This document shows positions 1-64,000 of a stretch of DNA of 64,000 nt, piece after piece (positions within the stretch are counted from its first letter, which is position 1; each line of letters starts with the position of its first letter). The stretch lies in assembly GCA_028285035.1 (NCBI GenBank), contig JANQQF010000123.1, forward strand, positions 1 through 64,000. The letters are read 5' to 3'. The position numbers and the translations under genes are program-made. Under the pieces are notes generated by a model. The model was not told the DNA's origin. It saw only the letters and a list, made by a program, of their open reading frames with translations, and did no database searches. Origin of the DNA: Phycisphaerae bacterium (lineage in GTDB: Bacteria; Chloroflexota; Anaerolineae; 4572-78; J111).

Positions 1-687
1 GTTTTCAAAGCCACGCTCATAGATACGCAACGCCCCACCGGCTGGCAACGGATAGACAAAGCCATTTTGTTCAGTAATCGCGCTGACAGGGAAGGAGAGA
101 CGACTGGAGAACGTTCCAAATAACATGTCGGCCGCATCAACATTGATCAATCGTTCGTGTTGAGTGATCGCAACCTCTGTATCGGAGCGGTTATCGCTAA
201 CGACAAGCTGAACAGGCCGACCCAACGCCCCACCGGCGTCGTTAATCAAGTCAACACAGAGCTCGTAACCTTCTTTGTGTTTTTGCCCATTCACCGAAAA
301 ACCACCGGTCAATGGTAATGAGGCTCCGACGATAATTGGCTCACCCGAGGCTTCAGCGATGTCGCTGCTACCAGAGAGCAAGGCTTGGGCATCCTCATTG
401 CTCGGCACACACAACTTCCAGCCAGGCTCAATAATGTCGGAGTTATCAATCCGAGCGTAGCTATCATCGCTACCGTGGGCTTCGTTTGTAGCTTCCACAA
501 TGACCGGGAAGGCTAAAACATCGCCGTAAAATTTATCAGCCAATTTAGACAGCCAGTCATCCGCTTGAACCACAACATCTTGATCACAAGCAACCCCTTG
601 TGCTGAAGCGTATTGCGGCGCAAAGGTATGGGGCGCAACACTCAAGGCAAATACAATAGCCAAAACAATATTAAACAACTTTTTCAT
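1..687 (-). CDS. HAAT-family ABC substrate-binding protein with LysM domain (3' end outside window)
   Basis: Reading leftward from ATG at 687 behind a GGAGGAG ribosome site, the protein starts with a signal peptide (MKKLFNIVLAIVFALS), without a clear lipobox. Residues about 35-100 look like a LysM module: an opening with DWLSKLADKFYGD, then an asparagine-rich middle and IIEPGWKLCVPS. From about residue 118 a Peripla_BP_6 (LivJ-like) fold begins with PIIVGASLPLTGGFSVNG. The frame stays open to base 1, so the C-terminal half is missing. The binding domain is closely similar to the lipoprotein at 9040-10404, so these are paralogues in one operon. LysM usually binds peptidoglycan or related glycans, so anchoring to the wall is an inference. 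The ligand is unknown; the neighbouring enzymes suggest a cyclitol or sugar acid rather than leucine. Confidence 0.85.
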   Translation of the reverse strand, partial: MKKLFNIVLAIVFALSVAPHTFAPQYASAQGVACDQDVVVQADDWLSKLADKFYGDVLAFPVIVEATNEAHGSDDSYARIDNSDIIEPGWKLCVPSNEDAQALLSGSSDIAEASGEPIIVGASLPLTGGFSVNGQKHKEGYELCVDLINDAGGALGRPVQLVVSDNRSDTEVAITQHERLINVDAADMLFGTFSSRLSFPVSAITEQNGFVYPLPAGGALRIYERGFEN

Positions 688-834
688 GAGTTACTCCTCC
701 TGAGAACTAAATTGGACTACATCATTGCTAGTCCTGATTAAAATTTGACGACCATCCAACAGTTTCCAACAATTGATAAAGTGTATTGCGGACCTCCTTC
801 CTCAAATAGGTTGAGTATAGTTGGGCGCAGCTCC

Positions 835-1875
835 TTACAGCCCCCCATAGCCTTCCACAAATTTTTCGACTTCGGGCAAGGTTGGCATAAAGTTGGCGCA
901 CCCATGTTGGGTGACCACAATCGCTCCACAGGCATTACCGAGCCTAGCCGACTTGGTCCATCCCCAATCTCTGGCATAGCCATAGAGAAATCCAGCCCCA
1001 AAGGCATCACCTGCCCCTAGAATGTTGTGGATTTCGACAGGAAAACCGGGCACGTCGATTTTTACAATTTGGTCGGTATCATCCTTGATGTGTAGTCGAA
1101 CGCCCTCCTTGCCCACCTTCTGGATAAGGGCCTTCGGACCCAGTGACAACATCGTTTCAATGGCTGTAGTCGTATCACCGCTCACTCTAGCATCAGAGAC
1201 CTGGGAATGGATTAGACTCATCTGGCTGGTGTCAGTCAACATCGCCGCGTTGATCTCATCATCGGTGCCAATTGCGATATCCACAAGGGGCATCGCTGCC
1301 CGAACCGCCACCCCAAAGGCACGAGGATCGTGCCATTGATCCGGTCTGAAATCGAGATCAAACACCACCTCTGTCCCTGCTTGTTGGGCAATCTGCGCCG
1401 CAAAAAATGTGGCGCTACGGGCTGGGTCTTTGCTGAGGTTCGTGCCCGCAAATTGAAACAAACGACTCTGAGTAATAGGGGTAGCTAGCACATCGTCAAT
1501 GGTTAGCTCGATATCGGCACAGTTGTCTCGATAGTAGACCAGCGGAAATTTATCCGGTGGTTCAATTCCCAAAATAACTGCGGCGGTCCGATGGCCGGGT
1601 TTACGCGGAATAAATTGGGTATCAATATTTTCTTTATTGAGAAAATTAAAGATGAAATCACCGACTGGATCTTCACCCAATGCCGTCAACAGGGCTGTCT
1701 TCAACCCTAATCGCCTAGACCCAACGCAGATATTCGTGGGTGAGCCACCAATGTAAGCGGCAAAATCTTTGATTTCTGGAAAAGGTGCGCCGACTTGATT
1801 CGAATACAAATCAAGCCCGGAACGCCCCATATGAATCGAGTCATACGTGCACTCTTCAGCGATATTATTTGTCAT
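835..1875 (-). CDS. iolC: PfkB-family kinase, IolC-like (5-dehydro-2-deoxygluconokinase)
   Basis: A 346-residue ribokinase/PfkB sugar kinase. The N-terminal half carries the IolC-type pattern: MGRSGLDLY near residue 15, then IGGSPTNICVGSRRLGLK, GEDPVGDF, and IEPPDKFPLVYYRDNCAD. The C-terminal PfkB signature is visible as NILGAGDAFGAGFLYGY, with the catalytic Asp of GAGD. In inositol catabolism IolC phosphorylates 5-dehydro-2-deoxygluconate. Here the IolN-like and dehydrogenase genes upstream in the operon suggest the substrate could be a related keto-aldonate. An alternative TTG start at 1896 exists, but ATG at 1875 has GGAGG five bases before it and is preferred. It is cotranscribed, most likely, with the genes on both sides, although a repeat element lies upstream. 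Confidence 0.82.
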   Translation of the reverse strand: MTNNIAEECTYDSIHMGRSGLDLYSNQVGAPFPEIKDFAAYIGGSPTNICVGSRRLGLKTALLTALGEDPVGDFIFNFLNKENIDTQFIPRKPGHRTAAVILGIEPPDKFPLVYYRDNCADIELTIDDVLATPITQSRLFQFAGTNLSKDPARSATFFAAQIAQQAGTEVVFDLDFRPDQWHDPRAFGVAVRAAMPLVDIAIGTDDEINAAMLTDTSQMSLIHSQVSDARVSGDTTTAIETMLSLGPKALIQKVGKEGVRLHIKDDTDQIVKIDVPGFPVEIHNILGAGDAFGAGFLYGYARDWGWTKSARLGNACGAIVVTQHGCANFMPTLPEVEKFVEGYGGL

Positions 1876-1917
1876 GAACGCCTCCAAATTTTGCAAGTTT
1901 GCTTACTACTCAAGCAT

Positions 1918-2229
1918 GTCATTTCGACCGAAGGGAGAAATCCGAGAAATCCCTAGGGCGACACTCTTAGAAGTTGCTTTAAAGGTGAATCTGAGCCTTA
2001 AAATGGCCGATACTAAGCCCCCTCGATCCCCCAAAGGAGGAAGAAAAGCTCTAGATTCCCTCCTTTGGGTGCCCCTCTGGGGGTTAGGGGGGCTAACTGA
2101 CGACCTTTTAAAATAGCCTCTTAAAGATGAGATGGTCAGTAAACCCAAATTTAGCTTGAATGCTTTCCGATCAACACGCTGGTCATTGCGCCTCAACAGA
2201 GAATTCTCCACCTTCGGTTACGAAATGAC
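1918..2229. repeat. Composite intergenic repeat with GTCATTTCG ends
   Basis: The ends are inverted copies of one motif: GTCATTTCGACCGAAGG on the left and, on the other strand, GTCATTTCGTAACCGAAGG at the right. Between them (about 2014-2095) lies a G/C-run inverted repeat whose arms share CCCCC tracts and CCAAAGGAGG. No intact gene is present. It fills the 485-base gap between the iolC-like and iolN-like genes. A related GTCATTTCGAA end pair occurs at 4988-5085. This looks like a non-autonomous, MITE-like or REP-like dispersed element. Confidence 0.7.
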
Positions 2230-2360
2230 CAGGATCAATAGAACACCTCTCAACCTAGTACAGTTGGACGTAGATAGCTATACAGTAACAAACATCTCAA
2301 CGCCCGACTGTTTAAGTATTTCGCCCTTAATACCTGTTGCTCTATTTATGCCGCGAAATA

Positions 2361-3500
2361 CTAGTAAATTGTGCTCTGGCCAATTCGTGGTAAGCCATAC
2401 ACCGATTTCCAGCCTTCGCTTTGAGGTTCCTGGAGATAAGCCGCCATGTCAGCCTCAGTACGGAGGGTCGTTTCTTCCACTGGCGGAACGATCCCTGCTG
2501 GAAACGCATTGATAATATCGTCGTGTAGAATGGTCAGATAGCGTAAAATCGCAGCCATCGGACGTTTGGCTTTGTAAGCCTCACCATGCGCGGCCAAACC
2601 AACCACACCCTCTGGGGTCGCGGACAGTTCGATAGCAAAGTGGCCTTCACCTTCTGAGAAGCGGCTGGGACGACGGTAGGGTTCAACTGATTTGTCGAAA
2701 TGACCGTCTGGCAAATAGCCTTTACCTTGGGTATCGACGGCGTATTCCATATCAACCATTTCGGGGAAAAGATACAACCCAACCGATGTTTCGGCCTCAC
2801 AAGCGTGGATAAAAGTCGAGTCGTACTCACCGCCAAATTTCTTTTCACGAAAAAATTCACGCACACTGCGGTGCCAGTCTAGGACGCGGAAAATGCCAGG
2901 TAATTGATAGCGCTTTTGGAACTGCTGAATGACAGATTCAAGCACCCACAGATGACCGTGGTTATTGACAAAGATGATTTTGCGGAAACCATCATTATAT
3001 AACCCTAGCATTACATCAATCAGGGTTTCGCGAATGATGTCTTCCCGCACGATAGCCGTACCAGGCATCCCCATATGATGGTAGGGATGCGCCCCAAAGT
3101 TCAAGGGCGGGAGGGATAGGGCAGGTGGGGCGCCATCGCGATTTTTGATAAAACGCCGAAGCCCTTCAACAATCTGGCTACAAAAGAGCGTGTCGGTGGC
3201 CGAGGGTAGGTGTAAGCCGTGATTTTCGGTACACCCGATAGGAATAAAAATGATGTCATTCTTGCGTCGCTCTTCAATCAATTGGTGACGTGGCATCATC
3301 TGGATGTAACTGCCGGGAATACCCCATTCGACCGGGGCAGGCATCCCATACTCAGCCAACACCGCCTCAATTTCCTCTGCATTTGCGTGCCAAAGTTCAT
3401 GCTTCATCCGTCCAATCGGGTCATTCTCAAAGAAAAGGTCCGCCTGATTGGTGGTTAATAGGCCTTCAGGTACTTTCCCATTACTATTGATGTTTGACAT
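2361..3500 (-). CDS. iolN: Creatininase-family hydrolase, probable 3-dehydro-scyllo-inosose hydrolase (IolN-like)
   Basis: A 379-residue creatinine-amidohydrolase-fold protein. The metal-binding signature is GCTENHGLHLPSATDT (about residues 88-103; Glu, His and Asp ligands), followed by LNFGAHPYHHMGMPGT and VNNHGHLW. The long N-terminal extension (GIPGSYIQMMPRHQLIEERRKN) and C-terminal EGWKSVYGLPRIGQ match my recollection of the 3-dehydro-scyllo-inosose hydrolase group, which opens the ring of diketo-inositol to 5-keto-L-gluconate, as described for Thermotoga inositol degradation. A zinc dehydrogenase lies upstream and an IolC-like kinase downstream, which fits. ATG at 3500 is preceded by AGGAGAAATC. 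Ordinary creatininase, a 240-260 residue enzyme, is less likely given the length. Confidence 0.72.
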   Translation of the reverse strand: MSNINSNGKVPEGLLTTNQADLFFENDPIGRMKHELWHANAEEIEAVLAEYGMPAPVEWGIPGSYIQMMPRHQLIEERRKNDIIFIPIGCTENHGLHLPSATDTLFCSQIVEGLRRFIKNRDGAPPALSLPPLNFGAHPYHHMGMPGTAIVREDIIRETLIDVMLGLYNDGFRKIIFVNNHGHLWVLESVIQQFQKRYQLPGIFRVLDWHRSVREFFREKKFGGEYDSTFIHACEAETSVGLYLFPEMVDMEYAVDTQGKGYLPDGHFDKSVEPYRRPSRFSEGEGHFAIELSATPEGVVGLAAHGEAYKAKRPMAAILRYLTILHDDIINAFPAGIVPPVEETTLRTEADMAAYLQEPQSEGWKSVYGLPRIGQSTIY

Positions 3501-3585
3501 GATTTCTCCTTATCTTTATATATGTATTTTATAATGTAAGATTGCTTTAAGATATGGATTACTCTGTTACCAAAGTAATCTTAAC

Positions 3586-3632
3586 TGTCATTCTGAGTGA
3601 GCTTCTTCGGCTACACCTCACTCAGAATGACA
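3586..3632. repeat. Perfect 16-bp inverted repeat (TGTCATTCTGAGTGAG)
   Basis: TGTCATTCTGAGTGAG at 3586-3601 is exactly repeated in inverted orientation at 3617-3632 around a 15-base loop. It lies in the short gap between the dehydrogenase and the IolN-like gene. It could act as an RNA hairpin between cistrons. There is no T-run on the coding strand, so it is not a standard terminator. GTCATTC at the tips recalls the GTCATTTCG repeats on either side. Confidence 0.75.
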
Positions 3633-3668
3633 TATTCACAACTTTAAATCTCTTCTGTAATATTGTAT

Positions 3669-4814
3669 CTATCCCGCAGCGATCTCTTTACTATGAAAAT
3701 CCTGTGTTTGAGCCTGCTCCTGAGCAAGAGTTTCATCAGGGTTAGGTTTAATAATGACTTTAATGGCATTGTCTAAACGCTTCTCCATCGTCTCAAAGGC
3801 CTGATGAATCTCATCTAGTGAGAAGGTGTGAGTGATGAGAGGTGACAGATCGACGTCGTGCTTACTGAGGAGGGCGATCGCTTTGCCCATCGAGCCTTCG
3901 CCCTCGGCGCGGGTGCCAGATAGCTTAAAGTTACCGAGCACCAACCATCGGGCATTGATGGCCACTTCTGGCACCTGATGTACCCCTAGCAAGCCGATAC
4001 GCCCACTCATCCGGGTATACTCAATTGTATCAGCCGTGGCTTGGGGTGAGCCGGAACATTCTAATGAGATATCGGCGCCGTGGCCTCCGGTCAAGGCTTT
4101 GACCCGTTCAATGACATTTTCTTCTTTCACGTTGATCACAACATCAGCCCCAAATTCAAGGCCCAGGTTGAGCCGTTCGGCGCGAGTACCGGTCAAAATG
4201 ATCGTACCAGCTCCCATAAGTCGAGCCAGAACCACGCAGATCAAGCCAATCGGACCGGGACCAGAGATAACAACCGTTTCCCCACCCTCAAATCCACCAG
4301 CCTGACGAATACCATACAACGAGGTCCCAGCGGTGGTTAGCAAGGTGGCAATGTCAAAGGAAATATCATCGGGCAATTTGTGAACACAATTCACGTGAAT
4401 CAGTGAGTAATCAGCGTACGCCCCGTTTGTGGTGAAGCCGAAATGACGATGCCCTTTCTCGGCGGATCCATAGTTGAGGCAGGTGGTATAAAGTCCAGCT
4501 CGGCAGTTGGTGCAGATACCACAACCTTTGTGGGTTTCAACCGCAACCCGGTCACCAACTTTAAATTCGGTGACGCCCGGCCCCAAGGCCACGATGACCC
4601 CCGAATATTCGTGCCCAAACACAAACTCGCCGTAGGGGGGATGATTGGGCCAGCCTCGCTCTTTAATATCCGGGTCAGTCCCACAAATCGCACATGATTT
4701 AACTTCAATAATAACTTCACTGGGGCCAGGGTCTGGTACGGGATAATCATCAACCAACCGCATATCACCTGGGCCGTAAAGAACTGCTGCTTTCATTGTT
4801 TTAGGTAGTGACAT
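3669..4814 (-). CDS. Zinc-dependent medium-chain dehydrogenase (candidate inosose dehydrogenase)
   Basis: A 381-residue MDR enzyme. Catalytic zinc ligands are visible in CAICGTD (about residue 38) and GHEYSG; the structural zinc site is GCGICTNCRAGLYTTC. The nucleotide-binding motif is GPGPIGLICV near residue 178, and the protein ends with an unusual Glu/Gln-rich tail after KVIIKP. Family relatives are threonine and sorbitol dehydrogenases. Next to an IolN-like hydrolase it is a candidate for the scyllo-inosose 3-dehydrogenase (IolM) step that makes the diketo-inositol substrate; this is inference. The open frame reaches 4976, but ATG at 4814 follows AAGGAGCG and begins at the conserved N-terminus, so it is the chosen start. 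Confidence 0.85.
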   Translation of the reverse strand: MSLPKTMKAAVLYGPGDMRLVDDYPVPDPGPSEVIIEVKSCAICGTDPDIKERGWPNHPPYGEFVFGHEYSGVIVALGPGVTEFKVGDRVAVETHKGCGICTNCRAGLYTTCLNYGSAEKGHRHFGFTTNGAYADYSLIHVNCVHKLPDDISFDIATLLTTAGTSLYGIRQAGGFEGGETVVISGPGPIGLICVVLARLMGAGTIILTGTRAERLNLGLEFGADVVINVKEENVIERVKALTGGHGADISLECSGSPQATADTIEYTRMSGRIGLLGVHQVPEVAINARWLVLGNFKLSGTRAEGEGSMGKAIALLSKHDVDLSPLITHTFSLDEIHQAFETMEKRLDNAIKVIIKPNPDETLAQEQAQTQDFHSKEIAAG

Positions 4815-4967
4815 TTGATCGCTCCTTTTGATAATAGTATCGATTTTTCCAGCTATTTTACACATGTTATGCTTAACTGGGTAACCTCTAAATCTTTCGT
4901 CATTGAAGAACCATCTCGTATTACAAGAAGCGAGATAAACGAAACCTCTCCAAGTTTCTCTAGGGCG

Positions 4968-5117
4968 TGTTGACATTTTGGATTAATGTCATTTCGAAGC
5001 GGTTTTTGCCGAGAAATCCTCCCGAATAGTTGATTACAAACACGCTCCTGGGCGGATTTCTCACTCGTTCCTCGTTCGAAATGACATAATCGGGCTAGGT
5101 TTTTACAAATGTCAACA
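4968..5117. repeat. 150-bp nested inverted-repeat element (MITE-like)
   Basis: Three nested inverted pairs are visible: TGTTGACATTT (4968-4978) with AAATGTCAACA (5107-5117); GTCATTTCGAA (4988-4998) with TTCGAAATGAC (5075-5085); and GAGAAATCC (near 5011) with GGATTTCTC (near 5057). All arms are perfect. The element has no gene and nearly fills the 311-base gap between the DoxX-like gene and the dehydrogenase. The middle pair matches the ends of the element at 1918-2229. Confidence 0.8.
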
Positions 5118-5125
5118 GAACCTAA

Positions 5126-5503
5126 TTAGCCAAGAAGATTTTGGGCCGCCGCAATGGCGATGGCTGCTCCAGCCATGATGATATTCTTTTCTAACTGAAT
5201 CTGTTCCATACTGCGGGCATGCGGGTCTGTAACTGTCCAGAAGTTATGAACCTTGACCCCGCTGACTACCAGGAAGCTAGCGACCATCAAACTACCGATG
5301 ACGACTTGAATGTTAAAAAGAATGGCCAGCAACCCAATAATCAAAAACGTTGTTGATCCGATGACAGCCACTTTTGAAGCCGGGAGGCCCTTCTCTCGGG
5401 AAAGCTCAACCAACTCATCAAGCTTACCAAAGTTGCGAAGTGCCATATACAGCAAAGGAAGCGTGTAAATTAAACGGCCGATCAAAAATAAGGTTGAAAC
5501 CAT
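5126..5503 (-). CDS. DoxX-family membrane protein
   Basis: A 125-residue integral membrane protein with about four hydrophobic segments. The pattern of an N-terminal helix with GRLIYTLPLLYMALRNFGKL, a following KLDELVELSREKGLPASK amphipathic stretch, and HNFWTV near residue 86 is typical of the DoxX/YphA family. The biochemical role of such proteins is poorly defined; some are linked to quinone or thiol redox. It lies between livM-like and dehydrogenase genes in the operon and has a GGAGAAAAAGCA ribosome site. A role in supporting the dehydrogenase is only a guess. Confidence 0.75.
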   Translation of the reverse strand: MVSTLFLIGRLIYTLPLLYMALRNFGKLDELVELSREKGLPASKVAVIGSTTFLIIGLLAILFNIQVVIGSLMVASFLVVSGVKVHNFWTVTDPHARSMEQIQLEKNIIMAGAAIAIAAAQNLLG

Positions 5504-5548
5504 TGCTTTTTCTCCTAAGACGTGAATAATTTTGCAGACATGCTTCTT

Positions 5549-6586
5549 TCAATCCCAATCAAGAATGGCGGGTAACATACCTAACTGGCGGAGTGACCCC
5601 ACAATCCCCGCTGGAAAGAACAGAAGTACAACCATCATAATCGCGCCAGTCCCTACTATATTTAGCTCACTTGAACCTAATTGGCTCACAAAGAACTCAT
5701 TGATAAAAATGATGGCTACGGCCCCCAAAATCGGACCAGCGACCGTACCTCTGCCGCCCAAAATGCACATCATCACCAAGTTAGCGGCCACAAGGATCAG
5801 GAGGAAGATATTTGGTCGAACATAAGTTAGGTATGGTCCCCAGAATGCACCCGCAACTCCGATAAACAAACCACTGAAGACAAAGGCCAAAATCTTGTAA
5901 TAGTTGGTGGGGATACCGGCTGCCTCGGCTTTAATCTCATCTTGAGAGATAGCCCGTAACCCTAAGCCAAATTTTGAGTGTTTGATGCGATACGAGGTAT
6001 AAACAGTGACCATAGCCAGGATCAGCAGCGCGTAGTAGTAGGGCAGTTTGACCAACTCCACTGGGAGATCCGTCAACGGTAAGCTAATTCCGTTAGAGCC
6101 ACCAATAAACTCCCAATTGTCGAACAGGATGCGTACTGTCATCAGGAGGGCAATGGTCGAGATGATGAAGGCTGGGCCGCGCCGAATGCGAAGGGTGATA
6201 AACCCAAAACCAAAGCCAAGCACCATTGATAACACGGCAGCGATAGGCCAAGTTAAGAAGGGTGATACGCCGAAATAGGCCAGCATCACTGCGGCGGAGA
6301 AGCCTCCGACCGCAAAAAAGACGTTATGTCCCAAAGAGATATATCCAGTGTAGCCCCCCAAAATGTTCCAGCTTGAGGCCATTGACACATACAAAAACAC
6401 AAACAGAAGCAAGTGTAAGGAGTAGTTATAGTTTTGGCCGGTAATGACGGGGAGCAACGGATACAGACATAGCACTAACACCCCTACCCCTATAATAACC
6501 AAACTTGATTTGCTAACGGTCTTTTCTTCGGCGACTTCAACATGTCGCTGTTGTTTAATATCTGTAACGCTTAATTGTTCTGACAT
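5549..6586 (-). CDS. livM: HAAT ABC transporter permease, LivM type
   Basis: A 345-residue inner-membrane permease with about ten hydrophobic segments. The LivM-type signature is seen in YISLGHNVFFAVGGFSAAV and later ISQDEIKAEAAGIPTNYYK, the cytoplasmic loop that contacts the ATPases. A 40-residue N-terminal extension precedes the first helix. Its ATG overlaps the stop codon of the livH-type gene by one base (TAATG), with GGAGG upstream, so the two are translationally coupled. It pairs with the LivH-type protein to form the channel. The substrate is not necessarily an amino acid given the downstream catabolic enzymes. Confidence 0.9.
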   Translation of the reverse strand: MSEQLSVTDIKQQRHVEVAEEKTVSKSSLVIIGVGVLVLCLYPLLPVITGQNYNYSLHLLLFVFLYVSMASSWNILGGYTGYISLGHNVFFAVGGFSAAVMLAYFGVSPFLTWPIAAVLSMVLGFGFGFITLRIRRGPAFIISTIALLMTVRILFDNWEFIGGSNGISLPLTDLPVELVKLPYYYALLILAMVTVYTSYRIKHSKFGLGLRAISQDEIKAEAAGIPTNYYKILAFVFSGLFIGVAGAFWGPYLTYVRPNIFLLILVAANLVMMCILGGRGTVAGPILGAVAIIFINEFFVSQLGSSELNIVGTGAIMMVVLLFFPAGIVGSLRQLGMLPAILDWD

Positions 6587-7464
6587 TATGATGCCTCCAA
6601 CTTCTCACCAAACAACCCCTGAGGTCGAATAAGCAAGATTAGAAATAGCGCGAGGAAAAATGTTAAGGGTGACCAGGTCGGCCCAAAAGCAGTGCTGACA
6701 TAGGCCGCCACAACGGCTAACAAAAAGGCTCCGACAACAGCGCCGAGCAAACTTCCCATACCGCCCAACACAACCAGTGACATCAGAATAGCAATCCACT
6801 CCCAATGTTTGGCTGGGAAGAAACTGAATAAAAAGCTCATCAGTGCTCCAGAGGCACCGGCCAGGGCAATACCTAAGCCAAAGGTGAACGTTGAAACCTG
6901 GGCCACATTGACCCCCAACAGTTGCGCTGCCGCGCGATTTTGGGTGGTCGCTCGAATGGCATAACCAAATCGAGAGTATTTGAGAAACGCCCAGACCACG
7001 ACAATAAGCACCACACTAGCCACACCGGCGTAAAACTGCCCTGTTGGTATAAAGAGCTCGCCAAAGAAAATTGCTTCAGTGGCATAAGAGGGTGAGGTAA
7101 TTCGCTGGGTATTGCTAAAAAAGTAGCCCAGTACCCCATCAAAGAACATTGCCATCGCAAAGGCGAGCAAGACCGTCATGGTACCATAGCCCGGTTTATT
7201 TGCATCTCGGGCAAAAAACAGTTTGTAGGTGACAACACCCACCCCAAACATCACCACCATATTAATCGGAATAGTCAGCAACGGATCAATATTGTACAAC
7301 GTAAAGGCCCAATAGCTAATATAAGCGGCCCCAATGATAAAGATGGGATGGGCCAGATTAACAATTCGCATCACCCCGAAAATTAGGGTTAAGCCTGAAG
7401 CCATGAGAGCATAGACCCCCCCTAAAGCTAGCCCCAATAACAGAATTTCAATAATTTGAATCAT
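6586..7464 (-). CDS. livH: HAAT ABC transporter permease, LivH type
   Basis: A 292-residue permease beginning MIQIIEILLLGLALGGVYALMASGL, the usual LivH N-terminus. The family motif LTLIFGVMRIVNLAHP follows, and the cytoplasmic coupling loop is GYAIRATTQNRAAAQLLGVN. The start overlaps the end of the livF-type gene (ATGA) and the stop overlaps livM (TAATG), so all four transporter cistrons are tightly coupled. It forms the membrane channel with the LivM-type subunit. Confidence 0.92.
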   Translation of the reverse strand: MIQIIEILLLGLALGGVYALMASGLTLIFGVMRIVNLAHPIFIIGAAYISYWAFTLYNIDPLLTIPINMVVMFGVGVVTYKLFFARDANKPGYGTMTVLLAFAMAMFFDGVLGYFFSNTQRITSPSYATEAIFFGELFIPTGQFYAGVASVVLIVVVWAFLKYSRFGYAIRATTQNRAAAQLLGVNVAQVSTFTFGLGIALAGASGALMSFLFSFFPAKHWEWIAILMSLVVLGGMGSLLGAVVGAFLLAVVAAYVSTAFGPTWSPLTFFLALFLILLIRPQGLFGEKLEAS

Positions 7465-8207
7465 GATACAACAGCCTCCTTTGCCTGTGATTTGTTTTTG
7501 CCGAGATAAAGCTCCTGAATACGTGGATCGGCCAGAATTTTTGGGGCCGGACCATCAAATAACCTTTTGCCCAAATCGAGGACACAGCCCCAATCGGAAT
7601 ATTGCAGCCCCTTAATGGCATTCTGTTCAACCAAGATGACAGTCATACCACTTTCGGTAAAAAGCCGCATAATATCGAAAATTTGTGCAACAATTTTTGG
7701 GGCCAAGCCCAACGAGGGCTCATCTAACATCACAATGTCCGGTTTTAGAACCAAGGTGCGGCCCATAGCCAACATCTGCTGCTGGCCACCCGACATCGTG
7801 CCAGCCAGTTGGCTGCTTCGTTCTTTGAGAATAGGAAACAGGTCGAACACTTCATCAATCCGTTGCTCCACTAGCCCCCTGTCCTGGAGCACATAGCCCC
7901 CCATCCGTAAATTTTCACGTACCGTCATGTTTGGGAACAAAGCCCGCTCTTGCGGCACAAAGCAGATACCCTCTAGCAGCACCTGGTCGGGACGCAGACC
8001 GTGAATTGGTTCACCCTTATAGGTAACAGTGCCTTCACGAGGAGACAACAGACCAGAAATCACTTTCAACAGCGTCGATTTCCCGGCACCATTCGGGCCA
8101 ATCACACACTGCACCTGCCCCGCCTCAACCTTAAAATCTACGCCACGCAAGATGGCAGGCCCATTTCCATAACCAGCTACCACATTTTTCATTTCTAATA
8201 GCGTCAT
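7461..8207 (-). CDS. livF: HAAT ABC transporter ATP-binding protein, LivF type
   Basis: A 248-residue ATPase. Walker A is GPNGAGKST near residue 38, the Q-loop lies in ICFVPQERALFPNMTV, the ABC signature is MSGGQQQMLAMGR, and Walker B is DIVMLDEPSLGL, with H-loop replaced by the LivF-typical EQNA. It powers the importer together with the LivG-type subunit. Its ATG overlaps the livG stop (ATGA). Confidence 0.93.
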   Translation of the reverse strand: MTLLEMKNVVAGYGNGPAILRGVDFKVEAGQVQCVIGPNGAGKSTLLKVISGLLSPREGTVTYKGEPIHGLRPDQVLLEGICFVPQERALFPNMTVRENLRMGGYVLQDRGLVEQRIDEVFDLFPILKERSSQLAGTMSGGQQQMLAMGRTLVLKPDIVMLDEPSLGLAPKIVAQIFDIMRLFTESGMTVILVEQNAIKGLQYSDWGCVLDLGKRLFDGPAPKILADPRIQELYLGKNKSQAKEAVVS

Positions 8208-8944
8208 GATGCGGTCTCCCCTAGATAAGCCTCTAACACAACAGGATCACCTTGTATTTCATCCGGACTTCCCTTAGCGATGACCGTCCCAGCGGCCATC
8301 ACCACAATCGGATTACAGGTACTCATAATCATCTCCATATTGTGCTCAACAATTAAAAACGTAATCCCCTGACCATTAAGCTCTTTGATGTGGGCTACAA
8401 TTTCCTCTAGAAGGGCCGGATTGACCCCACCAGCCGGTTCATCGAGTAAGACAAGCTTAGGCTTGGCCATCAACAGGGCGGCAAAATCCATCAGCTTTTT
8501 CTGTCCATACGACAGATTACGTGTTTCTTCATAAGCGAGCCGGGTAATGCCCAAAAACTCCAGAAGTTCCAAAGCCCGATCACGCTCTTCTGGGAGAATA
8601 GCCGATGAAAACATGCCTCTCAAGCCGTGAACCGGTGCTTGCACCACCAAATTTTCAATAACGGTCATATCTTCAAGATTACGGGTAATCTGGAAGGTAC
8701 GACTCATCCCCATCCGGGTAATTTGATGAGGTTGCATTTTGTCGATTCTTTTGCCCTCAAACCACACTTCACCTGCATCTGGTTCGAGCACCTTACTAAT
8801 CAGATTGAAGGCCGTACTCTTTCCCGCTCCGTTTGGTCCAATGAGGCCCGTAATCGATCCCTCTTCGACTGAGAAGGTACAATCGTCAACCGCTTTGATA
8901 CCACCAAATGATTTACTTAAGTTTTTAACTTCTAACAATGCCAT
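8204..8944 (-). CDS. livG: HAAT ABC transporter ATP-binding protein, LivG type
   Basis: A 246-residue ATPase with Walker A GPNGAGKST near residue 37, signature LSYGQKKLMDFA, Walker B KLVLLDEPAGGVNP and the H-loop VEHNMEMIM. The LivG subfamily feature of ending GDPVVLEAYLG is present. It is the first ATPase of the importer, about 95 bases downstream of the binding-protein gene, with an AGAGGTAACA ribosome site. Confidence 0.93.
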   Translation of the reverse strand: MALLEVKNLSKSFGGIKAVDDCTFSVEEGSITGLIGPNGAGKSTAFNLISKVLEPDAGEVWFEGKRIDKMQPHQITRMGMSRTFQITRNLEDMTVIENLVVQAPVHGLRGMFSSAILPEERDRALELLEFLGITRLAYEETRNLSYGQKKLMDFAALLMAKPKLVLLDEPAGGVNPALLEEIVAHIKELNGQGITFLIVEHNMEMIMSTCNPIVVMAAGTVIAKGSPDEIQGDPVVLEAYLGETAS

Positions 8945-9039
8945 TGTTACCTCTTTTCGCGTCGTTGCTTTTTATTGATTGAAGGTCGTGAGATAGAGAA
9001 ACGTTTGCATCTCTCAATCTCATAGATGCCAGTGTCTAC

Positions 9040-10404
9040 CTACCACTCTGGTTTGGGGTAAATAAACTCTTTAATGCCTTCAAATTCGCCCAAGGGGTAA
9101 ACGAATTCCAATTGGCTGTCCTGCCACTGGGTCATCAGATAAGGCTTATTAAGGGGTATGCCTCGTTCATCCCAGTGGAAGTCGCCCAGAATAGTCTTGA
9201 CGGGTGCTTCAGCCGTACGGGCAGATAGCCACTCGTGGAGAGCATCATTATCGGTTGTACCAGCCTCGGCAATGGCCTGGGCCATACCCTGGCATACGGC
9301 AAAGGGGATAGCCACATCTTCATCCGGCACCCCACCGTGCTTAGCTTCGTAAGCTTTGACAAAATCTTGGTTAGAGAACGTCTCACCTGCCAGCACACCT
9401 TCCCACGGCGCGTCAGGATGCCATACCGTCTGGATCATTACCCCGTTGGCAGCCTCACCAACACCTTCCAGGTATTCCGATTGGGTCCCCTGGCTCAAGT
9501 AAACAACCTGGGGTTGATAATTTACAGTTTGTAAAGCTCGGGTAAGTTGAACCGCTTCTTCAGCCGAGGCGGTCAAAGCAATGAATAGTTCAGCCTCACT
9601 ATTTTTAATCGTATTGGCCAATGTCACCCAGTCGGAAAACCCTTCCTCCGGCCACGTCTCGGTCAGCAGCACCTCAATACCAGCCTCTGCCAGAGAACCT
9701 GGGGCCAGATCAGCGATGATTTCACCACTACCAGGGTTTTCAACTTCTAGCCCCAGCAAACCAGCAGCCACGGCATTGGCAAAGAAGTCATCGGCGCGAA
9801 CAACAGCGGCGGTCTTGGGCATATCCTCTGCCCCTACAGCACTCTTGAGCACCCCTATGGGGCTTTCGCCAACATATTCACCAGCGGTGGGCTGGAACAT
9901 AAAGAGGCGATCAAAGCCTCGCTCATAAATTCGTAAGGCACTCCCAGCCGGAATGGGATAGACCATTCTGTTCTGTTCAGCAATAGTACTGGCTGGAAAA
10001 GTAAGCTTACTAGAGAAGGTACCGAACAGAATATCGGCCTGATCGACATTAACTAAGCGTTCGTGCTGGCTGATAGCTGTCTCGGTATCAGAGCGATTGT
10101 CACTGACAACCAATTCAATGGGGCGGTCTAAAAGGCCGCCTGCTTCATTGAGTAACTCAGCACACAATTCGTACCCTTCCTTGTGCTTTTGTCCATTTAC
10201 CGAGAAGCCCCCAGTTAATGGCAGTGAAGCCCCCACGACAATGGGTTCGGCTTTGGTGACTTCTTCTGCAGTTGTTTCTGATTGGGCGATTTCTGATGAG
10301 GATGCTTCATTTGCTGACGCTTGCGATGGGGCCGGGGCTGCCCCACATGCAGTAACGAAGAGTGATAAAATTATCAGAATTGTCATTGTATAAATATGTT
10401 TCAT
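9040..10404 (-). CDS. HAAT-family ABC substrate-binding lipoprotein
   Basis: A 454-residue periplasmic-type binding protein. The N-terminus is a lipoprotein signal, with hydrophobic core ILIILSLFVTAC and lipobox Cys at residue 20, followed by a Ser/Ala/Glu-rich linker to about residue 52. The Peripla_BP_6 domain then starts with PIVVGASLPLTGGFSVNG. Ligand-pocket residues cannot be assigned by eye. The domain is very like that of the LysM-containing protein at the window start, which lacks this lipobox. Because it precedes livG, F, H and M, it is the cognate receptor. The associated enzymes suggest a polyol or cyclitol ligand; amide- or urea-type ligands also occur in this family. Confidence 0.9.
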   Translation of the reverse strand: MKHIYTMTILIILSLFVTACGAAPAPSQASANEASSSEIAQSETTAEEVTKAEPIVVGASLPLTGGFSVNGQKHKEGYELCAELLNEAGGLLDRPIELVVSDNRSDTETAISQHERLVNVDQADILFGTFSSKLTFPASTIAEQNRMVYPIPAGSALRIYERGFDRLFMFQPTAGEYVGESPIGVLKSAVGAEDMPKTAAVVRADDFFANAVAAGLLGLEVENPGSGEIIADLAPGSLAEAGIEVLLTETWPEEGFSDWVTLANTIKNSEAELFIALTASAEEAVQLTRALQTVNYQPQVVYLSQGTQSEYLEGVGEAANGVMIQTVWHPDAPWEGVLAGETFSNQDFVKAYEAKHGGVPDEDVAIPFAVCQGMAQAIAEAGTTDNDALHEWLSARTAEAPVKTILGDFHWDERGIPLNKPYLMTQWQDSQLEFVYPLGEFEGIKEFIYPKPEW

Positions 10405-10500
10405 AATCTTTGGTCTCCTTTGAAAGTCATTGACGAACGTTGTCCGTATCAGATTGGTTAAATATCTGACATTTTTTTCGATATAGTCACCCCCTCCTTG

Positions 10501-11397
10501 TTACTCCCGCCCTGTCTTCACATCAGACATCCGGGCCAAAACATCAAATACAATCGAAAAATCATAGTGCCCCAGCCCCATGGCCTGAGCCGCGGTTAAG
10601 TAGTCATTGGTTAGACTTGTGGTCGGAAGGGGTACACCCACTTTCTGGCCCAACTCGATGGCCAGGTTCATATCTTTTTGCATCATGCTGCAATCAAACC
10701 AAGCATCGCCTTCAGGATGCTCTATAACCAGGGGACCACGATAGACAATCATCGGGGAGGCAATTGCGCTGTGGGAGAATACTTCTACAGCCTTTTCCCG
10801 AGAGATACCACTTTTTTCTGCCAGGAGCACGCCCTCGCTAAAAGCCAGCATCTGCACGGCCAGACTTAAGTTGACCGCAATTTTCATAGCTAGGGCCAAG
10901 CCATTACGACCCACGTGTGTTGCTTTTGGGCCAATATCGAGCAAGACCGGTTTAACTCGCTCAAACGCTGCCTCATCGCCGCCAATCATAAATGAAAGTT
11001 TGCCCTGCTCCAGCGTGATGTGACTACCAGATACAGGTCCATCGAGCATAATAGCCCCTGTCTCCTCAGCCACGCGAGCGGCCAGCTTTTGGCTGTGTGT
11101 GGGACTTATCGTACTCATATCAATATAAATTTTGCCTGCTTTCAAACCGGCCAGAATACTATCTGGTCCTTCGGTGATCGCTTGCACAGCTTTGGTATTG
11201 GTGACCATTGAAAAAACAATATCCGATACCTCGGCCACAGCTCGTGGGGAATCTGCCCATTTCATCCCCATCTCTAAAAGTGGTTCAGCTTTCGATTTAG
11301 TGCGGTTGTAGCCAACGACGGTATGCCCCGCCTGAAGTAACCGTTTAACCACACCACTGCCCATGATCCCTAAACCAACATATCCAATCTTTGCCAT
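10501..11397 (-). CDS. NAD(P)-dependent beta-hydroxyacid dehydrogenase (GarR/MmsB family)
   Basis: A 298-residue enzyme. The Rossmann motif GLGIMGSGVVKRL opens the protein, and the family signature DGPVSGSHITLEQGKLSFM is at about residue 118. The catalytic lysine lies in GRNGLALAMKIAVNL (around residue 170). Family members include tartronate-semialdehyde reductase, 3-hydroxyisobutyrate dehydrogenase and related sugar-acid reductases; sequence alone does not choose between them. As the first gene of the operon, immediately before the binding protein, it probably acts on the imported compound or a breakdown product. AAAGGAG precedes the ATG. Confidence 0.88.
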   Translation of the reverse strand: MAKIGYVGLGIMGSGVVKRLLQAGHTVVGYNRTKSKAEPLLEMGMKWADSPRAVAEVSDIVFSMVTNTKAVQAITEGPDSILAGLKAGKIYIDMSTISPTHSQKLAARVAEETGAIMLDGPVSGSHITLEQGKLSFMIGGDEAAFERVKPVLLDIGPKATHVGRNGLALAMKIAVNLSLAVQMLAFSEGVLLAEKSGISREKAVEVFSHSAIASPMIVYRGPLVIEHPEGDAWFDCSMMQKDMNLAIELGQKVGVPLPTTSLTNDYLTAAQAMGLGHYDFSIVFDVLARMSDVKTGRE

Positions 11398-11429
11398 AGG
11401 TATCTCCTTTGTTAGTTTTTTTAACAGAA

Positions 11430-11499
11430 TTCAAATTTCAAAAACACTTGATGTTGACTATAAATTAAAATTTTATCTATCAAGTGATACAAATTTGAA
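11430..11499. promoter_or_regulatory. Nested dyads upstream of the transport/catabolic operon
   Basis: TTCAAATTT (11430-11438) pairs with AAATTTGAA (11491-11499), and inside it CACTTGAT (11445-11452) pairs with ATCAAGTG (11479-11486). All arms are perfect. The block sits 33-102 bases before the start of the operon's first gene, where a promoter and operator are expected. The controlling protein is not known; the XRE-cupin regulator nearby is a candidate. Confidence 0.55.
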
Positions 11500-11561
11500 C
11501 TTGAGTCGATAATAGCATAATTTTTAATGCGTGTCAAGGGTAATTTTCAATATAAACAAAC

Positions 11562-11595
11562 ATTTATGCAATTTATTTAAATAAATTGCATAAAT
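11562..11595. promoter_or_regulatory. Perfect 34-bp AT-rich palindrome in divergent control region
   Basis: All 34 bases read the same on both strands with no central spacer; each half is ATTTATGCAATTTATTT. It lies between the divergent dehydrogenase operon and the ferredoxin reductase gene. Downstream, TTTATCGT is directly repeated at 11602 and 11626. The 280-base gap is otherwise AT-rich and non-coding. It is a strong operator candidate, though a cruciform-forming element is also possible. Confidence 0.65.
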
Positions 11596-11677
11596 CCTGG
11601 GTTTATCGTATGATAAAATTCAAAATTTATCGTGATATGAAAATTTCTAGTCTTTATATAAACTAAGGAGGACATAA

Positions 11678-13078
11678 ATGTTACAATTAGGAACAAAATC
11701 CAACCCTCTTCGTGTGGCTATTATTGGTTCAGGGCCAACTGGCTTTTATGCCGCCGACCATCTTTTGAAACAAAAAGATTTTGTAATCGAGGTAGATATG
11801 TTTGATCGTTTGCCTACCCCATATGGTCTGGTACGGCTAGGCGTAGCCCCAGACCATCAAAAAATTAAATCGGTGACCAAAGCATTTGATCGAACCGCTA
11901 ATAGACCCGGCTTTCGTTTTTATGGTTATGTTGAGCTTGGTAAAGACATTTTGATTGAGGATTTACGGCAACATTACCACCAGATTATCTACAGCATCGG
12001 GACTCAGTCTGATCGTAAAATGAATATTCCGGGTGAAGACTTACAAAGCAGCCATCCTGCCACCGAGTTTGTAGCGTGGTACAATGGCCATCCAGATTAT
12101 CAAGATTGTCAATTTGATTTATCGCAAGAACGAGCAGCCATTATTGGGGTCGGCAACGTGGCCATGGATGTCGCTCGTATTTTGGGGAGAACCCCTGAGG
12201 AGCTGGACAAGACTGATATTACTAATCGGGCTTTTGCGGCTTTAAGTCAAAGTAACATCAAAGAAATATACATTCTTGGGCGTCGTGGCCCAGCCCAAGC
12301 CGCTTTTACAACCTCAGAAATCAAGGAATTAGGCGAGTTGGCTGGGGCTGATATTGTTGTGCCTCCTGAAGAAGCCAAGCTTGACCCATTGAGTCAAGCT
12401 TGGCTTGAAACAGATGGATCAAGCTCTAATATGAAAAAGATTGAAATCATTCAAAGTTATGCCACTTGTAAAGAAACAACGAAGCCTAAAAAAATCACAC
12501 TGAGGTTTTTGGTATCCCCTATAGAATTGACTGAAGATGGCAATGGGCATATCAAAGCAATGCGTCTAATGAAAAATGAGCTATACACCACAGAAGATGG
12601 CACAATACGCCCCAAAGCTACTGAGCAATTTGAAGAAATTTCTGTAGGTTTAGTCTTCCGTTCAGTAGGATATCAGGGCATCCCCCTGCCCGATGTTCCA
12701 TTTAATGAGCAGGCTGGGGTGATATTGAACAAAAAAGGGCGGGTACTTCATCCTGACACTCAGGAACCCGTATTAGGGGAATATACGGCTGGGTGGATTA
12801 AGCGAGGCCCAAAAGGTGTCATCGGTACGAATAAATCTGACGCCTTGGAAACGGTCACCTGTATGTTAGATGACCTAATCAATGGCAACGTTCTAACTCC
12901 AGATCAGCCTGAACCAGAAGCGGTGACCAGACTTATTGAAGAGCGACAACCCCATTATTTTACTTATGATGACTGGCTAAAGTTGAATGAAATAGAGGTG
13001 ACCAAAGGAAAAACATTAGGCCGGCCGCGGGTTAAGTTTACAACGGTGGCGGAGATGCTAACAGCACTTAGCCGATAA
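11678..13078 (+). CDS. Ferredoxin/adrenodoxin-type NADP+ reductase (FprA family)
   Basis: A 466-residue FAD/NADP oxidoreductase of the adrenodoxin reductase family. The FAD motif is AIIGSGPTGFYAADHL near residue 14, followed by DRLPTPYGLVRLGVAPDH, the family hallmark. The NADP site is AIIGVGNVAMDVARIL and ILGRRGPAQAAFT. The C-terminal motif YTAGWIKRGPKGVIGTNK is intact. Such enzymes pass electrons from NADPH to ferredoxins that serve P450s, Rieske oxygenases or biosynthetic enzymes. A P450 and a Rieske protein lie further right in this window, so it could serve them, but that is inference. AAGGAGG precedes the start; the gene stands alone. Confidence 0.9.
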   Translation: MLQLGTKSNPLRVAIIGSGPTGFYAADHLLKQKDFVIEVDMFDRLPTPYGLVRLGVAPDHQKIKSVTKAFDRTANRPGFRFYGYVELGKDILIEDLRQHYHQIIYSIGTQSDRKMNIPGEDLQSSHPATEFVAWYNGHPDYQDCQFDLSQERAAIIGVGNVAMDVARILGRTPEELDKTDITNRAFAALSQSNIKEIYILGRRGPAQAAFTTSEIKELGELAGADIVVPPEEAKLDPLSQAWLETDGSSSNMKKIEIIQSYATCKETTKPKKITLRFLVSPIELTEDGNGHIKAMRLMKNELYTTEDGTIRPKATEQFEEISVGLVFRSVGYQGIPLPDVPFNEQAGVILNKKGRVLHPDTQEPVLGEYTAGWIKRGPKGVIGTNKSDALETVTCMLDDLINGNVLTPDQPEPEAVTRLIEERQPHYFTYDDWLKLNEIEVTKGKTLGRPRVKFTTVAEMLTALSR

Positions 13079-13118
13079 GTTCTGAAAACTGACAAAGGCC
13101 CTATATATTGAAACCAAG

Positions 13119-13799
13119 TCAGCCTATGGGCTGGCTTTGGGAATTTAAGTTTCCCCAAAATACTTTTAAGGGGGTCTGACCAATGTTGGTCACTCGATGA
13201 GGGATCATCGAATCAAAGGTCATGCTATCCCCAGCTTGGAGGGTGTACTGTTCATCGCCTATCTCTAATAGAAGTTCTCCTTCGAGAACTAGGGCACACT
13301 CTTGACCCTGATGGCCCGCCAAATCAGGTCCTGAGCTTGTCCCTACGTCATAAATGACCTCTAGGAACTCGATCCCATCTTCCTTACCAGCTGTCAGACG
13401 TTCCCAGGTGACACCCCCCTCTAGTTCTATGGTGATTCGAGTATCGGGATGAACAATTGTATCACACAAGCCTTGTGATGAGGTATTTGGTACAGCTAAC
13501 GGCCTTTTTGCTGATAAATTGTGCCCATTATCGTTACTGTCTGACGTTATTTTCTCTTGGTTGGCTGGGGTAGCAATAGGCTCATCGGCATCAAAAAAAT
13601 ATTTTACGGCCACCCCCAACGCTGTTGCAATATTCTGCAATGTCATCACAGAGGGGTTTGCTTTCCCATTCTCAATTTGTGAAAGCAGGCTGGCACTTGT
13701 TCCTGATTTAGCTTCAAGCTCACGCAGACTCATTTTGTGTTCACGCCTAATCTGTAACAATCGCTCGCCAATGGTTGACGTGGTAGATTTATTCACCAT
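13119..13799 (-). CDS. XRE-family regulator with C-terminal cupin domain
   Basis: A 226-residue DNA-binding protein. Residues about 10-65 form a helix-turn-helix of the XRE type (RRLEHKMSL-like start, then LSQIENGKANPSVMTLQNIA). The C-terminal part is a cupin_2 sensor with GHQGQECALVLEGELLLEIG and DSMIPHRVTN, including possible metal or ligand histidines. Relatives such as PuuR and SutR regulate uptake or catabolic genes. The frame opens earlier (13853), but ATG at 13799 follows TTGGAGAAA and is preferred. It is convergent with the reductase gene. Direct repeats at its own promoter suggest autoregulation. Confidence 0.87.
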   Translation of the reverse strand: MVNKSTTSTIGERLLQIRREHKMSLRELEAKSGTSASLLSQIENGKANPSVMTLQNIATALGVAVKYFFDADEPIATPANQEKITSDSNDNGHNLSAKRPLAVPNTSSQGLCDTIVHPDTRITIELEGGVTWERLTAGKEDGIEFLEVIYDVGTSSGPDLAGHQGQECALVLEGELLLEIGDEQYTLQAGDSMTFDSMIPHRVTNIGQTPLKVFWGNLNSQSQPIG

Positions 13800-13814
13800 A
13801 AAAATTTCTCCAAG

Positions 13815-13879
13815 TTCAAATAACGGGACAATCTCGTTTATTATTTTGCACAAGACAGTTCGTTTGTCAAGTAACGGGA
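13815..13879. promoter_or_regulatory. Direct repeats TCAARTAACGGGA upstream of the XRE-cupin gene
   Basis: TTCAAATAACGGGA (13815-13828) and GTCAAGTAACGGGA (13866-13879) differ at two positions and are 51 bases apart, close to five helical turns. They sit 16-80 bases upstream of the regulator start, so they are candidate operators for this protein. Confidence 0.45.
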
Positions 13880-13979
13880 AACCGCTGTATTCGTCAGAAA
13901 ATTATCAGGTAAACCAATAGCCGACAAATCATCGCCCCCCAAATAAATCTAATCTGTTTGGTAGCTTCTATTCAAGAAG

Positions 13980-16013
13980 TCAATTGCGAGGAATTTTGCA
14001 TGACCAACGACGCGTTAATAATTCCCGTTCACCCTCATAGGCCGTCACTAAACCAGTTATCGTATGATGCTCGGCATCGCTCGTCAACTTCGTTTTCGTT
14101 TCCGTCCGAACCTGCCAATCGCCTCGACCAAGCTGGTGAGTCCAATGAAATTCAGCGGTTGTTGAGGTCACATCATCCCACTTGATCCGATAGCGCTCTC
14201 GTTTGACCCCATCGTTCATCATCCCGTGGTCCGCGAATTCAGTCCGGCCATAATCATCCAGAATTTCCAATCGTGACTGTTGCAAACTCTGATCCTGGAT
14301 AACCTGTCTTTGGTTGAGGGCAGGGCGATGGGTGATTAAATTAGCGGGTGGGGGAGCTACAGGCGGCCCCATTTCAACAGGCTGATCTGCCATTGCTGTG
14401 GGGATAACGGGCAAGTCTAGAGTCGCTGGCTCGGCGACTAGCTTCAGCACTGGGTTATCCGAGGCAGGCCAAATCAGAGGCCAGTAAGCGGTCGATAGGG
14501 CAATACGAATTTTGTGACCCGCTGGAAATCGATGAGCCACGTGATCAAGCCAAACTTGTACCTGCACTGGCTGATTTTCAGGCAATGGCGTCGCCTGCGC
14601 ATTCCCCTCGCGATGCGTCAAGTTCAACACCCCCCATGTCACTCGATGTGAGGATCCATCAAGGCCAACATCACACAGGCGAACAATGAGGTTCCCGGTA
14701 GAGCAATCGCTTGAAAGCATTAATTCGATGACAGGGTCGCCCCAAATATCGTAGGGCTCAATCAGTATCTCGGAGTCAAACACCACACTACCAGCATCAT
14801 CAAGACGTTGGTCTTGCGGCATTTCGGGGCCAAGGCAGTGGGGAATGAACTCACCTGAGGTAAGCCCGACATCAACAGGGGAATGAATTCGGTGGGTCGG
14901 GGCGGACTCCATCGTCTTGGATAGCCCCGTCTTGGTCAGATACCAGCGATCCAATTGAAGGGCAGCGTTAGGCCAATTGTTAGAACCAATCCAGTGACCG
15001 GGCACCTCTTGAGCGTGACTGTTTGGCTTTGAGCCGGTCTGGAGATAGGCCCGATATTTTGGCCTGTCAGTCATCGCTGTTTCATCCCCTTTCAGCCATT
15101 GTGTCCACCAAGCGACAGCCTCGCCTAAGAAATCGATGGCTGGTCCAGGTGTGGCTAGATGCGGATATTGATGTGCCCAGGGGCCACTGATGGCGTAACA
15201 GGGGGCCTCCAAATTTTCCAGGAGACGCGGCACCGCATTCACATAAGCATCTCCCCACCCGGCAATGATCATTGTGGCGGCTTCGATGGCGCTATAATCC
15301 TCGCAAACTGAGCCGTGTTTCCAGTAATCATCTCGGATGGGATGTGACAACCATCGTTCGGGCAAAAAGGGCAGGTTTTCTAGACGCTTGAGCCACATCT
15401 CTCGCCAACGATCGCCAACGACTGCTGGGTCTGGGGGGCGGGTACAGAAGGAGAGGAAGGATGAGGCCCAACCGAAATTCTCATTGAGCATACAGCCATT
15501 TTTATAATGAACATCGTCGTTGTATCGATCCACCGTGGCCCCGATGGCGATGATTGCCTTCAGCGCAGCAGGCCGACGAGCCGCCACCTGCAACGAATTA
15601 AACCCACCCCACGATATCCCCATCATCCCGACATTACCATCACACCAAGGCTGCTCAGCGATCCAGGCAATCACATCCAGCGCATCATCCTGCTCAAGTT
15701 TGAGGTACTCATCCTCAAGTAATCCCTCTGAGTCACCAGAGCCGCGCAGATCAACCCGCAGACTGGCAAAACCGTGACCCGCAAAGTAAGGATGTATCCG
15801 TTCATCGTCAGCTAACGTCCCATCACGTCGCCGATAAGGGATGTATTCAAAAACGGCTGGAACTGGTTCTTGGTTGGGCATCACCGGTCGCCACAATCGG
15901 GCTGCTAACTTCGTACCATCGGACAACGGGATCCATATGGTTGGATAATCGACGACCTGGTATGGAAAATCAAGCGTGATCTCAAGATTGGCTGGATCAT
16001 TGCCAGGAAACAT
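13980..16013 (-). CDS. CocE/NonD-family alpha/beta hydrolase
   Basis: A 677-residue serine hydrolase with the X-Pro dipeptidyl-peptidase/cocaine esterase architecture. The N-terminal catalytic domain has SDGTKLAARLWRP, DLRGSGDSEG and the nucleophile elbow GISWGGF (about residue 150). Acid and base candidates are Asp in GWGDAY and His in GPWAHQYPH. A jelly-roll C-terminal domain follows, with FPAGHKIRIALSTAYWPLIWP. Members cleave esters, amides or dipeptides; the substrate is not clear here. It is transcribed divergently from a dipeptide-type ABC importer, so processing of an imported peptide or amide is a reasonable inference. GGGGGAGAGT precedes the ATG. No signal peptide is seen. Confidence 0.88.
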   Translation of the reverse strand: MFPGNDPANLEITLDFPYQVVDYPTIWIPLSDGTKLAARLWRPVMPNQEPVPAVFEYIPYRRRDGTLADDERIHPYFAGHGFASLRVDLRGSGDSEGLLEDEYLKLEQDDALDVIAWIAEQPWCDGNVGMMGISWGGFNSLQVAARRPAALKAIIAIGATVDRYNDDVHYKNGCMLNENFGWASSFLSFCTRPPDPAVVGDRWREMWLKRLENLPFLPERWLSHPIRDDYWKHGSVCEDYSAIEAATMIIAGWGDAYVNAVPRLLENLEAPCYAISGPWAHQYPHLATPGPAIDFLGEAVAWWTQWLKGDETAMTDRPKYRAYLQTGSKPNSHAQEVPGHWIGSNNWPNAALQLDRWYLTKTGLSKTMESAPTHRIHSPVDVGLTSGEFIPHCLGPEMPQDQRLDDAGSVVFDSEILIEPYDIWGDPVIELMLSSDCSTGNLIVRLCDVGLDGSSHRVTWGVLNLTHREGNAQATPLPENQPVQVQVWLDHVAHRFPAGHKIRIALSTAYWPLIWPASDNPVLKLVAEPATLDLPVIPTAMADQPVEMGPPVAPPPANLITHRPALNQRQVIQDQSLQQSRLEILDDYGRTEFADHGMMNDGVKRERYRIKWDDVTSTTAEFHWTHQLGRGDWQVRTETKTKLTSDAEHHTITGLVTAYEGERELLTRRWSCKIPRN

Positions 16014-16387
16014 ACTCTCCCCCTATAGTAAATACTAGACCGATAGGTATACCATTTGCCAAAGCCCTAAAGTTAGTATACCATTCTAACACCTCACAAG
16101 TAGATAAAGATGCTTTATCAGAAATGTAAAAAGTATAACATTTCATATATTAGTATCTGTATTATCATATACAAAATTATTCAATTTTTATTGATTGAAA
16201 CGTGCTTCGCCAGAGGTATCTTCAATCAATTTTACCAAGACCAGTTTAACTAATAACACAAACAAAATACCAACCCTAACAATCCAAGGAGGTGATTGAT
16301 ATATCAACAAAATATCTAATGTAAAACGTTAGGTATCTTCTCTATTAAATCGTGTTACTGATTTTATAAAAAAGGGAGCGAAGAAGC
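16014..16387. promoter_or_regulatory. Divergent control region between CocE gene and peptide importer
   Basis: A 374-base AT-rich region without a gene. A motif close to RGTATAMCATTY is repeated at 16046, 16075 and 16132. A perfect extended Shine-Dalgarno tract (AAGGAGGTGAT) starts at 16288, followed by the palindrome TTGATATATCAA (16298-16309); no proper reading frame follows it, only about ten codons, so it may mark a leader peptide or a structured leader. The true start of the next gene uses GGGAG near 16376. Confidence 0.4.
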
Positions 16388-18058
16388 ATGAAAAAGTTAG
16401 TAATTTTTTTGTTGAGCGCCACAATTCTCAGCATCATTGCTGCTTGTGGAGCGGCCCAGCCAGAAACTATCACAGTTGTAGAAACGGTTGTGGTCAAAGA
16501 AGAAGTTGAGGTTATCAAAGAAGTTGTTGAAACCGTTGAAGTAGAAGTTGAAAAAGTTGTAGAAGTTGAAAAAGAAGTAGAAGTTGAAGTTGTCAAAGAA
16601 GTTGAAGTAGAAGTTGTTAAAGAAGTGCCAGCGAACCGAGAAACGCTGCTCCTCTCTCACCCGCTTGCTTGGGGTGCTGAAGAAACCCTCGATCCCTATA
16701 CTCCCGTTCGATTTTTTGAATACATTCGTTTAGCCTATGATCGTCTTGTTCGCGTTGGTGAAGGTGGACTACCAGCCCCTGGTTTGGCAACAGCCTGGGA
16801 GCCAAACGAAGATGCATCTGCATGGACTTTGACCTTACGTGAAGGTGTTCTATTCCATGATGGTTCTGAAATGACCTCTGCTGACGTCGTGTACTCTCTC
16901 AATCGTATGATTGATCCCGAAATTGACTCGCCGATCAAACCCGTACTCGAAATTATGACTAGCATTGAAGCGACTGACGATTACGAGGTGACCATTGGTT
17001 TGAACGCACCCAATGTTGACTTCCCGCTTCTACTAACGGACTATCGGGCCCTCATAATTCGTGATGGTGGCGGTGAAACAATCAATGATGATGGTATTGG
17101 CACCGGTCCATTCAAGTTGATCGATTTCGATATTGAAGGGATTACCACATTAGAAGCCTTTGATGATTATTGGGGAGGCCCCCCTGCCACGGCAGGGGTT
17201 GAATTGATTGCTATTCCTGATAATGAAGCCCGGGTTCAGGCCTTGTTAGCTGGACAGATCGATCTTCTGGATGATATTTCACCTGAGCAAATTGCCTTGT
17301 TTGAATCTAATGACTACAAGTTGCAAAGTATTCCATCTGGACAATGGCGGGGGTTTGTGATGCGTACAGATACTGCGCCTTATGATGATCCATTGGTCCG
17401 TAAGGCCCTTCGTGTTGTTGCCGACCGCCAAGAATTGATTGATCAGGCCCTTAATGGCGATGGTGTGGTCACCTGTGACCACCCTGTTTGGTCACGAGAT
17501 CAATATCGAGCGGATATTGATTGTTCACAAGATATTGAATTAGCCAAAGAATTGCTGGCTGAAGCTGGTTACCCAGATGGTATTGAGGTTGACATCCACA
17601 CCAGTCCTCTGGACTCATTGTGGCCCGTTATGCTTGAGGTTTATCAAGCTCAAGCCGCTGAAGCTGGTATTACTGTAAACATTGTTCAGGCACCTGCCGA
17701 CGGCTTCTGGGTTGACACGTGGTTGGTTGAGCCTTGGGTAACAACACTCTGGGGTGAACGACCAGCCGCTCAAATCCTCAATGAAGCTTGGCGTTCAGGT
17801 GCTTCTTGGAATGAAACTTACTGGAATAATGAAGAGTTCGATGGTTTACTTGATGACGCCGCTGGCGAGTTAGATTTTGAGAAACGAAAAGACATTTATG
17901 CCGAACTACAAAACATCCTGTTTGAAACTGGTGGGGCCTTCATTCCGTTCCACATTAATGCAACACGGGCTTATAGCACCTGTCTTGCGGGCGTTCAAGA
18001 TGTCAATCAATTCCACATCAATTATGCCTTGGTTGTAAAAACAACAGGTTGTAACTAA
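16388..18058 (+). CDS. Dipeptide/oligopeptide-type ABC substrate-binding lipoprotein
   Basis: A 556-residue SBP_bac_5 (DppA/OppA/NikA family) protein. The signal ends at lipobox IAAC, Cys about residue 20. Residues about 27-80 are a low-complexity Val/Glu/Lys linker of repeated KEVEVE-type units, a feature I associate with Chloroflexota binding proteins. The binding domain starts around residue 85; EPNEDASAWTLTLREGVLFHDG and LNAPNVDFPLLLTDYRALI are typical. Two permeases and a fused ATPase follow on the same strand, separated by a 346-base gap with hairpins. Ligands in this family are peptides, but also nickel, opines and glycosides; here the neighbouring hut operon makes histidine-containing peptides attractive, as inference. 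Confidence 0.9.
   Translation: MKKLVIFLLSATILSIIAACGAAQPETITVVETVVVKEEVEVIKEVVETVEVEVEKVVEVEKEVEVEVVKEVEVEVVKEVPANRETLLLSHPLAWGAEETLDPYTPVRFFEYIRLAYDRLVRVGEGGLPAPGLATAWEPNEDASAWTLTLREGVLFHDGSEMTSADVVYSLNRMIDPEIDSPIKPVLEIMTSIEATDDYEVTIGLNAPNVDFPLLLTDYRALIIRDGGGETINDDGIGTGPFKLIDFDIEGITTLEAFDDYWGGPPATAGVELIAIPDNEARVQALLAGQIDLLDDISPEQIALFESNDYKLQSIPSGQWRGFVMRTDTAPYDDPLVRKALRVVADRQELIDQALNGDGVVTCDHPVWSRDQYRADIDCSQDIELAKELLAEAGYPDGIEVDIHTSPLDSLWPVMLEVYQAQAAEAGITVNIVQAPADGFWVDTWLVEPWVTTLWGERPAAQILNEAWRSGASWNETYWNNEEFDGLLDDAAGELDFEKRKDIYAELQNILFETGGAFIPFHINATRAYSTCLAGVQDVNQFHINYALVVKTTGCN
16490..16632 (+). repeat. Coding Val/Glu/Lys tandem linker repeat
   Basis: GAAGTTGAAGTAGAAGTTGT-like units repeat about seven times and encode KEVEVEVV/EKVVEVE heptad-like segments just after the lipid anchor. 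Charged beta-branched repeats like this probably form an extended or coiled spacer that lifts the binding domain off the membrane. The opposite strand reads as an artefactual Thr/Ser-rich frame. Confidence 0.8.
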
Positions 18059-18095
18059 TTTATAGCTGAACGATAGGTTAAGTTAGAATGCGAAA

Positions 18096-18128
18096 TGGGG
18101 CCGACACCAAAGTTGGCTGTCGGCCCCA
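18096..18128 (+). other. Strong intercistronic hairpin after binding-protein gene
   Basis: TGGGGCCGACA at 18096-18106 pairs perfectly with TGTCGGCCCCA at 18118-18128 around an 11-base loop. No T-run follows, so it is unlikely to be a full terminator. Such hairpins often protect the upstream mRNA and raise binding-protein levels over the permeases. Confidence 0.65.
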
Positions 18129-18194
18129 ACGAGCGAAGGGCTAGGTCGAAACATTCTCGACTCTGATCCTTCTATAAAAGAATGAGCGAGTAGG

Positions 18195-18272
18195 AAAACC
18201 GCAATGACGTTTTGGAACGTGTCGGCTAATTAAATAATTAACCTGTCAGATCCAGATTATGCGGTTTTTTTA
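18195..18272 (+). other. Possible terminator or small RNA, AAAACCGCA...TGCGGTTTTTTT
   Basis: AAAACCGCA (18195-18203) pairs with TGCGGTTTT (18260-18268) and runs into a stretch of seven T residues. The 56-base interior is long for a terminator and could fold separately. It lies in the 346-base gap between the binding protein and first permease, so it may be an attenuator or a processed RNA. Confidence 0.4.
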
Positions 18273-18290
18273 TTATTTGAATAGACGACT

Positions 18291-18355
18291 GAGTAGGCAA
18301 TAGGCAGTATGAAGTAGAATGAATGGCTCTACTCCCTACTGCGTACGGCTTACTC
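18291..18355. repeat. Low-complexity inverted repeat (AGTAGGCAATAGGCAGTA type)
   Basis: GAGTAGGCAATAGGCAGTA (18291-18309) is mirrored by TACTGCGTACGGCTTACTC (18337-18355) with a few mismatches. It is built of short degenerate heptamers. Similar degenerate-heptamer hairpins occur in several other gaps of this window. Confidence 0.65.
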
Positions 18356-18404
18356 CTCAATCTAAAATTTTTTGTTTAAGAAATAATAGTAAAGGGTAAC
18401 ATTT

Positions 18405-19355
18405 ATGGGACGATTAATACTGATGCGATTAGGGTTTGCCATCTTAACGATGGTTTTGGTCAGTATCATTGCTTTTGCGGCGACCGAAGCTTTGCCTGGG
18501 GATAGCTGCACCGCCTACTTAGGTCGCGATGCAACGCCAGAACGATTGGCAAGATGTCAGGAAGATCGTGGTTTAGATCGACCGGTTTATGAACGTTTTG
18601 GGGAATGGGCTGGTGGAATTATTCAGGGCGACTTTGGTAAATCAATGAAACGTGATCGCTCTATCAACGAAATTGTTCAAATCCGTTTCCGCAACACAGC
18701 GGTATTAGCCATCGCCGCTGCCATCGTCGGGGTGCCAATTGCCATCGTGCTGGGTGTTTTCACCGCCCTCATGCGTGACCGTTTTGCGGATGTCGCCATC
18801 TCAACCACAGCGATTGGAGCGATGACTCTCCCAGAGTTTGTTACCGCAGCCATACTGATTTACTTCCTCAGCCTTCAGTTTGGTTGGTTTGATGCGGTGA
18901 CGGTGCTCAGGACTAATGCCTCAATTTTGGAACTTTTGCCAAATATTATTCTACCAGTGATCACCCTCGCCTTCGTCATGATTGCCCACATCTTACGAAT
19001 GGTTCGGACCAGTATGATTGATGTGATGACCAGCGATTTTGTGCAAATGGCCAAATTAAAAGGTGTGCCCTACTGGCAAATCGTCTTCAAACACGCCTTA
19101 CCCAATGCAATGTTACCATCGATCCCGGTTATCGCGCTGACGATTGCCTGGCTTTTAGGCGGGGTGGTTATCATTGAGCAGGTGTTTAACTATCCTGGTC
19201 TTGGCAATGAAATGATCAAAGCAATCTCTGACAGAGATTTACCGCTGGTCTTGGCCATTGCCTTCTTGTTGGCAGCGGTGTATGTGGCTGTCAATCTTGT
19301 CGCTGACCTTCTAACGCTCGTCTTAAATCCGAAACTACGCACATTACGCGGCTAA
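18405..19355 (+). CDS. Dipeptide-type ABC permease, DppB-like
   Basis: A 316-residue BPD_transp_1 permease with six hydrophobic segments. N-terminal LILMRLGFAILTMVLVSIIAF and ATEALPGDSC are typical of DppB/OppB. The ATPase-contact loop is VQMAKLKGVPYWQIVFKHALPNA, and YPGLGNEMIKAISDRDLPLVLA closes the family pattern. AAAGGGTAAC is a plausible ribosome site. It forms a heterodimeric channel with the following gene, 48 bases downstream. Confidence 0.92.
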   Translation: MGRLILMRLGFAILTMVLVSIIAFAATEALPGDSCTAYLGRDATPERLARCQEDRGLDRPVYERFGEWAGGIIQGDFGKSMKRDRSINEIVQIRFRNTAVLAIAAAIVGVPIAIVLGVFTALMRDRFADVAISTTAIGAMTLPEFVTAAILIYFLSLQFGWFDAVTVLRTNASILELLPNIILPVITLAFVMIAHILRMVRTSMIDVMTSDFVQMAKLKGVPYWQIVFKHALPNAMLPSIPVIALTIAWLLGGVVIIEQVFNYPGLGNEMIKAISDRDLPLVLAIAFLLAAVYVAVNLVADLLTLVLNPKLRTLRG

Positions 19356-19403
19356 ACAGATAGGGACTGAACAGATCAAATTATTCGTAAAGGGTGAACA
19401 TTT

Positions 19404-20315
19404 ATGGCTGTTAGATCAATGACCGACAACGCAGTAACTGAAGCACAAAAAAAAGAAAATTATGTCCTCGAAATTCTTAAAAATATGGCTAAAACATCAT
19501 CGGGGATTCTAGGGATGACCTTATTGACCCTTCATATTTTGATGGCACTTTTAGCCCCTTATATTACGCCACACGACCCACTCCACATCCCAAAGGCTGA
19601 TGAGGGGTTAAAATTGGCTGCCCCTTCCTCAGAATATTGGTTTGGCAACGACTCGATTGGTCGAGACGTTTTGTCACGGACAATGATGGGCGGGCGTGTT
19701 GCTTTACTTGTCACAATCACAGGCACAGTGATCGCCATCGCTTGGAGTAGCATCGCCGGGATGTTCCTGGGTGTTGTGGGGGGGCGAATTGATGAGATTG
19801 TGATGAGGGTGGTGGACGCCATTCAAGCAATCCCTTGGCTTTTATTCCTACTCCTAATTGTGAGCATTGTTGGTACAGAGATCTGGGTGCTTATCATCAC
19901 CTTGGGTTTCTTCTTTGGCATCTCGCCAATGCGTATTTTCCGTAATGCCACCCTCGATTTTGTGGCGCGCGATTTTGTTCTCGCGGCAAAAGCGCGTGGG
20001 GAAGGGATGATGACTATTCTGTCTCGTGAACTCCTGCCAAATATCCTTGATATCATCTTGGTTGAAGGCGCAATGCGTTGGTCGTGGATGCTCTTGGCCT
20101 TTAGTTCGCTGACCTTCCTCGGCTTTGGTGTTGCTCCGCCCACACCCGACTGGGGTTTGATGATTTCAAATGCAATTGGCGTTATGGCCAACGCGCCGTG
20201 GTGGACGTTTACCCCAGTTGTTGCGTTAAGCTCTATGATTATCGGCATCAACTTGACCGCCGATGCCTTGGCGAAGGCGACCGGGTTAGATCGCGCTCAA
20301 GGCGCGCCTGTCTAA
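19404..20315 (+). CDS. Dipeptide-type ABC permease, DppC-like
   Basis: A 303-residue permease of the DppC/OppC type. After a 35-residue cytoplasmic N-terminus come LLTLHILMALLAPYITPHDP and FGNDSIGRDVLSRTMMGGR, the classic DppC hallmark. The coupling loop is RDFVLAAKARGEGMMTILSRELLPN, and AFSSLTFLGFGVAPPTPDWGLM is near the C-terminus. It lies between the DppB-like permease and the fused ATPase. Confidence 0.92.
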   Translation: MAVRSMTDNAVTEAQKKENYVLEILKNMAKTSSGILGMTLLTLHILMALLAPYITPHDPLHIPKADEGLKLAAPSSEYWFGNDSIGRDVLSRTMMGGRVALLVTITGTVIAIAWSSIAGMFLGVVGGRIDEIVMRVVDAIQAIPWLLFLLLIVSIVGTEIWVLIITLGFFFGISPMRIFRNATLDFVARDFVLAAKARGEGMMTILSRELLPNILDIILVEGAMRWSWMLLAFSSLTFLGFGVAPPTPDWGLMISNAIGVMANAPWWTFTPVVALSSMIIGINLTADALAKATGLDRAQGAPV

Positions 20316-20347
20316 GCAGTATAAAAAATAAACATGTGACTTGATAT

Positions 20348-22390
20348 ATGAATGATACAATAATTGAAGTTGAAAATCTTTCTGTTGGCTATCGAAACCG
20401 AGCGGGGAATATTGTTCACGTTCTTCGTAACATCGACCTCTCAATTGAACGGGGTGAAACCGTTGGTTTAGTTGGCGAGAGTGGAAGCGGGAAGAGTACC
20501 CTAGCTTTGTCGATGATGGCCTTTCTCCGGTCTGGGAGTGAGGCTATTGATGGGTCCGTTAAATTCAAAGGTGAAGATTTATTCTCTTTATCTCAGAAGC
20601 AAGTTGAGGATTTACGCGGCAAGCAGATTGCTCTGATTCCTCAAAACGCAGGGCAAGCCCTAACCCCCACCATGAAAATCGGGGCGCAAATCGAGGAAGC
20701 CCTTCGTCTCCATACCATGATTCCGCCCAAGGATCGACAAGACCGGGCCATTGAGTTGCTGGGAATGGTCCGCCTGCCTGCCCCAGAGGAAATCATCGAT
20801 CGATATCCCCACGAATTATCGGGCGGGCAGCAGCAGCGGGTGGCCGTGGCCATGGCTTTAGCTGGTGAAGCGGAGTTACTTCTGCTCGATGAGCCGACGA
20901 CGGGTCTGGATGTAACTACCCAGGCCCACATTTTGGAGTTACTGAGCGATCTCGCTAAAGAGACGCACACGGCAATGGTTTATGTGAGTCACGATTTGGG
21001 GGTCATCGCTCGGGTGAGTCATCGGGTCGCGGTGATGTATGCAGGCGAGATTGTTGAGGATGGTCCCTCGCAGGATGTGATGCTCAACCCCAACCACCCC
21101 TATGCCCGCGGTCTATTGGGATCAATTCCGCGACTACGAGATGAGAATCTCCCAGCCTCTTTGCCGGGGACACCACCCGCCGTTGGCTCCATTCTCAGTG
21201 GATGTGCCTTCCGGGCACGATGTAACTTTGCCACCGATATTTGCACCACTGAGGACCCACCATTGGCTAAAATTCCTGGCTCAGACCCGGTTCATAAAAT
21301 CCGTTGTCATCATTGGGAAGAAGTCATTAAAACTGAGTTGGCTCACGAGGGCAATGAAATTGATCGTTATGGCGGAGATGGTACAGAAAAGCCGCTCCTC
21401 GAACTCAAGGATGTGGCTATTTCTTACTTCAAACCTCGGCTTCTTGATCCTATTTTTGGCACCAAGGAACCACCAGCGACCGTGGATGATATTTCGCTTG
21501 ATGTCCGACGGGGGGAGACTATTTCTTTAGTGGGTGAGTCAGGTTCTGGGAAATCGACCATCATTCGATCAATTGCTGGCCTTAAAACTCCAAAATCAGG
21601 AGAAATTACCTTTGATGGCCAAGATTTAACTTCGTCCATTGAAAAGCGGAATCGTGACCTACGCCGCCGCATTCAATTGATCTTCCAGAACCCAGATGCC
21701 TCTCTAAATCCCCGCCAAACTGTGGCTGAAATCTTGGCAATGCCCTTACGCCTCTACTTTGGGGCGAATGGTGAAGAAATAAACAAGCGCTCCCGCGAAA
21801 TTATGCGCCGAGTCCGTTTGGGAGAACACTATTTAGATCGTTTCCCCGGTCAGCTATCGGGGGGGGAAAAGCAACGGGTAGCCATCGCTCGGGCCTTTAT
21901 TGCCGACCCTGAACTAATTTTATGTGATGAGGTCACCTCGGCCTTGGATGTGTCGGTACAGGCGGCGGTGCTGGATCTGCTCTATGAACTCAAAAACGAA
22001 CAAGATGCCACCTATGTCTTTATCTCCCACGACTTGGCCGTCGTTCGGGCCGTTTCTGATCGTGTCGCTGTGTTGTATCAAGGTCGTCTCTGCGAGGTCG
22101 GCCCCGTCAATGACATCTACGTCGAGCCACACCATCCGTACACAGAAACCCTTCTTGGCGCGGTCTTAGAGCCTGAGCCGGGGAGCGAGCCAAAGCTCAA
22201 CGCTGACGATATTATTGAGTCAAACCCACCATCCATCGGCTGTCCCTTCCAGCGCCGCTGTCCGCGCCGCATTGGCGATATCTGCGATGATGAAACGCCT
22301 CCGTGGCAAGAAAATGGGGCCAACGGACACCGAATTCGGTGCCACATTCCGATTGAGGAGTTGCTTCAGGCTCAGGTTGAAGCAGCTTAA
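20348..22390 (+). CDS. Fused DppD-DppF ABC transporter ATPase
   Basis: A 680-residue protein containing two complete ABC ATPases. The first has Walker A GESGSGKST (about residue 44), signature LSGGQQQRVAV and Walker B LLLLDEPTTGLD. The second starts near residue 345, with Walker A GESGSGKST, signature LSGGEKQRVAIARAF and ILCDEVTSALD. Each half ends in the oligopeptide-transporter C-terminal Cys motif: GCAFRARCNFATDIC and GCPFQRRCPRRIGDIC, which in this group can bind an iron-sulfur cluster. The two subunits are separate genes in Escherichia coli; fusions are known elsewhere. The ATG has only a weak ribosome site. A clear terminator follows. Confidence 0.92.
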   Translation: MNDTIIEVENLSVGYRNRAGNIVHVLRNIDLSIERGETVGLVGESGSGKSTLALSMMAFLRSGSEAIDGSVKFKGEDLFSLSQKQVEDLRGKQIALIPQNAGQALTPTMKIGAQIEEALRLHTMIPPKDRQDRAIELLGMVRLPAPEEIIDRYPHELSGGQQQRVAVAMALAGEAELLLLDEPTTGLDVTTQAHILELLSDLAKETHTAMVYVSHDLGVIARVSHRVAVMYAGEIVEDGPSQDVMLNPNHPYARGLLGSIPRLRDENLPASLPGTPPAVGSILSGCAFRARCNFATDICTTEDPPLAKIPGSDPVHKIRCHHWEEVIKTELAHEGNEIDRYGGDGTEKPLLELKDVAISYFKPRLLDPIFGTKEPPATVDDISLDVRRGETISLVGESGSGKSTIIRSIAGLKTPKSGEITFDGQDLTSSIEKRNRDLRRRIQLIFQNPDASLNPRQTVAEILAMPLRLYFGANGEEINKRSREIMRRVRLGEHYLDRFPGQLSGGEKQRVAIARAFIADPELILCDEVTSALDVSVQAAVLDLLYELKNEQDATYVFISHDLAVVRAVSDRVAVLYQGRLCEVGPVNDIYVEPHHPYTETLLGAVLEPEPGSEPKLNADDIIESNPPSIGCPFQRRCPRRIGDICDDETPPWQENGANGHRIRCHIPIEELLQAQVEAA

Positions 22391-22410
22391 TTCTGGCACA
22401 CCCTTTAATC

Positions 22411-22449
22411 AAAAAACGAGCATCATTATAGCGGATGCTCGCTTTTTTC
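22411..22449 (+). terminator. Rho-independent terminator of the peptide importer operon
   Basis: A-run, CGAGCATC (22417-22424), nine-base loop, GATGCTCG (22434-22441), then CTTTTTT. It ends the importer operon 20 bases after the ATPase stop. The A-run before the stem means it may also work for the convergent hut operon. Confidence 0.88.
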
Positions 22450-22461
22450 GTGCCCTATAGC

Positions 22462-22553
22462 CGAGATTTCCAATCTCGTAAATTATTCTGTGAGATGGCC
22501 GGTATGGCGCTCTGCGTCACGCCCCTCGGACCAACGCAGAGCATTGGTCCGAG
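22462..22553. repeat. Composite hairpin repeat with GCTCTGCGT/ACGCAGAGC
   Basis: Contains CGAGATT/AATCTCG (22462-22478), then GGCGCTCTGCGTCACGCC, and the perfect stem CTCGGACCAA/TTGGTCCGAG (22525-22553) whose loop holds CGCAGAGC, the complement of the earlier GCTCTGCG. Diverged relatives lie at 33030-33085 and 44186-44214. It fills the space between the importer terminator and the end of hutF. Confidence 0.65.
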
Positions 22554-22580
22554 TATCTAAGTGCGTAACTCCTATACAAA

Positions 22581-23825
22581 TTAAAGCAACTCCAACTTCC
22601 GCAGTGTCGCCTCATACCCCTGTCGGATCTCATCATAAGCCACGTGCCAGCCATTCTCTACAATCTTCTGGCCGTTCACTACAACTTCATCAACCGCCCG
22701 TGGGGTTCCACCAAAGACAACGGCATCCGCCAGCAAATTATCGCTCATACCAATAATTGAGGGGTCATCGGCTCGTAAATAAATCTGATCAGACGGCCAA
22801 ATTTCATCGGCAAACCCAATCGCTTGATATCCGGCTTCAGTGGCTACACGCAAAAGCCTTGGGGCTTCCGCAGCCACGGTTCGAGCCTCTGTTCGCGACC
22901 GGTCATCAAGCTCAACCGCCCGGATTTCTTCAAAAGCATCGCTTGTGGCGTGGCTATCAACCCCCACACAAAATTGTGTCCCCGACTCCATCAAGGCTGC
23001 AGTTTCGGCCAGGCCATCGCCCAAATCACGCTCGGTAGTTCGACACAAACAAACAAAGGCCCGATTTTGGCCCAAGAGCCGAACCTCATTCGGGGCTAGA
23101 TGCGTGGCGTGGATAGCCACAAAACGCTCATTGAGCACCCCAATATCGCTCAAAAGCTCGACAGGCCGAAGCTGGTATTCGGCCATACACTCTTCAATTT
23201 CCCGCCGTTGCTCAGCCACATGCATATGCAGCAGCAGATTTTTTGTGTCAGCATACACCGCCAGTTCAACCACTTCATCCTTAGGCACTGCCCGAATACT
23301 GTGTGCCGCCACAGCAAATTCCACCAACGGATCATCGGCATATCGCCGCGTCAACGTTTCCACATCATCCAAGACCCGCTCGATCGTTGGGTCAGCGAAA
23401 CGATGCTGGGCTGGGGTCATCGTCTGCTCAAAGCCAGCCCGGAGATAGGCTGTACGGATCAGGGAAATACGTACACCCACTTCGCGGGCCGCTTGGATCA
23501 CCGACTCGGCCAAGGCAGTTCGATCTTCATATGGATTGCCTTGGGGGCCGTGGTGAATGTAATGGAATTCGCCCACCGCAGTCACCCCGGACATGGCTAA
23601 CTCAGCAAAGGCCAATCGGGAAATGTTGAACACATCATCTGGGTCCAGTTTTTCGACCAAGGTATACATCAAACCCCGCCAGGACCAAAATGAGCCAGCT
23701 TCAGTATCTCGACGCTGAGTTCGCCCCCGCAAAGCTCGCTGAAAGGCGTGGGAATGGGCCGTTGCAAAGCCGGGGAGAATGATATGTTTTTCAGTCCGGG
23801 TAATTTGAGGTGTTGTTTCTGTCAT
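22581..23825 (-). CDS. hutF: Formimidoylglutamate deiminase (HutF), N-terminally short
   Basis: A 414-residue amidohydrolase-superfamily enzyme that would deaminate N-formimidoyl-L-glutamate to N-formyl-L-glutamate and ammonia. Metal ligands are in HSHAFQRALRG (residues 24-34), HMHVAEQRREIEE and the Asp of GVDSHATSD; CLCRTTERDLGDG is the typical HutF loop. The protein begins only about 20 residues before the HxH motif, lacking most of the N-terminal beta-sandwich strand set of longer HutF proteins. GGAGGTCTGA precedes the ATG and the upstream gene ends close by, so this start looks genuine. It is the last gene of the hut operon, following the M20 hydrolase by 12 bases. Confidence 0.87.
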   Translation of the reverse strand: MTETTPQITRTEKHIILPGFATAHSHAFQRALRGRTQRRDTEAGSFWSWRGLMYTLVEKLDPDDVFNISRLAFAELAMSGVTAVGEFHYIHHGPQGNPYEDRTALAESVIQAAREVGVRISLIRTAYLRAGFEQTMTPAQHRFADPTIERVLDDVETLTRRYADDPLVEFAVAAHSIRAVPKDEVVELAVYADTKNLLLHMHVAEQRREIEECMAEYQLRPVELLSDIGVLNERFVAIHATHLAPNEVRLLGQNRAFVCLCRTTERDLGDGLAETAALMESGTQFCVGVDSHATSDAFEEIRAVELDDRSRTEARTVAAEAPRLLRVATEAGYQAIGFADEIWPSDQIYLRADDPSIIGMSDNLLADAVVFGGTPRAVDEVVVNGQKIVENGWHVAYDEIRQGYEATLRKLELL

Positions 23826-23837
23826 TCAGACCTCCTA

Positions 23838-25055
23838 TCATCCAATCATTTCATCTAGCCGCAGCACCGTTTCCAACAAAACCTGTGCCCCAGTGAGGCA
23901 TTGCTCTGGTGTAGAAAATTCGTCTTTGCTATGGCTAATACCAGCCCGACTGGGAATAAAGAAGATGCCTTGAGGGCAAAGCTTGGACATCACCATCGCG
24001 TCGTGGCCAGCCCCACTTGACATTGTGATGTGGGTGAAATTTAGGGAGTCGCAGGCCACTGTGATAGCCTCACGAATCAAGGCATCTACTTTAACGGGTG
24101 ATTTTTGAATAACCACATCACAAGAACCATCGAGCCGAGCAACCTCAGCTTCAAGCAATTCTTGAGCTTGCTCCAATAAACGGGTGTCAAGGGCACGCAG
24201 TTCGACGATAGCCTCAACCCGATTGGGGATGACATTTGGGGAGCCGGGGGAAACCGAAAAATTACCAATGGTGCCGACAATGCCCAATTCGATGGCCATA
24301 TCCCGCACAAATTGGATTAGAGGGGCAGCTTTGATCAAGGCATCATCCCGTTGATCCATCGGGGTCGTCCCAGCATGATTGGCCACGCCTTCAAAACTGA
24401 CGGCAAAGCGCCAAATTCCGACAAAGCCATCAACAATGCCAATATCGATACCCCGATCTTCCAAGCGGCGACTTTGTTCAATATGCACTTCAACAAAGGC
24501 AGCAAAGCTACCCTTTCGGCGACGCGCCACTCGAATTTCTTTTGGGTCCAAGCCTGCCGCCTGAAAATGCTCACGCACAGGTCGCCCGTCCCAGGCGGTT
24601 TTATCCAAGAGGGCTGGATTGAACTGCCCCGTCAGGCCTTGGCTGCCCATTGTCCCCCCAGCCATTGTTGCCTCTTCAGCGGCAAAGTTGATCCAAGCTA
24701 ACGGGTGTCGGAGTGTAACCTCAGTCGTGACCAAGGCCTCCACAACGGCCAGAGCCGCAACAACGCCCAAGGCTCCGTCATAAGCTCCGCCGTAGGGAAC
24801 AGTATCGGAGTGGGAGCCGATGGCGATGGGAGGTAAATCAGTTTGGCCTGGGTATTGGGCGATGGTGTTCCCGATGGCATCATCTGTGGGATCTAGCCCC
24901 ATCGTTCGCAGACGATACTTTAGCCACGCTCTGGCCTCACCATCAATGGGGCTGTAGGCCACACGATGAATTGCGCCATCTGGCTGACGGCCAAACTTGG
25001 CCAAAGCTTCAAGGTCTTCCCAAAATTTTTCAGGATTTATGATTGGTCTTGTCAT
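23838..25055 (-). CDS. M20-family Zn-dependent amidohydrolase (AmaB/allantoate amidohydrolase-like)
   Basis: A 405-residue hydantoinase/carbamoylase-family enzyme. Predicted di-metal ligands lie in GSHSDTVPYGGAYDG (about residue 79), FAAEEATMAGG, EVHIEQSRRLE and SHSKDEFS; the dimerisation-domain motif GVANHAGTTPMDQRDDA is intact. Relatives hydrolyse N-carbamoyl amino acids, allantoate, ureidoglycolate or formyl amino acids. No HutG-type N-formylglutamate deformylase is visible in the operon, and this gene lies directly between hutI and hutF, so it probably removes the formyl group from N-formylglutamate; this is inference. Formiminoglutamate hydrolysis is also possible. The ribosome site is weak, with translational coupling to hutI likely. 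Confidence 0.85.
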   Translation of the reverse strand: MTRPIINPEKFWEDLEALAKFGRQPDGAIHRVAYSPIDGEARAWLKYRLRTMGLDPTDDAIGNTIAQYPGQTDLPPIAIGSHSDTVPYGGAYDGALGVVAALAVVEALVTTEVTLRHPLAWINFAAEEATMAGGTMGSQGLTGQFNPALLDKTAWDGRPVREHFQAAGLDPKEIRVARRRKGSFAAFVEVHIEQSRRLEDRGIDIGIVDGFVGIWRFAVSFEGVANHAGTTPMDQRDDALIKAAPLIQFVRDMAIELGIVGTIGNFSVSPGSPNVIPNRVEAIVELRALDTRLLEQAQELLEAEVARLDGSCDVVIQKSPVKVDALIREAITVACDSLNFTHITMSSGAGHDAMVMSKLCPQGIFFIPSRAGISHSKDEFSTPEQCLTGAQVLLETVLRLDEMIG

Positions 25056-25066
25056 TGATGTTGTCG

Positions 25067-26338
25067 TTAGACTCCCCAGCCGCCTTTAATCACCGTTTTG
25101 ATGAGATTGCCACCAAATTGATAAGCCAGGTGGCGATAATCAGTTGTGTCTAAAATAAGCATATCAGCCCGTTTGCCAATCTCCAAAGACCCACACCGCT
25201 TCCCTAGCCCGACTGCGTACGCCGCGTTGAGAGTACAGGCATTGAGGGCCTCAGCCGGCAACAGCTTTTGATAACGACAGGCTAAGGCCATCACCAAAGG
25301 CATCGATGGACAAGGGGCCGAGCCGGGATTAATATCAGTGGATAGGGCAATCGCTGCACCAGCATCGATCAAGGCTCTTGCGTCGGCAAAGTGGATGCTA
25401 CCCAAATTGAAGTTGACGGCAGGCAACACCACCCCAACCGTATCCGAGGTGGCAAGGCGTTCACGTTCTTCTGCTATGGTCACATCAAGATGATCGACCG
25501 ACACAGCCCCTAATTCTACCCCCAAGCTCACCCCACCCAACGCGGTAAATTCATCCGCGTGGATTTTCGCCGGAAGCCCCAAAGCTAAACCCGCTTCAAG
25601 CACCCGCCGAGATTGCTCTAAATCAAAGGCATTTTGTTCACAGAAGACATCATTAAAGCACGGAATATCGCGTTCAGCAAAAGAGGAGTTTTCATACCAC
25701 TTTGCGGCCAACGGCAGCATCTCGTCAATAACCAGTTGGGTAAAGGCTTCCGTACGTCCTTTGTATTCTGGGGGGATCGCATGGGCACCCATAAAAGTCG
25801 GAACCAAGTCACAGGGTTGGGATCGATCCAAAATTTCAATGGCCTGTAACATTTTTAGCTCGGTTTCAGCGTCGAGACCATAGCCGCTTTTAATTTCAAC
25901 GGTCGTTGTGCCTAAGGCTAACATTGCCTCAAGCCGAGGCTGCGTTTCCGCCACAAGTTGCTCAACGGTGGCCTGCCGCACTGCCTGAGTTGTACTGACA
26001 ATCCCACCGCCAGCGGCCATAATCTCCAGATAGGTGGCCCCTTTCACCCGCATCTCGAACTCACCAACCCGGTCACCGGCAAAAACGACGTGGGTGTGGG
26101 GATCGACAAAACCGGGACATACAACCTTACCAGCAGCATCAATGGTGCGCCGAGCGGTACAAACTGCCCGTAATTGCGCTGAGGGACCAACCGCGACAAT
26201 TTGCCCGCCTCTGGCTGCAATTGCCCCATCTTCGATGATCCCCACATCCAGCATCGCCGCACGCCGTTTCGGGCCATCAGGATTGGCACAGGTGACCAGT
26301 TGTCCCGCACTATGAATTAATAAATCAACTTGGGGCAT
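25067..26338 (-). CDS. hutI: Imidazolonepropionase
   Basis: A 423-residue amidohydrolase that converts 4-imidazolone-5-propanoate to N-formimidoyl-L-glutamate. Zn/Fe ligands are in DPHTHVVFAGDR (about residue 78) and KIHADEFTALGG, with VDHLD; the family pattern VEIKSGYGLDAETELKML is clear. Length and motifs match canonical HutI. AAGGAGG precedes the ATG. It is the third hut enzyme and lies downstream of the Rieske gene. Confidence 0.95.
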   Translation of the reverse strand: MPQVDLLIHSAGQLVTCANPDGPKRRAAMLDVGIIEDGAIAARGGQIVAVGPSAQLRAVCTARRTIDAAGKVVCPGFVDPHTHVVFAGDRVGEFEMRVKGATYLEIMAAGGGIVSTTQAVRQATVEQLVAETQPRLEAMLALGTTTVEIKSGYGLDAETELKMLQAIEILDRSQPCDLVPTFMGAHAIPPEYKGRTEAFTQLVIDEMLPLAAKWYENSSFAERDIPCFNDVFCEQNAFDLEQSRRVLEAGLALGLPAKIHADEFTALGGVSLGVELGAVSVDHLDVTIAEERERLATSDTVGVVLPAVNFNLGSIHFADARALIDAGAAIALSTDINPGSAPCPSMPLVMALACRYQKLLPAEALNACTLNAAYAVGLGKRCGSLEIGKRADMLILDTTDYRHLAYQFGGNLIKTVIKGGWGV

Positions 26339-26355
26339 TTTTCCTCCTTAAAGAC

Positions 26356-26387
26356 AGTGGTTAGTGATTAGTGGTGAGTGGTTAGTA
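26356..26387. repeat. Degenerate heptamer tract (GGTTAGTGATTAGTGG type)
   Basis: Short imperfect TTAGTGR units repeat through the 90-base gap between hutI and the Rieske gene. Same style as the other degenerate-heptamer repeats of this window, but without a clear inverted arm. Confidence 0.45.
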
Positions 26388-26428
26388 AAAATTTATATGT
26401 CACGTGTTATGAACGCGACAGTTTTTTA

Positions 26429-27448
26429 CTATTCCTCGACGACATTCAAATAATGATAATATGCTAAGCCTTCACGCTGCATTGTACGTCGGTAATTGAT
26501 GGCGACGGCATCAAATTTGAGATGCAATTCATCGGCCAGATCAAAAGGAACTTGTTCGGGGCGTTGGGACTCAACGATCCGTTTATCTTGGTTGAAAATC
26601 ACATCCTCGAAGTCTTGCAATACACTATCGGGTTGGTCTAGATCGTAATTTCGCCCAATAATACAGTACCCCCGGCATTGCTCTGCGCCAATGGGCTGGG
26701 AAACAAAAAAGTAGACCATTCCCCGCTCGCCCCCCCAGCCCAATCGCAACACAATCGTGTAGGGAAGATGTAATTCGTAACGACTGCGACGTTCCGGTTT
26801 AACGACCTCTTCATTGGCAAACACTGGAAAGTCATCTGAGTTTGGGGCCTCAGGACGAACAATCGTGTAGTGGAGAATGTGACCTTTGGCTTCGACCTCG
26901 TAGGGTGGCACAACGGGTCGGTCGGGGTCACCGAGCAGACCAGGGTGCACCCACGGGAAATGTCCAAAATCGGTAAAGTTTTCAACCTGTCGTGATGCAT
27001 CGCTGTTCCACTCAAATGGCCCAGTCAACACCACCTTCCACGCCCCGTTTTCTAGCTCAGGAATTTCTGACAGCGAGTAGATTGGCTCAGCCAAAGCCAC
27101 CCAAATCAAACCGTATCGCTCCTGACACAAATAACTCACCGTTCGGGCCTTAGTCGGGATAGATTTATTATCCTCATTTTGGGGGATCAGCACACAGGCC
27201 CCATCGGCGTTGTATCGCCAACCGTGGTAGGGACACACAATACAATCATCGGCCAGCCAGCCAAGGGATAGCGCTGTGCCGCGATGAATACAGACATCTT
27301 TCATCGCTTGCGGCGTACCAGTGATGGTACGCCAAATGACCAGTGGCTCTTCCAATAGCATCGTGCCATAGGGCGCATCCGATGTCACTTCGTGGCTGTA
27401 GGCGACGGGATGCCAACATTTATAAATTTTTTCGGTAAACTTTGCCAA
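26429..27448 (-). CDS. Rieske non-heme iron oxygenase, VanA/PaO-like
   Basis: About 339 residues. The Rieske [2Fe-2S] ligands are Cys-x-His in CIHRG and Cys-x2-His in CPYHGW (about residues 52-72). The mononuclear iron site shows the order Asn-x2-Asp-x2-His-x4-His in ENFTDFGHFPWVHPG (near 154), as in vanillate O-demethylase and related single-component oxygenases; these often remove methyl groups. It needs a separate reductase, which is not adjacent. Its location between hutH and hutI is unusual, and I infer a role in converting a modified histidine or urocanate compound. The frame opens at TTG 27496; TTG at 27448 is preferred because GGGAG lies six bases before it and the conserved N-terminus (AKFTEKIYKCWHPVAYS) starts there. 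Confidence 0.85.
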   Translation of the reverse strand: MAKFTEKIYKCWHPVAYSHEVTSDAPYGTMLLEEPLVIWRTITGTPQAMKDVCIHRGTALSLGWLADDCIVCPYHGWRYNADGACVLIPQNEDNKSIPTKARTVSYLCQERYGLIWVALAEPIYSLSEIPELENGAWKVVLTGPFEWNSDASRQVENFTDFGHFPWVHPGLLGDPDRPVVPPYEVEAKGHILHYTIVRPEAPNSDDFPVFANEEVVKPERRSRYELHLPYTIVLRLGWGGERGMVYFFVSQPIGAEQCRGYCIIGRNYDLDQPDSVLQDFEDVIFNQDKRIVESQRPEQVPFDLADELHLKFDAVAINYRRTMQREGLAYYHYLNVVEE

Positions 27449-27530
27449 AACGCACTCCCACACTACACAATTTAATTTGAGTCTGCTTGTGAGCAAGCTT
27501 TTAATTTATCTAACCGAAGCCTTTGATCAA

Positions 27531-27603
27531 CAGGGTAACAAGGTAGCAGGGATGCAGGGTATCATTAGCATTGACCTTGCGACTTTGTCACCTTGCTACC
27601 CTG
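27531..27603. repeat. Inverted repeat CAGGGTARCAAGGT
   Basis: CAGGGTAACAAGGTAGCAGGG at 27531-27551 is mirrored by TTTGTCACCTTGCTACCCTG at 27584-27603. It sits between hutH and the Rieske gene. A related tract is at 47683-47753. Confidence 0.65.
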
Positions 27604-27672
27604 AAACCAGAAGCCTCTTATAGCCAACAAAACTCGATCAGGTGCTCATGACATCCGCTCGTAAAATCACAA

Positions 27673-29247
27673 TTACAACTCCCACACATCCTCCACCACC
27701 TGATTTGTTGCCCGAACCAGTTCACCCGTGGCAATGAGTTGCTGACAGCGATCAATGTGGGGGTATAGCACCGCATCCTCAACAATGAAGGGAATATGTT
27801 CTCGAATGAGGTCATAGGCGGGTTGGGTGCCACGTCCTAGTTGAGCATCATCGCCAAGCGTTTGCTTGCGAAAGTCAATCCCCTGAGCCGCAGCCATCAA
27901 CTCCAAAGCCAAAATATGTTCCACATTACTGATAATCTGCCGCGCTTGCAGAGCAGCGGTACAGCCCATGCTAACATGATCTTCAACATTAGCCGAGGTC
28001 GGGATGGTGTCGGCACTGGCGGGATGGGCGAGCACCTTGTTTTCGGTGGCTAAGGCTGCGGCAGTGTATTGAGTAATCATAAAGCCTGAATTCAGGCCAC
28101 CATTTTGGGTTAAGAAGGCCGGCAAGGTTTGGGCGTTACTGGCTTCATCGGTCAAACGCATCAGCCGCCGCTCGGAAATGTTGCCCAGTTCCGTCAAAGC
28201 CAAGCCCATATAATCCATGGCAATCGCCAACGGCTCACCGTGAAAGTTACCGCCAGACAGCACTGTAATTTCGTCAGTCTCATCATCGATGAAGATGAGC
28301 GGGTTATCGGTAACCGCATTCAACTCGATCTCGAAGACCCAACGGGCGTAAGCAATCGCGTCGCGGACAGCCCCGTGAACTTGTGGGATGCAGCGCAAGG
28401 TGTAGGCATCCTGCACATTGGTGGGATCGTGGTGGCGCGTAAAGTCGCTGCCATCGAGCAGTTCGCGCAGATAGTTGGCACAATTCAGTTGGCGAGGGTG
28501 CGGGCGTAGTTGATGAATACGATCATCAAAAGCCAGCGGCGTGCCGTGCAAGGCTTCCAGACTTAGGCAACCCGCAATGTCAGAGGTACGACTTAATAGC
28601 CGCGCCCGATAGGTTTCAATCGCCCCGATTGCACACATCACGGCCGTACCATTGGTCAAGGCCAGCCCTTCCTTGGCCGCCAGTGTGGCTGCTTGCAAAC
28701 CCGCCTCGCTTAAGGCTGTCGCCCCATCGATCATTTTCCCCTGATATTCAGCCTCCCCTAAGCCCAACATCACCAAGCTCATGTGCGCGAGCGGCGCCAA
28801 ATCTCCGCTGGCCCCAAGAGAGCCTTTCTCAGGAATGCGAGGGTGAATCCCTGCGTTGAGCATATCGAGTAAAAGTTGTAAGGTCGCCAAGCGAATGCCC
28901 GAATGGCCGCGAGCCAGCGTGTTGGCTCGAATGAGCATGATAGCCCGCGTGGTGGGGATATCGAAGGGGTCGCCCGTGCCCACGGCGTGGCTGAGAACAA
29001 TGTTACGTTGCAAAGCCTCAACTTCATCTGGTGAGATGATGCGATCTTTAAAGGCCCCAAAGCCCGTGGTGATTCCATAGGCGATACGGCCTTCTTCTAG
29101 CATTTGTACGACGGCTTGAGCCGCTCGTTCCACTTTGGCTGACGCAGCATCACTGAGTTGTACAACAGGGTCGCCTGGCTGGCTATAAGCTACATCAATC
29201 ACTTGTTCTATTGTCAGGCTTTCGCCATCAAGGGTAATTTGGTTCAT
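27673..29247 (-). CDS. hutH: Histidine ammonia-lyase
   Basis: A 524-residue MIO-dependent lyase deaminating L-histidine to urocanate. The cofactor-forming triad Ala-Ser-Gly is visible in KGSLGASGDLAPLAHM (about residue 143). Other family motifs include GITTGFGAFKDR, LTNGTAVMCAIG, DAYTLRCIPQVHGA and LSGGNFHGEPLA; all core positions seem intact. Its start overlaps the P450 stop codon (ATGA), so the two are translationally coupled. It is downstream of hutU, LamG and P450 genes in the operon. Confidence 0.95.
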   Translation of the reverse strand: MNQITLDGESLTIEQVIDVAYSQPGDPVVQLSDAASAKVERAAQAVVQMLEEGRIAYGITTGFGAFKDRIISPDEVEALQRNIVLSHAVGTGDPFDIPTTRAIMLIRANTLARGHSGIRLATLQLLLDMLNAGIHPRIPEKGSLGASGDLAPLAHMSLVMLGLGEAEYQGKMIDGATALSEAGLQAATLAAKEGLALTNGTAVMCAIGAIETYRARLLSRTSDIAGCLSLEALHGTPLAFDDRIHQLRPHPRQLNCANYLRELLDGSDFTRHHDPTNVQDAYTLRCIPQVHGAVRDAIAYARWVFEIELNAVTDNPLIFIDDETDEITVLSGGNFHGEPLAIAMDYMGLALTELGNISERRLMRLTDEASNAQTLPAFLTQNGGLNSGFMITQYTAAALATENKVLAHPASADTIPTSANVEDHVSMGCTAALQARQIISNVEHILALELMAAAQGIDFRKQTLGDDAQLGRGTQPAYDLIREHIPFIVEDAVLYPHIDRCQQLIATGELVRATNQVVEDVWEL

Positions 29248-30494
29248 CGTTCATCCCATTCAACATTCAAGGTCAACGGTCCCCGAAAAGAAATATTGCG
29301 GGTGTAGGCTAGGTTTTGCTGATCACTCAGGCGCAACGAGGGCATAAGGCGGGTCATCTCCTCAAACAGAACGATCATCTCTAGCCGAGCCAGCGGCGCA
29401 CCAACACAGTAATGAATGCCGTAGCCCAAGGCGAGATGGGCTTTAACATTGTCCCGGGTCATATCAATCACATCAGGATCAGGGAAAAGGCTGGCATCTC
29501 GATTAGCGGAATTGAGCATCAGCAGCAGATTTGAGCCAGCCGGAATGTCTACCCCATTGATGACGGTATCCTGAACGACATAGCGACGCCAGGCACAGAC
29601 CGAGGGATCGTAGCGCATCATCTCTTCGACAGCATCGGGAATGAGACTAGGCTGCTGGCACAAAAGCCCCCATTGCTGCCGATCTCGCAACCAATGAAGC
29701 AGACCATTGGTGATCTGAGCGGTGGTGGTTTCGTGGCCAGCCACTAGCAAGGTAATCATACAACTGGCGATTTCGTTAACGGTCAAAACAGCATCGTCAC
29801 CGTCTCGCATCCGAATGAGATCACTGGTCAAATCATCGGTGGGTTGTTCAATTTTACGCTTGACCAATCCCACCACGTAATGCCAGAACGGCACTAGCCC
29901 CTTGGTTCGTTCAATCTGCTCCTGGTCAGATGGCTTGCCATAGTACAATTCGACCCGATTATCTGACCAAGCCTTCACCTGCGGCACATCCTCATTGGGT
30001 ACACCGAGCACGTGAAACAACACATAGGCGGGAAATTCATAGGTAAGTGCCGAAACAATATCAGCCTGACCTTGTGTCAGTAAAGGGGACAGTTTCTCAC
30101 GGGCTAATTGACGAATGGCTGGCTCAAAGTGACGCATGCGACGGGGCACAAACAGCTTGTTTACTAAATTACGGATACGGGTATGATCCGGCGGTACATT
30201 ATTTGAGAGCACGGGCACAGGGGTGTAATCACCGTCAGCCAACATTTGCTGCACTTCCGCCGAAAAGGGCTTGATGGGCGTAATCGTATTCGCCGCTGTG
30301 AAGGTGTTATGATCCCGGAAAATGGCTTTGATATCCTCATACCGAGTCACAATCCAATAATCGATATCAGCGTTGTAAAAAACAGGCTCAGTCTCGCGAG
30401 ATTGGGCGAGCAGAGGAAATGGATCAGTCAGGTCAAGTGGATCAAAGGCATCACTCAGATGTGAGACTGAACATCCCGTTGTTTTTGTGGTCAT
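29244..30494 (-). CDS. Cytochrome P450 embedded in the hut operon
   Basis: A 416-residue bacterial class P450. The I-helix oxygen-activation motif is AGHETT (about residue 245), the ExxR pair is in EEMMRYDP, and the heme ligand loop is LGYGIHYCVGAPLARLE (Cys near residue 355), with Leu replacing the usual Phe of FGxGxHxCxG. It is complete and soluble, with no membrane anchor. It needs ferredoxin and a reductase; an FprA-type reductase lies at 11678-13078. The stop overlaps hutH, so it is made with histidine ammonia-lyase. Together with the Rieske oxygenase this suggests an oxidative step on a histidine-derived substrate, which is inference. GGAGAAACA precedes ATG. Confidence 0.93.
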   Translation of the reverse strand: MTTKTTGCSVSHLSDAFDPLDLTDPFPLLAQSRETEPVFYNADIDYWIVTRYEDIKAIFRDHNTFTAANTITPIKPFSAEVQQMLADGDYTPVPVLSNNVPPDHTRIRNLVNKLFVPRRMRHFEPAIRQLAREKLSPLLTQGQADIVSALTYEFPAYVLFHVLGVPNEDVPQVKAWSDNRVELYYGKPSDQEQIERTKGLVPFWHYVVGLVKRKIEQPTDDLTSDLIRMRDGDDAVLTVNEIASCMITLLVAGHETTTAQITNGLLHWLRDRQQWGLLCQQPSLIPDAVEEMMRYDPSVCAWRRYVVQDTVINGVDIPAGSNLLLMLNSANRDASLFPDPDVIDMTRDNVKAHLALGYGIHYCVGAPLARLEMIVLFEEMTRLMPSLRLSDQQNLAYTRNISFRGPLTLNVEWDER

Positions 30495-30510
30495 TGTTTC
30501 TCCAGCGTTC

Positions 30511-31350
30511 TTATTCTAACTCAAACAGCTCCAGCACCTCTTCAGGCGCTAGCGCACGTCGATAAATCCGAATATCGTCAATCGCCCCTCGGGTATATAC
30601 GACACGGTCACTGTATTGATCGGTGCCAATAAACATGGAGTAGGGTGTGCTTGAAATTGCGCTACCGCCGTAGGTTTCTTCCAATGATAGTTGACCATTG
30701 ATGTACATTTGAAGGATGCTTCCCGTCCAGACCCCAACGATGTGGGTCCACTCATCTTCAGATAATGGCTCGGCGCTATCCAAACAGTAGTGGCTTGGTT
30801 GACCCGCCGGTTGCACACAAAATTCGGCCTGATCTCGGATCAGCCAGATGCCATAGCGGGAGTGACCGCCACGTTCGGGATCGCTCTTCTCGACGATGGT
30901 GTACCACGTCTCAATATCCTGCGGCTCAAACAATACCCAAGCGCTGACCGTTGATTTGAAGGTCAGTCCGATACTTTGAGCGTGCGGGATCTCGACGAAA
31001 TCATCAACACCATCCAGCAATAAAGCACTGTCCGGGTTTCCAAATCGATCTTCGGTAAAGGTTGCGTCACCATTGATCTCGCCGTGGTTTTCATTCCCGC
31101 TTTGATCGTTAGCATCGCCATTGAACGGATAAAACGCGCCCAAATCGGTATTTAGGTCAGGCTCAGTCGGTTCTGGTGGGGAGATGGTGATGGTAGGTTC
31201 TGGAATTGGGGTCGGAGGCGACGAGGTTTCAGTGGGCAAAGGTGTCGCTATCGGTGGTGTAGTTGGGGTGGGTGTAGCAGGTGAGGGCGCAGCAGTGCAA
31301 CCGAAAAGCAAGATGATGAGCAGACTTAAAACAATGGTTTGTCTTGTCAT
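30511..31350 (-). CDS. LamG-domain lipoprotein
   Basis: A 279-residue secreted protein. Lipobox LFGC places the lipid Cys at about residue 18; a Pro/Thr-rich linker runs to about residue 70. The rest is a concanavalin-A-like LamGL domain (Laminin_G_3 type) with GAFYPFNGDANDQSGNENHG, LDGVDDFVEIPH and GAIDDIRIYRRALAPEEV at its end. It likely binds a carbohydrate or protein surface. The start overlaps the hutU stop by one base (TAATG), a tight coupling that is strange for a surface protein in a hut operon. It may help capture the substrate, but no function can be assigned. Confidence 0.85.
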   Translation of the reverse strand: MTRQTIVLSLLIILLFGCTAAPSPATPTPTTPPIATPLPTETSSPPTPIPEPTITISPPEPTEPDLNTDLGAFYPFNGDANDQSGNENHGEINGDATFTEDRFGNPDSALLLDGVDDFVEIPHAQSIGLTFKSTVSAWVLFEPQDIETWYTIVEKSDPERGGHSRYGIWLIRDQAEFCVQPAGQPSHYCLDSAEPLSEDEWTHIVGVWTGSILQMYINGQLSLEETYGGSAISSTPYSMFIGTDQYSDRVVYTRGAIDDIRIYRRALAPEEVLELFELE

Positions 31351-33002
31351 TACTTCCCTAACATCGGAATTTTTACATCCTGGTCCTTAGCAAATTGAAT
31401 GGCTTCATCATAGCCCGCATCAACATGTCGCACCACACCCATCCCAGGGTCAATCGTGAGAACACGCTCCAGGCGGCGGGCCGCCGCCTCGGTTCCATCC
31501 GCGACAATGACTTGGCCAGCGTGAATGCTGTAGCCGATGCCGACCCCACCGCCGTGATGCAGACTGACCCAAGTGGCCCCACCGACAGCATTGGCCATCG
31601 CGTTGAGCAGCGGCCAATCGGCAATCGCATCCGAGCCATCTTTCATCCCCTCGGTTTCTCGATTGGGGCTGGCCACAGAGCCACTATCGAGATGGTCGCG
31701 GCCAATCACGATTGGGGCGCTGACTTTGCCTGAAGCGACCAATTCATTAAATTTTAATCCCGCTTTCATTCGCTCGCCGTAGCCCAACCAACAAATCCGA
31801 GCGGGCAAACCTTGAAATTCGATCTGATCCTGGGCCATTCGGATCCAACGGGCCAGATGCTCATCCTCAGGAAACAATTCAAGGATGGCCTCATCGGTCG
31901 CATAAATGTCTTGGGGATCACCAGAGAGGGCAACCCAACGGAACGGGCCTTTGCCTTCGCAGAAAAGCGGCCGAATGTAGGCGGGCACAAAGCCGGGGTA
32001 ATTGAACGCTCCTTTTAGACCATTGTCATAGGCCCGCTGGCGGAGATTGTTACCATAATCGAACACCACACTGCCTTTGGCTTGCCAATCAAGCATCGCC
32101 TGGACGTGCTTGGTCATCGCATCAACCGATTGACGTTGATATTCGGCGGGGTCGCGCTGACGGAGTTCAGCCGCCTCATCGAGTGACATCCCAACCGGCA
32201 AGTAGCCGTAGAGGGGGTCGTGGGCCGAGGTTTGGTCGGTAACCACATCGGGCACGATGCCACGCTCGACTAATTCGGGCAGAATTTCGGCGGCATTGCC
32301 AATCAAGCCGATTGATTTGGGTTGCTCTGCCGCTAAGGCTTCGTCGGCCCAAGTCATCGCTTCTTCGAGGTTATCGGTAATGGCATCAATTTGACGCAAG
32401 GAGAGTCGACGTTCGGCCCGCCACCGATCAACTTCCACGAGCAACCCCACGCCCTCATTCATCGTAATGGCGAGGGGTTGGGCGCCACCCATTTCCCCTA
32501 AACCTGCCGTGACAACCAGTTTCCCTTTCAGGCTCCCCCAGCCGTGCTGGCGAGCCAATGCCCCAAAGGTTTCATACGTGCCCTGCAAAATGCCCTGAGT
32601 ACCGATGTAAATCCAACTTCCAGCCGTCATCTGGCCGTACATCATCAGGCCTTCATCTTCCCATTTATCAAAATTTTCCTGGGTGGCCCAGGCGGGCACA
32701 ATGTTAGAGTTGGCAATCAACACCCGGGGAGCATCGTCGTGGGTACGGAAAACGGCCACGGGTTTGCCCGACTGTACCAGCAGGGTCTCATCTGGCTCAA
32801 GCTGGCGTAATGCTTCAAGAATGGCATCAAAGCTCTCCCAGTTGCGGGCCGCTTTTCCCCGCCCACCATACACGATCAGGTTGTCAGGATCACCCGCTAC
32901 CTGAGGGTCGAGATTGTTTTGCAGCATCCGATAGGGCGCTTCAATCAGCCAATTTTTACAGTTTAATTGAGTGCCCTGTGGGGCGTGAATCTGTCTTGAC
33001 AT
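31350..33002 (-). CDS. hutU: Urocanate hydratase
   Basis: A 550-residue NAD-dependent urocanase converting urocanate to 4-imidazolone-5-propanoate. [17 protein letters not shown] near the N-terminus, the NAD site [12 protein letters not shown] and the active-site Cys in [14 protein letters not shown] (about residue 405) are all present; [22 protein letters not shown] is conserved. GGAGGTCAATA precedes the ATG. It is the first enzyme gene of the operon, after the GntR regulator. Confidence 0.96.
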
Positions 33003-33029
33003 TATTGACCTCCGAAAAAGTTTATCTGT

Positions 33030-33122
33030 TGTGACGCTCTACATCACACTATTCGTCCCAAACGTAGAACATTAGCAAGCGTTCCAAAATACTAAACACG
33101 GATGGGAAGAACACGAATAAAA
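33030..33122. repeat. Diverged dispersed repeat remnants upstream of hutU
   Basis: TGTGACGCTCTACATCACA followed by AAACGTAGAACATTAG resembles the GCTCTGCGT/ACGCAGAGC element at 22505-22550 with substitutions. The segment ACACGGATGGGAAGAACACG (about 33098) matches an arm of the inverted repeat at 54501-54557. Any hut operator in this short region would overlap it. Confidence 0.45.
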
Positions 33123-33132
33123 AAATTTAGTA

Positions 33133-33870
33133 TCACAACGACGGCTGTACCATCGCGCTCATACGATAGGTTGGTTCGTGGTAAATGGCTTGATACCAGA
33201 CCGCAGGAATGATGACGTTATCTTTTTGGGTGAAGGTGAGGCGATCAACGAAAAAGGCGGGTGTACTGGATGTGGCTTGGAAGTGGTGGGCCTTGTCTTC
33301 AGGTAATTGACCAACCTCGACCGTATGGGTCATCTTCACCAATGAAATCTGGTATTTGTGAAGCAACAGCCAGTGAATTGAACTATTCTCCAAATCTTCC
33401 GTCAACAGGTCTGGACATAAGGTTTTGGCCAGATAGCGGGTTTCGTAAACCACAGGCTGTCCATCTGCCAGACGCAAACGAGCAATATAAATAATCGGGT
33501 CGCCCTGACTCATCGCTAGTTTTTCAGCAAGGGTCGCTGTGGCGGGTATAACTTCTGCTTGCAGCAGTTTGGTTGACGGAGTGCGGTTTTGGCGGCGCAT
33601 GTCGTCGGCAAAACTGGTGAGGGAGAAAAGTGGGGTCGTCGGAGTTTGTCCAGCCACAAAGGTACCCTTGCCCTGCTCACGTCGAATAAGCCCTTCGTCG
33701 ATGAGCCTCCGAATAGCCTCACGCACGGTGCCTCGGCTGACCTGATGTTGCTGGGACAGCACATCCTCCGTTGGTAACTGATCGTTGGGTTGCAATATCC
33801 CTGAGTCAATTTGCTGCCGGACAATTTCGGCTAATTGATAATATTTTGGTAGTGGCCCCGCTTTTAGCAT
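33133..33870 (-). CDS. hutC: GntR-family regulator, HutC-like (UTRA domain)
   Basis: A 245-residue transcription factor. The N-terminal winged helix has YYQLAEIVRQQIDSG, LPTEDVLSQQHQVSRGTVREAI and GLIRREQGKGTFVAG. Residues about 90-240 form a UTRA effector domain with PIIYIARLRLADGQPVVYETRYL. HutC proteins repress hut genes and release DNA on binding urocanate. Directly upstream and on the same strand as hutU, this is the obvious local regulator. The gap to hutU is 130 bases. The ribosome site is weak. Confidence 0.85.
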   Translation of the reverse strand: MLKAGPLPKYYQLAEIVRQQIDSGILQPNDQLPTEDVLSQQHQVSRGTVREAIRRLIDEGLIRREQGKGTFVAGQTPTTPLFSLTSFADDMRRQNRTPSTKLLQAEVIPATATLAEKLAMSQGDPIIYIARLRLADGQPVVYETRYLAKTLCPDLLTEDLENSSIHWLLLHKYQISLVKMTHTVEVGQLPEDKAHHFQATSSTPAFFVDRLTFTQKDNVIIPAVWYQAIYHEPTYRMSAMVQPSL

Positions 33871-33980
33871 TTGTCAAAACTCAAATTCATCTATACAACT
33901 GGACGACTAGTTTAATCCAAAGTTAAGAGGGGGGCAAATTTCTGTTTTGCGCTTTTAGTAAACCCACAGTAGAGTGGGTC

Positions 33981-34080
33981 GAGTTCATAGAGTTTATAGA
34001 GTTTGTAGTGTTAGGAAGTTCATCTATCAAGAACTCTACGAACCCCATAAACTCTATAAACCCTACAGACCCTATAACAC
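33981..34080. repeat. Degenerate heptamer inverted repeat (GTTCATAGAGTTTATAGAG)
   Basis: GTTCATAGAGTTTATAGAGTT (near 33982) is mirrored by AACTCTATAAACCCTACAG (near 34050), each made of loose seven-base units. It lies in the divergent gap between the GntR gene and the next plus-strand gene and could encode an artefactual N-terminal extension of that gene. Confidence 0.65.
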
Positions 34081-34093
34081 AGGAGAAAATAAA

Positions 34094-34417
34094 ATGAGTG
34101 AGAGTAATGAAATCCTTTTAACCATTTTTCTCAAGCACGATCAAAGCAAAAATTTGGCAGAGATTGGGGAGCAGCTAACCAAGACAGGCTTCTGGAAAAG
34201 TTTCCCACCAGAAGGCATCGAAGTAGCTTCCTGGTATGTGATGATGGGCATTGGCCAGGTGGTGACGCTAAAGGTGCCCGCAAACCGCCTCCGTGAGATC
34301 AATTTGGCGATCGAAAAGACTGCCTGGAATGCCTTCCGTACCGAATTCTATGCCACTTATGATTTCACCCCAGTATGGCAAGCCAATCGCCAGAAAGCGC
34401 TTGACGGTGACGCTTAA
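34094..34417 (+). CDS. Conserved hypothetical protein, 107 aa
   Basis: A small soluble protein that I cannot assign. Visible features: LLTIFLKHDQSKNLAEI at the N-terminus, an aromatic-rich core WKSFPPEGIEVASWYVMMGIGQVVTLKVP, and a C-terminal YATYDFTPVW. Its alternating strands and helices resemble dimeric alpha/beta-barrel (ferredoxin-like) folds, which is a guess. ATG at 34094 follows AGGAGAAAATAAA; an earlier start in the repeat is unlikely. Its stop overlaps the next gene (TAATG), so the two are coupled. Confidence 0.7.
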   Translation: MSESNEILLTIFLKHDQSKNLAEIGEQLTKTGFWKSFPPEGIEVASWYVMMGIGQVVTLKVPANRLREINLAIEKTAWNAFRTEFYATYDFTPVWQANRQKALDGDA

Positions 34418-34755
34418 TGGATGTAAAAGCGTTTGAGACATATCAGACTGAGTCACGTAAAACTTGGGGTGTTATCCCGATGAATCATCCGATTGTGTAT
34501 CCCACAATGGGTTTGGTTAATGAGGCGGGTGAAGTTGCTGGGAAGATCAAAAAGATATTTCGGGACAAAGAGGGGCAAATTAGTGAGGAGGATCGACAGG
34601 CCTTAAAGAAAGAGCTGGGTGATGTATTGTGGTACCTCACCCAGATTTGTACCGAGCTAGACTTAACCTTGGAAGAGGTCGCAGAAGCCAACCTCATAAA
34701 GCTATTCTCCCGGCTGGAAAGAGGTGAGATTCGCGGCGACGGCGACAATCGATAA
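34417..34755 (+). CDS. MazG-like nucleotide pyrophosphohydrolase
   Basis: A 112-residue all-alpha NTP pyrophosphatase. The metal-binding pattern Glu-x-x-Glu is in LVNEAGEVAGKIKK (about residue 33), and Glu-x-x-Asp in KKELGDVLWYLTQIC (near 68), giving the conserved EExxE12-28ExxD layout. Such enzymes remove pyrophosphate from non-canonical or excess NTPs. It is translationally coupled to the small gene before it. Confidence 0.85.
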   Translation: MDVKAFETYQTESRKTWGVIPMNHPIVYPTMGLVNEAGEVAGKIKKIFRDKEGQISEEDRQALKKELGDVLWYLTQICTELDLTLEEVAEANLIKLFSRLERGEIRGDGDNR

Positions 34756-34769
34756 GGGTCAGGTTTCTT

Positions 34770-34798
34770 TTGACAGAGCCATATGACAATGATATACT
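34770..34798 (+). promoter_or_regulatory. Sigma-70-like promoter of betaine-type binding protein
   Basis: TTGACA (34770-34775), a 17-base spacer and TATACT (34793-34798). It begins 15 bases after the MazG-like gene and would start transcription of the binding protein at about 34805. Confidence 0.65.
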
Positions 34799-34876
34799 CG
34801 CATCTTTGTAGGGGTGATGCAATACAATGGTGTATTGGATTGTCCCGTAGTTACAAAACTCATGGAGGAGAACGTT

Positions 34877-35875
34877 ATGAAGAAAAATCTTGCATTTGTA
34901 CTGATGTTGGTTAGCTTAATTGTGTTAGCTGCCTGTGCAGAGACAGACTCTCGGGTAAGATTAACCGCAACCCCAACTGTCGATGCCGAAGGAACAGAAA
35001 CCGCTCAAGAAAGTGTGACCATCAAATTAGCAGAAAATCCCTGGTCAGCCTCACAGGTTAACGTGGCTGTTGCAAAAATCTTGATCGAACAAGAGATTGG
35101 TAACCCTGTTGAAATCGTAACTGTGGATGAAAATGCCCAGTGGAGCGCACTGGCCAGTGGCGATCTACACGCCAGCCTGGAAGTTTGGCCGTCTGGTCAC
35201 GCTGAAAATGTGGCTCTATATATTGACGAGCAGGGTAGCGTTGAGAATGGTGGCGATTTAGGAGCTGTTGGTGTCATTGGCTGGTTTATGCCCAGTTATA
35301 TGCTGGATAGTGACCCTGAACTAGCGACCTGGGAAGGCTTTACCAAGCCAGAAACTGCTGAACTGTTTGCCACCGCCGAAACAGGGAGTAAAGGCCAATT
35401 CTTGGCTGGAGATCAAAGCTGGGTGCAATACGATGGCGATATCATCAACAATCTAGGAATGGATTTTGAAGTGATTACGGCTGGGTCTGAAGAGGCCCTC
35501 CTAGCAGCCCTTGATTCTTCCTACAGCCGCGAAGAGCCAGTTCTCTTCTATTTCTGGACGCCACACTCGGTTCACGCTCAGTATGAATTGACCCAAGTTG
35601 AATTGCCAGAATACAGCGATGAATGTTACGCTGAAGCCGATAGTGGTGGTGTTGATTGTGCCTATCCGGCTGATCAGCTGTTCAAAATCTTCTCATCAAG
35701 CCTTAAAGATGCAGCTCCAGATGTACATACCCTTCTTTCAAATTTCAACTACAGCAATGAGGATCAAATTTCGATGATTGCTGCCGTCGAGTTGGATGGC
35801 CTCAGTGCTGAGGAAGCGGCGCAAGCCTGGATTGCTGATAATGAATCTGTTTGGAAGAGTTGGTTACCCCAGTAA
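34877..35875 (+). CDS. OpuAC/ProX-type betaine-binding lipoprotein (orphan)
   Basis: A 332-residue binding protein of the glycine betaine/choline OpuAC family. The lipobox is LAAC (Cys about residue 20), then a Thr/Glu-rich spacer. The domain starts at VTIKLAENPWSASQVNVAVAK; VEIVTVDENAQWSALASGDLHASLEVW and EPVLFYFWTPHSVHAQYEL supply the tryptophan/aromatic residues that form betaine cages. Neither permease nor ATPase lies nearby, so the partner is elsewhere or this is a solitary receptor. ATG at 34877 follows GGAGGAG. Its position next to a hut operon raises the idea of a histidine-betaine-like ligand, only a guess. Confidence 0.87.
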   Translation: MKKNLAFVLMLVSLIVLAACAETDSRVRLTATPTVDAEGTETAQESVTIKLAENPWSASQVNVAVAKILIEQEIGNPVEIVTVDENAQWSALASGDLHASLEVWPSGHAENVALYIDEQGSVENGGDLGAVGVIGWFMPSYMLDSDPELATWEGFTKPETAELFATAETGSKGQFLAGDQSWVQYDGDIINNLGMDFEVITAGSEEALLAALDSSYSREEPVLFYFWTPHSVHAQYELTQVELPEYSDECYAEADSGGVDCAYPADQLFKIFSSSLKDAAPDVHTLLSNFNYSNEDQISMIAAVELDGLSAEEAAQAWIADNESVWKSWLPQ

Positions 35876-35902
35876 ACAATCAGGCTTATCATTGTAATTT
35901 TC

Positions 35903-35942
35903 AAGAGGTTCATTGTCATCTGACAATGAACCTCTTTTTTTC
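35903..35942 (+). terminator. Rho-independent terminator
   Basis: AAGAGGTTCATTGTCA (35903-35918), two-base gap, TGACAATGAACCTCTT (35921-35936), then a run of T residues. It ends the betaine-type binding-protein transcript, 27 bases after its stop codon. Confidence 0.9.
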
Positions 35943-35998
35943 AAAATAAGCCCCCCAGATTCAGCAAGGCCATTGCAAATTTATCACAAAACTAAAGA

Positions 35999-36064
35999 TG
36001 TGACGCTTTTTACAGATATTTGTGACGTTTTTTAAACGTATTTGTGACGCTATTCTGCTAATAT
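35999..36064 (+). promoter_or_regulatory. Three TGTGACG direct repeats at 22-bp spacing before a TAATAT box
   Basis: TGTGACG occurs at 35999, 36021 and 36043, exactly 22 bases apart. The last copy ends nine bases before TAATAT (36059-36064). The layout is that of SARP-type activator promoters, whose direct repeats are 11 or 22 bases apart and end about 8 bases before the -10 box. It also resembles repeats found at some transposon ends. It lies in a 568-base gap that is otherwise non-coding except for a second promoter and a stray GGAGGAG at 36302. Confidence 0.5.
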
Positions 36065-36157
36065 CATAAAAATACACCTGTTAGCCAATCTTTTGGGCAA
36101 AAGTAATTTTGTTGATAAGGGTGGGAAACAATGTCCAGATTAGATTGATATTTCTGG

Positions 36158-36187
36158 TTGACTTCTCGCTAAAAGTAATGATACAAT
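36158..36187 (+). promoter_or_regulatory. Candidate promoter upstream of small protein
   Basis: TTGACT (36158-36163), 18-base spacer, TACAAT (36182-36187). Transcription from here would give the 79-residue protein a leader of about 250 bases. Confidence 0.5.
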
Positions 36188-36443
36188 AGAACCATCCCCC
36201 TTGAGAGAGCGTTGATTTAATACATCCAATCACCTATTTCAACCTGTATCTTTAAATCATCTTTTTACTGCGTTATTTTTACATAAAAGCAATCAACGAT
36301 CTGGAGGAGCTACTGACCAACTGATACCAAAGACGTTATCTGCATTTTAGGTAAGAAATGCTTCAACAGATAATTTGTTGAGCACTGGTGTTATAAAAAA
36401 TAGGCAGTTACTAATTCACCCCTCAAAAATAAGGAGAGTAATC

Positions 36444-36683
36444 ATGCGACGAAAAATTGAAAATTATGCATTTTTTTGGAATGTAAGAGCGAATGAAGGG
36501 CACTTCGTCTTTCAACTTGATGAGAATGAGAATGGGTCACCCACAGCAACTTTGTTTCTCGACTCTCCCGCAGAAGGCACTTTATTGGTAGACATCCTGC
36601 GAAATGAAAGCCCTGTCTATTATGATGAAGAAAACGAAATTATCATGACAGGTTTGGAACCTGTTGGTGAAGGTGAGGACTAA
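36444..36683 (+). CDS. Small hypothetical protein, 79 aa
   Basis: No recognised family. The sequence starts MRRKIENYAFFWNV and is rich in Glu, Asp and Asn, with strand-like stretches (TATLFLDSP, GTLLVDILRNESP) and an acidic end (EGED). A start at TTG 36375 is open, but ATG 36444 follows AAGGAGAGTAATC. It has its own terminator at 36712. It could be a small regulatory or structural protein; nothing more can be said. Confidence 0.6.
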   Translation: MRRKIENYAFFWNVRANEGHFVFQLDENENGSPTATLFLDSPAEGTLLVDILRNESPVYYDEENEIIMTGLEPVGEGED

Positions 36684-36711
36684 GCTGACCAGCTAGTCAT
36701 TTTATAGATCG

Positions 36712-36749
36712 AAAAAGGATGTTGCTTGATAACGAGCAACATCCTTTTT
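36712..36749 (+). terminator. Rho-independent terminator after small protein
   Basis: AAAAAGGATGTTGCT (36712-36726), eight-base loop, AGCAACATCCTTTTT (36735-36749), a perfect stem ending in T residues. Confidence 0.92.
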
Positions 36750-36770
36750 GTTTTTGTGCTGAAATTAAAG

Positions 36771-36840
36771 AACCGCAGATTAACAGAAAAACGCGGATAA
36801 CCATCAAATAATCCGTGCCATTCTGCTGATCTGCGGTTAT
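36771..36840. repeat. Inverted repeat AACCGCAGATTAACAG type
   Basis: AACCGCAGATTAACAG...CGCGGAT on the left is mirrored by ATCCGTGCCATTCTGCTGAT and CTGCGGTTA on the right, with a few differences. No gene. Same loose repeated-word style as other gaps. Confidence 0.6.
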
Positions 36841-36890
36841 TGGGAGGCATCGATGATCGCCGATTCATAGGTGGGGCACAATCAATAGAA

Positions 36891-37760
36891 TTAATTGACT
36901 AAGTCCGCAGGCAACAAGTTTACACTCTCAATCTTAGCAATAGGATACTGCACTTCCAAGACGGTCTGATCCTCTCGTCCTGGCTGAGGCGGAACAATGA
37001 ATACTTCACGGCAGGTATCAATAAATTGATAATCATTCGCCTCAACCCAGGCAGCCACGGCGGTTCGACATTGATGGCTAGATTGGGGGTTACCAATACG
37101 GACGGTCGTGATCATTGTCTCAACAGGGGGCAGATACCGGAGGGTAATCGGTCGGTCACCCGACAAGCTGATGTTTGGCTCAACTGGATTTGTGGTGGTA
37201 AAGCCTAACTCTACATCAACATCGCTGGTCTCAAAGGCTTCATTGTGAAGAATGGCGGTAAAGTGGCCGAGGTGTTTTTGACCAACCACAGGCGGTAAGG
37301 CACGCTGCAGTTCGGCCATTGTCCGGCGCATTGAGTCAAAGGAGGAGAAGACCTCACGCACTGAAAGATAGGGTTGTTTAGGCATAGATTTTATCAAGAT
37401 TTCGTAATCCTCTGGAAACTCACCCTCGTTAATCATTTGCAGACGAGCCTCGATATTTTGCAGGCGAGCCACCTCATCCTGAATGGTCTGCTCAATCTGC
37501 GCCTTTTTCAGGGCGTACATCCCTCGTATTTCTTCCGCCGACACATCATCATTCAACATGCGCCGAATTTGATCCAGCGACAACCCTAGCTCTCTCAAGG
37601 CCAAAATACGGTTGAGTATAGGCAGTTGTTGGGCGCTGTAGTAACGATAGCCCGTCCATTCATCAATTTTGGCCGGTTTTAATAAGCCAATTTCATCATA
37701 GTACCGTAATTGACTACCGGCTACTTGAGCAATTTTTGAAAATTCACCAATTCTAAACAT
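36891..37760 (-). CDS. MerR-family regulator with GyrI-like effector domain
   Basis: A 289-residue regulator. The MerR helix-turn-helix and wing are in FRIGEFSKIAQVAGSQLRYYDEIGLLKPA and GYRYYSAQQLPILNRILALRELGLSLDQI, followed by a coiled-coil dimer helix to about residue 110. Residues about 125-285 resemble a GyrI/BmrR ligand-binding domain, so it may sense an amphipathic or drug-like compound. A textbook MerR promoter precedes it at 37796-37826, indicating self-control. No target gene is adjacent. Confidence 0.88.
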   Translation of the reverse strand: MFRIGEFSKIAQVAGSQLRYYDEIGLLKPAKIDEWTGYRYYSAQQLPILNRILALRELGLSLDQIRRMLNDDVSAEEIRGMYALKKAQIEQTIQDEVARLQNIEARLQMINEGEFPEDYEILIKSMPKQPYLSVREVFSSFDSMRRTMAELQRALPPVVGQKHLGHFTAILHNEAFETSDVDVELGFTTTNPVEPNISLSGDRPITLRYLPPVETMITTVRIGNPQSSHQCRTAVAAWVEANDYQFIDTCREVFIVPPQPGREDQTVLEVQYPIAKIESVNLLPADLVN

Positions 37761-37795
37761 AGTAACCTCATTCGTTCCTGTTCTTTGACGGCCAC

Positions 37796-37826
37796 ATTAT
37801 AAACCTTCAAGTTACTTGAAAGTCAA
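37796..37826 (-). promoter_or_regulatory. MerR-type promoter with 19-bp spacer and dyad operator
   Basis: On the minus strand TTGACT (37826-37821) and TATAAT (37801-37796) are separated by exactly 19 bases. The spacer carries the dyad TTCAAGT-A-ACTTGAA. Over-long spacers with a centred dyad are diagnostic for MerR-family control, here of the regulator's own gene. Confidence 0.85.
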
Positions 37827-37851
37827 GAGCGATTTGTTGGTAAACAAAATT

Positions 37852-38181
37852 TTACTGCGGCCCCGTCCCAGGAATATATTTCAAACCCCAATTGACCATT
37901 TCCATCATCATCGGTTTCAAATCCAAGCCCTTTGCTGTGAGATGATACTCATAGCGCACGGGATTATGTTGATAGGGTGTCTTTTCGATAATCCCATATT
38001 GCTCTAAACGTTTTAAGCGTTCCGCTAAAATATTGGTGGTAATATGCTCATCCGAAGCCAAAAAGTCGCCGTAGCGATGCTTATTATGTATCAGCATATC
38101 TCGCACGACCAGTAAACTCCAGCGATCCCCAACAATATCTAACACATTGGCAATAGGGCACGTTGACCGTTTTAGTTCCAT
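37852..38181 (-). CDS. HxlR-family transcriptional regulator
   Basis: A 109-residue winged-helix protein. CPIANVLDIVGDRWSLLVVRDML is the HxlR hallmark, followed by RYGDFLASDEHITTNILAERLKRLEQYGII, the recognition helix and wing. The conserved Cys may sense oxidants or electrophiles, as known for some members. The frame opens at TTG 38196; ATG 38181 follows GGAGAAATTACTG. It is divergent from the NTF2-like gene, with a dyad operator between. Confidence 0.87.
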   Translation of the reverse strand: MELKRSTCPIANVLDIVGDRWSLLVVRDMLIHNKHRYGDFLASDEHITTNILAERLKRLEQYGIIEKTPYQHNPVRYEYHLTAKGLDLKPMMMEMVNWGLKYIPGTGPQ

Positions 38182-38258
38182 CAGTAATTTCTCCAAATAT
38201 CAATAACATCCTGACCCAGTCATAACTTTCTATGTACAGGTTAGTCATAAGCCTACAC

Positions 38259-38332
38259 AAATGACTTGTAGAATGCAAGTCATTTTATCTAGAACATTTG
38301 AGCTTGACTTGCAAATAAAAAGTGAGTATAAT
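38259..38332. promoter_or_regulatory. HxlR-type dyad and consensus sigma-70 promoter
   Basis: AAATGACTTG (38259-38268) and CAAGTCATTT (38276-38285) form a perfect ten-base dyad with a seven-base centre. Next on the plus strand come TTGACT (38304-38309), a 17-base spacer and TATAAT (38327-38332), a near-perfect promoter for the NTF2-like gene. The ACTTG/CAAGT half-sites recur at the other HxlR gene (55069-55093). Confidence 0.75.
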
Positions 38333-38413
38333 GCAAGAGTGACTTTCAAAACAAAAGTTACTCGGAAAGGCCTTTCCACACAAACTAATCTTCAATGAAA
38401 AAAGGAACCTATT

Positions 38414-38776
38414 ATGCAAAAGAGTGAAATTTTTGAAGCGTATCTCCAAGGTGTATTGTCAGGGGATCATGAAACGGTCAGTCAATATCTGGCTGATGAC
38501 TTTACATTTGATGGGCCAATGATTAAGGCCAGCAACAAAAAGGAGTTTTTCAGCAATTTATCTCCAGAGCTAATGGCAATTGCCCGTGGCTACAATATTT
38601 TGCAGCAATTTGAGAAGGACGACGAACTGTGCACGCTGTATGAGTTCAATATCGAAACACCGGTTGGCAAGGGCGCGGTATACATGACTGAATGGAACAA
38701 GATTCAGAATGGCAAAATCGACTCTGCTCGCCTACTGTTTGATACCGCTCAGTTTAACGCACTTATGCCTAGTTAG
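38414..38776 (+). CDS. SnoaL/NTF2-like small protein
   Basis: A 120-residue cone-shaped-fold protein: N-terminal helix with FEAYLQGVLSGDHETVSQYLADDFTFDGP, then strands ending in MTEWNKIQNGKIDSARLLFD. Such proteins may be ketosteroid isomerase-like enzymes or binding pockets without catalysis; no catalytic set can be named. It faces the HxlR gene across a shared operator and has AAAGGAACC before the ATG, so it is the likely HxlR target. Confidence 0.8.
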   Translation: MQKSEIFEAYLQGVLSGDHETVSQYLADDFTFDGPMIKASNKKEFFSNLSPELMAIARGYNILQQFEKDDELCTLYEFNIETPVGKGAVYMTEWNKIQNGKIDSARLLFDTAQFNALMPS

Positions 38777-38788
38777 ACATAATCTTAC

Positions 38789-38824
38789 AGACCGCTGCAC
38801 TTGGAATATCAAGTTCAGCGGTCT
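38789..38824 (+). terminator. Hairpin after NTF2-like gene
   Basis: AGACCGCTGCACTTG (38789-38803) and CAAGTTCAGCGGTCT (38810-38824) pair with one mismatch, followed by ATTTTG. It is a probable terminator, although the T-run is short. Confidence 0.65.
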
Positions 38825-38842
38825 ATTTTGATGGGAGAATTT

Positions 38843-39640
38843 ATGAATAAGGATATAACATTAGCACAATCGGGGCGGCGATTAGACCCAATCAAACGAC
38901 GATTAAGAAGCCGTTTAGCAAATGATTGGTTGTTTGACACCCTTGAAGCGCATCTATTTTATGAGAAGGGCAAACACCCTGTTTATGCTATTCCACGCAA
39001 CCTGCTCAATGAAAAAATGCTAAAAGCGGTGCCAGATTTCAGTGGGGATCAGGATGGAGAGCGCTGGTCTCTTTGGGTAGACGATGAGGTACGAGACGCC
39101 GTGATACGAACTTGGCCGACCGCCCCGCTTGATTTACCCAGGCTGGCAGATTACGCAGTACTCGAAATGGAGGCCGCTGACACCTGGTATGAAGAGGATC
39201 AAGAAATTGTATTCAAACCCCGTGACCCCTATCGCCGGGTTGATATCTTTGAGTCTAGTCGTCACGTTCAAATAGAATTTGAGGGAATCGTGATTGCAGA
39301 TAGCCAACACCCTCGCTTGGTGATTGAAACAGGTATGCCCGAACAGTGGTACATTCCTCGACTTGACATCAACTGGTCTTATTTGCGAGAGGTTGATTGG
39401 CAGAGTTATTGTCAATACAAGGGCAAAGCCCGTTATTGGGATATCGTGGTTGGCGATAAACAACAGAAAACAGTGGCCTGGAGCTATGAAGAGGCCATTG
39501 TCGAAGCTTCGGCTTTAGCTGGATTGGTGGGGTTTGCCCGGACCCAAGCGGTGATAGCAACCTTTGTAGATGGGATCATGCTGCCACAAACAAGCTACTC
39601 ACCTGACTGGCACAGCCCCTCATTGGCAATGGGTCAATAA
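38843..39640 (+). CDS. DUF427-domain protein
   Basis: A 265-residue protein of unknown function. The DUF427 region is in the second half: RVDIFESSRHVQIEFEGIVIADSQHPRLVIETG, then EQWYIPRLDINWSYL and YCQYKGKARYWDIVV, with the characteristic Cys-x-Tyr-Lys-Gly. The N-terminal half is related in style and may be a degenerate extra domain. ATG at 38843 follows GGGAGAATTT; an earlier start at 38801 would lie in the terminator hairpin. It is followed by the DinB gene. Confidence 0.8.
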   Translation: MNKDITLAQSGRRLDPIKRRLRSRLANDWLFDTLEAHLFYEKGKHPVYAIPRNLLNEKMLKAVPDFSGDQDGERWSLWVDDEVRDAVIRTWPTAPLDLPRLADYAVLEMEAADTWYEEDQEIVFKPRDPYRRVDIFESSRHVQIEFEGIVIADSQHPRLVIETGMPEQWYIPRLDINWSYLREVDWQSYCQYKGKARYWDIVVGDKQQKTVAWSYEEAIVEASALAGLVGFARTQAVIATFVDGIMLPQTSYSPDWHSPSLAMGQ

Positions 39641-39656
39641 GTTTAACGAGGAAACC

Positions 39657-40142
39657 ATGACTCTTTTATACCGTATTCAACAAAGACATTTAACGATTCT
39701 TCAACAAAATGTGGAAACCCTAGCAAACATTTTTCAATCCATTTCACCAGATGAAGCCACAACGTATCGTGATGGACCACAGGGGTGGACGTCTTTAGAG
39801 GTTTTGTGCCATTTGCGGGATTATGACATTTTCTACCAGCAACAAGCTGAAATGCTGCTTACGGAAGAGAGCCCGACAATGCCAATTTATGACCACGAGG
39901 CTCTAGCCATTGAACGACGTTACAATGTGCAAAGTATCGAAAAGGCCTTGAATGACTTAAAGCAGTCTCGACAACAGGCGATTGATTTTTACAAAAACTT
40001 AACTGATAATCAATGGCAACGTGTGGGGCATCATCCCTTTTTTGGAGAGTGGTCGATGACTGACAACCTCACCTTTATCAGCTAGCATGATGGTAACCAT
40101 ATTGAGCAAATCACTCGTATTCTACGTGAGAGGACAATCTAA
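39657..40142 (+). pseudogene. DinB-family gene interrupted by an in-frame TAG
   Basis: The frame encodes a DinB/YfiT four-helix protein: HLTILQQNVETLANIFQSI, then GWTSLEVLCHLRDYD with the first metal-type His. Translation stops at TAG 40083-40085. Beyond it the same frame continues as HDGNHIEQITRILRERTI to TAA at 40140-40142, and this supplies the missing C-terminal His-x3-His motif of the family. The repaired end overlaps the next ATG by one base (TAATG). So the intact gene would be 161 codons; the stop is a nonsense mutation, a reading error, or readthrough. The product as read is 142 residues. Confidence 0.8.
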
Positions 40143-40468
40143 TGACCGATGATAATCCAACTACATTTTTTTGGCGTTTAGCCGAGCCACTGCTTGTGGA
40201 GGCGGCCATTACCAAAGGGACAATGATGGGCTTTCCGTGTTTACGGGTGAACGGAGACTTTTTTGCTTCGGCAGAGCGTCAAACTGGAGATTTAATCGTT
40301 AAACTTCCGGCAAGCTACGTCGAAGAATTGATCGATGTTGGTATCGGCCAACCGTTCGCCCCAGCAGGACGCCGTTTTCGCGAGTGGGTGTTGATTGCCG
40401 ACCGTGATGCCGACCGTTGGCAAAAATTATTGGCCGAAGCGAGAGCTTTTGTTGAGGGCAAGAAGTAG
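40142..40468 (+). CDS. Small protein resembling YjbR/TfoX-type domains
   Basis: A 108-residue protein: GTMMGFPCLRVNGDFFASAERQTGDLIVKLPASYVEELI followed by GRRFREWVLIADRDADRWQKLLAEA. The layout of a phenylalanine-rich loop, a strand pair and the EWV-x-V segment recalls the YjbR/TfoX N-terminal fold, but I am not certain. It is coupled by TAATG to the broken DinB gene. Confidence 0.65.
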   Translation: MTDDNPTTFFWRLAEPLLVEAAITKGTMMGFPCLRVNGDFFASAERQTGDLIVKLPASYVEELIDVGIGQPFAPAGRRFREWVLIADRDADRWQKLLAEARAFVEGKK

Positions 40469-40515
40469 TCATACAAATTTCAGATTTCTGCTCTAACCCT
40501 AAATTTTATAAAAAA

Positions 40516-40546
40516 CGAAAAAGCCACCAAAGTCGGTGGCTTTTCG
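40516..40546. terminator. Rho-independent terminator
   Basis: CGAAAAAGCCACC (40516-40528) and GGTGGCTTTTCG (40535-40546) form the stem. It separates the plus-strand small gene from the convergent haloalkane dehalogenase gene and may work in both directions. Confidence 0.85.
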
Positions 40547-40593
40547 ATAACAAATCATCTACACTAGGCATCCTTGGGTATTTTTTACCTCAC

Positions 40594-41475
40594 CTATAGC
40601 CCCTGATACCATTTCGCTAGTTCCTCACCAATCAAATGGGGATTATCTTCTTGGATAAAATGAATCCCCTCACCAATATCGACAGTTTCTAAATTCTTAA
40701 TATTTTGCTTGGACCACTCAACATCCGCAGCAGACAGGATGGCACCAGGGGTGGCGTAGAATAAGATTTTGGGCAACTCAGATGCCTGAAGTTTTTGACT
40801 GTAACTCATCATCATTTCGTACACATCCGCTGGAGAGCCATCGATCGGAACTTCTTTAGGAAAGAGTTCAATCGGTTTGCGGCTTCGAATGGTTTTGAAG
40901 GGGGCTTGATAATAATCCTGCTCTTTCTTAGACAATTTTCGGGAAATCCCCTGCGGCATAAATTGGGTCAGAAATACATTCATCACGCTGCTCATAAACC
41001 ACCCAATGCCCGGTGCTCGAAATAATCTGAACCCAATTTTGTTAACAGTTGGCAACTCGGCCCACTTTAATGGCTTCACCATCGCTTCCATGAAAGCAAT
41101 TCCCTTTAGATTGCTCTCGTGTCGCATCCCATAATGAAACCCCAGACCAGAACCCCAATCGTGCAGGACCAAGGTGACGTTAGTCAAGCCTAACTTTCTG
41201 ATAAACTCCTCCAAATATTTCGATTGATCAAAGAAACGATAGCTGATATCAGGCTTATCAGATTTCCCCATTCCGATCAGATCGGGAGCAATACATCTGG
41301 CGTGGGGGGTCAGATATGGAATAATGTTACGCCACAAATAGTTAGACGTTGGATTTCCGTGCAAGAAAAGAATCGGATCACCTTCCCCTTCATCGATGTA
41401 GTGCATTTTAGAACCAAAAACCTCAAGATACTTTGACTCAAACGGAAAGTCGACTGAAATTATTTTTGCTGTCAT
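40594..41475 (-). CDS. dhaA: Haloalkane dehalogenase
   Basis: A 293-residue alpha/beta hydrolase in which the dehalogenase pentad can be read: Asn in HGNPTSNYLWR (about residue 41), nucleophile Asp and halide-binding Trp in LHDWGSGLGFHYG (about 104-105), Glu in FMEAM (about 129), and His in GIHFIQEDNP (near 271). That arrangement (Asp-His-Glu with Asn/Trp halide clamp) is the HLD-II/DhaA type that hydrolyses haloalkanes to alcohols. A general epoxide hydrolase is less likely. GAGGAGAATAAA precedes the ATG, with a shared 49-bp element further upstream. Confidence 0.85.
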   Translation of the reverse strand: MTAKIISVDFPFESKYLEVFGSKMHYIDEGEGDPILFLHGNPTSNYLWRNIIPYLTPHARCIAPDLIGMGKSDKPDISYRFFDQSKYLEEFIRKLGLTNVTLVLHDWGSGLGFHYGMRHESNLKGIAFMEAMVKPLKWAELPTVNKIGFRLFRAPGIGWFMSSVMNVFLTQFMPQGISRKLSKKEQDYYQAPFKTIRSRKPIELFPKEVPIDGSPADVYEMMMSYSQKLQASELPKILFYATPGAILSAADVEWSKQNIKNLETVDIGEGIHFIQEDNPHLIGEELAKWYQGL

Positions 41476-41524
41476 TTTATTCTCCTCAATGTTTATAACG
41501 TGTGATTGAATTGATTTACACCTC

Positions 41525-41573
41525 CAGTTTAAGCCATATTCAATCTGGGGACATCGGGTAACTGCCCTATTTT
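41525..41573 (-). promoter_or_regulatory. 49-bp element shared with the DUF4345 promoter
   Basis: This stretch, from CAGTTTAAGCCATATT to TAACTGCCCTATTTT, matches 44718-44766 at most positions. Both lie 50-115 bases upstream of minus-strand genes. On the minus strand it includes GGGCAGTTACCC, an imperfect dyad. Likely a common regulator site. Confidence 0.65.
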
Positions 41574-41577
41574 GTCA

Positions 41578-42495
41578 TTATCCAACCATAATAACCGCCT
41601 TATTCCCTCCCTGGTCTACATGGGCATGTGCTTCGGCCACATTGGCAAAATCAAACGTGGTAATTGGGATCGGCTGTAAGAGGCCTTGTTCAAATTGCTT
41701 GGTGAAGCTGGCTAATAGCTCACTAGGGGCGGTTGTTCGGATCACTTGCACCTGCTCATCTTGTACCAGTTCAGGATGGGACACAGCAGTAATCAAATTA
41801 GCCCCTTCTTCAAGTAAATGGACAATCATACTGCGACTTTTGATGGTTCCAGAATAATCGATGACAGTATCAAACGTTTTGTTTAAGTCAGCTAACTTGG
41901 TCGCTCGATAATCATACACATCATCTGCCCCCAAGCTTTTGACAAACTCAAGCGACTTGGCCGATGAGGAAGCGGTCACAGGCAGATTATGCTGTTTGGC
42001 AAACTGAATCCCAAATGCCCCAACACTGCCACTTGCCCCGATAATCAAAACCCCATCATCCGCCTTTAGGCTAGCATATTTCGTAAAGGTTAGCGCCGCA
42101 GTCGCCGCGATGATAGGGATTGAAGCGGCCTGTACGAAATCGAGGGTCGAGGGCATTCGGGCCAAAGACTCCGGTGAAGCTGTAATTTGCTCACTGTAGG
42201 CCCCCATCTTGTCCGGGACCGAGAGCGCCCCATAAACATGATCACCGATCCGATATCCTTCTGTTGCTTTACCTACCGCACGCACGATACCGGAAAAATC
42301 AACACCCAATGAGATTGGGAAATTTTCTCCAACCATCGCCCTTAGATAGCCGGACCGGACCTTGCTGTCTAATGGATTAACGCTCGCTGCTTTGACATCA
42401 ACTAAAATCTCATTGTCATTGATAATCGGAGAAGGTACTTCCATCATTTCCAGAACGTCTGGCCCACCAAATTTGTTTATAATAACTTTTTTCAT
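41578..42495 (-). CDS. NADP-dependent quinone oxidoreductase-like MDR protein
   Basis: A 305-residue zinc-less medium-chain reductase. The N-terminal GroES-like domain has VKAASVNPLDSKVRSGY and GVDFSGIVRAVGKATEGYRIGDHVYG; the nucleotide motif is IIGASGSVGAFGIQFAK (about 150). Family members reduce quinones or activated alkenes. The Cys/His zinc ligands of alcohol dehydrogenases are absent. It lies in a same-strand group with the dehalogenase and an SDR enzyme. Confidence 0.87.
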   Translation of the reverse strand: MKKVIINKFGGPDVLEMMEVPSPIINDNEILVDVKAASVNPLDSKVRSGYLRAMVGENFPISLGVDFSGIVRAVGKATEGYRIGDHVYGALSVPDKMGAYSEQITASPESLARMPSTLDFVQAASIPIIAATAALTFTKYASLKADDGVLIIGASGSVGAFGIQFAKQHNLPVTASSSAKSLEFVKSLGADDVYDYRATKLADLNKTFDTVIDYSGTIKSRSMIVHLLEEGANLITAVSHPELVQDEQVQVIRTTAPSELLASFTKQFEQGLLQPIPITTFDFANVAEAHAHVDQGGNKAVIMVG

Positions 42496-42542
42496 GATAA
42501 ATCCTGCCTCTGTTATGAAATAGGAAATAATTAACCTGAATA

Positions 42543-42646
42543 TTTGAAGTCAATAAATAGTAATTGGTAAATAGTAATTCTTGGTCGATTAAGCAATGAC
42601 CATTTACTGTTTACCAATTACCGCAACTCAAGATATCGACTTCAAA
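42543..42646. repeat. Degenerate inverted repeat with TTTGAAGTC ends
   Basis: Outer arms TTTGAAGTC (42543-42551) and GACTTCAAA (42638-42646) are perfect. Inside, TAATTGGTAAATAGTAA is mirrored by TTTACTGTTTACCAATTA. The core words match the repeat at 51893-51970. No gene is present. Confidence 0.7.
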
Positions 42647-42656
42647 AGAGTTTTTC

Positions 42657-43163
42657 TTAAGATATAGCGATGATGTCACTCATATCAAGAACAGTTTCTT
42701 CAGACACGTCTTCGCCTGTTTCAATATGATGGCGAATACCAGCCACAAAGTTTTCCCAATTTTTGGTATTCGCACGTTTAACCATCACGGCGTTCATCAT
42801 TTTGCCGACAACACCCATACCAACCTCATAATTTATGACGGCAGACATCCGGGTATTTTCACCCTCATCAGCGAGGGTGAACGCAGCGCTCACACTCGCC
42901 ATCCCAGGCATATTGTCCCAACTGTCAAAGTTTATCTCTAAACGTTTGCCTTCATCCCAACCGACAATACGCTCATCAACAGACGCCCCCATCATCGTAA
43001 AATCGCAATGACGGGTTGTATCTATACCAGATGTTTTCTCTGAGGTTAGATACGATTTAGCAATCGTGGGACCCATCCGATATACATTGCCAAAATCGGA
43101 TATTTTGTCCCACACCTGTTGCCTTGGTGCTTTTATAATCACTTCTCGAATAATGTTTGTCAT
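42657..43163 (-). CDS. SRPBCC-family protein
   Basis: A 168-residue polyketide-cyclase/START-type domain: REVIIKAPRQQVWDKISDFGNVYRMGPTI at the start, then a central CDFTMMGASVDERIVGWDEGKRLEI, and C-terminal helix from VVGKMMNAVMVKRANTKNWENFVAGIRHHIE. Such proteins bind hydrophobic ligands in a helix-grip pocket; the ligand is unknown. It lies between the SDR and quinone oxidoreductase genes. Confidence 0.82.
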   Translation of the reverse strand: MTNIIREVIIKAPRQQVWDKISDFGNVYRMGPTIAKSYLTSEKTSGIDTTRHCDFTMMGASVDERIVGWDEGKRLEINFDSWDNMPGMASVSAAFTLADEGENTRMSAVINYEVGMGVVGKMMNAVMVKRANTKNWENFVAGIRHHIETGEDVSEETVLDMSDIIAIS

Positions 43164-43196
43164 TTTATTTTCTCTTTATAAGCCAACTGCATCACG

Positions 43197-44117
43197 TCAG
43201 CTAATAAATCTATGAATGGCTTCATTCGCGTTATCTTGAAACAACTTATTGTTCAAGTCAGCAAAAATCATGCCCTGATCAACCAGCGGTCCCGTCAAAG
43301 TTGGCGCTTTGCTGGCATAAAACACACCGCTCTTGTAAGATTCGTTATTGAGGACATCTACGTATCGTTTGGCTCCCTGTTCCACTTTATGCATTAAGCC
43401 AAAGAGGGGTAACAAGACCGGGCCAACACGGGTAAAAATGAACTTCATGAGCGGCGCAAGATCTTCCCCGCCATTTGTCCCGCTGGTGGAGCCGGGGCTC
43501 ACGGTGACAAGCCGGACGTCTGGGTACTGGCGAGCCAGTGACGACATCCACAAGGCAGCTACATATTTTACCGGGCCATATGGAACCAGAGGGTCATTTG
43601 TTTTCGGAAAGAATGAGCCATCCATAATAGATACAAATTCATCCACCGATGATGTTTCCAACTTAGGGCGTTTAACACCCATTTTTGGCACACCACGTGC
43701 CGCTTCTGATCCAGCATACAAGGCCACTTGAGTCAGCTTTTTAGCTTTCAAAAGTTCCTCTGCCAAAACCACGTGTCCCAGCACATTGACCGCAAATTGT
43801 CGGGTCACGCCATCCTCAGTCTTATCAGAGAAGTTTTTTCCACCTGTCCCCCCAGCATTCATCACCAAGGCATCAATCGGTTCGTTCAATGCCTCAACAG
43901 CGGCTCTAACGGAACTCAACTTCGAAACATCGATCAGGGCAATTTCAAAAATTGATTTTCCTGTGGCCTGCTCCAGCTCACGTTGGGCCGTCTTCGCTTT
44001 GGCTTCGTTTCGCGCCCCCAAATAAATCTTCTCGATGCCATCCTGTAAGGCCAGTTGTCTAGCGGCCTCTTTACCTAATCCTGCATTTGCACCCGTGATC
44101 AATACACTTTTAATCAT
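43197..44117 (-). CDS. Short-chain dehydrogenase/reductase
   Basis: A 306-residue SDR. The cofactor motif is TGANAGLGKEAARQLA (residues 8-23), then NAG in ALVMNAGGTGG. The expected Tyr-x3-Lys pair appears as YGPVKYVAAL (Tyr about residue 199), with Ser upstream. It resembles protochlorophyllide reductase-like/retinol dehydrogenase-type SDRs. It is upstream of the SRPBCC gene by 33 bases, so the two are probably cotranscribed. Confidence 0.85.
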   Translation of the reverse strand: MIKSVLITGANAGLGKEAARQLALQDGIEKIYLGARNEAKAKTAQRELEQATGKSIFEIALIDVSKLSSVRAAVEALNEPIDALVMNAGGTGGKNFSDKTEDGVTRQFAVNVLGHVVLAEELLKAKKLTQVALYAGSEAARGVPKMGVKRPKLETSSVDEFVSIMDGSFFPKTNDPLVPYGPVKYVAALWMSSLARQYPDVRLVTVSPGSTSGTNGGEDLAPLMKFIFTRVGPVLLPLFGLMHKVEQGAKRYVDVLNNESYKSGVFYASKAPTLTGPLVDQGMIFADLNNKLFQDNANEAIHRFIS

Positions 44118-44185
44118 GATTTTTTACCTCTTTCGTTTTTGTTTTCTGTTAATTTTTTATTTTTCGATTTTACATATTTCATCCG

Positions 44186-44214
44186 GCTGGTACGACGCTC
44201 TGCGTCACACCAGC
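44186..44214. repeat. Nested hairpin GCTGGT-GACGC/GCGTC-ACCAGC
   Basis: GCTGGT (44186-44191) pairs with ACCAGC (44209-44214) and GACGC (44194-44198) with GCGTC (44202-44206). The GACGCTCTGCGTCAC core is also found at 22507-22519. It could serve as terminator for DUF4345 mRNA, but it lacks a T-run. Confidence 0.6.
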
Positions 44215-44243
44215 AATTTTACGAAACTACATAACTGATATTT

Positions 44244-44651
44244 TTAATGATACGCTTGTTTGTTTTCGCGATAATTCAACAGCACGAACACACCAGCCAA
44301 GCCAATAATGAGTTCAATCACCGTGACCACGACAAATTCTTGAGCTGGCAATCCATCAACAGCCATACTCAAAATTCGACCGACCGCATAAGAAAGGAAC
44401 ACCAATGTAGAAATCACAGTAGATGTGAAGGTGAGATTACTCACGAAGACACCTAAGAGGATGATGAGACCGCTGGCCAACAAGGCCCCACCCGGTGCTC
44501 TGACTTCGCTTAACAAGTTGACTTGGCCGCCGAGGTCGATCCCGCTTGTACCTAAGAAAGCTACGGGTGTAAACAGGGTTGCCGCACCAATTCCTACCAA
44601 AATCAGACCAGAAATAAATAAGATTGTTTTGACTACTTTTGAGTTTTTCAT
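44244..44651 (-). CDS. DUF4345-like membrane protein
   Basis: A 135-residue protein with four hydrophobic segments; the motif NLLSEVRAPGGALLASGLIILLG resembles the DUF4345 signature (SE-x-R-x2-GG). Function unknown. GGAGAATAAA precedes ATG, and three TAACTGCCCTA-type words lie upstream (44688, 44752 and, at a distance, 41559). Confidence 0.72.
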   Translation of the reverse strand: MKNSKVVKTILFISGLILVGIGAATLFTPVAFLGTSGIDLGGQVNLLSEVRAPGGALLASGLIILLGVFVSNLTFTSTVISTLVFLSYAVGRILSMAVDGLPAQEFVVVTVIELIIGLAGVFVLLNYRENKQAYH

Positions 44652-44687
44652 TTTATTCTCCTTGCATTGTTTAAGTGGGCTGATGAT

Positions 44688-44766
44688 TAACTGCCCTAGA
44701 TCAAATGTAATTACTGACAGTTTAGGTCATATTGGGTCTGGCAACATCGGGTAACTGCCCTATTTT
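44688..44766 (-). promoter_or_regulatory. Control region with repeated TAACTGCCCTA and the shared 49-bp element
   Basis: TAACTGCCCTAG lies at 44688-44699 and TAACTGCCCTAT at 44752-44763, the second inside the 49-bp element 44718-44766. The region is 37-115 bases upstream of the DUF4345 start. The rest of the 352-base gap to the next plus-strand gene shows only a short imperfect hairpin near 44850 (TCCTGT/ACAGGA). Confidence 0.6.
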
Positions 44767-45003
44767 TAAATTTGTTTGCAAGGAGAGGTAGATGGTATAC
44801 CGGAGGAAGTGGATTTCCATCTTTGAGAGAGGTTCTTCCAACTGCGTTTAAGGTCCTGTACCAAAGGACAGGAACAGGGTTGTTCTTTTAACTGGGGTTA
44901 AATCAAGCCCTTTAGCAGATACAATTGATCAGTTTTATTGATAACATCAAAGCAACTTATCTAAAACAGGTATCTATAAAAAGATAAACAGGAGTAATTA
45001 ACA

Positions 45004-45258
45004 ATGCGGGTTTCGAGAAAATACACCCCAATTATATTCGGTCTGATTATGAGTGTTCTAATGTCCTTGGTGATGTCTTTTGCGATGATCGCCATTAATG
45101 TCGGGTTTGTCTCCAACTTCTTTATCATTTGGCTGAACTCATTCATCACCGGTTTCATTGTGGCTACACCAGTGGCGTTTTTAGCGGTGCCAATTGCAAA
45201 TAAAATCGTAGAATGGATCACTCAAGAGCCTCCCCTACAAGTAGATAGTTCCGTCTAA
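45004..45258 (+). CDS. DUF2798-like small membrane protein
   Basis: An 84-residue protein with two transmembrane helices: IIFGLIMSVLMSLVMSFAMI and FIIWLNSFITGFIVATPVAFLAVP, the DUF2798 pattern. Function unknown. AGGAGTAATTAACA precedes the ATG. Divergent from the DUF4345 gene. Confidence 0.8.
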   Translation: MRVSRKYTPIIFGLIMSVLMSLVMSFAMIAINVGFVSNFFIIWLNSFITGFIVATPVAFLAVPIANKIVEWITQEPPLQVDSSV

Positions 45259-45350
45259 TTGGTGTAGACACGGTCGAACGAATGCCAGTATCCGCATTTC
45301 ATCTGGCAGGGTATAAAGAAAAGCATATCTGAGGAGAGTGGCTAGGTTGC

Positions 45351-46928
45351 CTACTCCAGCGGACTGAGGAGATTGTGCTGCATCGCGAACAGTGTCGCGC
45401 CCGCTCGGGTGGAGACATCAATTTTGTTGTAGATGTGCTGAACATGATGACCGACTGTCTTTTTGGAAATGACAAGCTGCTCACCAATCTCGGGGTTGGA
45501 CAACCCCCGAGCCATCAGACGCAGTACTTCGATTTCGCGCTTGCTTAGGCCACCAGGGACGGCGTGGCGGGGAGACTGAACTTGATGGCCCGCCGCACTC
45601 AACACGGCATCGACAACGGCTGCATCAAATCGACCGGTCTTTGCTCCCTGGCGGAGTTTGTCAGCAGCCTCATCTGACGAGAGTGCAGAACGATGGGGAC
45701 GTGGCTCGGTCATCGCGTGATAGACATCGGCGACAGCCAAAATCCGGGCAGGGAGAGACAACATGTTCCCGGACAAACGACGGTGATAGCCCGAGCCATC
45801 AAGCCGCTCTTGATGCAAAATCGCTAGCTCGACCAAGGGAGTCAATGTCTTGGCTCGCACCAAAATTCGTTCGGTGAGATAAGGGTGTAAACGCACGCGT
45901 TCCCATTCACTCTCGGTGAGTGGCCCCTGTTTGTTCCAAATACCTGCCGAGACGCCCACCCGACCTAGATCGTGGATCAATCCGGCCCGTCGAAGGTTTG
46001 TTGCATCCGTTTCTGGCAACCCATACTGGTGCGCTGTTGCCTCAGCTAGAGCGGACACACCACGCGAATGACCGCCAAAATAAGGTGATTTCAGGTCGGT
46101 GAAATCAGCGATGGTGAGTAACGCCTCTTCAAACTGTGTCTCAGAAAGCTGAATAATCGACTCAGGTTCAGCTGCCAAAATCGCGTCCCACGTTGACTCG
46201 ACCTCTAATTGAGCAAATAGGTCGGATGCGGATGTTAAGAAAACCTCGGCGATAGCTGGGTCATAAAGCCGCCCGGTGCGTTCCTGGACAACCTTGATGG
46301 CTATTTCGGCATCGGCTTGCAGTTGCAGCGTCGCCGCATCGTGAGCCAGATGAATAACCCGTACGGGGAGGGCAATGGCTTCATCCTTAAGTTGATTTGG
46401 CTGGCCCTGACCATCCCACCGTTCAAAAATTTGGCCTAGCACGTGCAGCATCTCTGGCCCAAAACTCAACCGACTGGCTAGGTTGCCAGCGACTTCGCAT
46501 TGGATCCGGCTCAGCTCATCCTTCGCTCCAGGCCCAGCCGCAAGGGCTCGACCAAGATAGCGTGCCCGAGCCAGTAATGGTTGGCCTTGCCCTGCCATAC
46601 TCACGATCGCGGGAAACGCCTCAAGCGGATTTTTTGTGTCAAGGGTTAGCACCCGGCCCATACTCAACTCATCGCCGAATAGTTCAGCTTGCCAAGTCGC
46701 CGCAGAGGTACAGCCGATGTGCTGTAATAAAGAAAGATAGTAGACTTGACGGCGTTCTTCGTTGCCCAAGCCAAGCAATCGACTCAGGTGAGTGCCGAGC
46801 AAACAGGTGCGCATCACCCATTCCAACGGCTGGCCCATCCCCAAATCAATCGCTAACGAGAATGAGGCCATCAGTTCGGCTAGGCGGAGATATTGATGAT
46901 TTGATGGTTTGTCGGCAACATTTGTCAT
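45351..46928 (-). CDS. HD-GYP-type phosphohydrolase with C-terminal LuxR DNA-binding domain
   Basis: A 525-residue protein. Residues about 15-210 are a degenerate HD-type domain (LLQHIGCTS, RWDGQGQP). Residues about 285-430 are an HD-GYP-like domain: GHSRGVSALAEATAHQYG, RAGLIHDLGRVGVS with the HD pair, and HQERLDGSGYHRRLSG, close to HHExxDGxGYP. Residues about 455-520 are a LuxR helix-turn-helix: GLSKREIEVLRLMARGLSNPEIGEQLVISKKTVGHHVQHIYNKI. This links cyclic-di-GMP-type hydrolysis, or a related metal-bound ligand, directly to transcription. Start ATG at 46928 has a weak ribosome site. It stands alone. Confidence 0.85.
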   Translation of the reverse strand: MTNVADKPSNHQYLRLAELMASFSLAIDLGMGQPLEWVMRTCLLGTHLSRLLGLGNEERRQVYYLSLLQHIGCTSAATWQAELFGDELSMGRVLTLDTKNPLEAFPAIVSMAGQGQPLLARARYLGRALAAGPGAKDELSRIQCEVAGNLASRLSFGPEMLHVLGQIFERWDGQGQPNQLKDEAIALPVRVIHLAHDAATLQLQADAEIAIKVVQERTGRLYDPAIAEVFLTSASDLFAQLEVESTWDAILAAEPESIIQLSETQFEEALLTIADFTDLKSPYFGGHSRGVSALAEATAHQYGLPETDATNLRRAGLIHDLGRVGVSAGIWNKQGPLTESEWERVRLHPYLTERILVRAKTLTPLVELAILHQERLDGSGYHRRLSGNMLSLPARILAVADVYHAMTEPRPHRSALSSDEAADKLRQGAKTGRFDAAVVDAVLSAAGHQVQSPRHAVPGGLSKREIEVLRLMARGLSNPEIGEQLVISKKTVGHHVQHIYNKIDVSTRAGATLFAMQHNLLSPLE

Positions 46929-47037
46929 AATACGCTACTCAATCTTCAAGTTTGGGGCAGGTCATCTGTATTATGCCTCTTAGCATATACGTGGGCAAAA
47001 ACAGGGACAGAGGAATAGACAAAATATTCCTCAAGAA

Positions 47038-47077
47038 TCAAACAACCCACGACTTGGGCCTATCGTGGGTTGTTTGA
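47038..47077. terminator. Perfect 15-bp hairpin TCAAACAACCCACGA
   Basis: TCAAACAACCCACGA (47038-47052) pairs with TCGTGGGTTGTTTGA (47063-47077) across a ten-base loop. It is placed after the minus-strand small gene at 47126 and before the HD-GYP gene. T-runs are short, so it may be a terminator of weak type. Confidence 0.6.
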
Positions 47078-47125
47078 GAAGAATGTATAGTATGTCTGCG
47101 GGGCATTGCCCGTGAAACATTGATG

Positions 47126-47326
47126 TTAGGCAGTCTCACTTACAAGGTGAGGCTGACATTGGGATGAGTCATCTTTGGTACGTTTTTCAAAGAATGGCCA
47201 ACCAATCGGCCAGCGAACTAACTTTGGCGTTACTTCAACTGTCTTGATTAAACGTGCTTTTTCCACCTGGTGCAACTGTGATTGTCGTTGCTCTCGAATA
47301 ATTGTTACATCTCGTTCTGTAAACAT
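47126..47326 (-). CDS. Small hypothetical protein, 66 aa
   Basis: ATG at 47326 follows AAGGAGGGCCAA, a strong ribosome site; this supports translation. The protein is hydrophilic and basic: MFTERDVTIIREQRQSQLHQ begins it, and RWPIGWPFFEKRTKDD follows. No family recognised. It lies alone between the HD-GYP gene and the SARP fusion. About 450 bases between it and the next gene hold no other gene, only the repeat at 47683. Confidence 0.55.
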   Translation of the reverse strand: MFTERDVTIIREQRQSQLHQVEKARLIKTVEVTPKLVRWPIGWPFFEKRTKDDSSQCQPHLVSETA

Positions 47327-47682
47327 TTGGCCCTCCTTGGGAATAATAAGGGGCGATGGGTAAATTGTGAGCCTATTGAAGGTGTCTTCGCTCATCATTT
47401 ACCAGTACACCTAAATTGATAAAAATATTCAAGACCACTTTACCAAAGAACGACTGATAAGACCTGAGCGAAACCTGAGAAAGTACTGATCGTTTACGAT
47501 GATGGTGTGATCTATTAGCCTCATTCTACCAAACAGGTGTCCCCCAACAGCCCCACAAATCGTCCCATAAACCGTCTCAAAAAATCCATTGCCATTTTAG
47601 TGAGATTGAGTAGAATGTCTGTATAGTATGATTTGCTGACAAATACATTGGTAATTGACCTAGAAAAAGCAACTAAAACATA

Positions 47683-47753
47683 AGTTGCAAGGTAGCACGT
47701 CGCAGGGTAGGGATAAGATCACTATTTTTTTGTGACTTTGCGACTTTGCTACA
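47683..47753. repeat. Inverted repeat AGTTGCAAGGTAGCACG type
   Basis: AGTTGCAAGGTAGCACGTCGCAGGG (47683-47707) is loosely mirrored by TGTGACTTTGCGACTTTGCTACA (47731-47753). Related to 27531-27603. It overlaps the upstream end of the SARP frame, which argues for a later start there. Confidence 0.55.
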
Positions 47754-47776
47754 TCGAAAGAAAGGCAACAGCCACA

Positions 47777-50700
47777 TTGTCCCAACTCTCTCTTTTCCTG
47801 CTGGGTATGCCTCGCCTTACGCAAGATGGGCAACCTATCGAAATCAATCGGCGTAAAGTGATGGCCCTCTTGATTTATCTCGCCCTGACAGACGCACCAC
47901 ACAGCCGAGACACTTTGGCCACCTTACTCTGGCCTGAGTTCGACCAGTCTCGGGCACGTGGCGCGTTACGTCGAACGCTGTCTGTTCTCAATACAACGCT
48001 GGGCGAAGGCTGGCTAGAGACGACACGAGAGAGTGTGGGGCTCAATAAATCTGAGCAATTCTGGATTGATGTGACTCAATTTTGCCGACAAGCGGTCAGG
48101 GCTACTGAGAGCAAATCGCTCACTCTTGAGCAACTCAATCAATTTCAACAGACCGTTGATTTATATCAAGATGACTTTTTAGCAGGGTTTAGTTTGCGGG
48201 ACAGCCCTGACTTTGATGAATGGCAATTTTTTCAAGCCGATGAGCTACGCAGTCATTTCATCAAGCTCGTCCAACAGTTGGCTGAAGGCTATAAGGCCGT
48301 GGGAGAGGATAAACTTGCCTTAGACAATGCTCGTCGTTGGTTAGAGCGAGACTCGCTCAATGAAGCAGCACATCGGGAGGTGATGCTGTTGTATGCCAAA
48401 ACTCAACAGCATACCGCAGCTATTCGACAGTATCGAGAATGTGTCCGCCTCTTGCAAAGCGAGTTGGGGCTTGATCCCTCTCCCGAAACAGAGCAATTGT
48501 ACCAACAAATTCGAACGCGAAGCCTGAGGGATAACCACCAATCTGATCATATCGATGAGCCAAGACATACGAATGGTTCATCAAATAAAAATGGCGTCCA
48601 TAAAAAAAATGGCAATGGGCTAAATCAGCCTGCCTTTTTAACCCAGACCCCGCGTCATCCCACCCCACCAACCCCCTTTGTCGCCCGTGAAGCAGAGTTG
48701 GCTCGTCTCAATGACTTTCTCTCAACAACCATCAATGGACAAGGCCAGATTGTCTTTATCACTGGAGAAGCTGGCAGTGGTAAAACAGCCCTCATTCAGG
48801 CATTTGCCCAACAGGCGCAACAACGATATGACAATTTAGTCGTTGGTATCGGCAATTGTAATGCCCACACGGGACCGGGTGATCCTTACCTGCCCTTCCG
48901 CGATATTTTGGGTCTGCTGACCGGAGATGTCGAAACAAAATGGGCTGAGGGGTTGATTACTCAAGAGAATGCGCGTCGTTTATGGTTAGCCCGTCAAGAT
49001 GTCCTTAAAACAATAACCGAATTGGGACCAGATCTCGTTTCTCGATTTTTACCACATACCGCCTCAGTGGCCATCGCGGGGCGTAAACCTGCGTCCTACC
49101 TCACAGTTGCCTATCAACAGCAGGCGTTGTACCCGGCCCAAAATGATTTATTTGAGCAGTACACCTTGGTCTTACAAGCGCTCGCTCGAAAAACTCCTTT
49201 GTTGCTCTTGATAGATGACGCTCAATGGTTGGACACAGCATCAATCAATCTCCTGTTCCACCTCAGTCGGCACTTGACGGGGTGCCCGTTGCTCCTCATC
49301 GTGACCTACCGACCTGATGAGTTTGCCTTGCGACGTCCGATGATCGGCGGTTCGACAACAGGGTCAATCGAACGGCATCCTTTGGAAGCGGTTGTCAATG
49401 AGGTCCGTCGGGTCCACGGTGACATCCATATCGACTTAAAGCAAAGCCAGAGTCAAGCCTTTGTTGAAGCCTTACTCAACAGTAATCCCAATCAACTTGA
49501 CGCCAAGTTTAGAAACGCGCTATATCAACAAACCCAGGGGCATCCCCTCTTCACGGTCGAGCTGTTACGTGATATGCAGGAACGGGGTGATATTGTTCGC
49601 AACCCACAGGGCCAATGGGTCAGTGGGACAACCTTGGATTGGCATACCCTCCCCGCTCGGGTTGAGGCGGTGATTGCCGAGCGATTTGGCCGACTTGATC
49701 CTGAACTTCGGGATTTATTGACCGTCGCCAGCGTGGAGGGAGAGCAATTTACGGCGCAGGTATTGGCGAAGGTACAAGGCCGGGATGAGCGGGATGTCTT
49801 ACGCACGCTCTCGCAAATTCTTGATCGTCAACATCATCTAATTCAGGATCAGGGAGAAATCGAAATTGATGAACATTTTCTATCCCGTTATCGATTTAGT
49901 CATACCCTGTTCCAACATTATTTGTATCAAACCCTTAGCCCAGGGGAACAACGCTTATTACACGGTGATATAGCCTACCAATTGGAACAGATTTATCAGG
50001 CTGATCTGGAAACGATTTTGGTGCAACTGGCCCATCATTATCTTAAAGCGGGGCAAACTGACAAAGCCGTGCCCTATTTGCTGCAAGCGGGTGATAAAGC
50101 CAGATATTTACACGCCCATCGACAGGCCATTGATTTTTATAGTCAAGCCTTAAGCTATCTTAAAGCTGAACAAGCCTTCAAACCAGCGGCCCACACGCTA
50201 ATGAAGTTGGGGCTCACCCATCATCTCGCTTTTGATTTCCCCGCCGCTTACCAAGCCTATGATGAGGGCTTCTTGTTTTGGCAACAAGCTGAAGCGAGCC
50301 ATACCACATCACCGCCTCCGGCTCCTCACCCCCTCCGGCTTAGTGAGTGGAATCCCATTACACTGGACTCAGCATATACAGATGATGACACCTCAGTCCG
50401 CTTTATCTCTCAGCTTTTTGTGGGATTAGTGGCCCTAACCGTTGATCTTGATATTGTCCCAGAAATTGCTAGTAGCTGGGAGGTACTGGATGATGGTCAC
50501 AAATATGTTTTCCGGCTACGGGAGGATATTTATTGGAGTGATGGCACCCAACTGACGGCCCACGATTTTATTTATGCCTGGAAACGAATCTTGCAGCCTG
50601 ATCGTGATCTGAACAAAGCCCGCTATTTATTTGATATTAAGGGGGCGAGAGCCTATTGTAATGGGGAGGTCGACGAGTTAGGGATTGATGCGTCTGATCC

Positions 50701-51805
50701 CTTCACTGTGATGATTGAGTTAGAAGGTCCAACCAGTTACTTCCCTCAACTCCTTAGTCAATGGCCTTATCTGCCCGCGCCTCGCCACGTTGTCGAACAG
50801 CACGGGGATGATTGGGCCACGCTCGAGCATATCGTGAGTTACGGTCCCTTCTTATTAACGGAATGGGTCCCCAATCACCACATTCAACTAGATCGAAATC
50901 CAGATTATCGCGGGCAGTTTAGTGGAAATGTTCAGACTATTGATTTGAAACTGAATATTGATGAAGAAATCACAGATAAAATGTATGAGGCAGATGAGCT
51001 TGATTTACTTTATCTCGGAAATTATTTGGAACGGGGTGATTACCTGCGGCAACGTTACGCCCCAGAATATTTTATGAGACCGCAACTCATGACCCGCTAC
51101 ATTGCCTTTAACACGAATGTACCGCCCTTTGATGATATCCGGGTGCGACAGGCACTTGCTTTATCCATCAATAAAGAGGCGATGGCTGGCGTAACCTTAC
51201 GTGGGTACTGTTTTCCAGCCGATGGTGGCTTTACCCCCCCAGGGATGCCGGGGCACGTACCTAGCATTGGGTTGCCATACGACCCCGACCACGCCCAACG
51301 CCTACTGGCCGAGGCAGGTTATCCGAATGGGCAAGGATTTCCCACACTCTCATCCATTGTAAAACCCGGCAAACGACCTGAGTGTGACTACATTAGCGAG
51401 AGTTGGGCACGTCATTTAGGGATATCTGTTGACTGGGAGGTTTTACCGTGGAAGGATTTACTTGAGCGTGTTAATGACAATCCGCCCCTCCTTTATATGA
51501 TGGGGTGGACCCCAGATTATCCTGACCCTGACAATATGCTCCGAGTGGCTACCCCGTTGAGCGACCGAATTGATTGGTATAATGAGCATTTTATCGAGTT
51601 AGTTGAGCAGGCTAGGCACAAAACCAGTCAAGCCGAACGGATGCAGTTGTATTACGAAGCCGAGAAAATCCTGATCAAAGAAGTGGCGGTCATCCCCCTC
51701 TACTATGGCCGGGGCCATTGTCTAATCAAACCTTGGGTCACAAAATTCCCCACCTCGCCCTTCAGTTGGCATTATTGGAAAGATGTGGTCATTGAGCCGC
51801 ATTAG
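47777..51805 (+). CDS. SARP-type regulator fused to AAA ATPase and oligopeptide-binding domain
   Basis: About 1342 residues, no signal peptide, so cytoplasmic. Residues 1-250: SARP module, with OmpR-type winged helix (LFLLGMPRLTQDGQPIEINRRKVMALL, then RGALRRTLSVL) and BTAD repeat domain (AHREVMLLYAKTQQ, GLDPSPETEQLYQQI). Residues about 300-650: STAND-like AAA ATPase with Walker A GEAGSGKT (near 330) and Walker B LLLLIDDAQW. About 735-840: TPR-like helices. About 855-1340: an SBP_bac_5 fold (SEWNPITLDSAYTDDD, WSDGTQLTAHDFIYAWKRILQPD), related to OppA. I infer that it senses a peptide-like ligand inside the cell. The frame opens at GTG 47732 inside a repeat; TTG 47777 is preferred because the domain starts there. 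Confidence 0.9.
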   Translation: MSQLSLFLLGMPRLTQDGQPIEINRRKVMALLIYLALTDAPHSRDTLATLLWPEFDQSRARGALRRTLSVLNTTLGEGWLETTRESVGLNKSEQFWIDVTQFCRQAVRATESKSLTLEQLNQFQQTVDLYQDDFLAGFSLRDSPDFDEWQFFQADELRSHFIKLVQQLAEGYKAVGEDKLALDNARRWLERDSLNEAAHREVMLLYAKTQQHTAAIRQYRECVRLLQSELGLDPSPETEQLYQQIRTRSLRDNHQSDHIDEPRHTNGSSNKNGVHKKNGNGLNQPAFLTQTPRHPTPPTPFVAREAELARLNDFLSTTINGQGQIVFITGEAGSGKTALIQAFAQQAQQRYDNLVVGIGNCNAHTGPGDPYLPFRDILGLLTGDVETKWAEGLITQENARRLWLARQDVLKTITELGPDLVSRFLPHTASVAIAGRKPASYLTVAYQQQALYPAQNDLFEQYTLVLQALARKTPLLLLIDDAQWLDTASINLLFHLSRHLTGCPLLLIVTYRPDEFALRRPMIGGSTTGSIERHPLEAVVNEVRRVHGDIHIDLKQSQSQAFVEALLNSNPNQLDAKFRNALYQQTQGHPLFTVELLRDMQERGDIVRNPQGQWVSGTTLDWHTLPARVEAVIAERFGRLDPELRDLLTVASVEGEQFTAQVLAKVQGRDERDVLRTLSQILDRQHHLIQDQGEIEIDEHFLSRYRFSHTLFQHYLYQTLSPGEQRLLHGDIAYQLEQIYQADLETILVQLAHHYLKAGQTDKAVPYLLQAGDKARYLHAHRQAIDFYSQALSYLKAEQAFKPAAHTLMKLGLTHHLAFDFPAAYQAYDEGFLFWQQAEASHTTSPPPAPHPLRLSEWNPITLDSAYTDDDTSVRFISQLFVGLVALTVDLDIVPEIASSWEVLDDGHKYVFRLREDIYWSDGTQLTAHDFIYAWKRILQPDRDLNKARYLFDIKGARAYCNGEVDELGIDASDPFTVMIELEGPTSYFPQLLSQWPYLPAPRHVVEQHGDDWATLEHIVSYGPFLLTEWVPNHHIQLDRNPDYRGQFSGNVQTIDLKLNIDEEITDKMYEADELDLLYLGNYLERGDYLRQRYAPEYFMRPQLMTRYIAFNTNVPPFDDIRVRQALALSINKEAMAGVTLRGYCFPADGGFTPPGMPGHVPSIGLPYDPDHAQRLLAEAGYPNGQGFPTLSSIVKPGKRPECDYISESWARHLGISVDWEVLPWKDLLERVNDNPPLLYMMGWTPDYPDPDNMLRVATPLSDRIDWYNEHFIELVEQARHKTSQAERMQLYYEAEKILIKEVAVIPLYYGRGHCLIKPWVTKFPTSPFSWHYWKDVVIEPH

Positions 51806-51892
51806 TGCCTAACTGATCATTTTCTTGCACAATTAGGAAGAAGTTGAGAAAAATAGTGCATTCCTATTTGGTGCTGGCTCGACCAGGTTAGG

Positions 51893-51970
51893 GTTGAGGT
51901 AATTGGTAAATAGTAAATGGTAAGTTTAGCGTTATAGGCAATTACAAATTACCAACTACTATTTACAACC
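51893..51970. repeat. Degenerate heptamer inverted repeat (GGTAATTGGTAAATAGTAAATGG)
   Basis: GGTAATTGGTAAATAGTAA (from 51898) is mirrored by ATTACCAACTACTATTTAC (to 51965). The same words make up 42561-42623. The 352-base gap after the SARP gene holds only this and an AT-rich stretch; near 52120 a loose ATATCTT/AAAGATAT dyad precedes the sortase. Confidence 0.7.
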
Positions 51971-52157
51971 ACTGATTGTCCGAACTAATAATTTTTTACC
52001 GATTATCATTCAAAGATGTTTCCTCTCATCCCTATCTATTCACTTGACATAAATTAAAGTTCTGTTAAACTACCTACAAGTCTCAGTACAACATATAGTG
52101 GTGCTTTGTGATTGATCGCTATATCTTGCGGTTGATCGTAGCAGCGAAAGATATGTC

Positions 52158-53600
52158 ATGAACAAACCAGCCCCCTCATCGAAGACAGAGCCTTTACGGG
52201 TCAAAAAACGATCCAAGCCCGATCTTTATCACGTGCTTCAAGCCAAGGAGCAGCACCTAAAAACTAGTGTTGTCAGCGGGACAAATCAAGAATATCAGAC
52301 GGTTGTTAAAACAGAACCCTCTCTCAATCGGCCCTCCACACCACCACTAAAGCCTGTGCCGATCAATCGGCGATCTACGACATCATTGCCAAAACCTGTT
52401 CTACCAATACCAAAACCGAAGCCGTCTAATCAACAACCGATTACAAAAAAACAAAACCCGATTACGTCAGTCCTAGACACAAAAAAGCCACGATCGAAGC
52501 CGTGGTTTGCGGGTAAGTTTTCCCGGGCTGAGAAAACCGCCTTGGTGGCAAACGCTGTCATTTGGACTTTGGTCATTTGGGCGGCGCTTATCTATATGTT
52601 GGTGCAAGATGGCCCCGCAATGTGGGTCTGGCTTAATGGGACTCAGCCGGTTCAGGCGGCCCCACTCCCAGCCCCAACGACGACAGTCGAGCGTTTTGTC
52701 CTGCCTCCCACGGCTAGTCCGACAAACACCAGGGTGGTGCCTCTGGAAGCAACCCAAGCGTACATCAAAGAGGAAATTGAGCAGAATAGCGTGCCCGTCA
52801 TTGACGCGGCAACCTCGGTTGCTCCATCAGCCACCCCTGTCGTGCTGCCTTCACCAACTCCGTTACCTCAGCCAACTGTAACAAATACGCCACTCCCCCT
52901 ACCATCACCCACTGACCCGCCACCAACACCCTTACCCATTCCCACAAATACATCAGAGCCGATTACCCCAGCCACAGCCACAACGGTTCCCGCCGTAGTC
53001 GAAGTAGAGGAAGCCGCCTTTACTGTGCCCCAGCCAGATATCGACAGTAATCCTACGATTATCACAGAGGCCGCTGCTGTCGTGCCTACACCGGTTCCCT
53101 GGCCGCCGCCCGCTGATCCTCCCCCACGGCTCACAGAAAGACAACAAGCCTTAATGCCCACTCAAATTGTGATCGACTCCGTTGGCATCAACTCAGGGAT
53201 CATCTCTGTAGGGTGGCACACCGCCGAGCGGGAAGGGCAACTCACCTCAGTGTGGGAGGTAGCTGAGTACGCGGTGGGCTGGCATCAAAATTCGGCCCTC
53301 CCTGGCGATAGTGGCAATATGGTCCTCAGCGCCCACAGCAACGTCAGTGGTGAGGTGTTTCGCCCGTTACCCGATGTCAGTCAGGGTGATATCATCACTG
53401 TTTACGTTGATGACCAACCTTACAATTATCAAATTACCCATACCACCATCGTCAAAGAAGCAGGGCAACCCCTCGCTGTGCGCCAACAAAACGCCCAGTG
53501 GATTGCCCCTAGTGATGATGAGCGGCTCACCTTGGTCACCTGCTGGCCTTACCCCCACAGCACCCATCGGTTTATCGTTGTTGCTAAACCCATCTTATAA
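52158..53600 (+). CDS. Sortase-family transpeptidase with long Pro/Thr-rich stalk
   Basis: A 480-residue membrane protein. Residues 1-125: basic, proline-rich cytoplasmic part; about 128-150: one transmembrane helix (VIWTLVIWAALIYMLV); about 165-320: Pro/Thr-rich stalk; about 325-478: sortase core. The catalytic His is in LSAHSNVSGEVFRPL, the Cys in LTLVTCWPYPHSTHRF, and the Arg follows as HRFIVV. The class is closest to D/E types by eye. Sortases join surface proteins to the envelope or each other; the substrate motif is unknown here. A terminator follows. Confidence 0.87.
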   Translation: MNKPAPSSKTEPLRVKKRSKPDLYHVLQAKEQHLKTSVVSGTNQEYQTVVKTEPSLNRPSTPPLKPVPINRRSTTSLPKPVLPIPKPKPSNQQPITKKQNPITSVLDTKKPRSKPWFAGKFSRAEKTALVANAVIWTLVIWAALIYMLVQDGPAMWVWLNGTQPVQAAPLPAPTTTVERFVLPPTASPTNTRVVPLEATQAYIKEEIEQNSVPVIDAATSVAPSATPVVLPSPTPLPQPTVTNTPLPLPSPTDPPPTPLPIPTNTSEPITPATATTVPAVVEVEEAAFTVPQPDIDSNPTIITEAAAVVPTPVPWPPPADPPPRLTERQQALMPTQIVIDSVGINSGIISVGWHTAEREGQLTSVWEVAEYAVGWHQNSALPGDSGNMVLSAHSNVSGEVFRPLPDVSQGDIITVYVDDQPYNYQITHTTIVKEAGQPLAVRQQNAQWIAPSDDERLTLVTCWPYPHSTHRFIVVAKPIL

Positions 53601-53605
53601 AGAAA

Positions 53606-53631
53606 AAGCCCAAACACCTTAGTTTGGGCTT
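53606..53631 (+). terminator. Rho-independent terminator after sortase
   Basis: AAGCCCAAAC (53606-53615), six-base loop, GTTTGGGCTT (53622-53631). It lies directly after the sortase stop. Confidence 0.82.
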
Positions 53632-53690
53632 CTATCTATTGTTGACTGTCGTATCGAGGTTGAGAGTAGAATGAATTCTGTCGGCTCCTG

Positions 53691-54389
53691 CTAACTAAGC
53701 GTTTCTCGAAACAATTTCAACATCCGTTCCCACGCATCGGCGGCAGCCTCGGCATCATAGATTGGTCGGGTATCATTGAAGAAGGCGTGGTGAGCGTTGG
53801 GATAAATAATCGTTTCATGCTTTATCCCGGCCTTGTCCATTTGAGCGGCCCGGGCTTGGGCCACGGCAGGGGAAACGCCTTGGTCCAATTCCCCAAAAAT
53901 CGCTAGCACAGGCGCTGTAATTTGAGCCACTTCCTCATCGGATAACTCAGAGCCACCGCCATAGAAAGGCACTGCCGCCCCAATACCACTCAGTTTGGCG
54001 GCTCCGTGCCAGGTTAATCCCCCACCCATACAAAAACCAGTGACACCAATGGATGAAGAGGAAACCCGGTCATGAGTCAATAAGAGATTGATTGAATTTT
54101 GGATTGCAGTTAAGGCTTCATCCAGATTTTCCCGAAGCGACATCACGAGCTTTTTTGCTTCATCTGGCTCAGTCGCAACTTTGCCATAGTATAAATCTGG
54201 GGCAAAGGCCACAAACCCTGCTTCAGCAAAACGATTGGCGACACTTTTGATATGATCCTCCAAGCCCCACCATTCCTGAATAACCACCACGCCAGGGTAT
54301 GTCCCCGGCGCAGTCGGAACAGCCAAATGCCCAGAGGCTGTTTTACCAAGTACATCAAATGAAACCATTTCGGTCGTAATTTCGCTCAC
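53691..54389 (-). CDS. Dienelactone hydrolase family protein
   Basis: A 232-residue alpha/beta hydrolase. The Cys nucleophile is in GFCMGGGLTWHGA (about residue 119), with Glu in QEWWGLEDHIK, Asp in GELDQGVSP and His in NAHHAFFND. All features fit the carboxymethylenebutenolidase (ClcD-like) group, acting on lactones or esters. The start is GTG at 54389 with AAGGAGCG upstream. Confidence 0.9.
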   Translation of the reverse strand: MSEITTEMVSFDVLGKTASGHLAVPTAPGTYPGVVVIQEWWGLEDHIKSVANRFAEAGFVAFAPDLYYGKVATEPDEAKKLVMSLRENLDEALTAIQNSINLLLTHDRVSSSSIGVTGFCMGGGLTWHGAAKLSGIGAAVPFYGGGSELSDEEVAQITAPVLAIFGELDQGVSPAVAQARAAQMDKAGIKHETIIYPNAHHAFFNDTRPIYDAEAAADAWERMLKLFRETLS

Positions 54390-54500
54390 AGTACGCTCCT
54401 TAGAAAAATAATCTTAGCAGTGCTAATAAAACCAGCGTCATTGTAATACACATTTTATAAAATGGATATTGCAAGCAGGCACAGTCTCGGATCGAATGTT

Positions 54501-54557
54501 GGTGGGAAGAACACGGATCATCTTACATTCTAGATTTTATCCGTGTTCCTCCCATCC
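54501..54557. repeat. Inverted repeat GGTGGGAAGAACACGGAT
   Basis: GGTGGGAAGAACACGGAT (54501-54518) is mirrored by ATCCGTGTTCCTCCCATCC (54539-54557). The 5' arm matches a fragment at 33098-33117. It lies between the DLH gene and a membrane-protein gene. Confidence 0.7.
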
Positions 54558-54597
54558 ATGTCTACTATTTTTCTCGGTTAACCTGTTGCGAGGCGGT

Positions 54598-54990
54598 CTA
54601 GACAGCTAACAAACGTTCCTCCGAATCAGGTCGCCATAAATACAGAAGAACACTGATCCAAATTGCATTAAACATCGGAAAACCCGACAAACTTAGGGAG
54701 ACAACACCAGTGGCTGTATAGAAAACCCCAACCCCAAGATCAATCAGTTGGATGAAGATCATCAAATCAATCCACAACCGATGAGGTTTCGGGGTTTGAG
54801 CGATCAACCAAAAGCCAAGCCCAACCACCAGAAAGCGTGAGGCCAACATTCCCAGAGGATAGTATAAATCCGTTGGCGGAATAGAATGCCCAATGCTACC
54901 CAATAAAAAATTTGGGGCCAGCAAGTACAACACCCCGAGCGTAATTTGAATAATCGCGACAACGCGCAATAGAATTGTTAATTTTCGCAT
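54598..54990 (-). CDS. Small four-helix membrane protein
   Basis: A 130-residue membrane protein with four hydrophobic stretches: LLRVVAIIQITLGVLYLLAP, LGMLASRFLVVGLGFWLIAQT, LWIDLMIFIQLIDLGVGVFY and MFNAIWISVLLYLW. No family assigned, although the layout recalls DoxX/DUF4345-like proteins. The ATG at 54990 follows GGAGCAAATATC; the longer open frame to 55026 would be less likely. It is divergent from an HxlR regulator, which likely controls it. Confidence 0.7.
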   Translation of the reverse strand: MRKLTILLRVVAIIQITLGVLYLLAPNFLLGSIGHSIPPTDLYYPLGMLASRFLVVGLGFWLIAQTPKPHRLWIDLMIFIQLIDLGVGVFYTATGVVSLSLSGFPMFNAIWISVLLYLWRPDSEERLLAV

Positions 54991-55068
54991 GATATTTGCT
55001 CCAAGTTTTTTCTTTACATCTACCATCGTTCATTTTAGCTAAAATACCGCTACCACATCACTCAATCG

Positions 55069-55118
55069 ACTTGTGACAAGTATGCAACTTGTCAAGAGTA
55101 TATAACATCCGCTATACT
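55069..55118. promoter_or_regulatory. HxlR operator cluster and promoter
   Basis: ACTTGTGACAAGT (55069-55081) is a perfect dyad; it overlaps GACAAGT-ATGCA-ACTTGTC (55075-55093), another perfect dyad. The plus-strand promoter TTGTCA (55089-55094), 18-base spacer, TATACT (55113-55118) overlaps the last half-site, as expected for a repressor. Its half-site is the same as at 38259-38285. Confidence 0.7.
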
Positions 55119-55134
55119 TTGTGAAGTAGTTACT

Positions 55135-55157
55135 AAAAAGATAGCTACTATCTTTTT
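55135..55157. promoter_or_regulatory. Palindrome AAAAAGATAG-CTA-CTATCTTTTT in HxlR leader
   Basis: Ten-base arms are perfect, with a three-base loop. It is 38-60 bases before the HxlR start, so it may be an operator or a short attenuator. A T-run follows (in the arm), so weak termination is possible. Confidence 0.5.
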
Positions 55158-55194
55158 GTAAAATTTTTGTCAGCATCTGTGATAGGAGCCTGAA

Positions 55195-55542
55195 ATGAAT
55201 TTTGCTGTAGATGACTGTAATACCGATTGCCCAGTCGCTCGAACGGCTCGGATTATTGAAAGCAAGTGGACCACCCTCATTATTCGCGAATTATTATCGG
55301 GCAAAAAACGATACAGTGAGCTACAACGCGCCTTAACTGGTATTAGTCCCAAGGTGCTCTCGGAGCGCCTTAAGTTGCTCACCCGTGAACAATTAGTCGT
55401 CAAGACGATTTATGCCACGGTGCCACCAACCACCGAGTATGAATTAACACCTTTGGGGTATCAGTTTCAAGAGATCATCGAAGGGATGGCTCGCTTTGGC
55501 GCGAGGCTTTTGAACGAGGTTGACACGCAAGTAGAAGTATAA
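55195..55542 (+). CDS. HxlR-family transcriptional regulator
   Basis: A 115-residue winged-helix protein. CNTDCPVARTARIIESKWTTLIIRELLSGKKRYSEL and GISPKVLSERLKLLTREQLVVKTIY contain the HxlR recognition region; two Cys near the N-terminus may sense redox. GATAGGAGCC precedes the ATG. It is divergent from the four-helix membrane protein. Confidence 0.88.
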   Translation: MNFAVDDCNTDCPVARTARIIESKWTTLIIRELLSGKKRYSELQRALTGISPKVLSERLKLLTREQLVVKTIYATVPPTTEYELTPLGYQFQEIIEGMARFGARLLNEVDTQVEV

Positions 55543-55566
55543 TTTTTAGATTTATCGGCAAAACTT

Positions 55567-56328
55567 TCAAAGATAAAACTCAAAAAAATCCTGGATCGGA
55601 GCGACCAACACCCACGTAGATAATGGAAACACTTTCCAGAGCTGATCGACCTTCAATTCAGCCAAATTCAGCACAAATTGATCTGCTAAATCAGGCTTGA
55701 TATTACCTTGATGGTCGATCAACTGACCCCAACAGGAGGAGCCTTGAAAACGTGTCGTTTCGGCAGCGGGTTGTTTGGAGGCAATATAGGTCGTGGGAAA
55801 AAGGCTGCAATATGAGGCTGAATTGTAAAGCCAGGACTTCCCCCAGACCTCATTGGCCTCAGGGTACTTTTGTCGGACATCGCTAAAAATCATCTTTAGC
55901 TCACGCTGGCGTCTCTCAATTTTTGTCGGATGAAGCGGACTCAGTCCATCCTGTTCATGATTCTGAAAATGAACCCGAACCACTTGCCCATGTTCACGAA
56001 GTTCAAGATCAAAACAACCAAATTGTCGCTCACGGGGAGGGCGTGGCTCAGGTGGGGATTGTCGATAAAACTCCTGGGTCCACTGTAGTCGATCAAGGTG
56101 ATTGTTTAGCGTGTTAAGCCGACCGATGTACGTTTGCCAAGCGGTAGACGTTCGGGCCTGTCTAGGGTCACCTAGCCCAAACCGACGATAAAAATTGGTA
56201 TGTCGTAAAACCGACCAGGCGAGGGGGCAAGGCATCTTAACGGCAATTGACTCTGCAAAGTGCAATTGTAAGCTGAAATAGTCTCGAAATCGATGGGCTT
56301 GTGCTTGTCGCTGATGTTGCTCACTCAT
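55567..56328 (-). CDS. Hypothetical protein, 253 aa
   Basis: A soluble, Gln/Arg-rich protein of unknown family. Visible features: RDYFSLQLHFAESIA near the start; a helical middle with RLNTLNNHLDRLQWTQEFYRQS; and a C-terminal part with EVWGKSWLYNSASYCSLFPTTY, rich in aromatic residues, and CWGQLID. Its ATG overlaps the repaired stop of the frameshifted acetyltransferase upstream (ATGA), so the two were probably coupled. A role in adding to, or being changed by, the acetyltransferase is only speculation. Confidence 0.65.
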   Translation of the reverse strand: MSEQHQRQAQAHRFRDYFSLQLHFAESIAVKMPCPLAWSVLRHTNFYRRFGLGDPRQARTSTAWQTYIGRLNTLNNHLDRLQWTQEFYRQSPPEPRPPRERQFGCFDLELREHGQVVRVHFQNHEQDGLSPLHPTKIERRQRELKMIFSDVRQKYPEANEVWGKSWLYNSASYCSLFPTTYIASKQPAAETTRFQGSSCWGQLIDHQGNIKPDLADQFVLNLAELKVDQLWKVFPLSTWVLVAPIQDFFEFYL

Positions 56329-56775
56329 AACAAGGTCAGCTTTGCTACAAGATTGCCGTCCTCGCTATCAAACATCATAAACCCTAACCCCCAAAAATTT
56401 GGCCGCGACCTCATTGTCGGCCACATAGTCCAAAATGATTTCGTGACAGTCCGGAATAGCTTTCATGCGGTCGAGCACCTCAATCACTGCCGCCCGACCA
56501 TACCCTTTGCCTTGGTGCGCCTCATCAATCATCATTCGGGACAATCGATAGGTGCCATCATCCAACGGCGAATCATTGTCCATCACAAACCCAACCATCT
56601 CATTGGCCTCATTGTAAATCGCACAGGGCACGCAACACGGCTCAAATTTTGATTGGGCCAATGAAAAAAGATTTGAGGAGACAAACCCCGCCTGCCCATC
56701 CCCCAATTTCAGATTGATGCACTCTAGCCAATTTTTTTTGGTGACCTCACGCAGTTCGATTGAGGAGTGTGACAT
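56325..56775 (-). pseudogene. GNAT acetyltransferase with a frameshift near its C-terminus
   Basis: The read frame (ATG 56775, stop 56368) gives 135 residues of an N-acetyltransferase of the SpeG/YjcK style: NEMVGFVMDNDSPLDDGTYRLSRMMID, then the acetyl-CoA loop QGKGYGRAAV and ILDYVADNEVAAKF. After that the frame turns to an unrelated LGVRVYDV end. Removing one base from the TTTTTGGGGG run (near 56394-56405) restores GLGFMMFDSEDGNLVAKLTLL, the normal family ending, and a stop overlapping the next ATG (56325-56328). So this is either a recent frameshift, slippage, or a homopolymer reading error. Confidence 0.8.
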
Positions 56776-56932
56776 TTTTACAATCCGTTATAGCTATTTG
56801 TTGGATAAGAGTTACATTTTATATCATACCAAAAGCCATTGGAAAAATGAATACAATGCGAAAAGTCACTCTGTTTGCAAGACCCTGACGCCACAAGTAT
56901 CATAGCCGGACGCTAAATTTTTGGGGCAAGGG

Positions 56933-57811
56933 ATGACCTCACGCACGCAAAATCGTATCATCTATCTCATGCTCTCACCGTATATCATTGGACTGGTGGG
57001 GCTCGTGCTGCTCCCGGCGATCATCTCGCTGGGGTTGGCCTTCACCCGATACGATGCCCTAAGTACGCCAGAGTGGGTCGGCTGGGGTAACCTGCTCCAA
57101 CTTTTTCGGGATCGTCTCTTTTGGGTTGCTTTGAGCAACACGTTGTGGTATTTGGGGCTGGCTGTCGTTTTGCGAATGGGAGGGGCTTTCCTGCTCGCTC
57201 TTCTCCTCCAAGCCCGGGGGCGCACGCCAGACTTGGCCAGGGTCTCGGTCTATCTCCCGACGGTGATTCCCGATGTGGCCTATGCCCTGATTTGGCTGGT
57301 GGCCCTCAATCCCCGTTATGGGCCAATCAATCTGATCCTGGGTGCACTCAATTTGCCCACTCCTGTCTGGGCAGGAGAGCCGTGGCCAGCCCTCTTTGCC
57401 TTGGTTCTGATGGCCACCTGGCAACTCGGCGAGGGATTCATTATCTTGCTGGCCTCACTCAAAGACATTCCCGTTGAGCTACACGAAGCCGCTGCGATGG
57501 ATGGAGCCGGAGCTTGGTCACGCTTTCGCCACATCACCCTGCCCCTGATTCTGCCTCGGCTGATGCTGCTCACTGCCCGCGATCTGATCATTAGCCTACA
57601 GGCTAACTTTGTCCCCTCGCTAATTGTCACCAAAGGCGGGCCTGGCTATGCCACCCTCTTTCTACCACTCTATACCTTCTTTTTAGCCTTTGACGATTTC
57701 CGCTTTGGCTATGCCGCCACCGTCGTTTGGACCCTCTATCTCATCACCCTCATCATTATCGGTCTACAATATCTCCTCGGAAAGCGATGGCAACACACCG
57801 ATGCATACTAA
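56933..57811 (+). CDS. Sugar-type ABC permease, MalF/UgpA-like
   Basis: A 292-residue BPD_transp_1 permease with six hydrophobic segments. IYLMLSPYIIGLVGLVLLPAIISLGLAF starts the first helix, and the ATPase-contact motif EAAAMDGAGAWSRFRHITLPL lies near residue 190. TTG at 56921 is another possible start. It overlaps the following permease by 11 bases. The binding protein for this pair is probably the family-1 protein at 62555-63841; no ATPase lies in the window. Confidence 0.9.
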   Translation: MTSRTQNRIIYLMLSPYIIGLVGLVLLPAIISLGLAFTRYDALSTPEWVGWGNLLQLFRDRLFWVALSNTLWYLGLAVVLRMGGAFLLALLLQARGRTPDLARVSVYLPTVIPDVAYALIWLVALNPRYGPINLILGALNLPTPVWAGEPWPALFALVLMATWQLGEGFIILLASLKDIPVELHEAAAMDGAGAWSRFRHITLPLILPRLMLLTARDLIISLQANFVPSLIVTKGGPGYATLFLPLYTFFLAFDDFRFGYAATVVWTLYLITLIIIGLQYLLGKRWQHTDAY

Positions 57812-58676
57812 TAGTCAGCCAAACAAGTCGCTACTACGCACTACGCCCTACGCCCTACGCACTTTTTACTACATCCTCCTCGCCCTCCCCTTCCTCTGCC
57901 CCTTCATCTGGCTCATCCTCGGCTCGTTTTGGCCCGATTTTCAACCCCTGTCAGATGTTTGGCGTGATCCGTTGTCTTTTGAACCAACCCTGGAAAATTA
58001 TGGCATTGCCGGAGAGATGGTGCCGATGGGTCGTTTTGCCCTAAACTCTCTCCGGGTGGTGATCATCGCGGTGCCCTTGAGCTTGATCATTGGCTCATTG
58101 GCAGGCTTTGCCATGACCCGGCTGGAGGCGCGATTGCAAAACCTGATGATTTGGTCATCGCTGGGCGCGCTGTTGGCCCCGCCAACCGCCTTATGGCTGG
58201 CTCGGTTTCCGCTGTTCAAGGCCCTCGGCTGGGTCGATACCCCCTGGCCGCTCGTCAGCCCCGCCTTCATCGGTGGCACGCCCTTTTTTGTCCTGTTGTT
58301 CTTTTGGACATTTCGGCGACTTTCCCCTGCTATTTTCGAGGCAGCTACGCTTGATGGGGCCTCACCCTGGCAGCAGTGGTGGTATCTAGCCTTACCCCTC
58401 TCCCGAAACACTGTCGCCGGGGTTGCCATCTTGAGTTTTGTCCTATTTTGGGGCAATTTCACCGACCCGCTACTTTATTTGCGATCAGAGAGCCAAATGA
58501 CCCTCCCGGTTGGGCTACGCTTCTTGTCTCAGCTAGACCCGGTTCGCTGGCCGATTATGATGGCCGGGGCTGTGATGTTGACCTTGCCTGTCGTGGCTAT
58601 TTTTTTGGTGGGACAACGCTATTTTTGGCAGGAGTGGAATGCGGCAACGATGAGACAGGAGGAGAAAATAGAATGA
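57801..58676 (+). CDS. Sugar-type ABC permease, MalG/UgpE-like
   Basis: A 291-residue permease. The first helix is YYILLALPFLCPFIWLILGSF; the contact motif EAATLDGASPWQQWWYLALPL (near 190) and GFAMTRLEAR identify the MalG-type. ATG 57801 lies in the end of the previous gene. The N-terminus (residues about 10-20) is encoded by a degenerate CTACGCACTACGCCC repeat, so a repeat element has probably entered the coding sequence here. A terminator follows. Confidence 0.88.
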   Translation: MHTNSQPNKSLLRTTPYALRTFYYILLALPFLCPFIWLILGSFWPDFQPLSDVWRDPLSFEPTLENYGIAGEMVPMGRFALNSLRVVIIAVPLSLIIGSLAGFAMTRLEARLQNLMIWSSLGALLAPPTALWLARFPLFKALGWVDTPWPLVSPAFIGGTPFFVLLFFWTFRRLSPAIFEAATLDGASPWQQWWYLALPLSRNTVAGVAILSFVLFWGNFTDPLLYLRSESQMTLPVGLRFLSQLDPVRWPIMMAGAVMLTLPVVAIFLVGQRYFWQEWNAATMRQEEKIE

Positions 58677-58689
58677 CTGTAAATCAAAA

Positions 58690-58721
58690 ATTGGGTCTAC
58701 CAATGACTTGGTAGACCCAAT
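58690..58721. terminator. Hairpin between permease gene and surface-protein gene
   Basis: ATTGGGTCTACCA (58690-58702) pairs with TGGTAGACCCAAT (58709-58721), a perfect 13-base stem with a six-base loop. It can terminate the convergent transcripts from both sides. Confidence 0.8.
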
Positions 58722-58743
58722 CAGCACTAAAAACTACAGGTTA

Positions 58744-61700
58744 TCACTGCTTAATAGCGACAGGCAGGTATACAGATGTATTACCAGTATTGGATGAGCT
58801 AAACAGAACGTTCATAACCAAATAACCACCATTCGGGATCTCCTCTTCATTAATCCCACCAAGTTTCTCACCATCCAACTGTGGCAATAATTCAGGTTCG
58901 GTGGTGTCAGATACCATCACATAGTAGGTTGTGCCCGGGGACAATTCAACTCGTAATTGACCCAGCTCCTCTTCAGAGGCTTCGTCACTCTCAATATCAA
59001 AGAAGTCATCTTCTTCATAGAAGTCAAAGAAGTCATCTTCATCGAAGAACTCATCATCATCAAAGAAGTCATCTTCAAAGAAGTCATCGAAGAATTCATC
59101 ATCATCAAAGAAATCTAGGAACTCTGCATCATCAAAGAAGTCCTCGTCATCAAACTCTGAGCCATCATCTTCACTGTCATCATCACATTCAATTTCAGAG
59201 AGGCTATTAAGTTCAGACCCTTCAAAAATGGTTAATGAGGTATCATACTGGCTTCCGGTCGTATCAATGGTCAAGGTCCCCGTTGTGGGTGGGGTAAATT
59301 TATACCAAACACTAGCGGAACCCGCACCACCTTCACAACCAGTTGGGTCAGTATTGTCCTGTGAAGCATTTGATGTATTTACAGCAACAGTTGTAAATAC
59401 ATTAGTAGGGCTGATCAGATTCCCTGTCGCACTACGGGCAAAGAAATCATCAGTATTGAGCCAGTCATTAAAGTCATCCGCATCCCCAAAGCCATCATTA
59501 TTGGCTGGTTTGGTGAAGCCAGCTGTTACCGTTTCATCTTTGTTGATAACCAAACTAACAGGGTTATTCGCTGCTTGCACATTCCCCGTCCAACGCCCAA
59601 AGACATAATCCTCAAATGTATTGAAGTCAAAGCCAGGTTCAGCCGTAAGGGTGACAGATGTGCCTGCTTTATAACGAGTGCCATCTGAACAGGTAGGTGC
59701 TGGAGAGACATTGACAGTGCCACCATCGGTTGGGCTAACCTCCGTCGTGAGCGTATAGCAGACCTCACCTTGGGTAAAGTTGGCGTCAACTGATTGGTCA
59801 CTATTCATGGTTATATCTAAGGATTTTGAGGTATCAATGCCATCCCAATTTTGGAAAACGGCCCCATCAGTTCCAGCAGGGGTCAGGGTTACTGACGTGC
59901 CTTCGGTGTATTGGGTCCCATTGTTACAGTTGGGGGGTGGACTTTGGGATATCTGACCTGAGTCAGCTGGGCTCACATTGATGGTCAAGGTGTAACAGGT
60001 GGGTGACCCACCACCGCTGGTGTCTACCTCAGATTTGTAAATACCACGACCGTACGTTGAAACATAGAGCGTACTTTTCCCGCTTACGGTCTGCCAGGTC
60101 ATGTCTGTCACCCGCACATTAGCCGGGGCATCACTGCTGGAAGACCAAGAGGTTCCACCGTTCTCACTGGTATAGATCCCCATCTCAGTGGCCACATACA
60201 GCCAGTTAGCATTGCCAGGGTAGACCAGAACATCGAACAATGGAATACTTGGCAATCCTGAGGAAATATCCGTCCAGTTTGTCCCACCATTGGTTGTTTT
60301 CCAGAGATTACTACTACTGAAACCACCAAAGGTCACATAGACAGTATCACCTGAGGTATCGTTAGGATCAATCGTGATCCGGGTGTTGAAGCGACTAGGC
60401 AATGTTCCACCATCAACTTGATTCCAGGTTGGCGTGTCAGCTGTACCATTAGTTGTCTTGTAAATACTTCCATTGTTATGACCAACCCAGATCAAATCAG
60501 AGTTTCCGGTTGCCACATCAATCGAGCTAATATTGCTGCCAATGCTCTCTTTGATGGGGAACCACTGTGGCCCTTGGGCCGTATTGCCGACCAATCGCAC
60601 GGGCTCTTTCGCATTGTTCGAACGCCATAAGCGATCACCACCGGCAATAAGTCGATTGCTTGCATTCGGATCTAACATAAAGGGGGCAATGAAGTTTGCT
60701 TTTTCATCAACGGCGTCTTGTAATGGATTGGCCGCACCACCAAACTTCTGCCAAGCTCCATTGACCACACGCCAAACGACAGGCGCATGAATCGATTCCA
60801 TCCTCGATTTCCCACCATTGGAGGTTCGTCGAATCTGCAAATAAATATATTCCCCGTAGAGATAATTTGGATCTGTTTGGTCAGCCGCGGCATAACCACC
60901 ATCACCAAAGCCAATCCATTGCCACTTTTGCGGGTTCCCCACAAAAAGGTTATCACCGGAGTCTTGGGTTCCCCCGAGGACGACACCGTTTTGGTTCACG
61001 GCCAAACCGTAATAACGGGTCACACCCAGATTGTTAATCATACTTTCCCAACCAGAGAATTGGGCCGCAGATGAAATGTCCTGCGTACGCCAAATGCCGC
61101 TATCGCTGCCCAAATAAACCAAGGAGCTATTCCCGGGAGGTGAGGTTGCAACTCTCTGGTCAGCGTAGGGTGATTTGTTCGGGGCATATTTAGTAATCTT
61201 GGTCAGGTTTGTCCCACCATTAGTACTGCGCCACACTTCAAATCCGCCGACCACGACATTATTGGAATTGTTGGGGTCAACCCAAATAGAGGTGTGGATA
61301 TACCCTTGGTTGCCTAGATATCCTGTTCCAGTATTGACTTGGCTAAAGCTTTGCCCACCATCAGTACTTTTCCACAGCTCCCCTTTATTGACATTCAAAT
61401 TCGCATAAACGGTTGTGTTGGGCGCTGCATCAGTAGAGTAGGCCATCTCAATCCGGCCACCACCAGGCCAGCCCGTAGCAGCATTCCAGGTTACACCATT
61501 GTCAGTACTGTACCACGATTTTCCATCCATCGTGGCTGCGATTGCCTGTGTGGGATCCGTTGGGTGGATATGTACATCAGCAATCCAGCTACCATCTGTC
61601 AAAACTTTAGTCCAGGTCACGCCGCCATCTGTACTACGAGAGATGTGTCTGGGGGTACCCGTACTCGCGTGAGCCACCAACATGTAACTTGCATCGGAGG

Positions 61701-62430
61701 CCATGGCCATCTCATTCACCGAATTCCAAGAAGCGTCCGAGGTTGGGCTGGTGCTAGCCAACGGTGCCCAGGTGTCCCCCCCATCGGTACTTTTTAGGAT
61801 ACCTGAACCTGGTACCGCTTTATCGCCACTGATATAACCATTCAGTTGATCCCCCGTTCCCGCATACATATTTTCCGGGGAATTGGGGTCAATCATCATT
61901 GAGGTGACAGCCATATACGGCAAAAAATCGTTAATCGGTGCCCAAGCTTTCCCGCCTGAGTCACTCTTCCACAGACCACCTCCAGCAGAGCTAGCCCACA
62001 TCTTCTCATTACCACTCTGGCCAAATTGTGGGTGGAAGATGATATCGGTGATGGCCCCACCTACGTTACCAGGACCAATCCACTGCCAATTATCCTTACT
62101 GATCCCTGCATCTGAAGGCGTAATCCCTCCCTCAGCGGCCTTTAACGCCGCAATTTGTCCTTGGGCCTGAAACCAGGCATCGACCGGAATTTCACCGTCA
62201 TCATTCGCTAAAACCTGTTGCCAATGTTGGTTGGCCCCAAGCAAGGTAGCCGCTTTTGTATGAGCACCCGGTCCATAATTCTCCTCCCCGATAATCTCAT
62301 CAGGAAAAGCAATGGCAATATCAGAAAAATCATCTTGTGGCGTAGGGTGCCATTGAGTCCAAACAGCCCATGTTCCAACGATTGCCACAATAGCAATCAA
62401 AAAGATTGTCAGACTTCGTTTGTAGTTCAT
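58744..62430 (-). CDS. Large secreted beta-propeller protein with InlB-like repeats and acidic-insert PPC domain
   Basis: A 1228-residue extracellular protein with an N-terminal signal/anchor (SLTIFLIAIVAIVGTWAV). Residues about 110-800 contain VPS10/BNR-like propeller repeats (GGxTW, STDGG and NNGVTW words recurring). Two InlB-B-type repeats (CYTLTINVSPADSGQIS and CYTLTTEVSPTDGGTVN) are at about 813-965. A PPC/DVUA0089-type beta-sandwich (SVWYKFTPPTTGTLTIDTTGS) follows and is interrupted at about 1080-1152 by a long Asp/Glu/Phe repeat. The protein ends VYLPVAIKQ, like the YLP-type tails I recall from Chloroflexota secreted proteins. Enzymatic function is not apparent; a binding or adhesion role is probable. 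GGAAGGAAG precedes the ATG. Confidence 0.88.
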   Translation of the reverse strand: MNYKRSLTIFLIAIVAIVGTWAVWTQWHPTPQDDFSDIAIAFPDEIIGEENYGPGAHTKAATLLGANQHWQQVLANDDGEIPVDAWFQAQGQIAALKAAEGGITPSDAGISKDNWQWIGPGNVGGAITDIIFHPQFGQSGNEKMWASSAGGGLWKSDSGGKAWAPINDFLPYMAVTSMMIDPNSPENMYAGTGDQLNGYISGDKAVPGSGILKSTDGGDTWAPLASTSPTSDASWNSVNEMAMASDASYMLVAHASTGTPRHISRSTDGGVTWTKVLTDGSWIADVHIHPTDPTQAIAATMDGKSWYSTDNGVTWNAATGWPGGGRIEMAYSTDAAPNTTVYANLNVNKGELWKSTDGGQSFSQVNTGTGYLGNQGYIHTSIWVDPNNSNNVVVGGFEVWRSTNGGTNLTKITKYAPNKSPYADQRVATSPPGNSSLVYLGSDSGIWRTQDISSAAQFSGWESMINNLGVTRYYGLAVNQNGVVLGGTQDSGDNLFVGNPQKWQWIGFGDGGYAAADQTDPNYLYGEYIYLQIRRTSNGGKSRMESIHAPVVWRVVNGAWQKFGGAANPLQDAVDEKANFIAPFMLDPNASNRLIAGGDRLWRSNNAKEPVRLVGNTAQGPQWFPIKESIGSNISSIDVATGNSDLIWVGHNNGSIYKTTNGTADTPTWNQVDGGTLPSRFNTRITIDPNDTSGDTVYVTFGGFSSSNLWKTTNGGTNWTDISSGLPSIPLFDVLVYPGNANWLYVATEMGIYTSENGGTSWSSSSDAPANVRVTDMTWQTVSGKSTLYVSTYGRGIYKSEVDTSGGGSPTCYTLTINVSPADSGQISQSPPPNCNNGTQYTEGTSVTLTPAGTDGAVFQNWDGIDTSKSLDITMNSDQSVDANFTQGEVCYTLTTEVSPTDGGTVNVSPAPTCSDGTRYKAGTSVTLTAEPGFDFNTFEDYVFGRWTGNVQAANNPVSLVINKDETVTAGFTKPANNDGFGDADDFNDWLNTDDFFARSATGNLISPTNVFTTVAVNTSNASQDNTDPTGCEGGAGSASVWYKFTPPTTGTLTIDTTGSQYDTSLTIFEGSELNSLSEIECDDDSEDDGSEFDDEDFFDDAEFLDFFDDDEFFDDFFEDDFFDDDEFFDEDDFFDFYEEDDFFDIESDEASEEELGQLRVELSPGTTYYVMVSDTTEPELLPQLDGEKLGGINEEEIPNGGYLVMNVLFSSSNTGNTSVYLPVAIKQ
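58980..59190 (-). repeat. Coding Asp/Glu/Phe tandem repeat (DDFFDDDEFF units)
   Basis: About 70 residues made almost entirely of Asp, Glu and Phe, with FFDD spaced every 4-9 residues, encoded by near-identical TCATCAAAGAAGTCATC words. It lies inside a beta-sandwich domain between ECDDDSEDD and the strand RVELSPGTTYYVMVSD. Replication slippage probably enlarged it. Confidence 0.85.
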
Positions 62431-62554
62431 GAAATCTTCCTTCCGTAATTAATAAAAGTCTTTTGAATTTACATCAGTTGTAATATGTCACTGACTGGTT
62501 AGACCATAAGCACCTCCCGTTCACCCAATTTTGCCCAACAGCTCTCAAAAGTGT

Positions 62555-63841
62555 CTACTTCAGTGGCGTTAGACCGACCTCACTAACCTGCTGAATGGTA
62601 AGTATGGCGTCCTCAATGTTGGTATGCTCCATATAAGCGCGTTCAAATTCAACCCCAGCAGTTCGTTCGATGGACACCCAGTTTTCCAAGCGAGGTAACA
62701 AGCGAATGTGTGGCACCGCATCTAACCAAACCTGAGCATTGGCTGGGGCTTGGTTGGGATCAAGAAAAACGGGGCTTTCGGCTAGATGCTTGAGAGAGGG
62801 CACGGTTCGCCCCAACTTAGCAGCTAGCGTCTGCCCCTCTTCGCTCATCGCGAATTCGATAAAACGCCAGGCATTGTCCTTCACCTGTGATTTGGCTGAC
62901 AGGCAGTAGCCATCGCTGTGCAAGATACTGGCCACATGCTCCCCTTTTGGCAGCGGGGCCACATCCCAATTGAACTCAGCCATCTCTCGCATCGTCGGCA
63001 CAATCCGACGGCTGTTGACATACATCGCAATGTTTCCATCGTAGAAGCGAAAATGTTGAGCTTGCATAATCTCTGCTGTAGAATTGGGGACAACGTGGTC
63101 AATTTGGGCTAGGTTTAGGACAAACTGCATCGAGGCTTTGGCTTCTGGTGTATCAAGCATCAGGCGGGTCGGTGACGCCAAGTCATCAACCAGATCACCC
63201 CCCCCTTGCCAGATGAAGGGAGCCATTCGCACCAACGTTGGCTCCAAGCCCAAACCGTACTGATCTGGCTCACCATCGCTGTCGGTGTCAGGTTGGGTCA
63301 AAGCAATTGCCGTTTGCCGAAACTCTTCCCAGGTCCAATCAGACTCGGGATAAGGCATCCCAGCAGCGTCAAAGATGTCTTTGTTGTAGTACACCACCTG
63401 GCTTGAGATATTCTGGGGAATACAGACCGGGGTATCGCTGCTATCGCGGAAGGCGTCCAGGGCCACGGCAAAAAAGTCATTTTCATCCATGGCCGGACTC
63501 GCGTCCATCAGCGGCCCCAACGGCTCCAACGCCCCACGATTGTGGAACTGGGCCAAACGCCGATAGTTGAGCAGAAATACATCGGGGGGGGCACCTGCCG
63601 CAAAATCGGCACTCAATCGAGTGAGGTAATCGGATTTGCTCGGCAAACCAATCAATTCAACTTGTACATCAGGGTTTTTGGCTTCAAAGGCATCGACCAC
63701 ACTTTGAAATACCGCCTGCTCTGGTGGATCACCAAAAACCATAAAGGTCACCGGCCCTTCAGCAGCCTGTGCGGTACAGCCTGCAGTGACGAAGAATACC
63801 CCGACCCAAATCAATATCGTTTTATAGATTGAATCCATCAT
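62555..63841 (-). CDS. Family-1 ABC sugar-binding lipoprotein
   Basis: A 428-residue SBP_bac_1 protein. The N-terminal signal ends in lipobox VTAGC (Cys about residue 22). FMVFGDPPEQAVFQSVVDAFEAKNPDVQVELI and AGAPPDVFLLNYRRLAQFHNRGAL are the standard start; DTDSDGEPDQYGLGL and AWRFIEFAMSEEGQTLAAKLGRTVPS follow. It probably feeds the permease pair at 56933-58676, which lies beyond the large surface protein. AGGAGATG precedes ATG. It has a SARP-like promoter upstream. Confidence 0.92.
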   Translation of the reverse strand: MMDSIYKTILIWVGVFFVTAGCTAQAAEGPVTFMVFGDPPEQAVFQSVVDAFEAKNPDVQVELIGLPSKSDYLTRLSADFAAGAPPDVFLLNYRRLAQFHNRGALEPLGPLMDASPAMDENDFFAVALDAFRDSSDTPVCIPQNISSQVVYYNKDIFDAAGMPYPESDWTWEEFRQTAIALTQPDTDSDGEPDQYGLGLEPTLVRMAPFIWQGGGDLVDDLASPTRLMLDTPEAKASMQFVLNLAQIDHVVPNSTAEIMQAQHFRFYDGNIAMYVNSRRIVPTMREMAEFNWDVAPLPKGEHVASILHSDGYCLSAKSQVKDNAWRFIEFAMSEEGQTLAAKLGRTVPSLKHLAESPVFLDPNQAPANAQVWLDAVPHIRLLPRLENWVSIERTAGVEFERAYMEHTNIEDAILTIQQVSEVGLTPLK

Positions 63842-63926
63842 CGATCACATCTCCTAAGATAATTTTTTAAAAACAGTTGAAGGGACAACGTTGGATGCCC
63901 TCAAGCATAGCAATTCTCGATTGCAA

Positions 63927-63981
63927 AATATAGACCTACCCCATACAAGGTGGGGGGAAAACCCATACAAAACCCATACAG
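63927..63981 (-). promoter_or_regulatory. SARP-like promoter: TTGTATGGG repeats at 11- and 22-bp steps before a TATATT box
   Basis: On the plus strand CCCATACAA is at 63940, CCCATACAA at 63962, and CCCATACAG at 63973; steps are 22 and 11 bases. On the minus strand these read TTGTATGGG toward the gene, and the nearest copy ends seven bases before TATATT (63932-63927). SARP activators are known to bind such repeats, with about eight bases to the -10. The start codon is 85 bases further on. Confidence 0.65.
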
Positions 63982-64000
63982 CAATCAATACAATTTTTGA

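Follow-up and report, generated by a model that had tools for sequence, protein, structure and literature searches.

The window analyzed (the whole stretch of DNA, 64,000 nucleotides) harbors a hut gene cluster on its minus strand between positions 22581 and 33870, arranged in the order hutC-hutU-LamG lipoprotein-P450-hutH-Rieske-hutI-M20-hutF. The features of this region are given below, with profile scores followed by the family cut-offs.

33887..33898, minus strand: candidate HutC box TTGTATAGATGA, just upstream of hutC, with two mismatches to the 12-mer TTGTATAGACAA
33133..33870, minus strand: HutC-like GntR/UTRA regulator (PF00392 and PF07702; best match TIGR02018, 144 bits, cut-off 220)
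31350..33002, minus strand: hutU, urocanate hydratase (TIGR01228, 949 bits, cut-off 375)
30511..31350, minus strand: LamG-domain lipoprotein (Laminin_G_3, PF13385; LLFGC in the N-terminus)
29244..30494, minus strand: cytochrome P450 of 416 aa (PF00067)
27673..29247, minus strand: hutH, histidine ammonia-lyase (TIGR01225, 630 bits, cut-off 539)
26429..27448 (listed ORF to 27496), minus strand: Rieske non-heme iron oxygenase of the VanA_C type (PF00355 and PF19112)
25067..26338, minus strand: hutI, imidazolonepropionase (TIGR01224, 457 bits, cut-off 298)
23838..25055, minus strand: M20 amidohydrolase (PF01546; TIGR01879, 337 bits, cut-off 204)
22581..23825, minus strand: hutF, formimidoylglutamate deiminase (NF006681, 461 bits, cut-off 362)

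Profile matches recovered all genes that the initial annotation had claimed for this region, each at its place and on a single strand. The overlapping stop and start codons described there (TAATG at hutU/LamG and ATGA at P450/hutH) were confirmed, and the VanA-type assignment of the Rieske enzyme was borne out by matches to PF00355 and VanA_C (PF19112). The GntR/HutC-type regulator at 33133-33870 falls within the region covered by that annotation, where it was left unnamed. Short gaps separate LamG and P450 (16 bp), hutI and M20 (11 bp), M20 and hutF (12 bp) as well as Rieske and hutI (90 bp), while larger ones follow hutC (130 bp to hutU) and hutH (224 bp to a Rieske start at 27448). Based on these gap lengths, the Rieske gene may possess its own promoter. 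The peptide importer genes at 16388-22390 (plus strand) are convergent with hutF and therefore lie outside the operon.

Compared with a standard hut operon (hutC, hutU, hutH, hutI, hutF), the four enzymes exceed their cut-offs, including a HutH with an intact catalytic ASG motif, and the hutC-like regulator stays below its own. The locus differs in the additional P450, Rieske and LamG lipoprotein genes, and in an M20 amidohydrolase where the HutG deformylase might be expected. To our knowledge, textbook histidine degradation proceeds without oxygenases. Among the subfamilies scored, the M20 protein reached 394 bits for allantoate amidohydrolase (cut-off 399), 392 bits for the N-carbamyl-L-glutamate amidohydrolase ErtE (NF058540, cut-off 520) and 337 bits for hydantoinase/carbamoylase (TIGR01879, cut-off 204); it is a probable stand-in for N-formylglutamate deformylase. 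No match to the LamG lipoprotein above 60 bits was obtained in the 79 loci compared.

The 12-mer TTGTATAGACAA, which we take to be the HutC box, occurs as an exact match upstream of hutC in genome G013 and in both hut clusters of genome G024. The match in the window is weak by itself, since 68 matches with up to three mismatches were counted against 49 expected. With up to two mismatches allowed, the region ahead of the Rieske gene (27449-27672) yielded no box, and neither did that ahead of the P450 gene in another hut-linked locus (L049) nor the hutH-hutU interval of genome G377.

The Rieske gene more likely starts at the TTG at 27448 (339 aa) than at the listed position 27496; GGGAG is located directly upstream of the former. 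Both the CxH/CxxH cluster motif and the NFTDFGH...H iron site are intact and were observed in all 130 family rows. Nearest solved chains are NdmA, NdmB, SxtDIOX and SxtT, with the matches to NdmA and NdmB (165.8 and 144 bits) covering residues 9-324 of 339. The enzyme shares its cluster and iron motifs with these methylxanthine N-demethylases, but differs from them in lacking an adjoining NdmD-type reductase gene and in carrying Glu281, which aligns with NdmA Asn282 as seen in the variant chain 6icp. Asn282 of NdmA and Gln289 of NdmB are the substrate amide residues. Neither Asn nor Gln was found at this position in the Rieske family, where all 130 rows feature Glu, a residue that would suit a basic substrate. 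An AlphaFold model of the enzyme was set aside owing to a mean pLDDT of 68 and values below 50 at 273-304, the region of Glu281. Furthermore, plasmids encode two relatives (61% and 57% identity) whose neighbors include reductase and hydrolase genes; the gene table, which is incomplete, lists no hut gene in view. Glu281 is also present in a Rhodococcus plasmid relative, for which no hut gene is listed in the 25-kb stretch, and the Pantoea plasmid relative possesses Thr at this position.

Heme loop and AGHETT motif of the P450 are likewise intact. Its nearest solved relatives, at 275-326 bits, are 5xjn/5gwe, which we take to be CreJ (CYP288), and heme domains of the self-sufficient CYP116B type. 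Unlike the latter, the 416-aa protein matched the P450 family only and features no fused reductase domain. Moreover, the pocket residues named for CYP116B46 in PMC11889516 (Val91, Ala205, Phe206) correspond to Thr70, Tyr184 and Tyr185, as read by eye from the alignment to chain 6ldl, presumed to represent CYP116B46. Comparison of 45 hut-clade rows with 110 others, leaving out P0010 (identical to L030) and five outgroups, yielded clade-specific residues including positions 93, 178, 182 and 196. A substrate switch upon joining hut was considered and dropped, since the P450 from Fraserbacteria, although linked to hut, carries at all four of these distal positions the residues usual among unlinked enzymes. 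Relatives of the P450 were absent from the viral contigs searched and present in 28 plasmid records, all below 60% identity (38-42% among the 10 listed). Both oxygenase families are strongly conserved, with mean column identities of 76% (19 rows) and 70% (22 rows) for rows chosen from the best matches.

Within 56 genomes of one order, the Rieske gene was identified in six, the P450 gene in three and hutU in 43; five of the six Rieske carriers encode it on a contig shared with a hut gene. It adjoins hutI or hutU in G013, G024, G028 and G377, and is separated from hutU by three ORFs on its contig in G375. Genome G024 features a tight hutU-hutH-P450-Rieske-hutI-hutF cluster behind hutC and, additionally, a second hut cluster devoid of oxygenases. 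Rieske genes accompany hut genes in G377 and G375, genomes in which no P450 reached E 1e-120. Five genomes, one of the same order and four further ones, encode the Rieske enzyme with the same key residues and no hut gene in view (G376, on a 6-kb contig, G478, G527, G538 and G588); in G588, hutH is present on another contig.

Close relatives of the P450 lie with hut genes in four of 36 fetched loci, three from Chloroflexota and one from Candidatus Fraserbacteria (L014, L030, L034, L049), and four arrangements were observed when the window is included. L014 and L030 share hutH-P450-Rieske-hutI, with an extra ORF in L014, and L049 combines P450 and hut genes in a genome whose Rieske relative is only 39% identical and located on another contig. 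Since each oxygenase is thus found with hut in the absence of the other, the two appear to be independent. The five hut-linked P450s all fall to the same side of a single branch; one change separates them from 12 chosen unlinked P450s in 99% of 200 bootstrap trees (47 chosen rows). No hutH match was obtained in 25 of the 26 searched genomes with unlinked P450s, the remaining one (G030) encoding hutH on another contig. Furthermore, methylmalonyl-CoA mutase genes are in view at 22 of the 36 P450 loci, directly downstream in 21 and approximately 7 kb off in L006; 16 of the 25 genomes without a hutH match have them in view. Neighboring genes for methylmalonyl-CoA mutase, MeaB, iol, GlpD and GAPDH-like proteins were identified by eye from sequence, as were the cyclodeaminase-like proteins encoded at L125 and L126, whereas the one at L124 was scored. 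This strongly conserved P450 family has two homes, namely hut and methylmalonyl-CoA mutase clusters, and a conserved oxygenase add-on to hut would provide a genomic handle on it.

Conservation of the P450 and Rieske genes with hut in relatives, which the initial annotation had put forward as a check, was found in part: both oxygenases recur in several gene orders, but both also occur away from hut. The link between oxygenases and hut looks real but loose. Based on genome interpretation, a real and selected variant of the hut operon is proposed at a probability of roughly 35%, in which ordinary histidine degradation is complemented by two accessory oxygenases as entry or salvage enzymes. HutH, HutU, HutI and HutF would perform histidine degradation, with the M20 hydrolase probably catalyzing the last step, and both oxygenases would most likely be peripheral. 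The Rieske enzyme probably resembles NdmA/NdmB in oxidizing either an N-methyl group or a carbon of the ring in a small, basic nitrogen heterocycle. Where hut genes are present, it may convert an imidazole, such as a modified histidine, to histidine or a hut intermediate; where they are absent, its product would have another use. The P450 is predicted to represent a second, independent oxygenase with a substrate probably not unique to hut. Urocanate may co-induce the genes through HutC, and electron donors are presumably encoded elsewhere. No redox partner was detected in the operon when 40 window proteins were scanned; the only candidates for a partner or a formaldehyde oxidoreductase among these, all of them unassigned and outside the operon, are two zinc alcohol dehydrogenases (3669-4976 and 41578-42495) and a Pyr_redox_2 protein (11678-13078).

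N-demethylation, as suggested in the initial annotation, receives some support for the Rieske enzyme from its closest solved relatives NdmA and NdmB, and a demethylase is plausible here. It is not supported for the P450, given the 25 of 26 unlinked-P450 genomes without a hutH match and the residues examined near the heme, which are identical in hut-linked and unlinked enzymes (15 chosen rows, one partial); for this enzyme, the data rather point to a substrate with no particular tie to hut. It is rather doubtful that the hut-linked Rieske enzyme, perhaps with the P450, forms a dedicated oxidative branch that demethylates or hydroxylates modified histidines or imidazoles for the hut enzymes, a branch that would occur in Chloroflexota and, in the case of the P450, also outside this phylum. 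According to a published summary (PMC11432326), histidine ammonia-lyase itself is reported to act on N-tau-methylhistidine, so that this isomer need not lose its methyl group first.

Alternatively, and with about the same probability, the oxygenases might act on compounds met together with histidine-rich nutrients, their placement reflecting expression timing and their products never entering hut. This explanation agrees with the mutase genes at P450 loci, the unlinked-P450 genomes without a hutH match, the shared near-heme residues and the five genomes with a Rieske gene and no hut gene in view, but accounts less readily for two unrelated oxygenases placed in hut clusters in several orders, with the P450 in two phyla. 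An unlikely possibility is that P450 and/or Rieske hydroxylate either a dead-end acid (imidazole propionate, imidazole lactate or imidazole acetate) or a pathway intermediate, yielding imidazolonepropionate or a related compound for HutI and so bypassing HutH and HutU. By analogy, the CYP116B enzymes, near relatives of the P450 by sequence, hydroxylate the ring of 2-hydroxyphenylacetate, feeding homogentisate degradation (PMC8449657 and PMC11889516), and the downstream hut enzymes exceed their cut-offs; yet such a bypass is argued against by the genomes that encode P450 relatives but gave no hutH match and by the Rieske genes away from hut, as a product usable by HutI alone would be pointless there. 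Chance insertion of functionless passenger genes, which the LamG lipoprotein may be given the missing matches above 60 bits in the 79 loci, would fit the minority of oxygenase-bearing hut operons among the 56 genomes, but is very improbable in view of the recurring arrangements and strong conservation of both oxygenases.

Among top-ranked matches in the open-licence PMC literature, no description of a hut operon with a P450 or Rieske gene was found, and nothing in this literature joined Rieske, histidine ammonia-lyase and gene cluster. A conserved oxygenase add-on, if true, would give uncultivated Chloroflexota access to modified imidazoles, methylated ones included, for which muscle protein, anserine, carnosine and fungal thiols are candidate sources. 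Bacterial N-tau-methylhistidine degradation (Beliaeva 2022, as cited in PMC11432326), which is not known to use an oxygenase, is similar in that a modified histidine enters a hut-like route. The locus also resembles ergothioneine catabolism through its ErtE-like M20 protein, albeit below the cut-off of that family, and through the relationship of HutU to thiourocanate hydratases; however, HutU scored considerably better as urocanate hydratase than as thiourocanate hydratase (949 versus 672 bits).

Within the window, a hut (histidine-utilization) cluster with additional genes was observed, comprising nine genes that are all located on the minus strand. The gene products of hutH, hutU, hutI and hutF reached the curated NCBIfam cut-offs, and the regulator is HutC-like with a score under the family cut-off. 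Interspersed with the hut genes are those for two oxygenases (a P450 and a VanA_C-type Rieske enzyme), for a LamG lipoprotein and for an M20 amidohydrolase. Both overlapping junctions named in the initial annotation (hutU with the lipoprotein gene, P450 gene with hutH) were confirmed in the window sequence, and the catalytic motifs of the P450, HutH and the Rieske protein are intact. The Rieske gene is preceded by a gap of 224 bp. No redox partner encoded in the operon was detected in a Pfam scan of 40 window proteins, and the LamG lipoprotein gave no match above 60 bits in the 79 loci kept from the genome-contig scan with the P450.

16388-22390, oligopeptide importer, convergent with hutF
22581-33870, minus strand, hut operon with oxygenase genes
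27448, minus strand, likely TTG start codon of the Rieske gene
30511-31350, minus strand, LamG lipoprotein gene of the operon
34814-35875, OpuAC-type binding protein, past hutC with two small ORFs intervening

The P450 belongs to a large family (6708 matches at E <= 0.001 among 7997 scored in the protein database), and the best 120 of these 6708 matches are all at least 65% identical. Close relatives, with at least 57% identity across the matched part, are present in 36 of the 79 loci (L001-L034, L049, L067). The association with hut, for which the initial annotation proposed a search in other genomes, recurs at four of these 36 loci in several gene orders; this number represents a lower bound, since some contigs are short.

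L014, Chloroflexota: hutH-P450-209 aa ORF-Rieske-hutI
L030, Chloroflexota: hutC-hutU-hutH-P450-Rieske-hutI-hutF
L034, Chloroflexota: P450-hutF
L049, Candidatus Fraserbacteria: P450-hutU-hutH-hutI-hutF

Including the window, four arrangements are distinguished, because the orders in L014 and L030 agree except for the extra ORF. The P450 tree built from 161 rows, of which 156 are ingroup, requires a single change (support 97) for the five hut-linked rows whose context is known, and in a tree of 47 chosen rows one change splits these five from 12 unlinked rows in 99% of 200 bootstrap trees, the exact place of the long Fraserbacteria row being unsure. Distal P450 residue differences were rejected as a marker of hut linkage, since the Fraserbacteria row carries the unlinked letters.

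Among 56 genomes of one order (that of genome G024), a Rieske relative at 76-81% identity was found in six (G013, G024, G028, G375, G376, G377), the P450 in three (E <= 1e-120) and hutU in 43 (E <= 1e-100). Co-occurrence with hut was also observed for the Rieske gene, which adjoins hutI or hutU in four of the six carriers (G013, G024, G028, G377). The G375 copy lies on the same contig (L124) as hutU, approximately 3.4 kb away and separated from it by three ORFs, which encode a DUF402 protein, a GAPDH-like protein and the ArsJ transporter. The 6-kb Rieske contig of G376 carries no hut gene.

L124, 2865-4106: organoarsenical exporter ArsJ (567 bits, cut-off 400), between hutU and the Rieske gene together with the GAPDH-like ORF

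A draw of 396 genomes from the class yielded seven carriers, namely G024, G376 and G377 again as well as G478, G527, G538 and G588; the same four were recovered in two more order searches (1/46 and 3/28 genomes). None of these four has a hut gene within the 12-20 kb seen around the Rieske gene; hutH is located on a separate contig in G588, and the genome search for hutH gave no match in the other three. Two of 301 genomes drawn from the phylum were positive: G024 again, and another with a relative at 60% identity. In the Rieske tree, hut-linked rows are scattered, requiring at least three changes, and 39 of 500 shuffles do no worse. The link is therefore not obligate, and is either old and often lost or has arisen repeatedly.

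Because the association recurs in several arrangements, the oxygenase genes have very probably been selected to stay with hut (probability about 0.9). Two explanations of this selection appear about equally probable, of which entry or salvage of modified imidazoles into hut through the oxygenases is put forward first, since it makes sharp predictions. Such a role would account for the hut link and would also tolerate hut-less carriers, if the product is histidine itself. The solved chains closest to the window Rieske protein are the methylxanthine N-demethylases NdmA and NdmB, followed by SxtDIOX and SxtT. At the positions altered in the aligned variant chain 6icp, which we take to be Asn282 and Phe286 of NdmA, the window Rieske protein carries Glu281 and Phe285, its predicted structure being unsure around Glu281. 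Both residues occur in all 130 Rieske family rows regardless of hut linkage. Two out of three remoter relatives also keep them, and the Pantoea protein has Thr and Leu instead. A putative acidic pocket residue of this kind would be compatible with a basic substrate, e.g., an imidazole, guanidine or amine.

Entry or salvage accounts poorly for the P450, however. Methylmalonyl-CoA mutase genes are in view at 22 of the 36 close-P450 loci, directly downstream in 21 and about 7 kb away in L006.

Mutase-linked P450 loci, outside the hut clade: L002, L005-L013, L016, L018-L023, L025-L027, L029, L031

MeaB-like and inositol-catabolism-like genes, recognised by eye like the mutase genes, are often nearby. 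A search for hutH (E 1e-100) covering the genomes of 26 of the 32 unlinked P450 loci gave no match in 25, 16 of them mutase-linked, at a sensitivity that missed hutH of G013 (cut by the contig end) and gave no match in G028 and G375, which possess other hut genes. In G030 (partial P450, L067), hutH lies on a different contig. Positions aligned with the CYP116B46 pocket residues named in PMC11889516, mapped onto the window P450 by eye, do not differ between the hut-linked and unlinked rows shown, nor do further positions close to the heme; this favours a single chemistry common to both groups.

Co-regulation without metabolic coupling to hut would account for the hut-less carriers, but leaves the presence of two unrelated oxygenases in hut clusters unexplained.

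With regard to the control of expression, the exact 12-base box TTGTCTATACAA was found upstream of hutC in the oxygenase-bearing operon of G024, at the second hut cluster of this genome and at hutC of G013; the window copy has two mismatches. No box of this type (up to two mismatches) was found upstream of the L049 P450 gene or between hutH and hutU of G377. HutC of other bacteria acts at a box of this kind and responds to urocanate as the inducer; by analogy, these operons may be controlled likewise. The second G024 cluster (L128, contig C35), beside the oxygenase-bearing one, has the order hutC-small ORF-hutU-hutH-hutF, with neither hutI nor an oxygenase gene in view.

Regarding further Rieske neighbours, a cyclodeaminase/mu-crystallin-like gene directly follows in G028 and G375 and comes after two ORFs in G376 (loci L124-L126); the intervening ORFs of L125 encode an ABC ATPase and a sodium/proton exchanger. 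Plasmid-borne relatives were observed in Rhodococcus ruber and Pantoea sp. At-9b (L144, L145), both near genes for a VanB-type reductase, a nitrilase-family hydrolase and a cupin, with an additional formate dehydrogenase in Rhodococcus and an isochorismatase-family gene in Pantoea; these neighbourhoods suggest nitrogen-heterocycle breakdown. A dimethylargininase/arginine-deiminase-like gene lies near the G538 Rieske gene on the opposite strand (L142, 12228-13196). Finally, the window harbours a creatininase-family protein gene near branched-chain-type ABC importer genes (2361-10404, minus strand), possibly another nitrogen-compound cluster.
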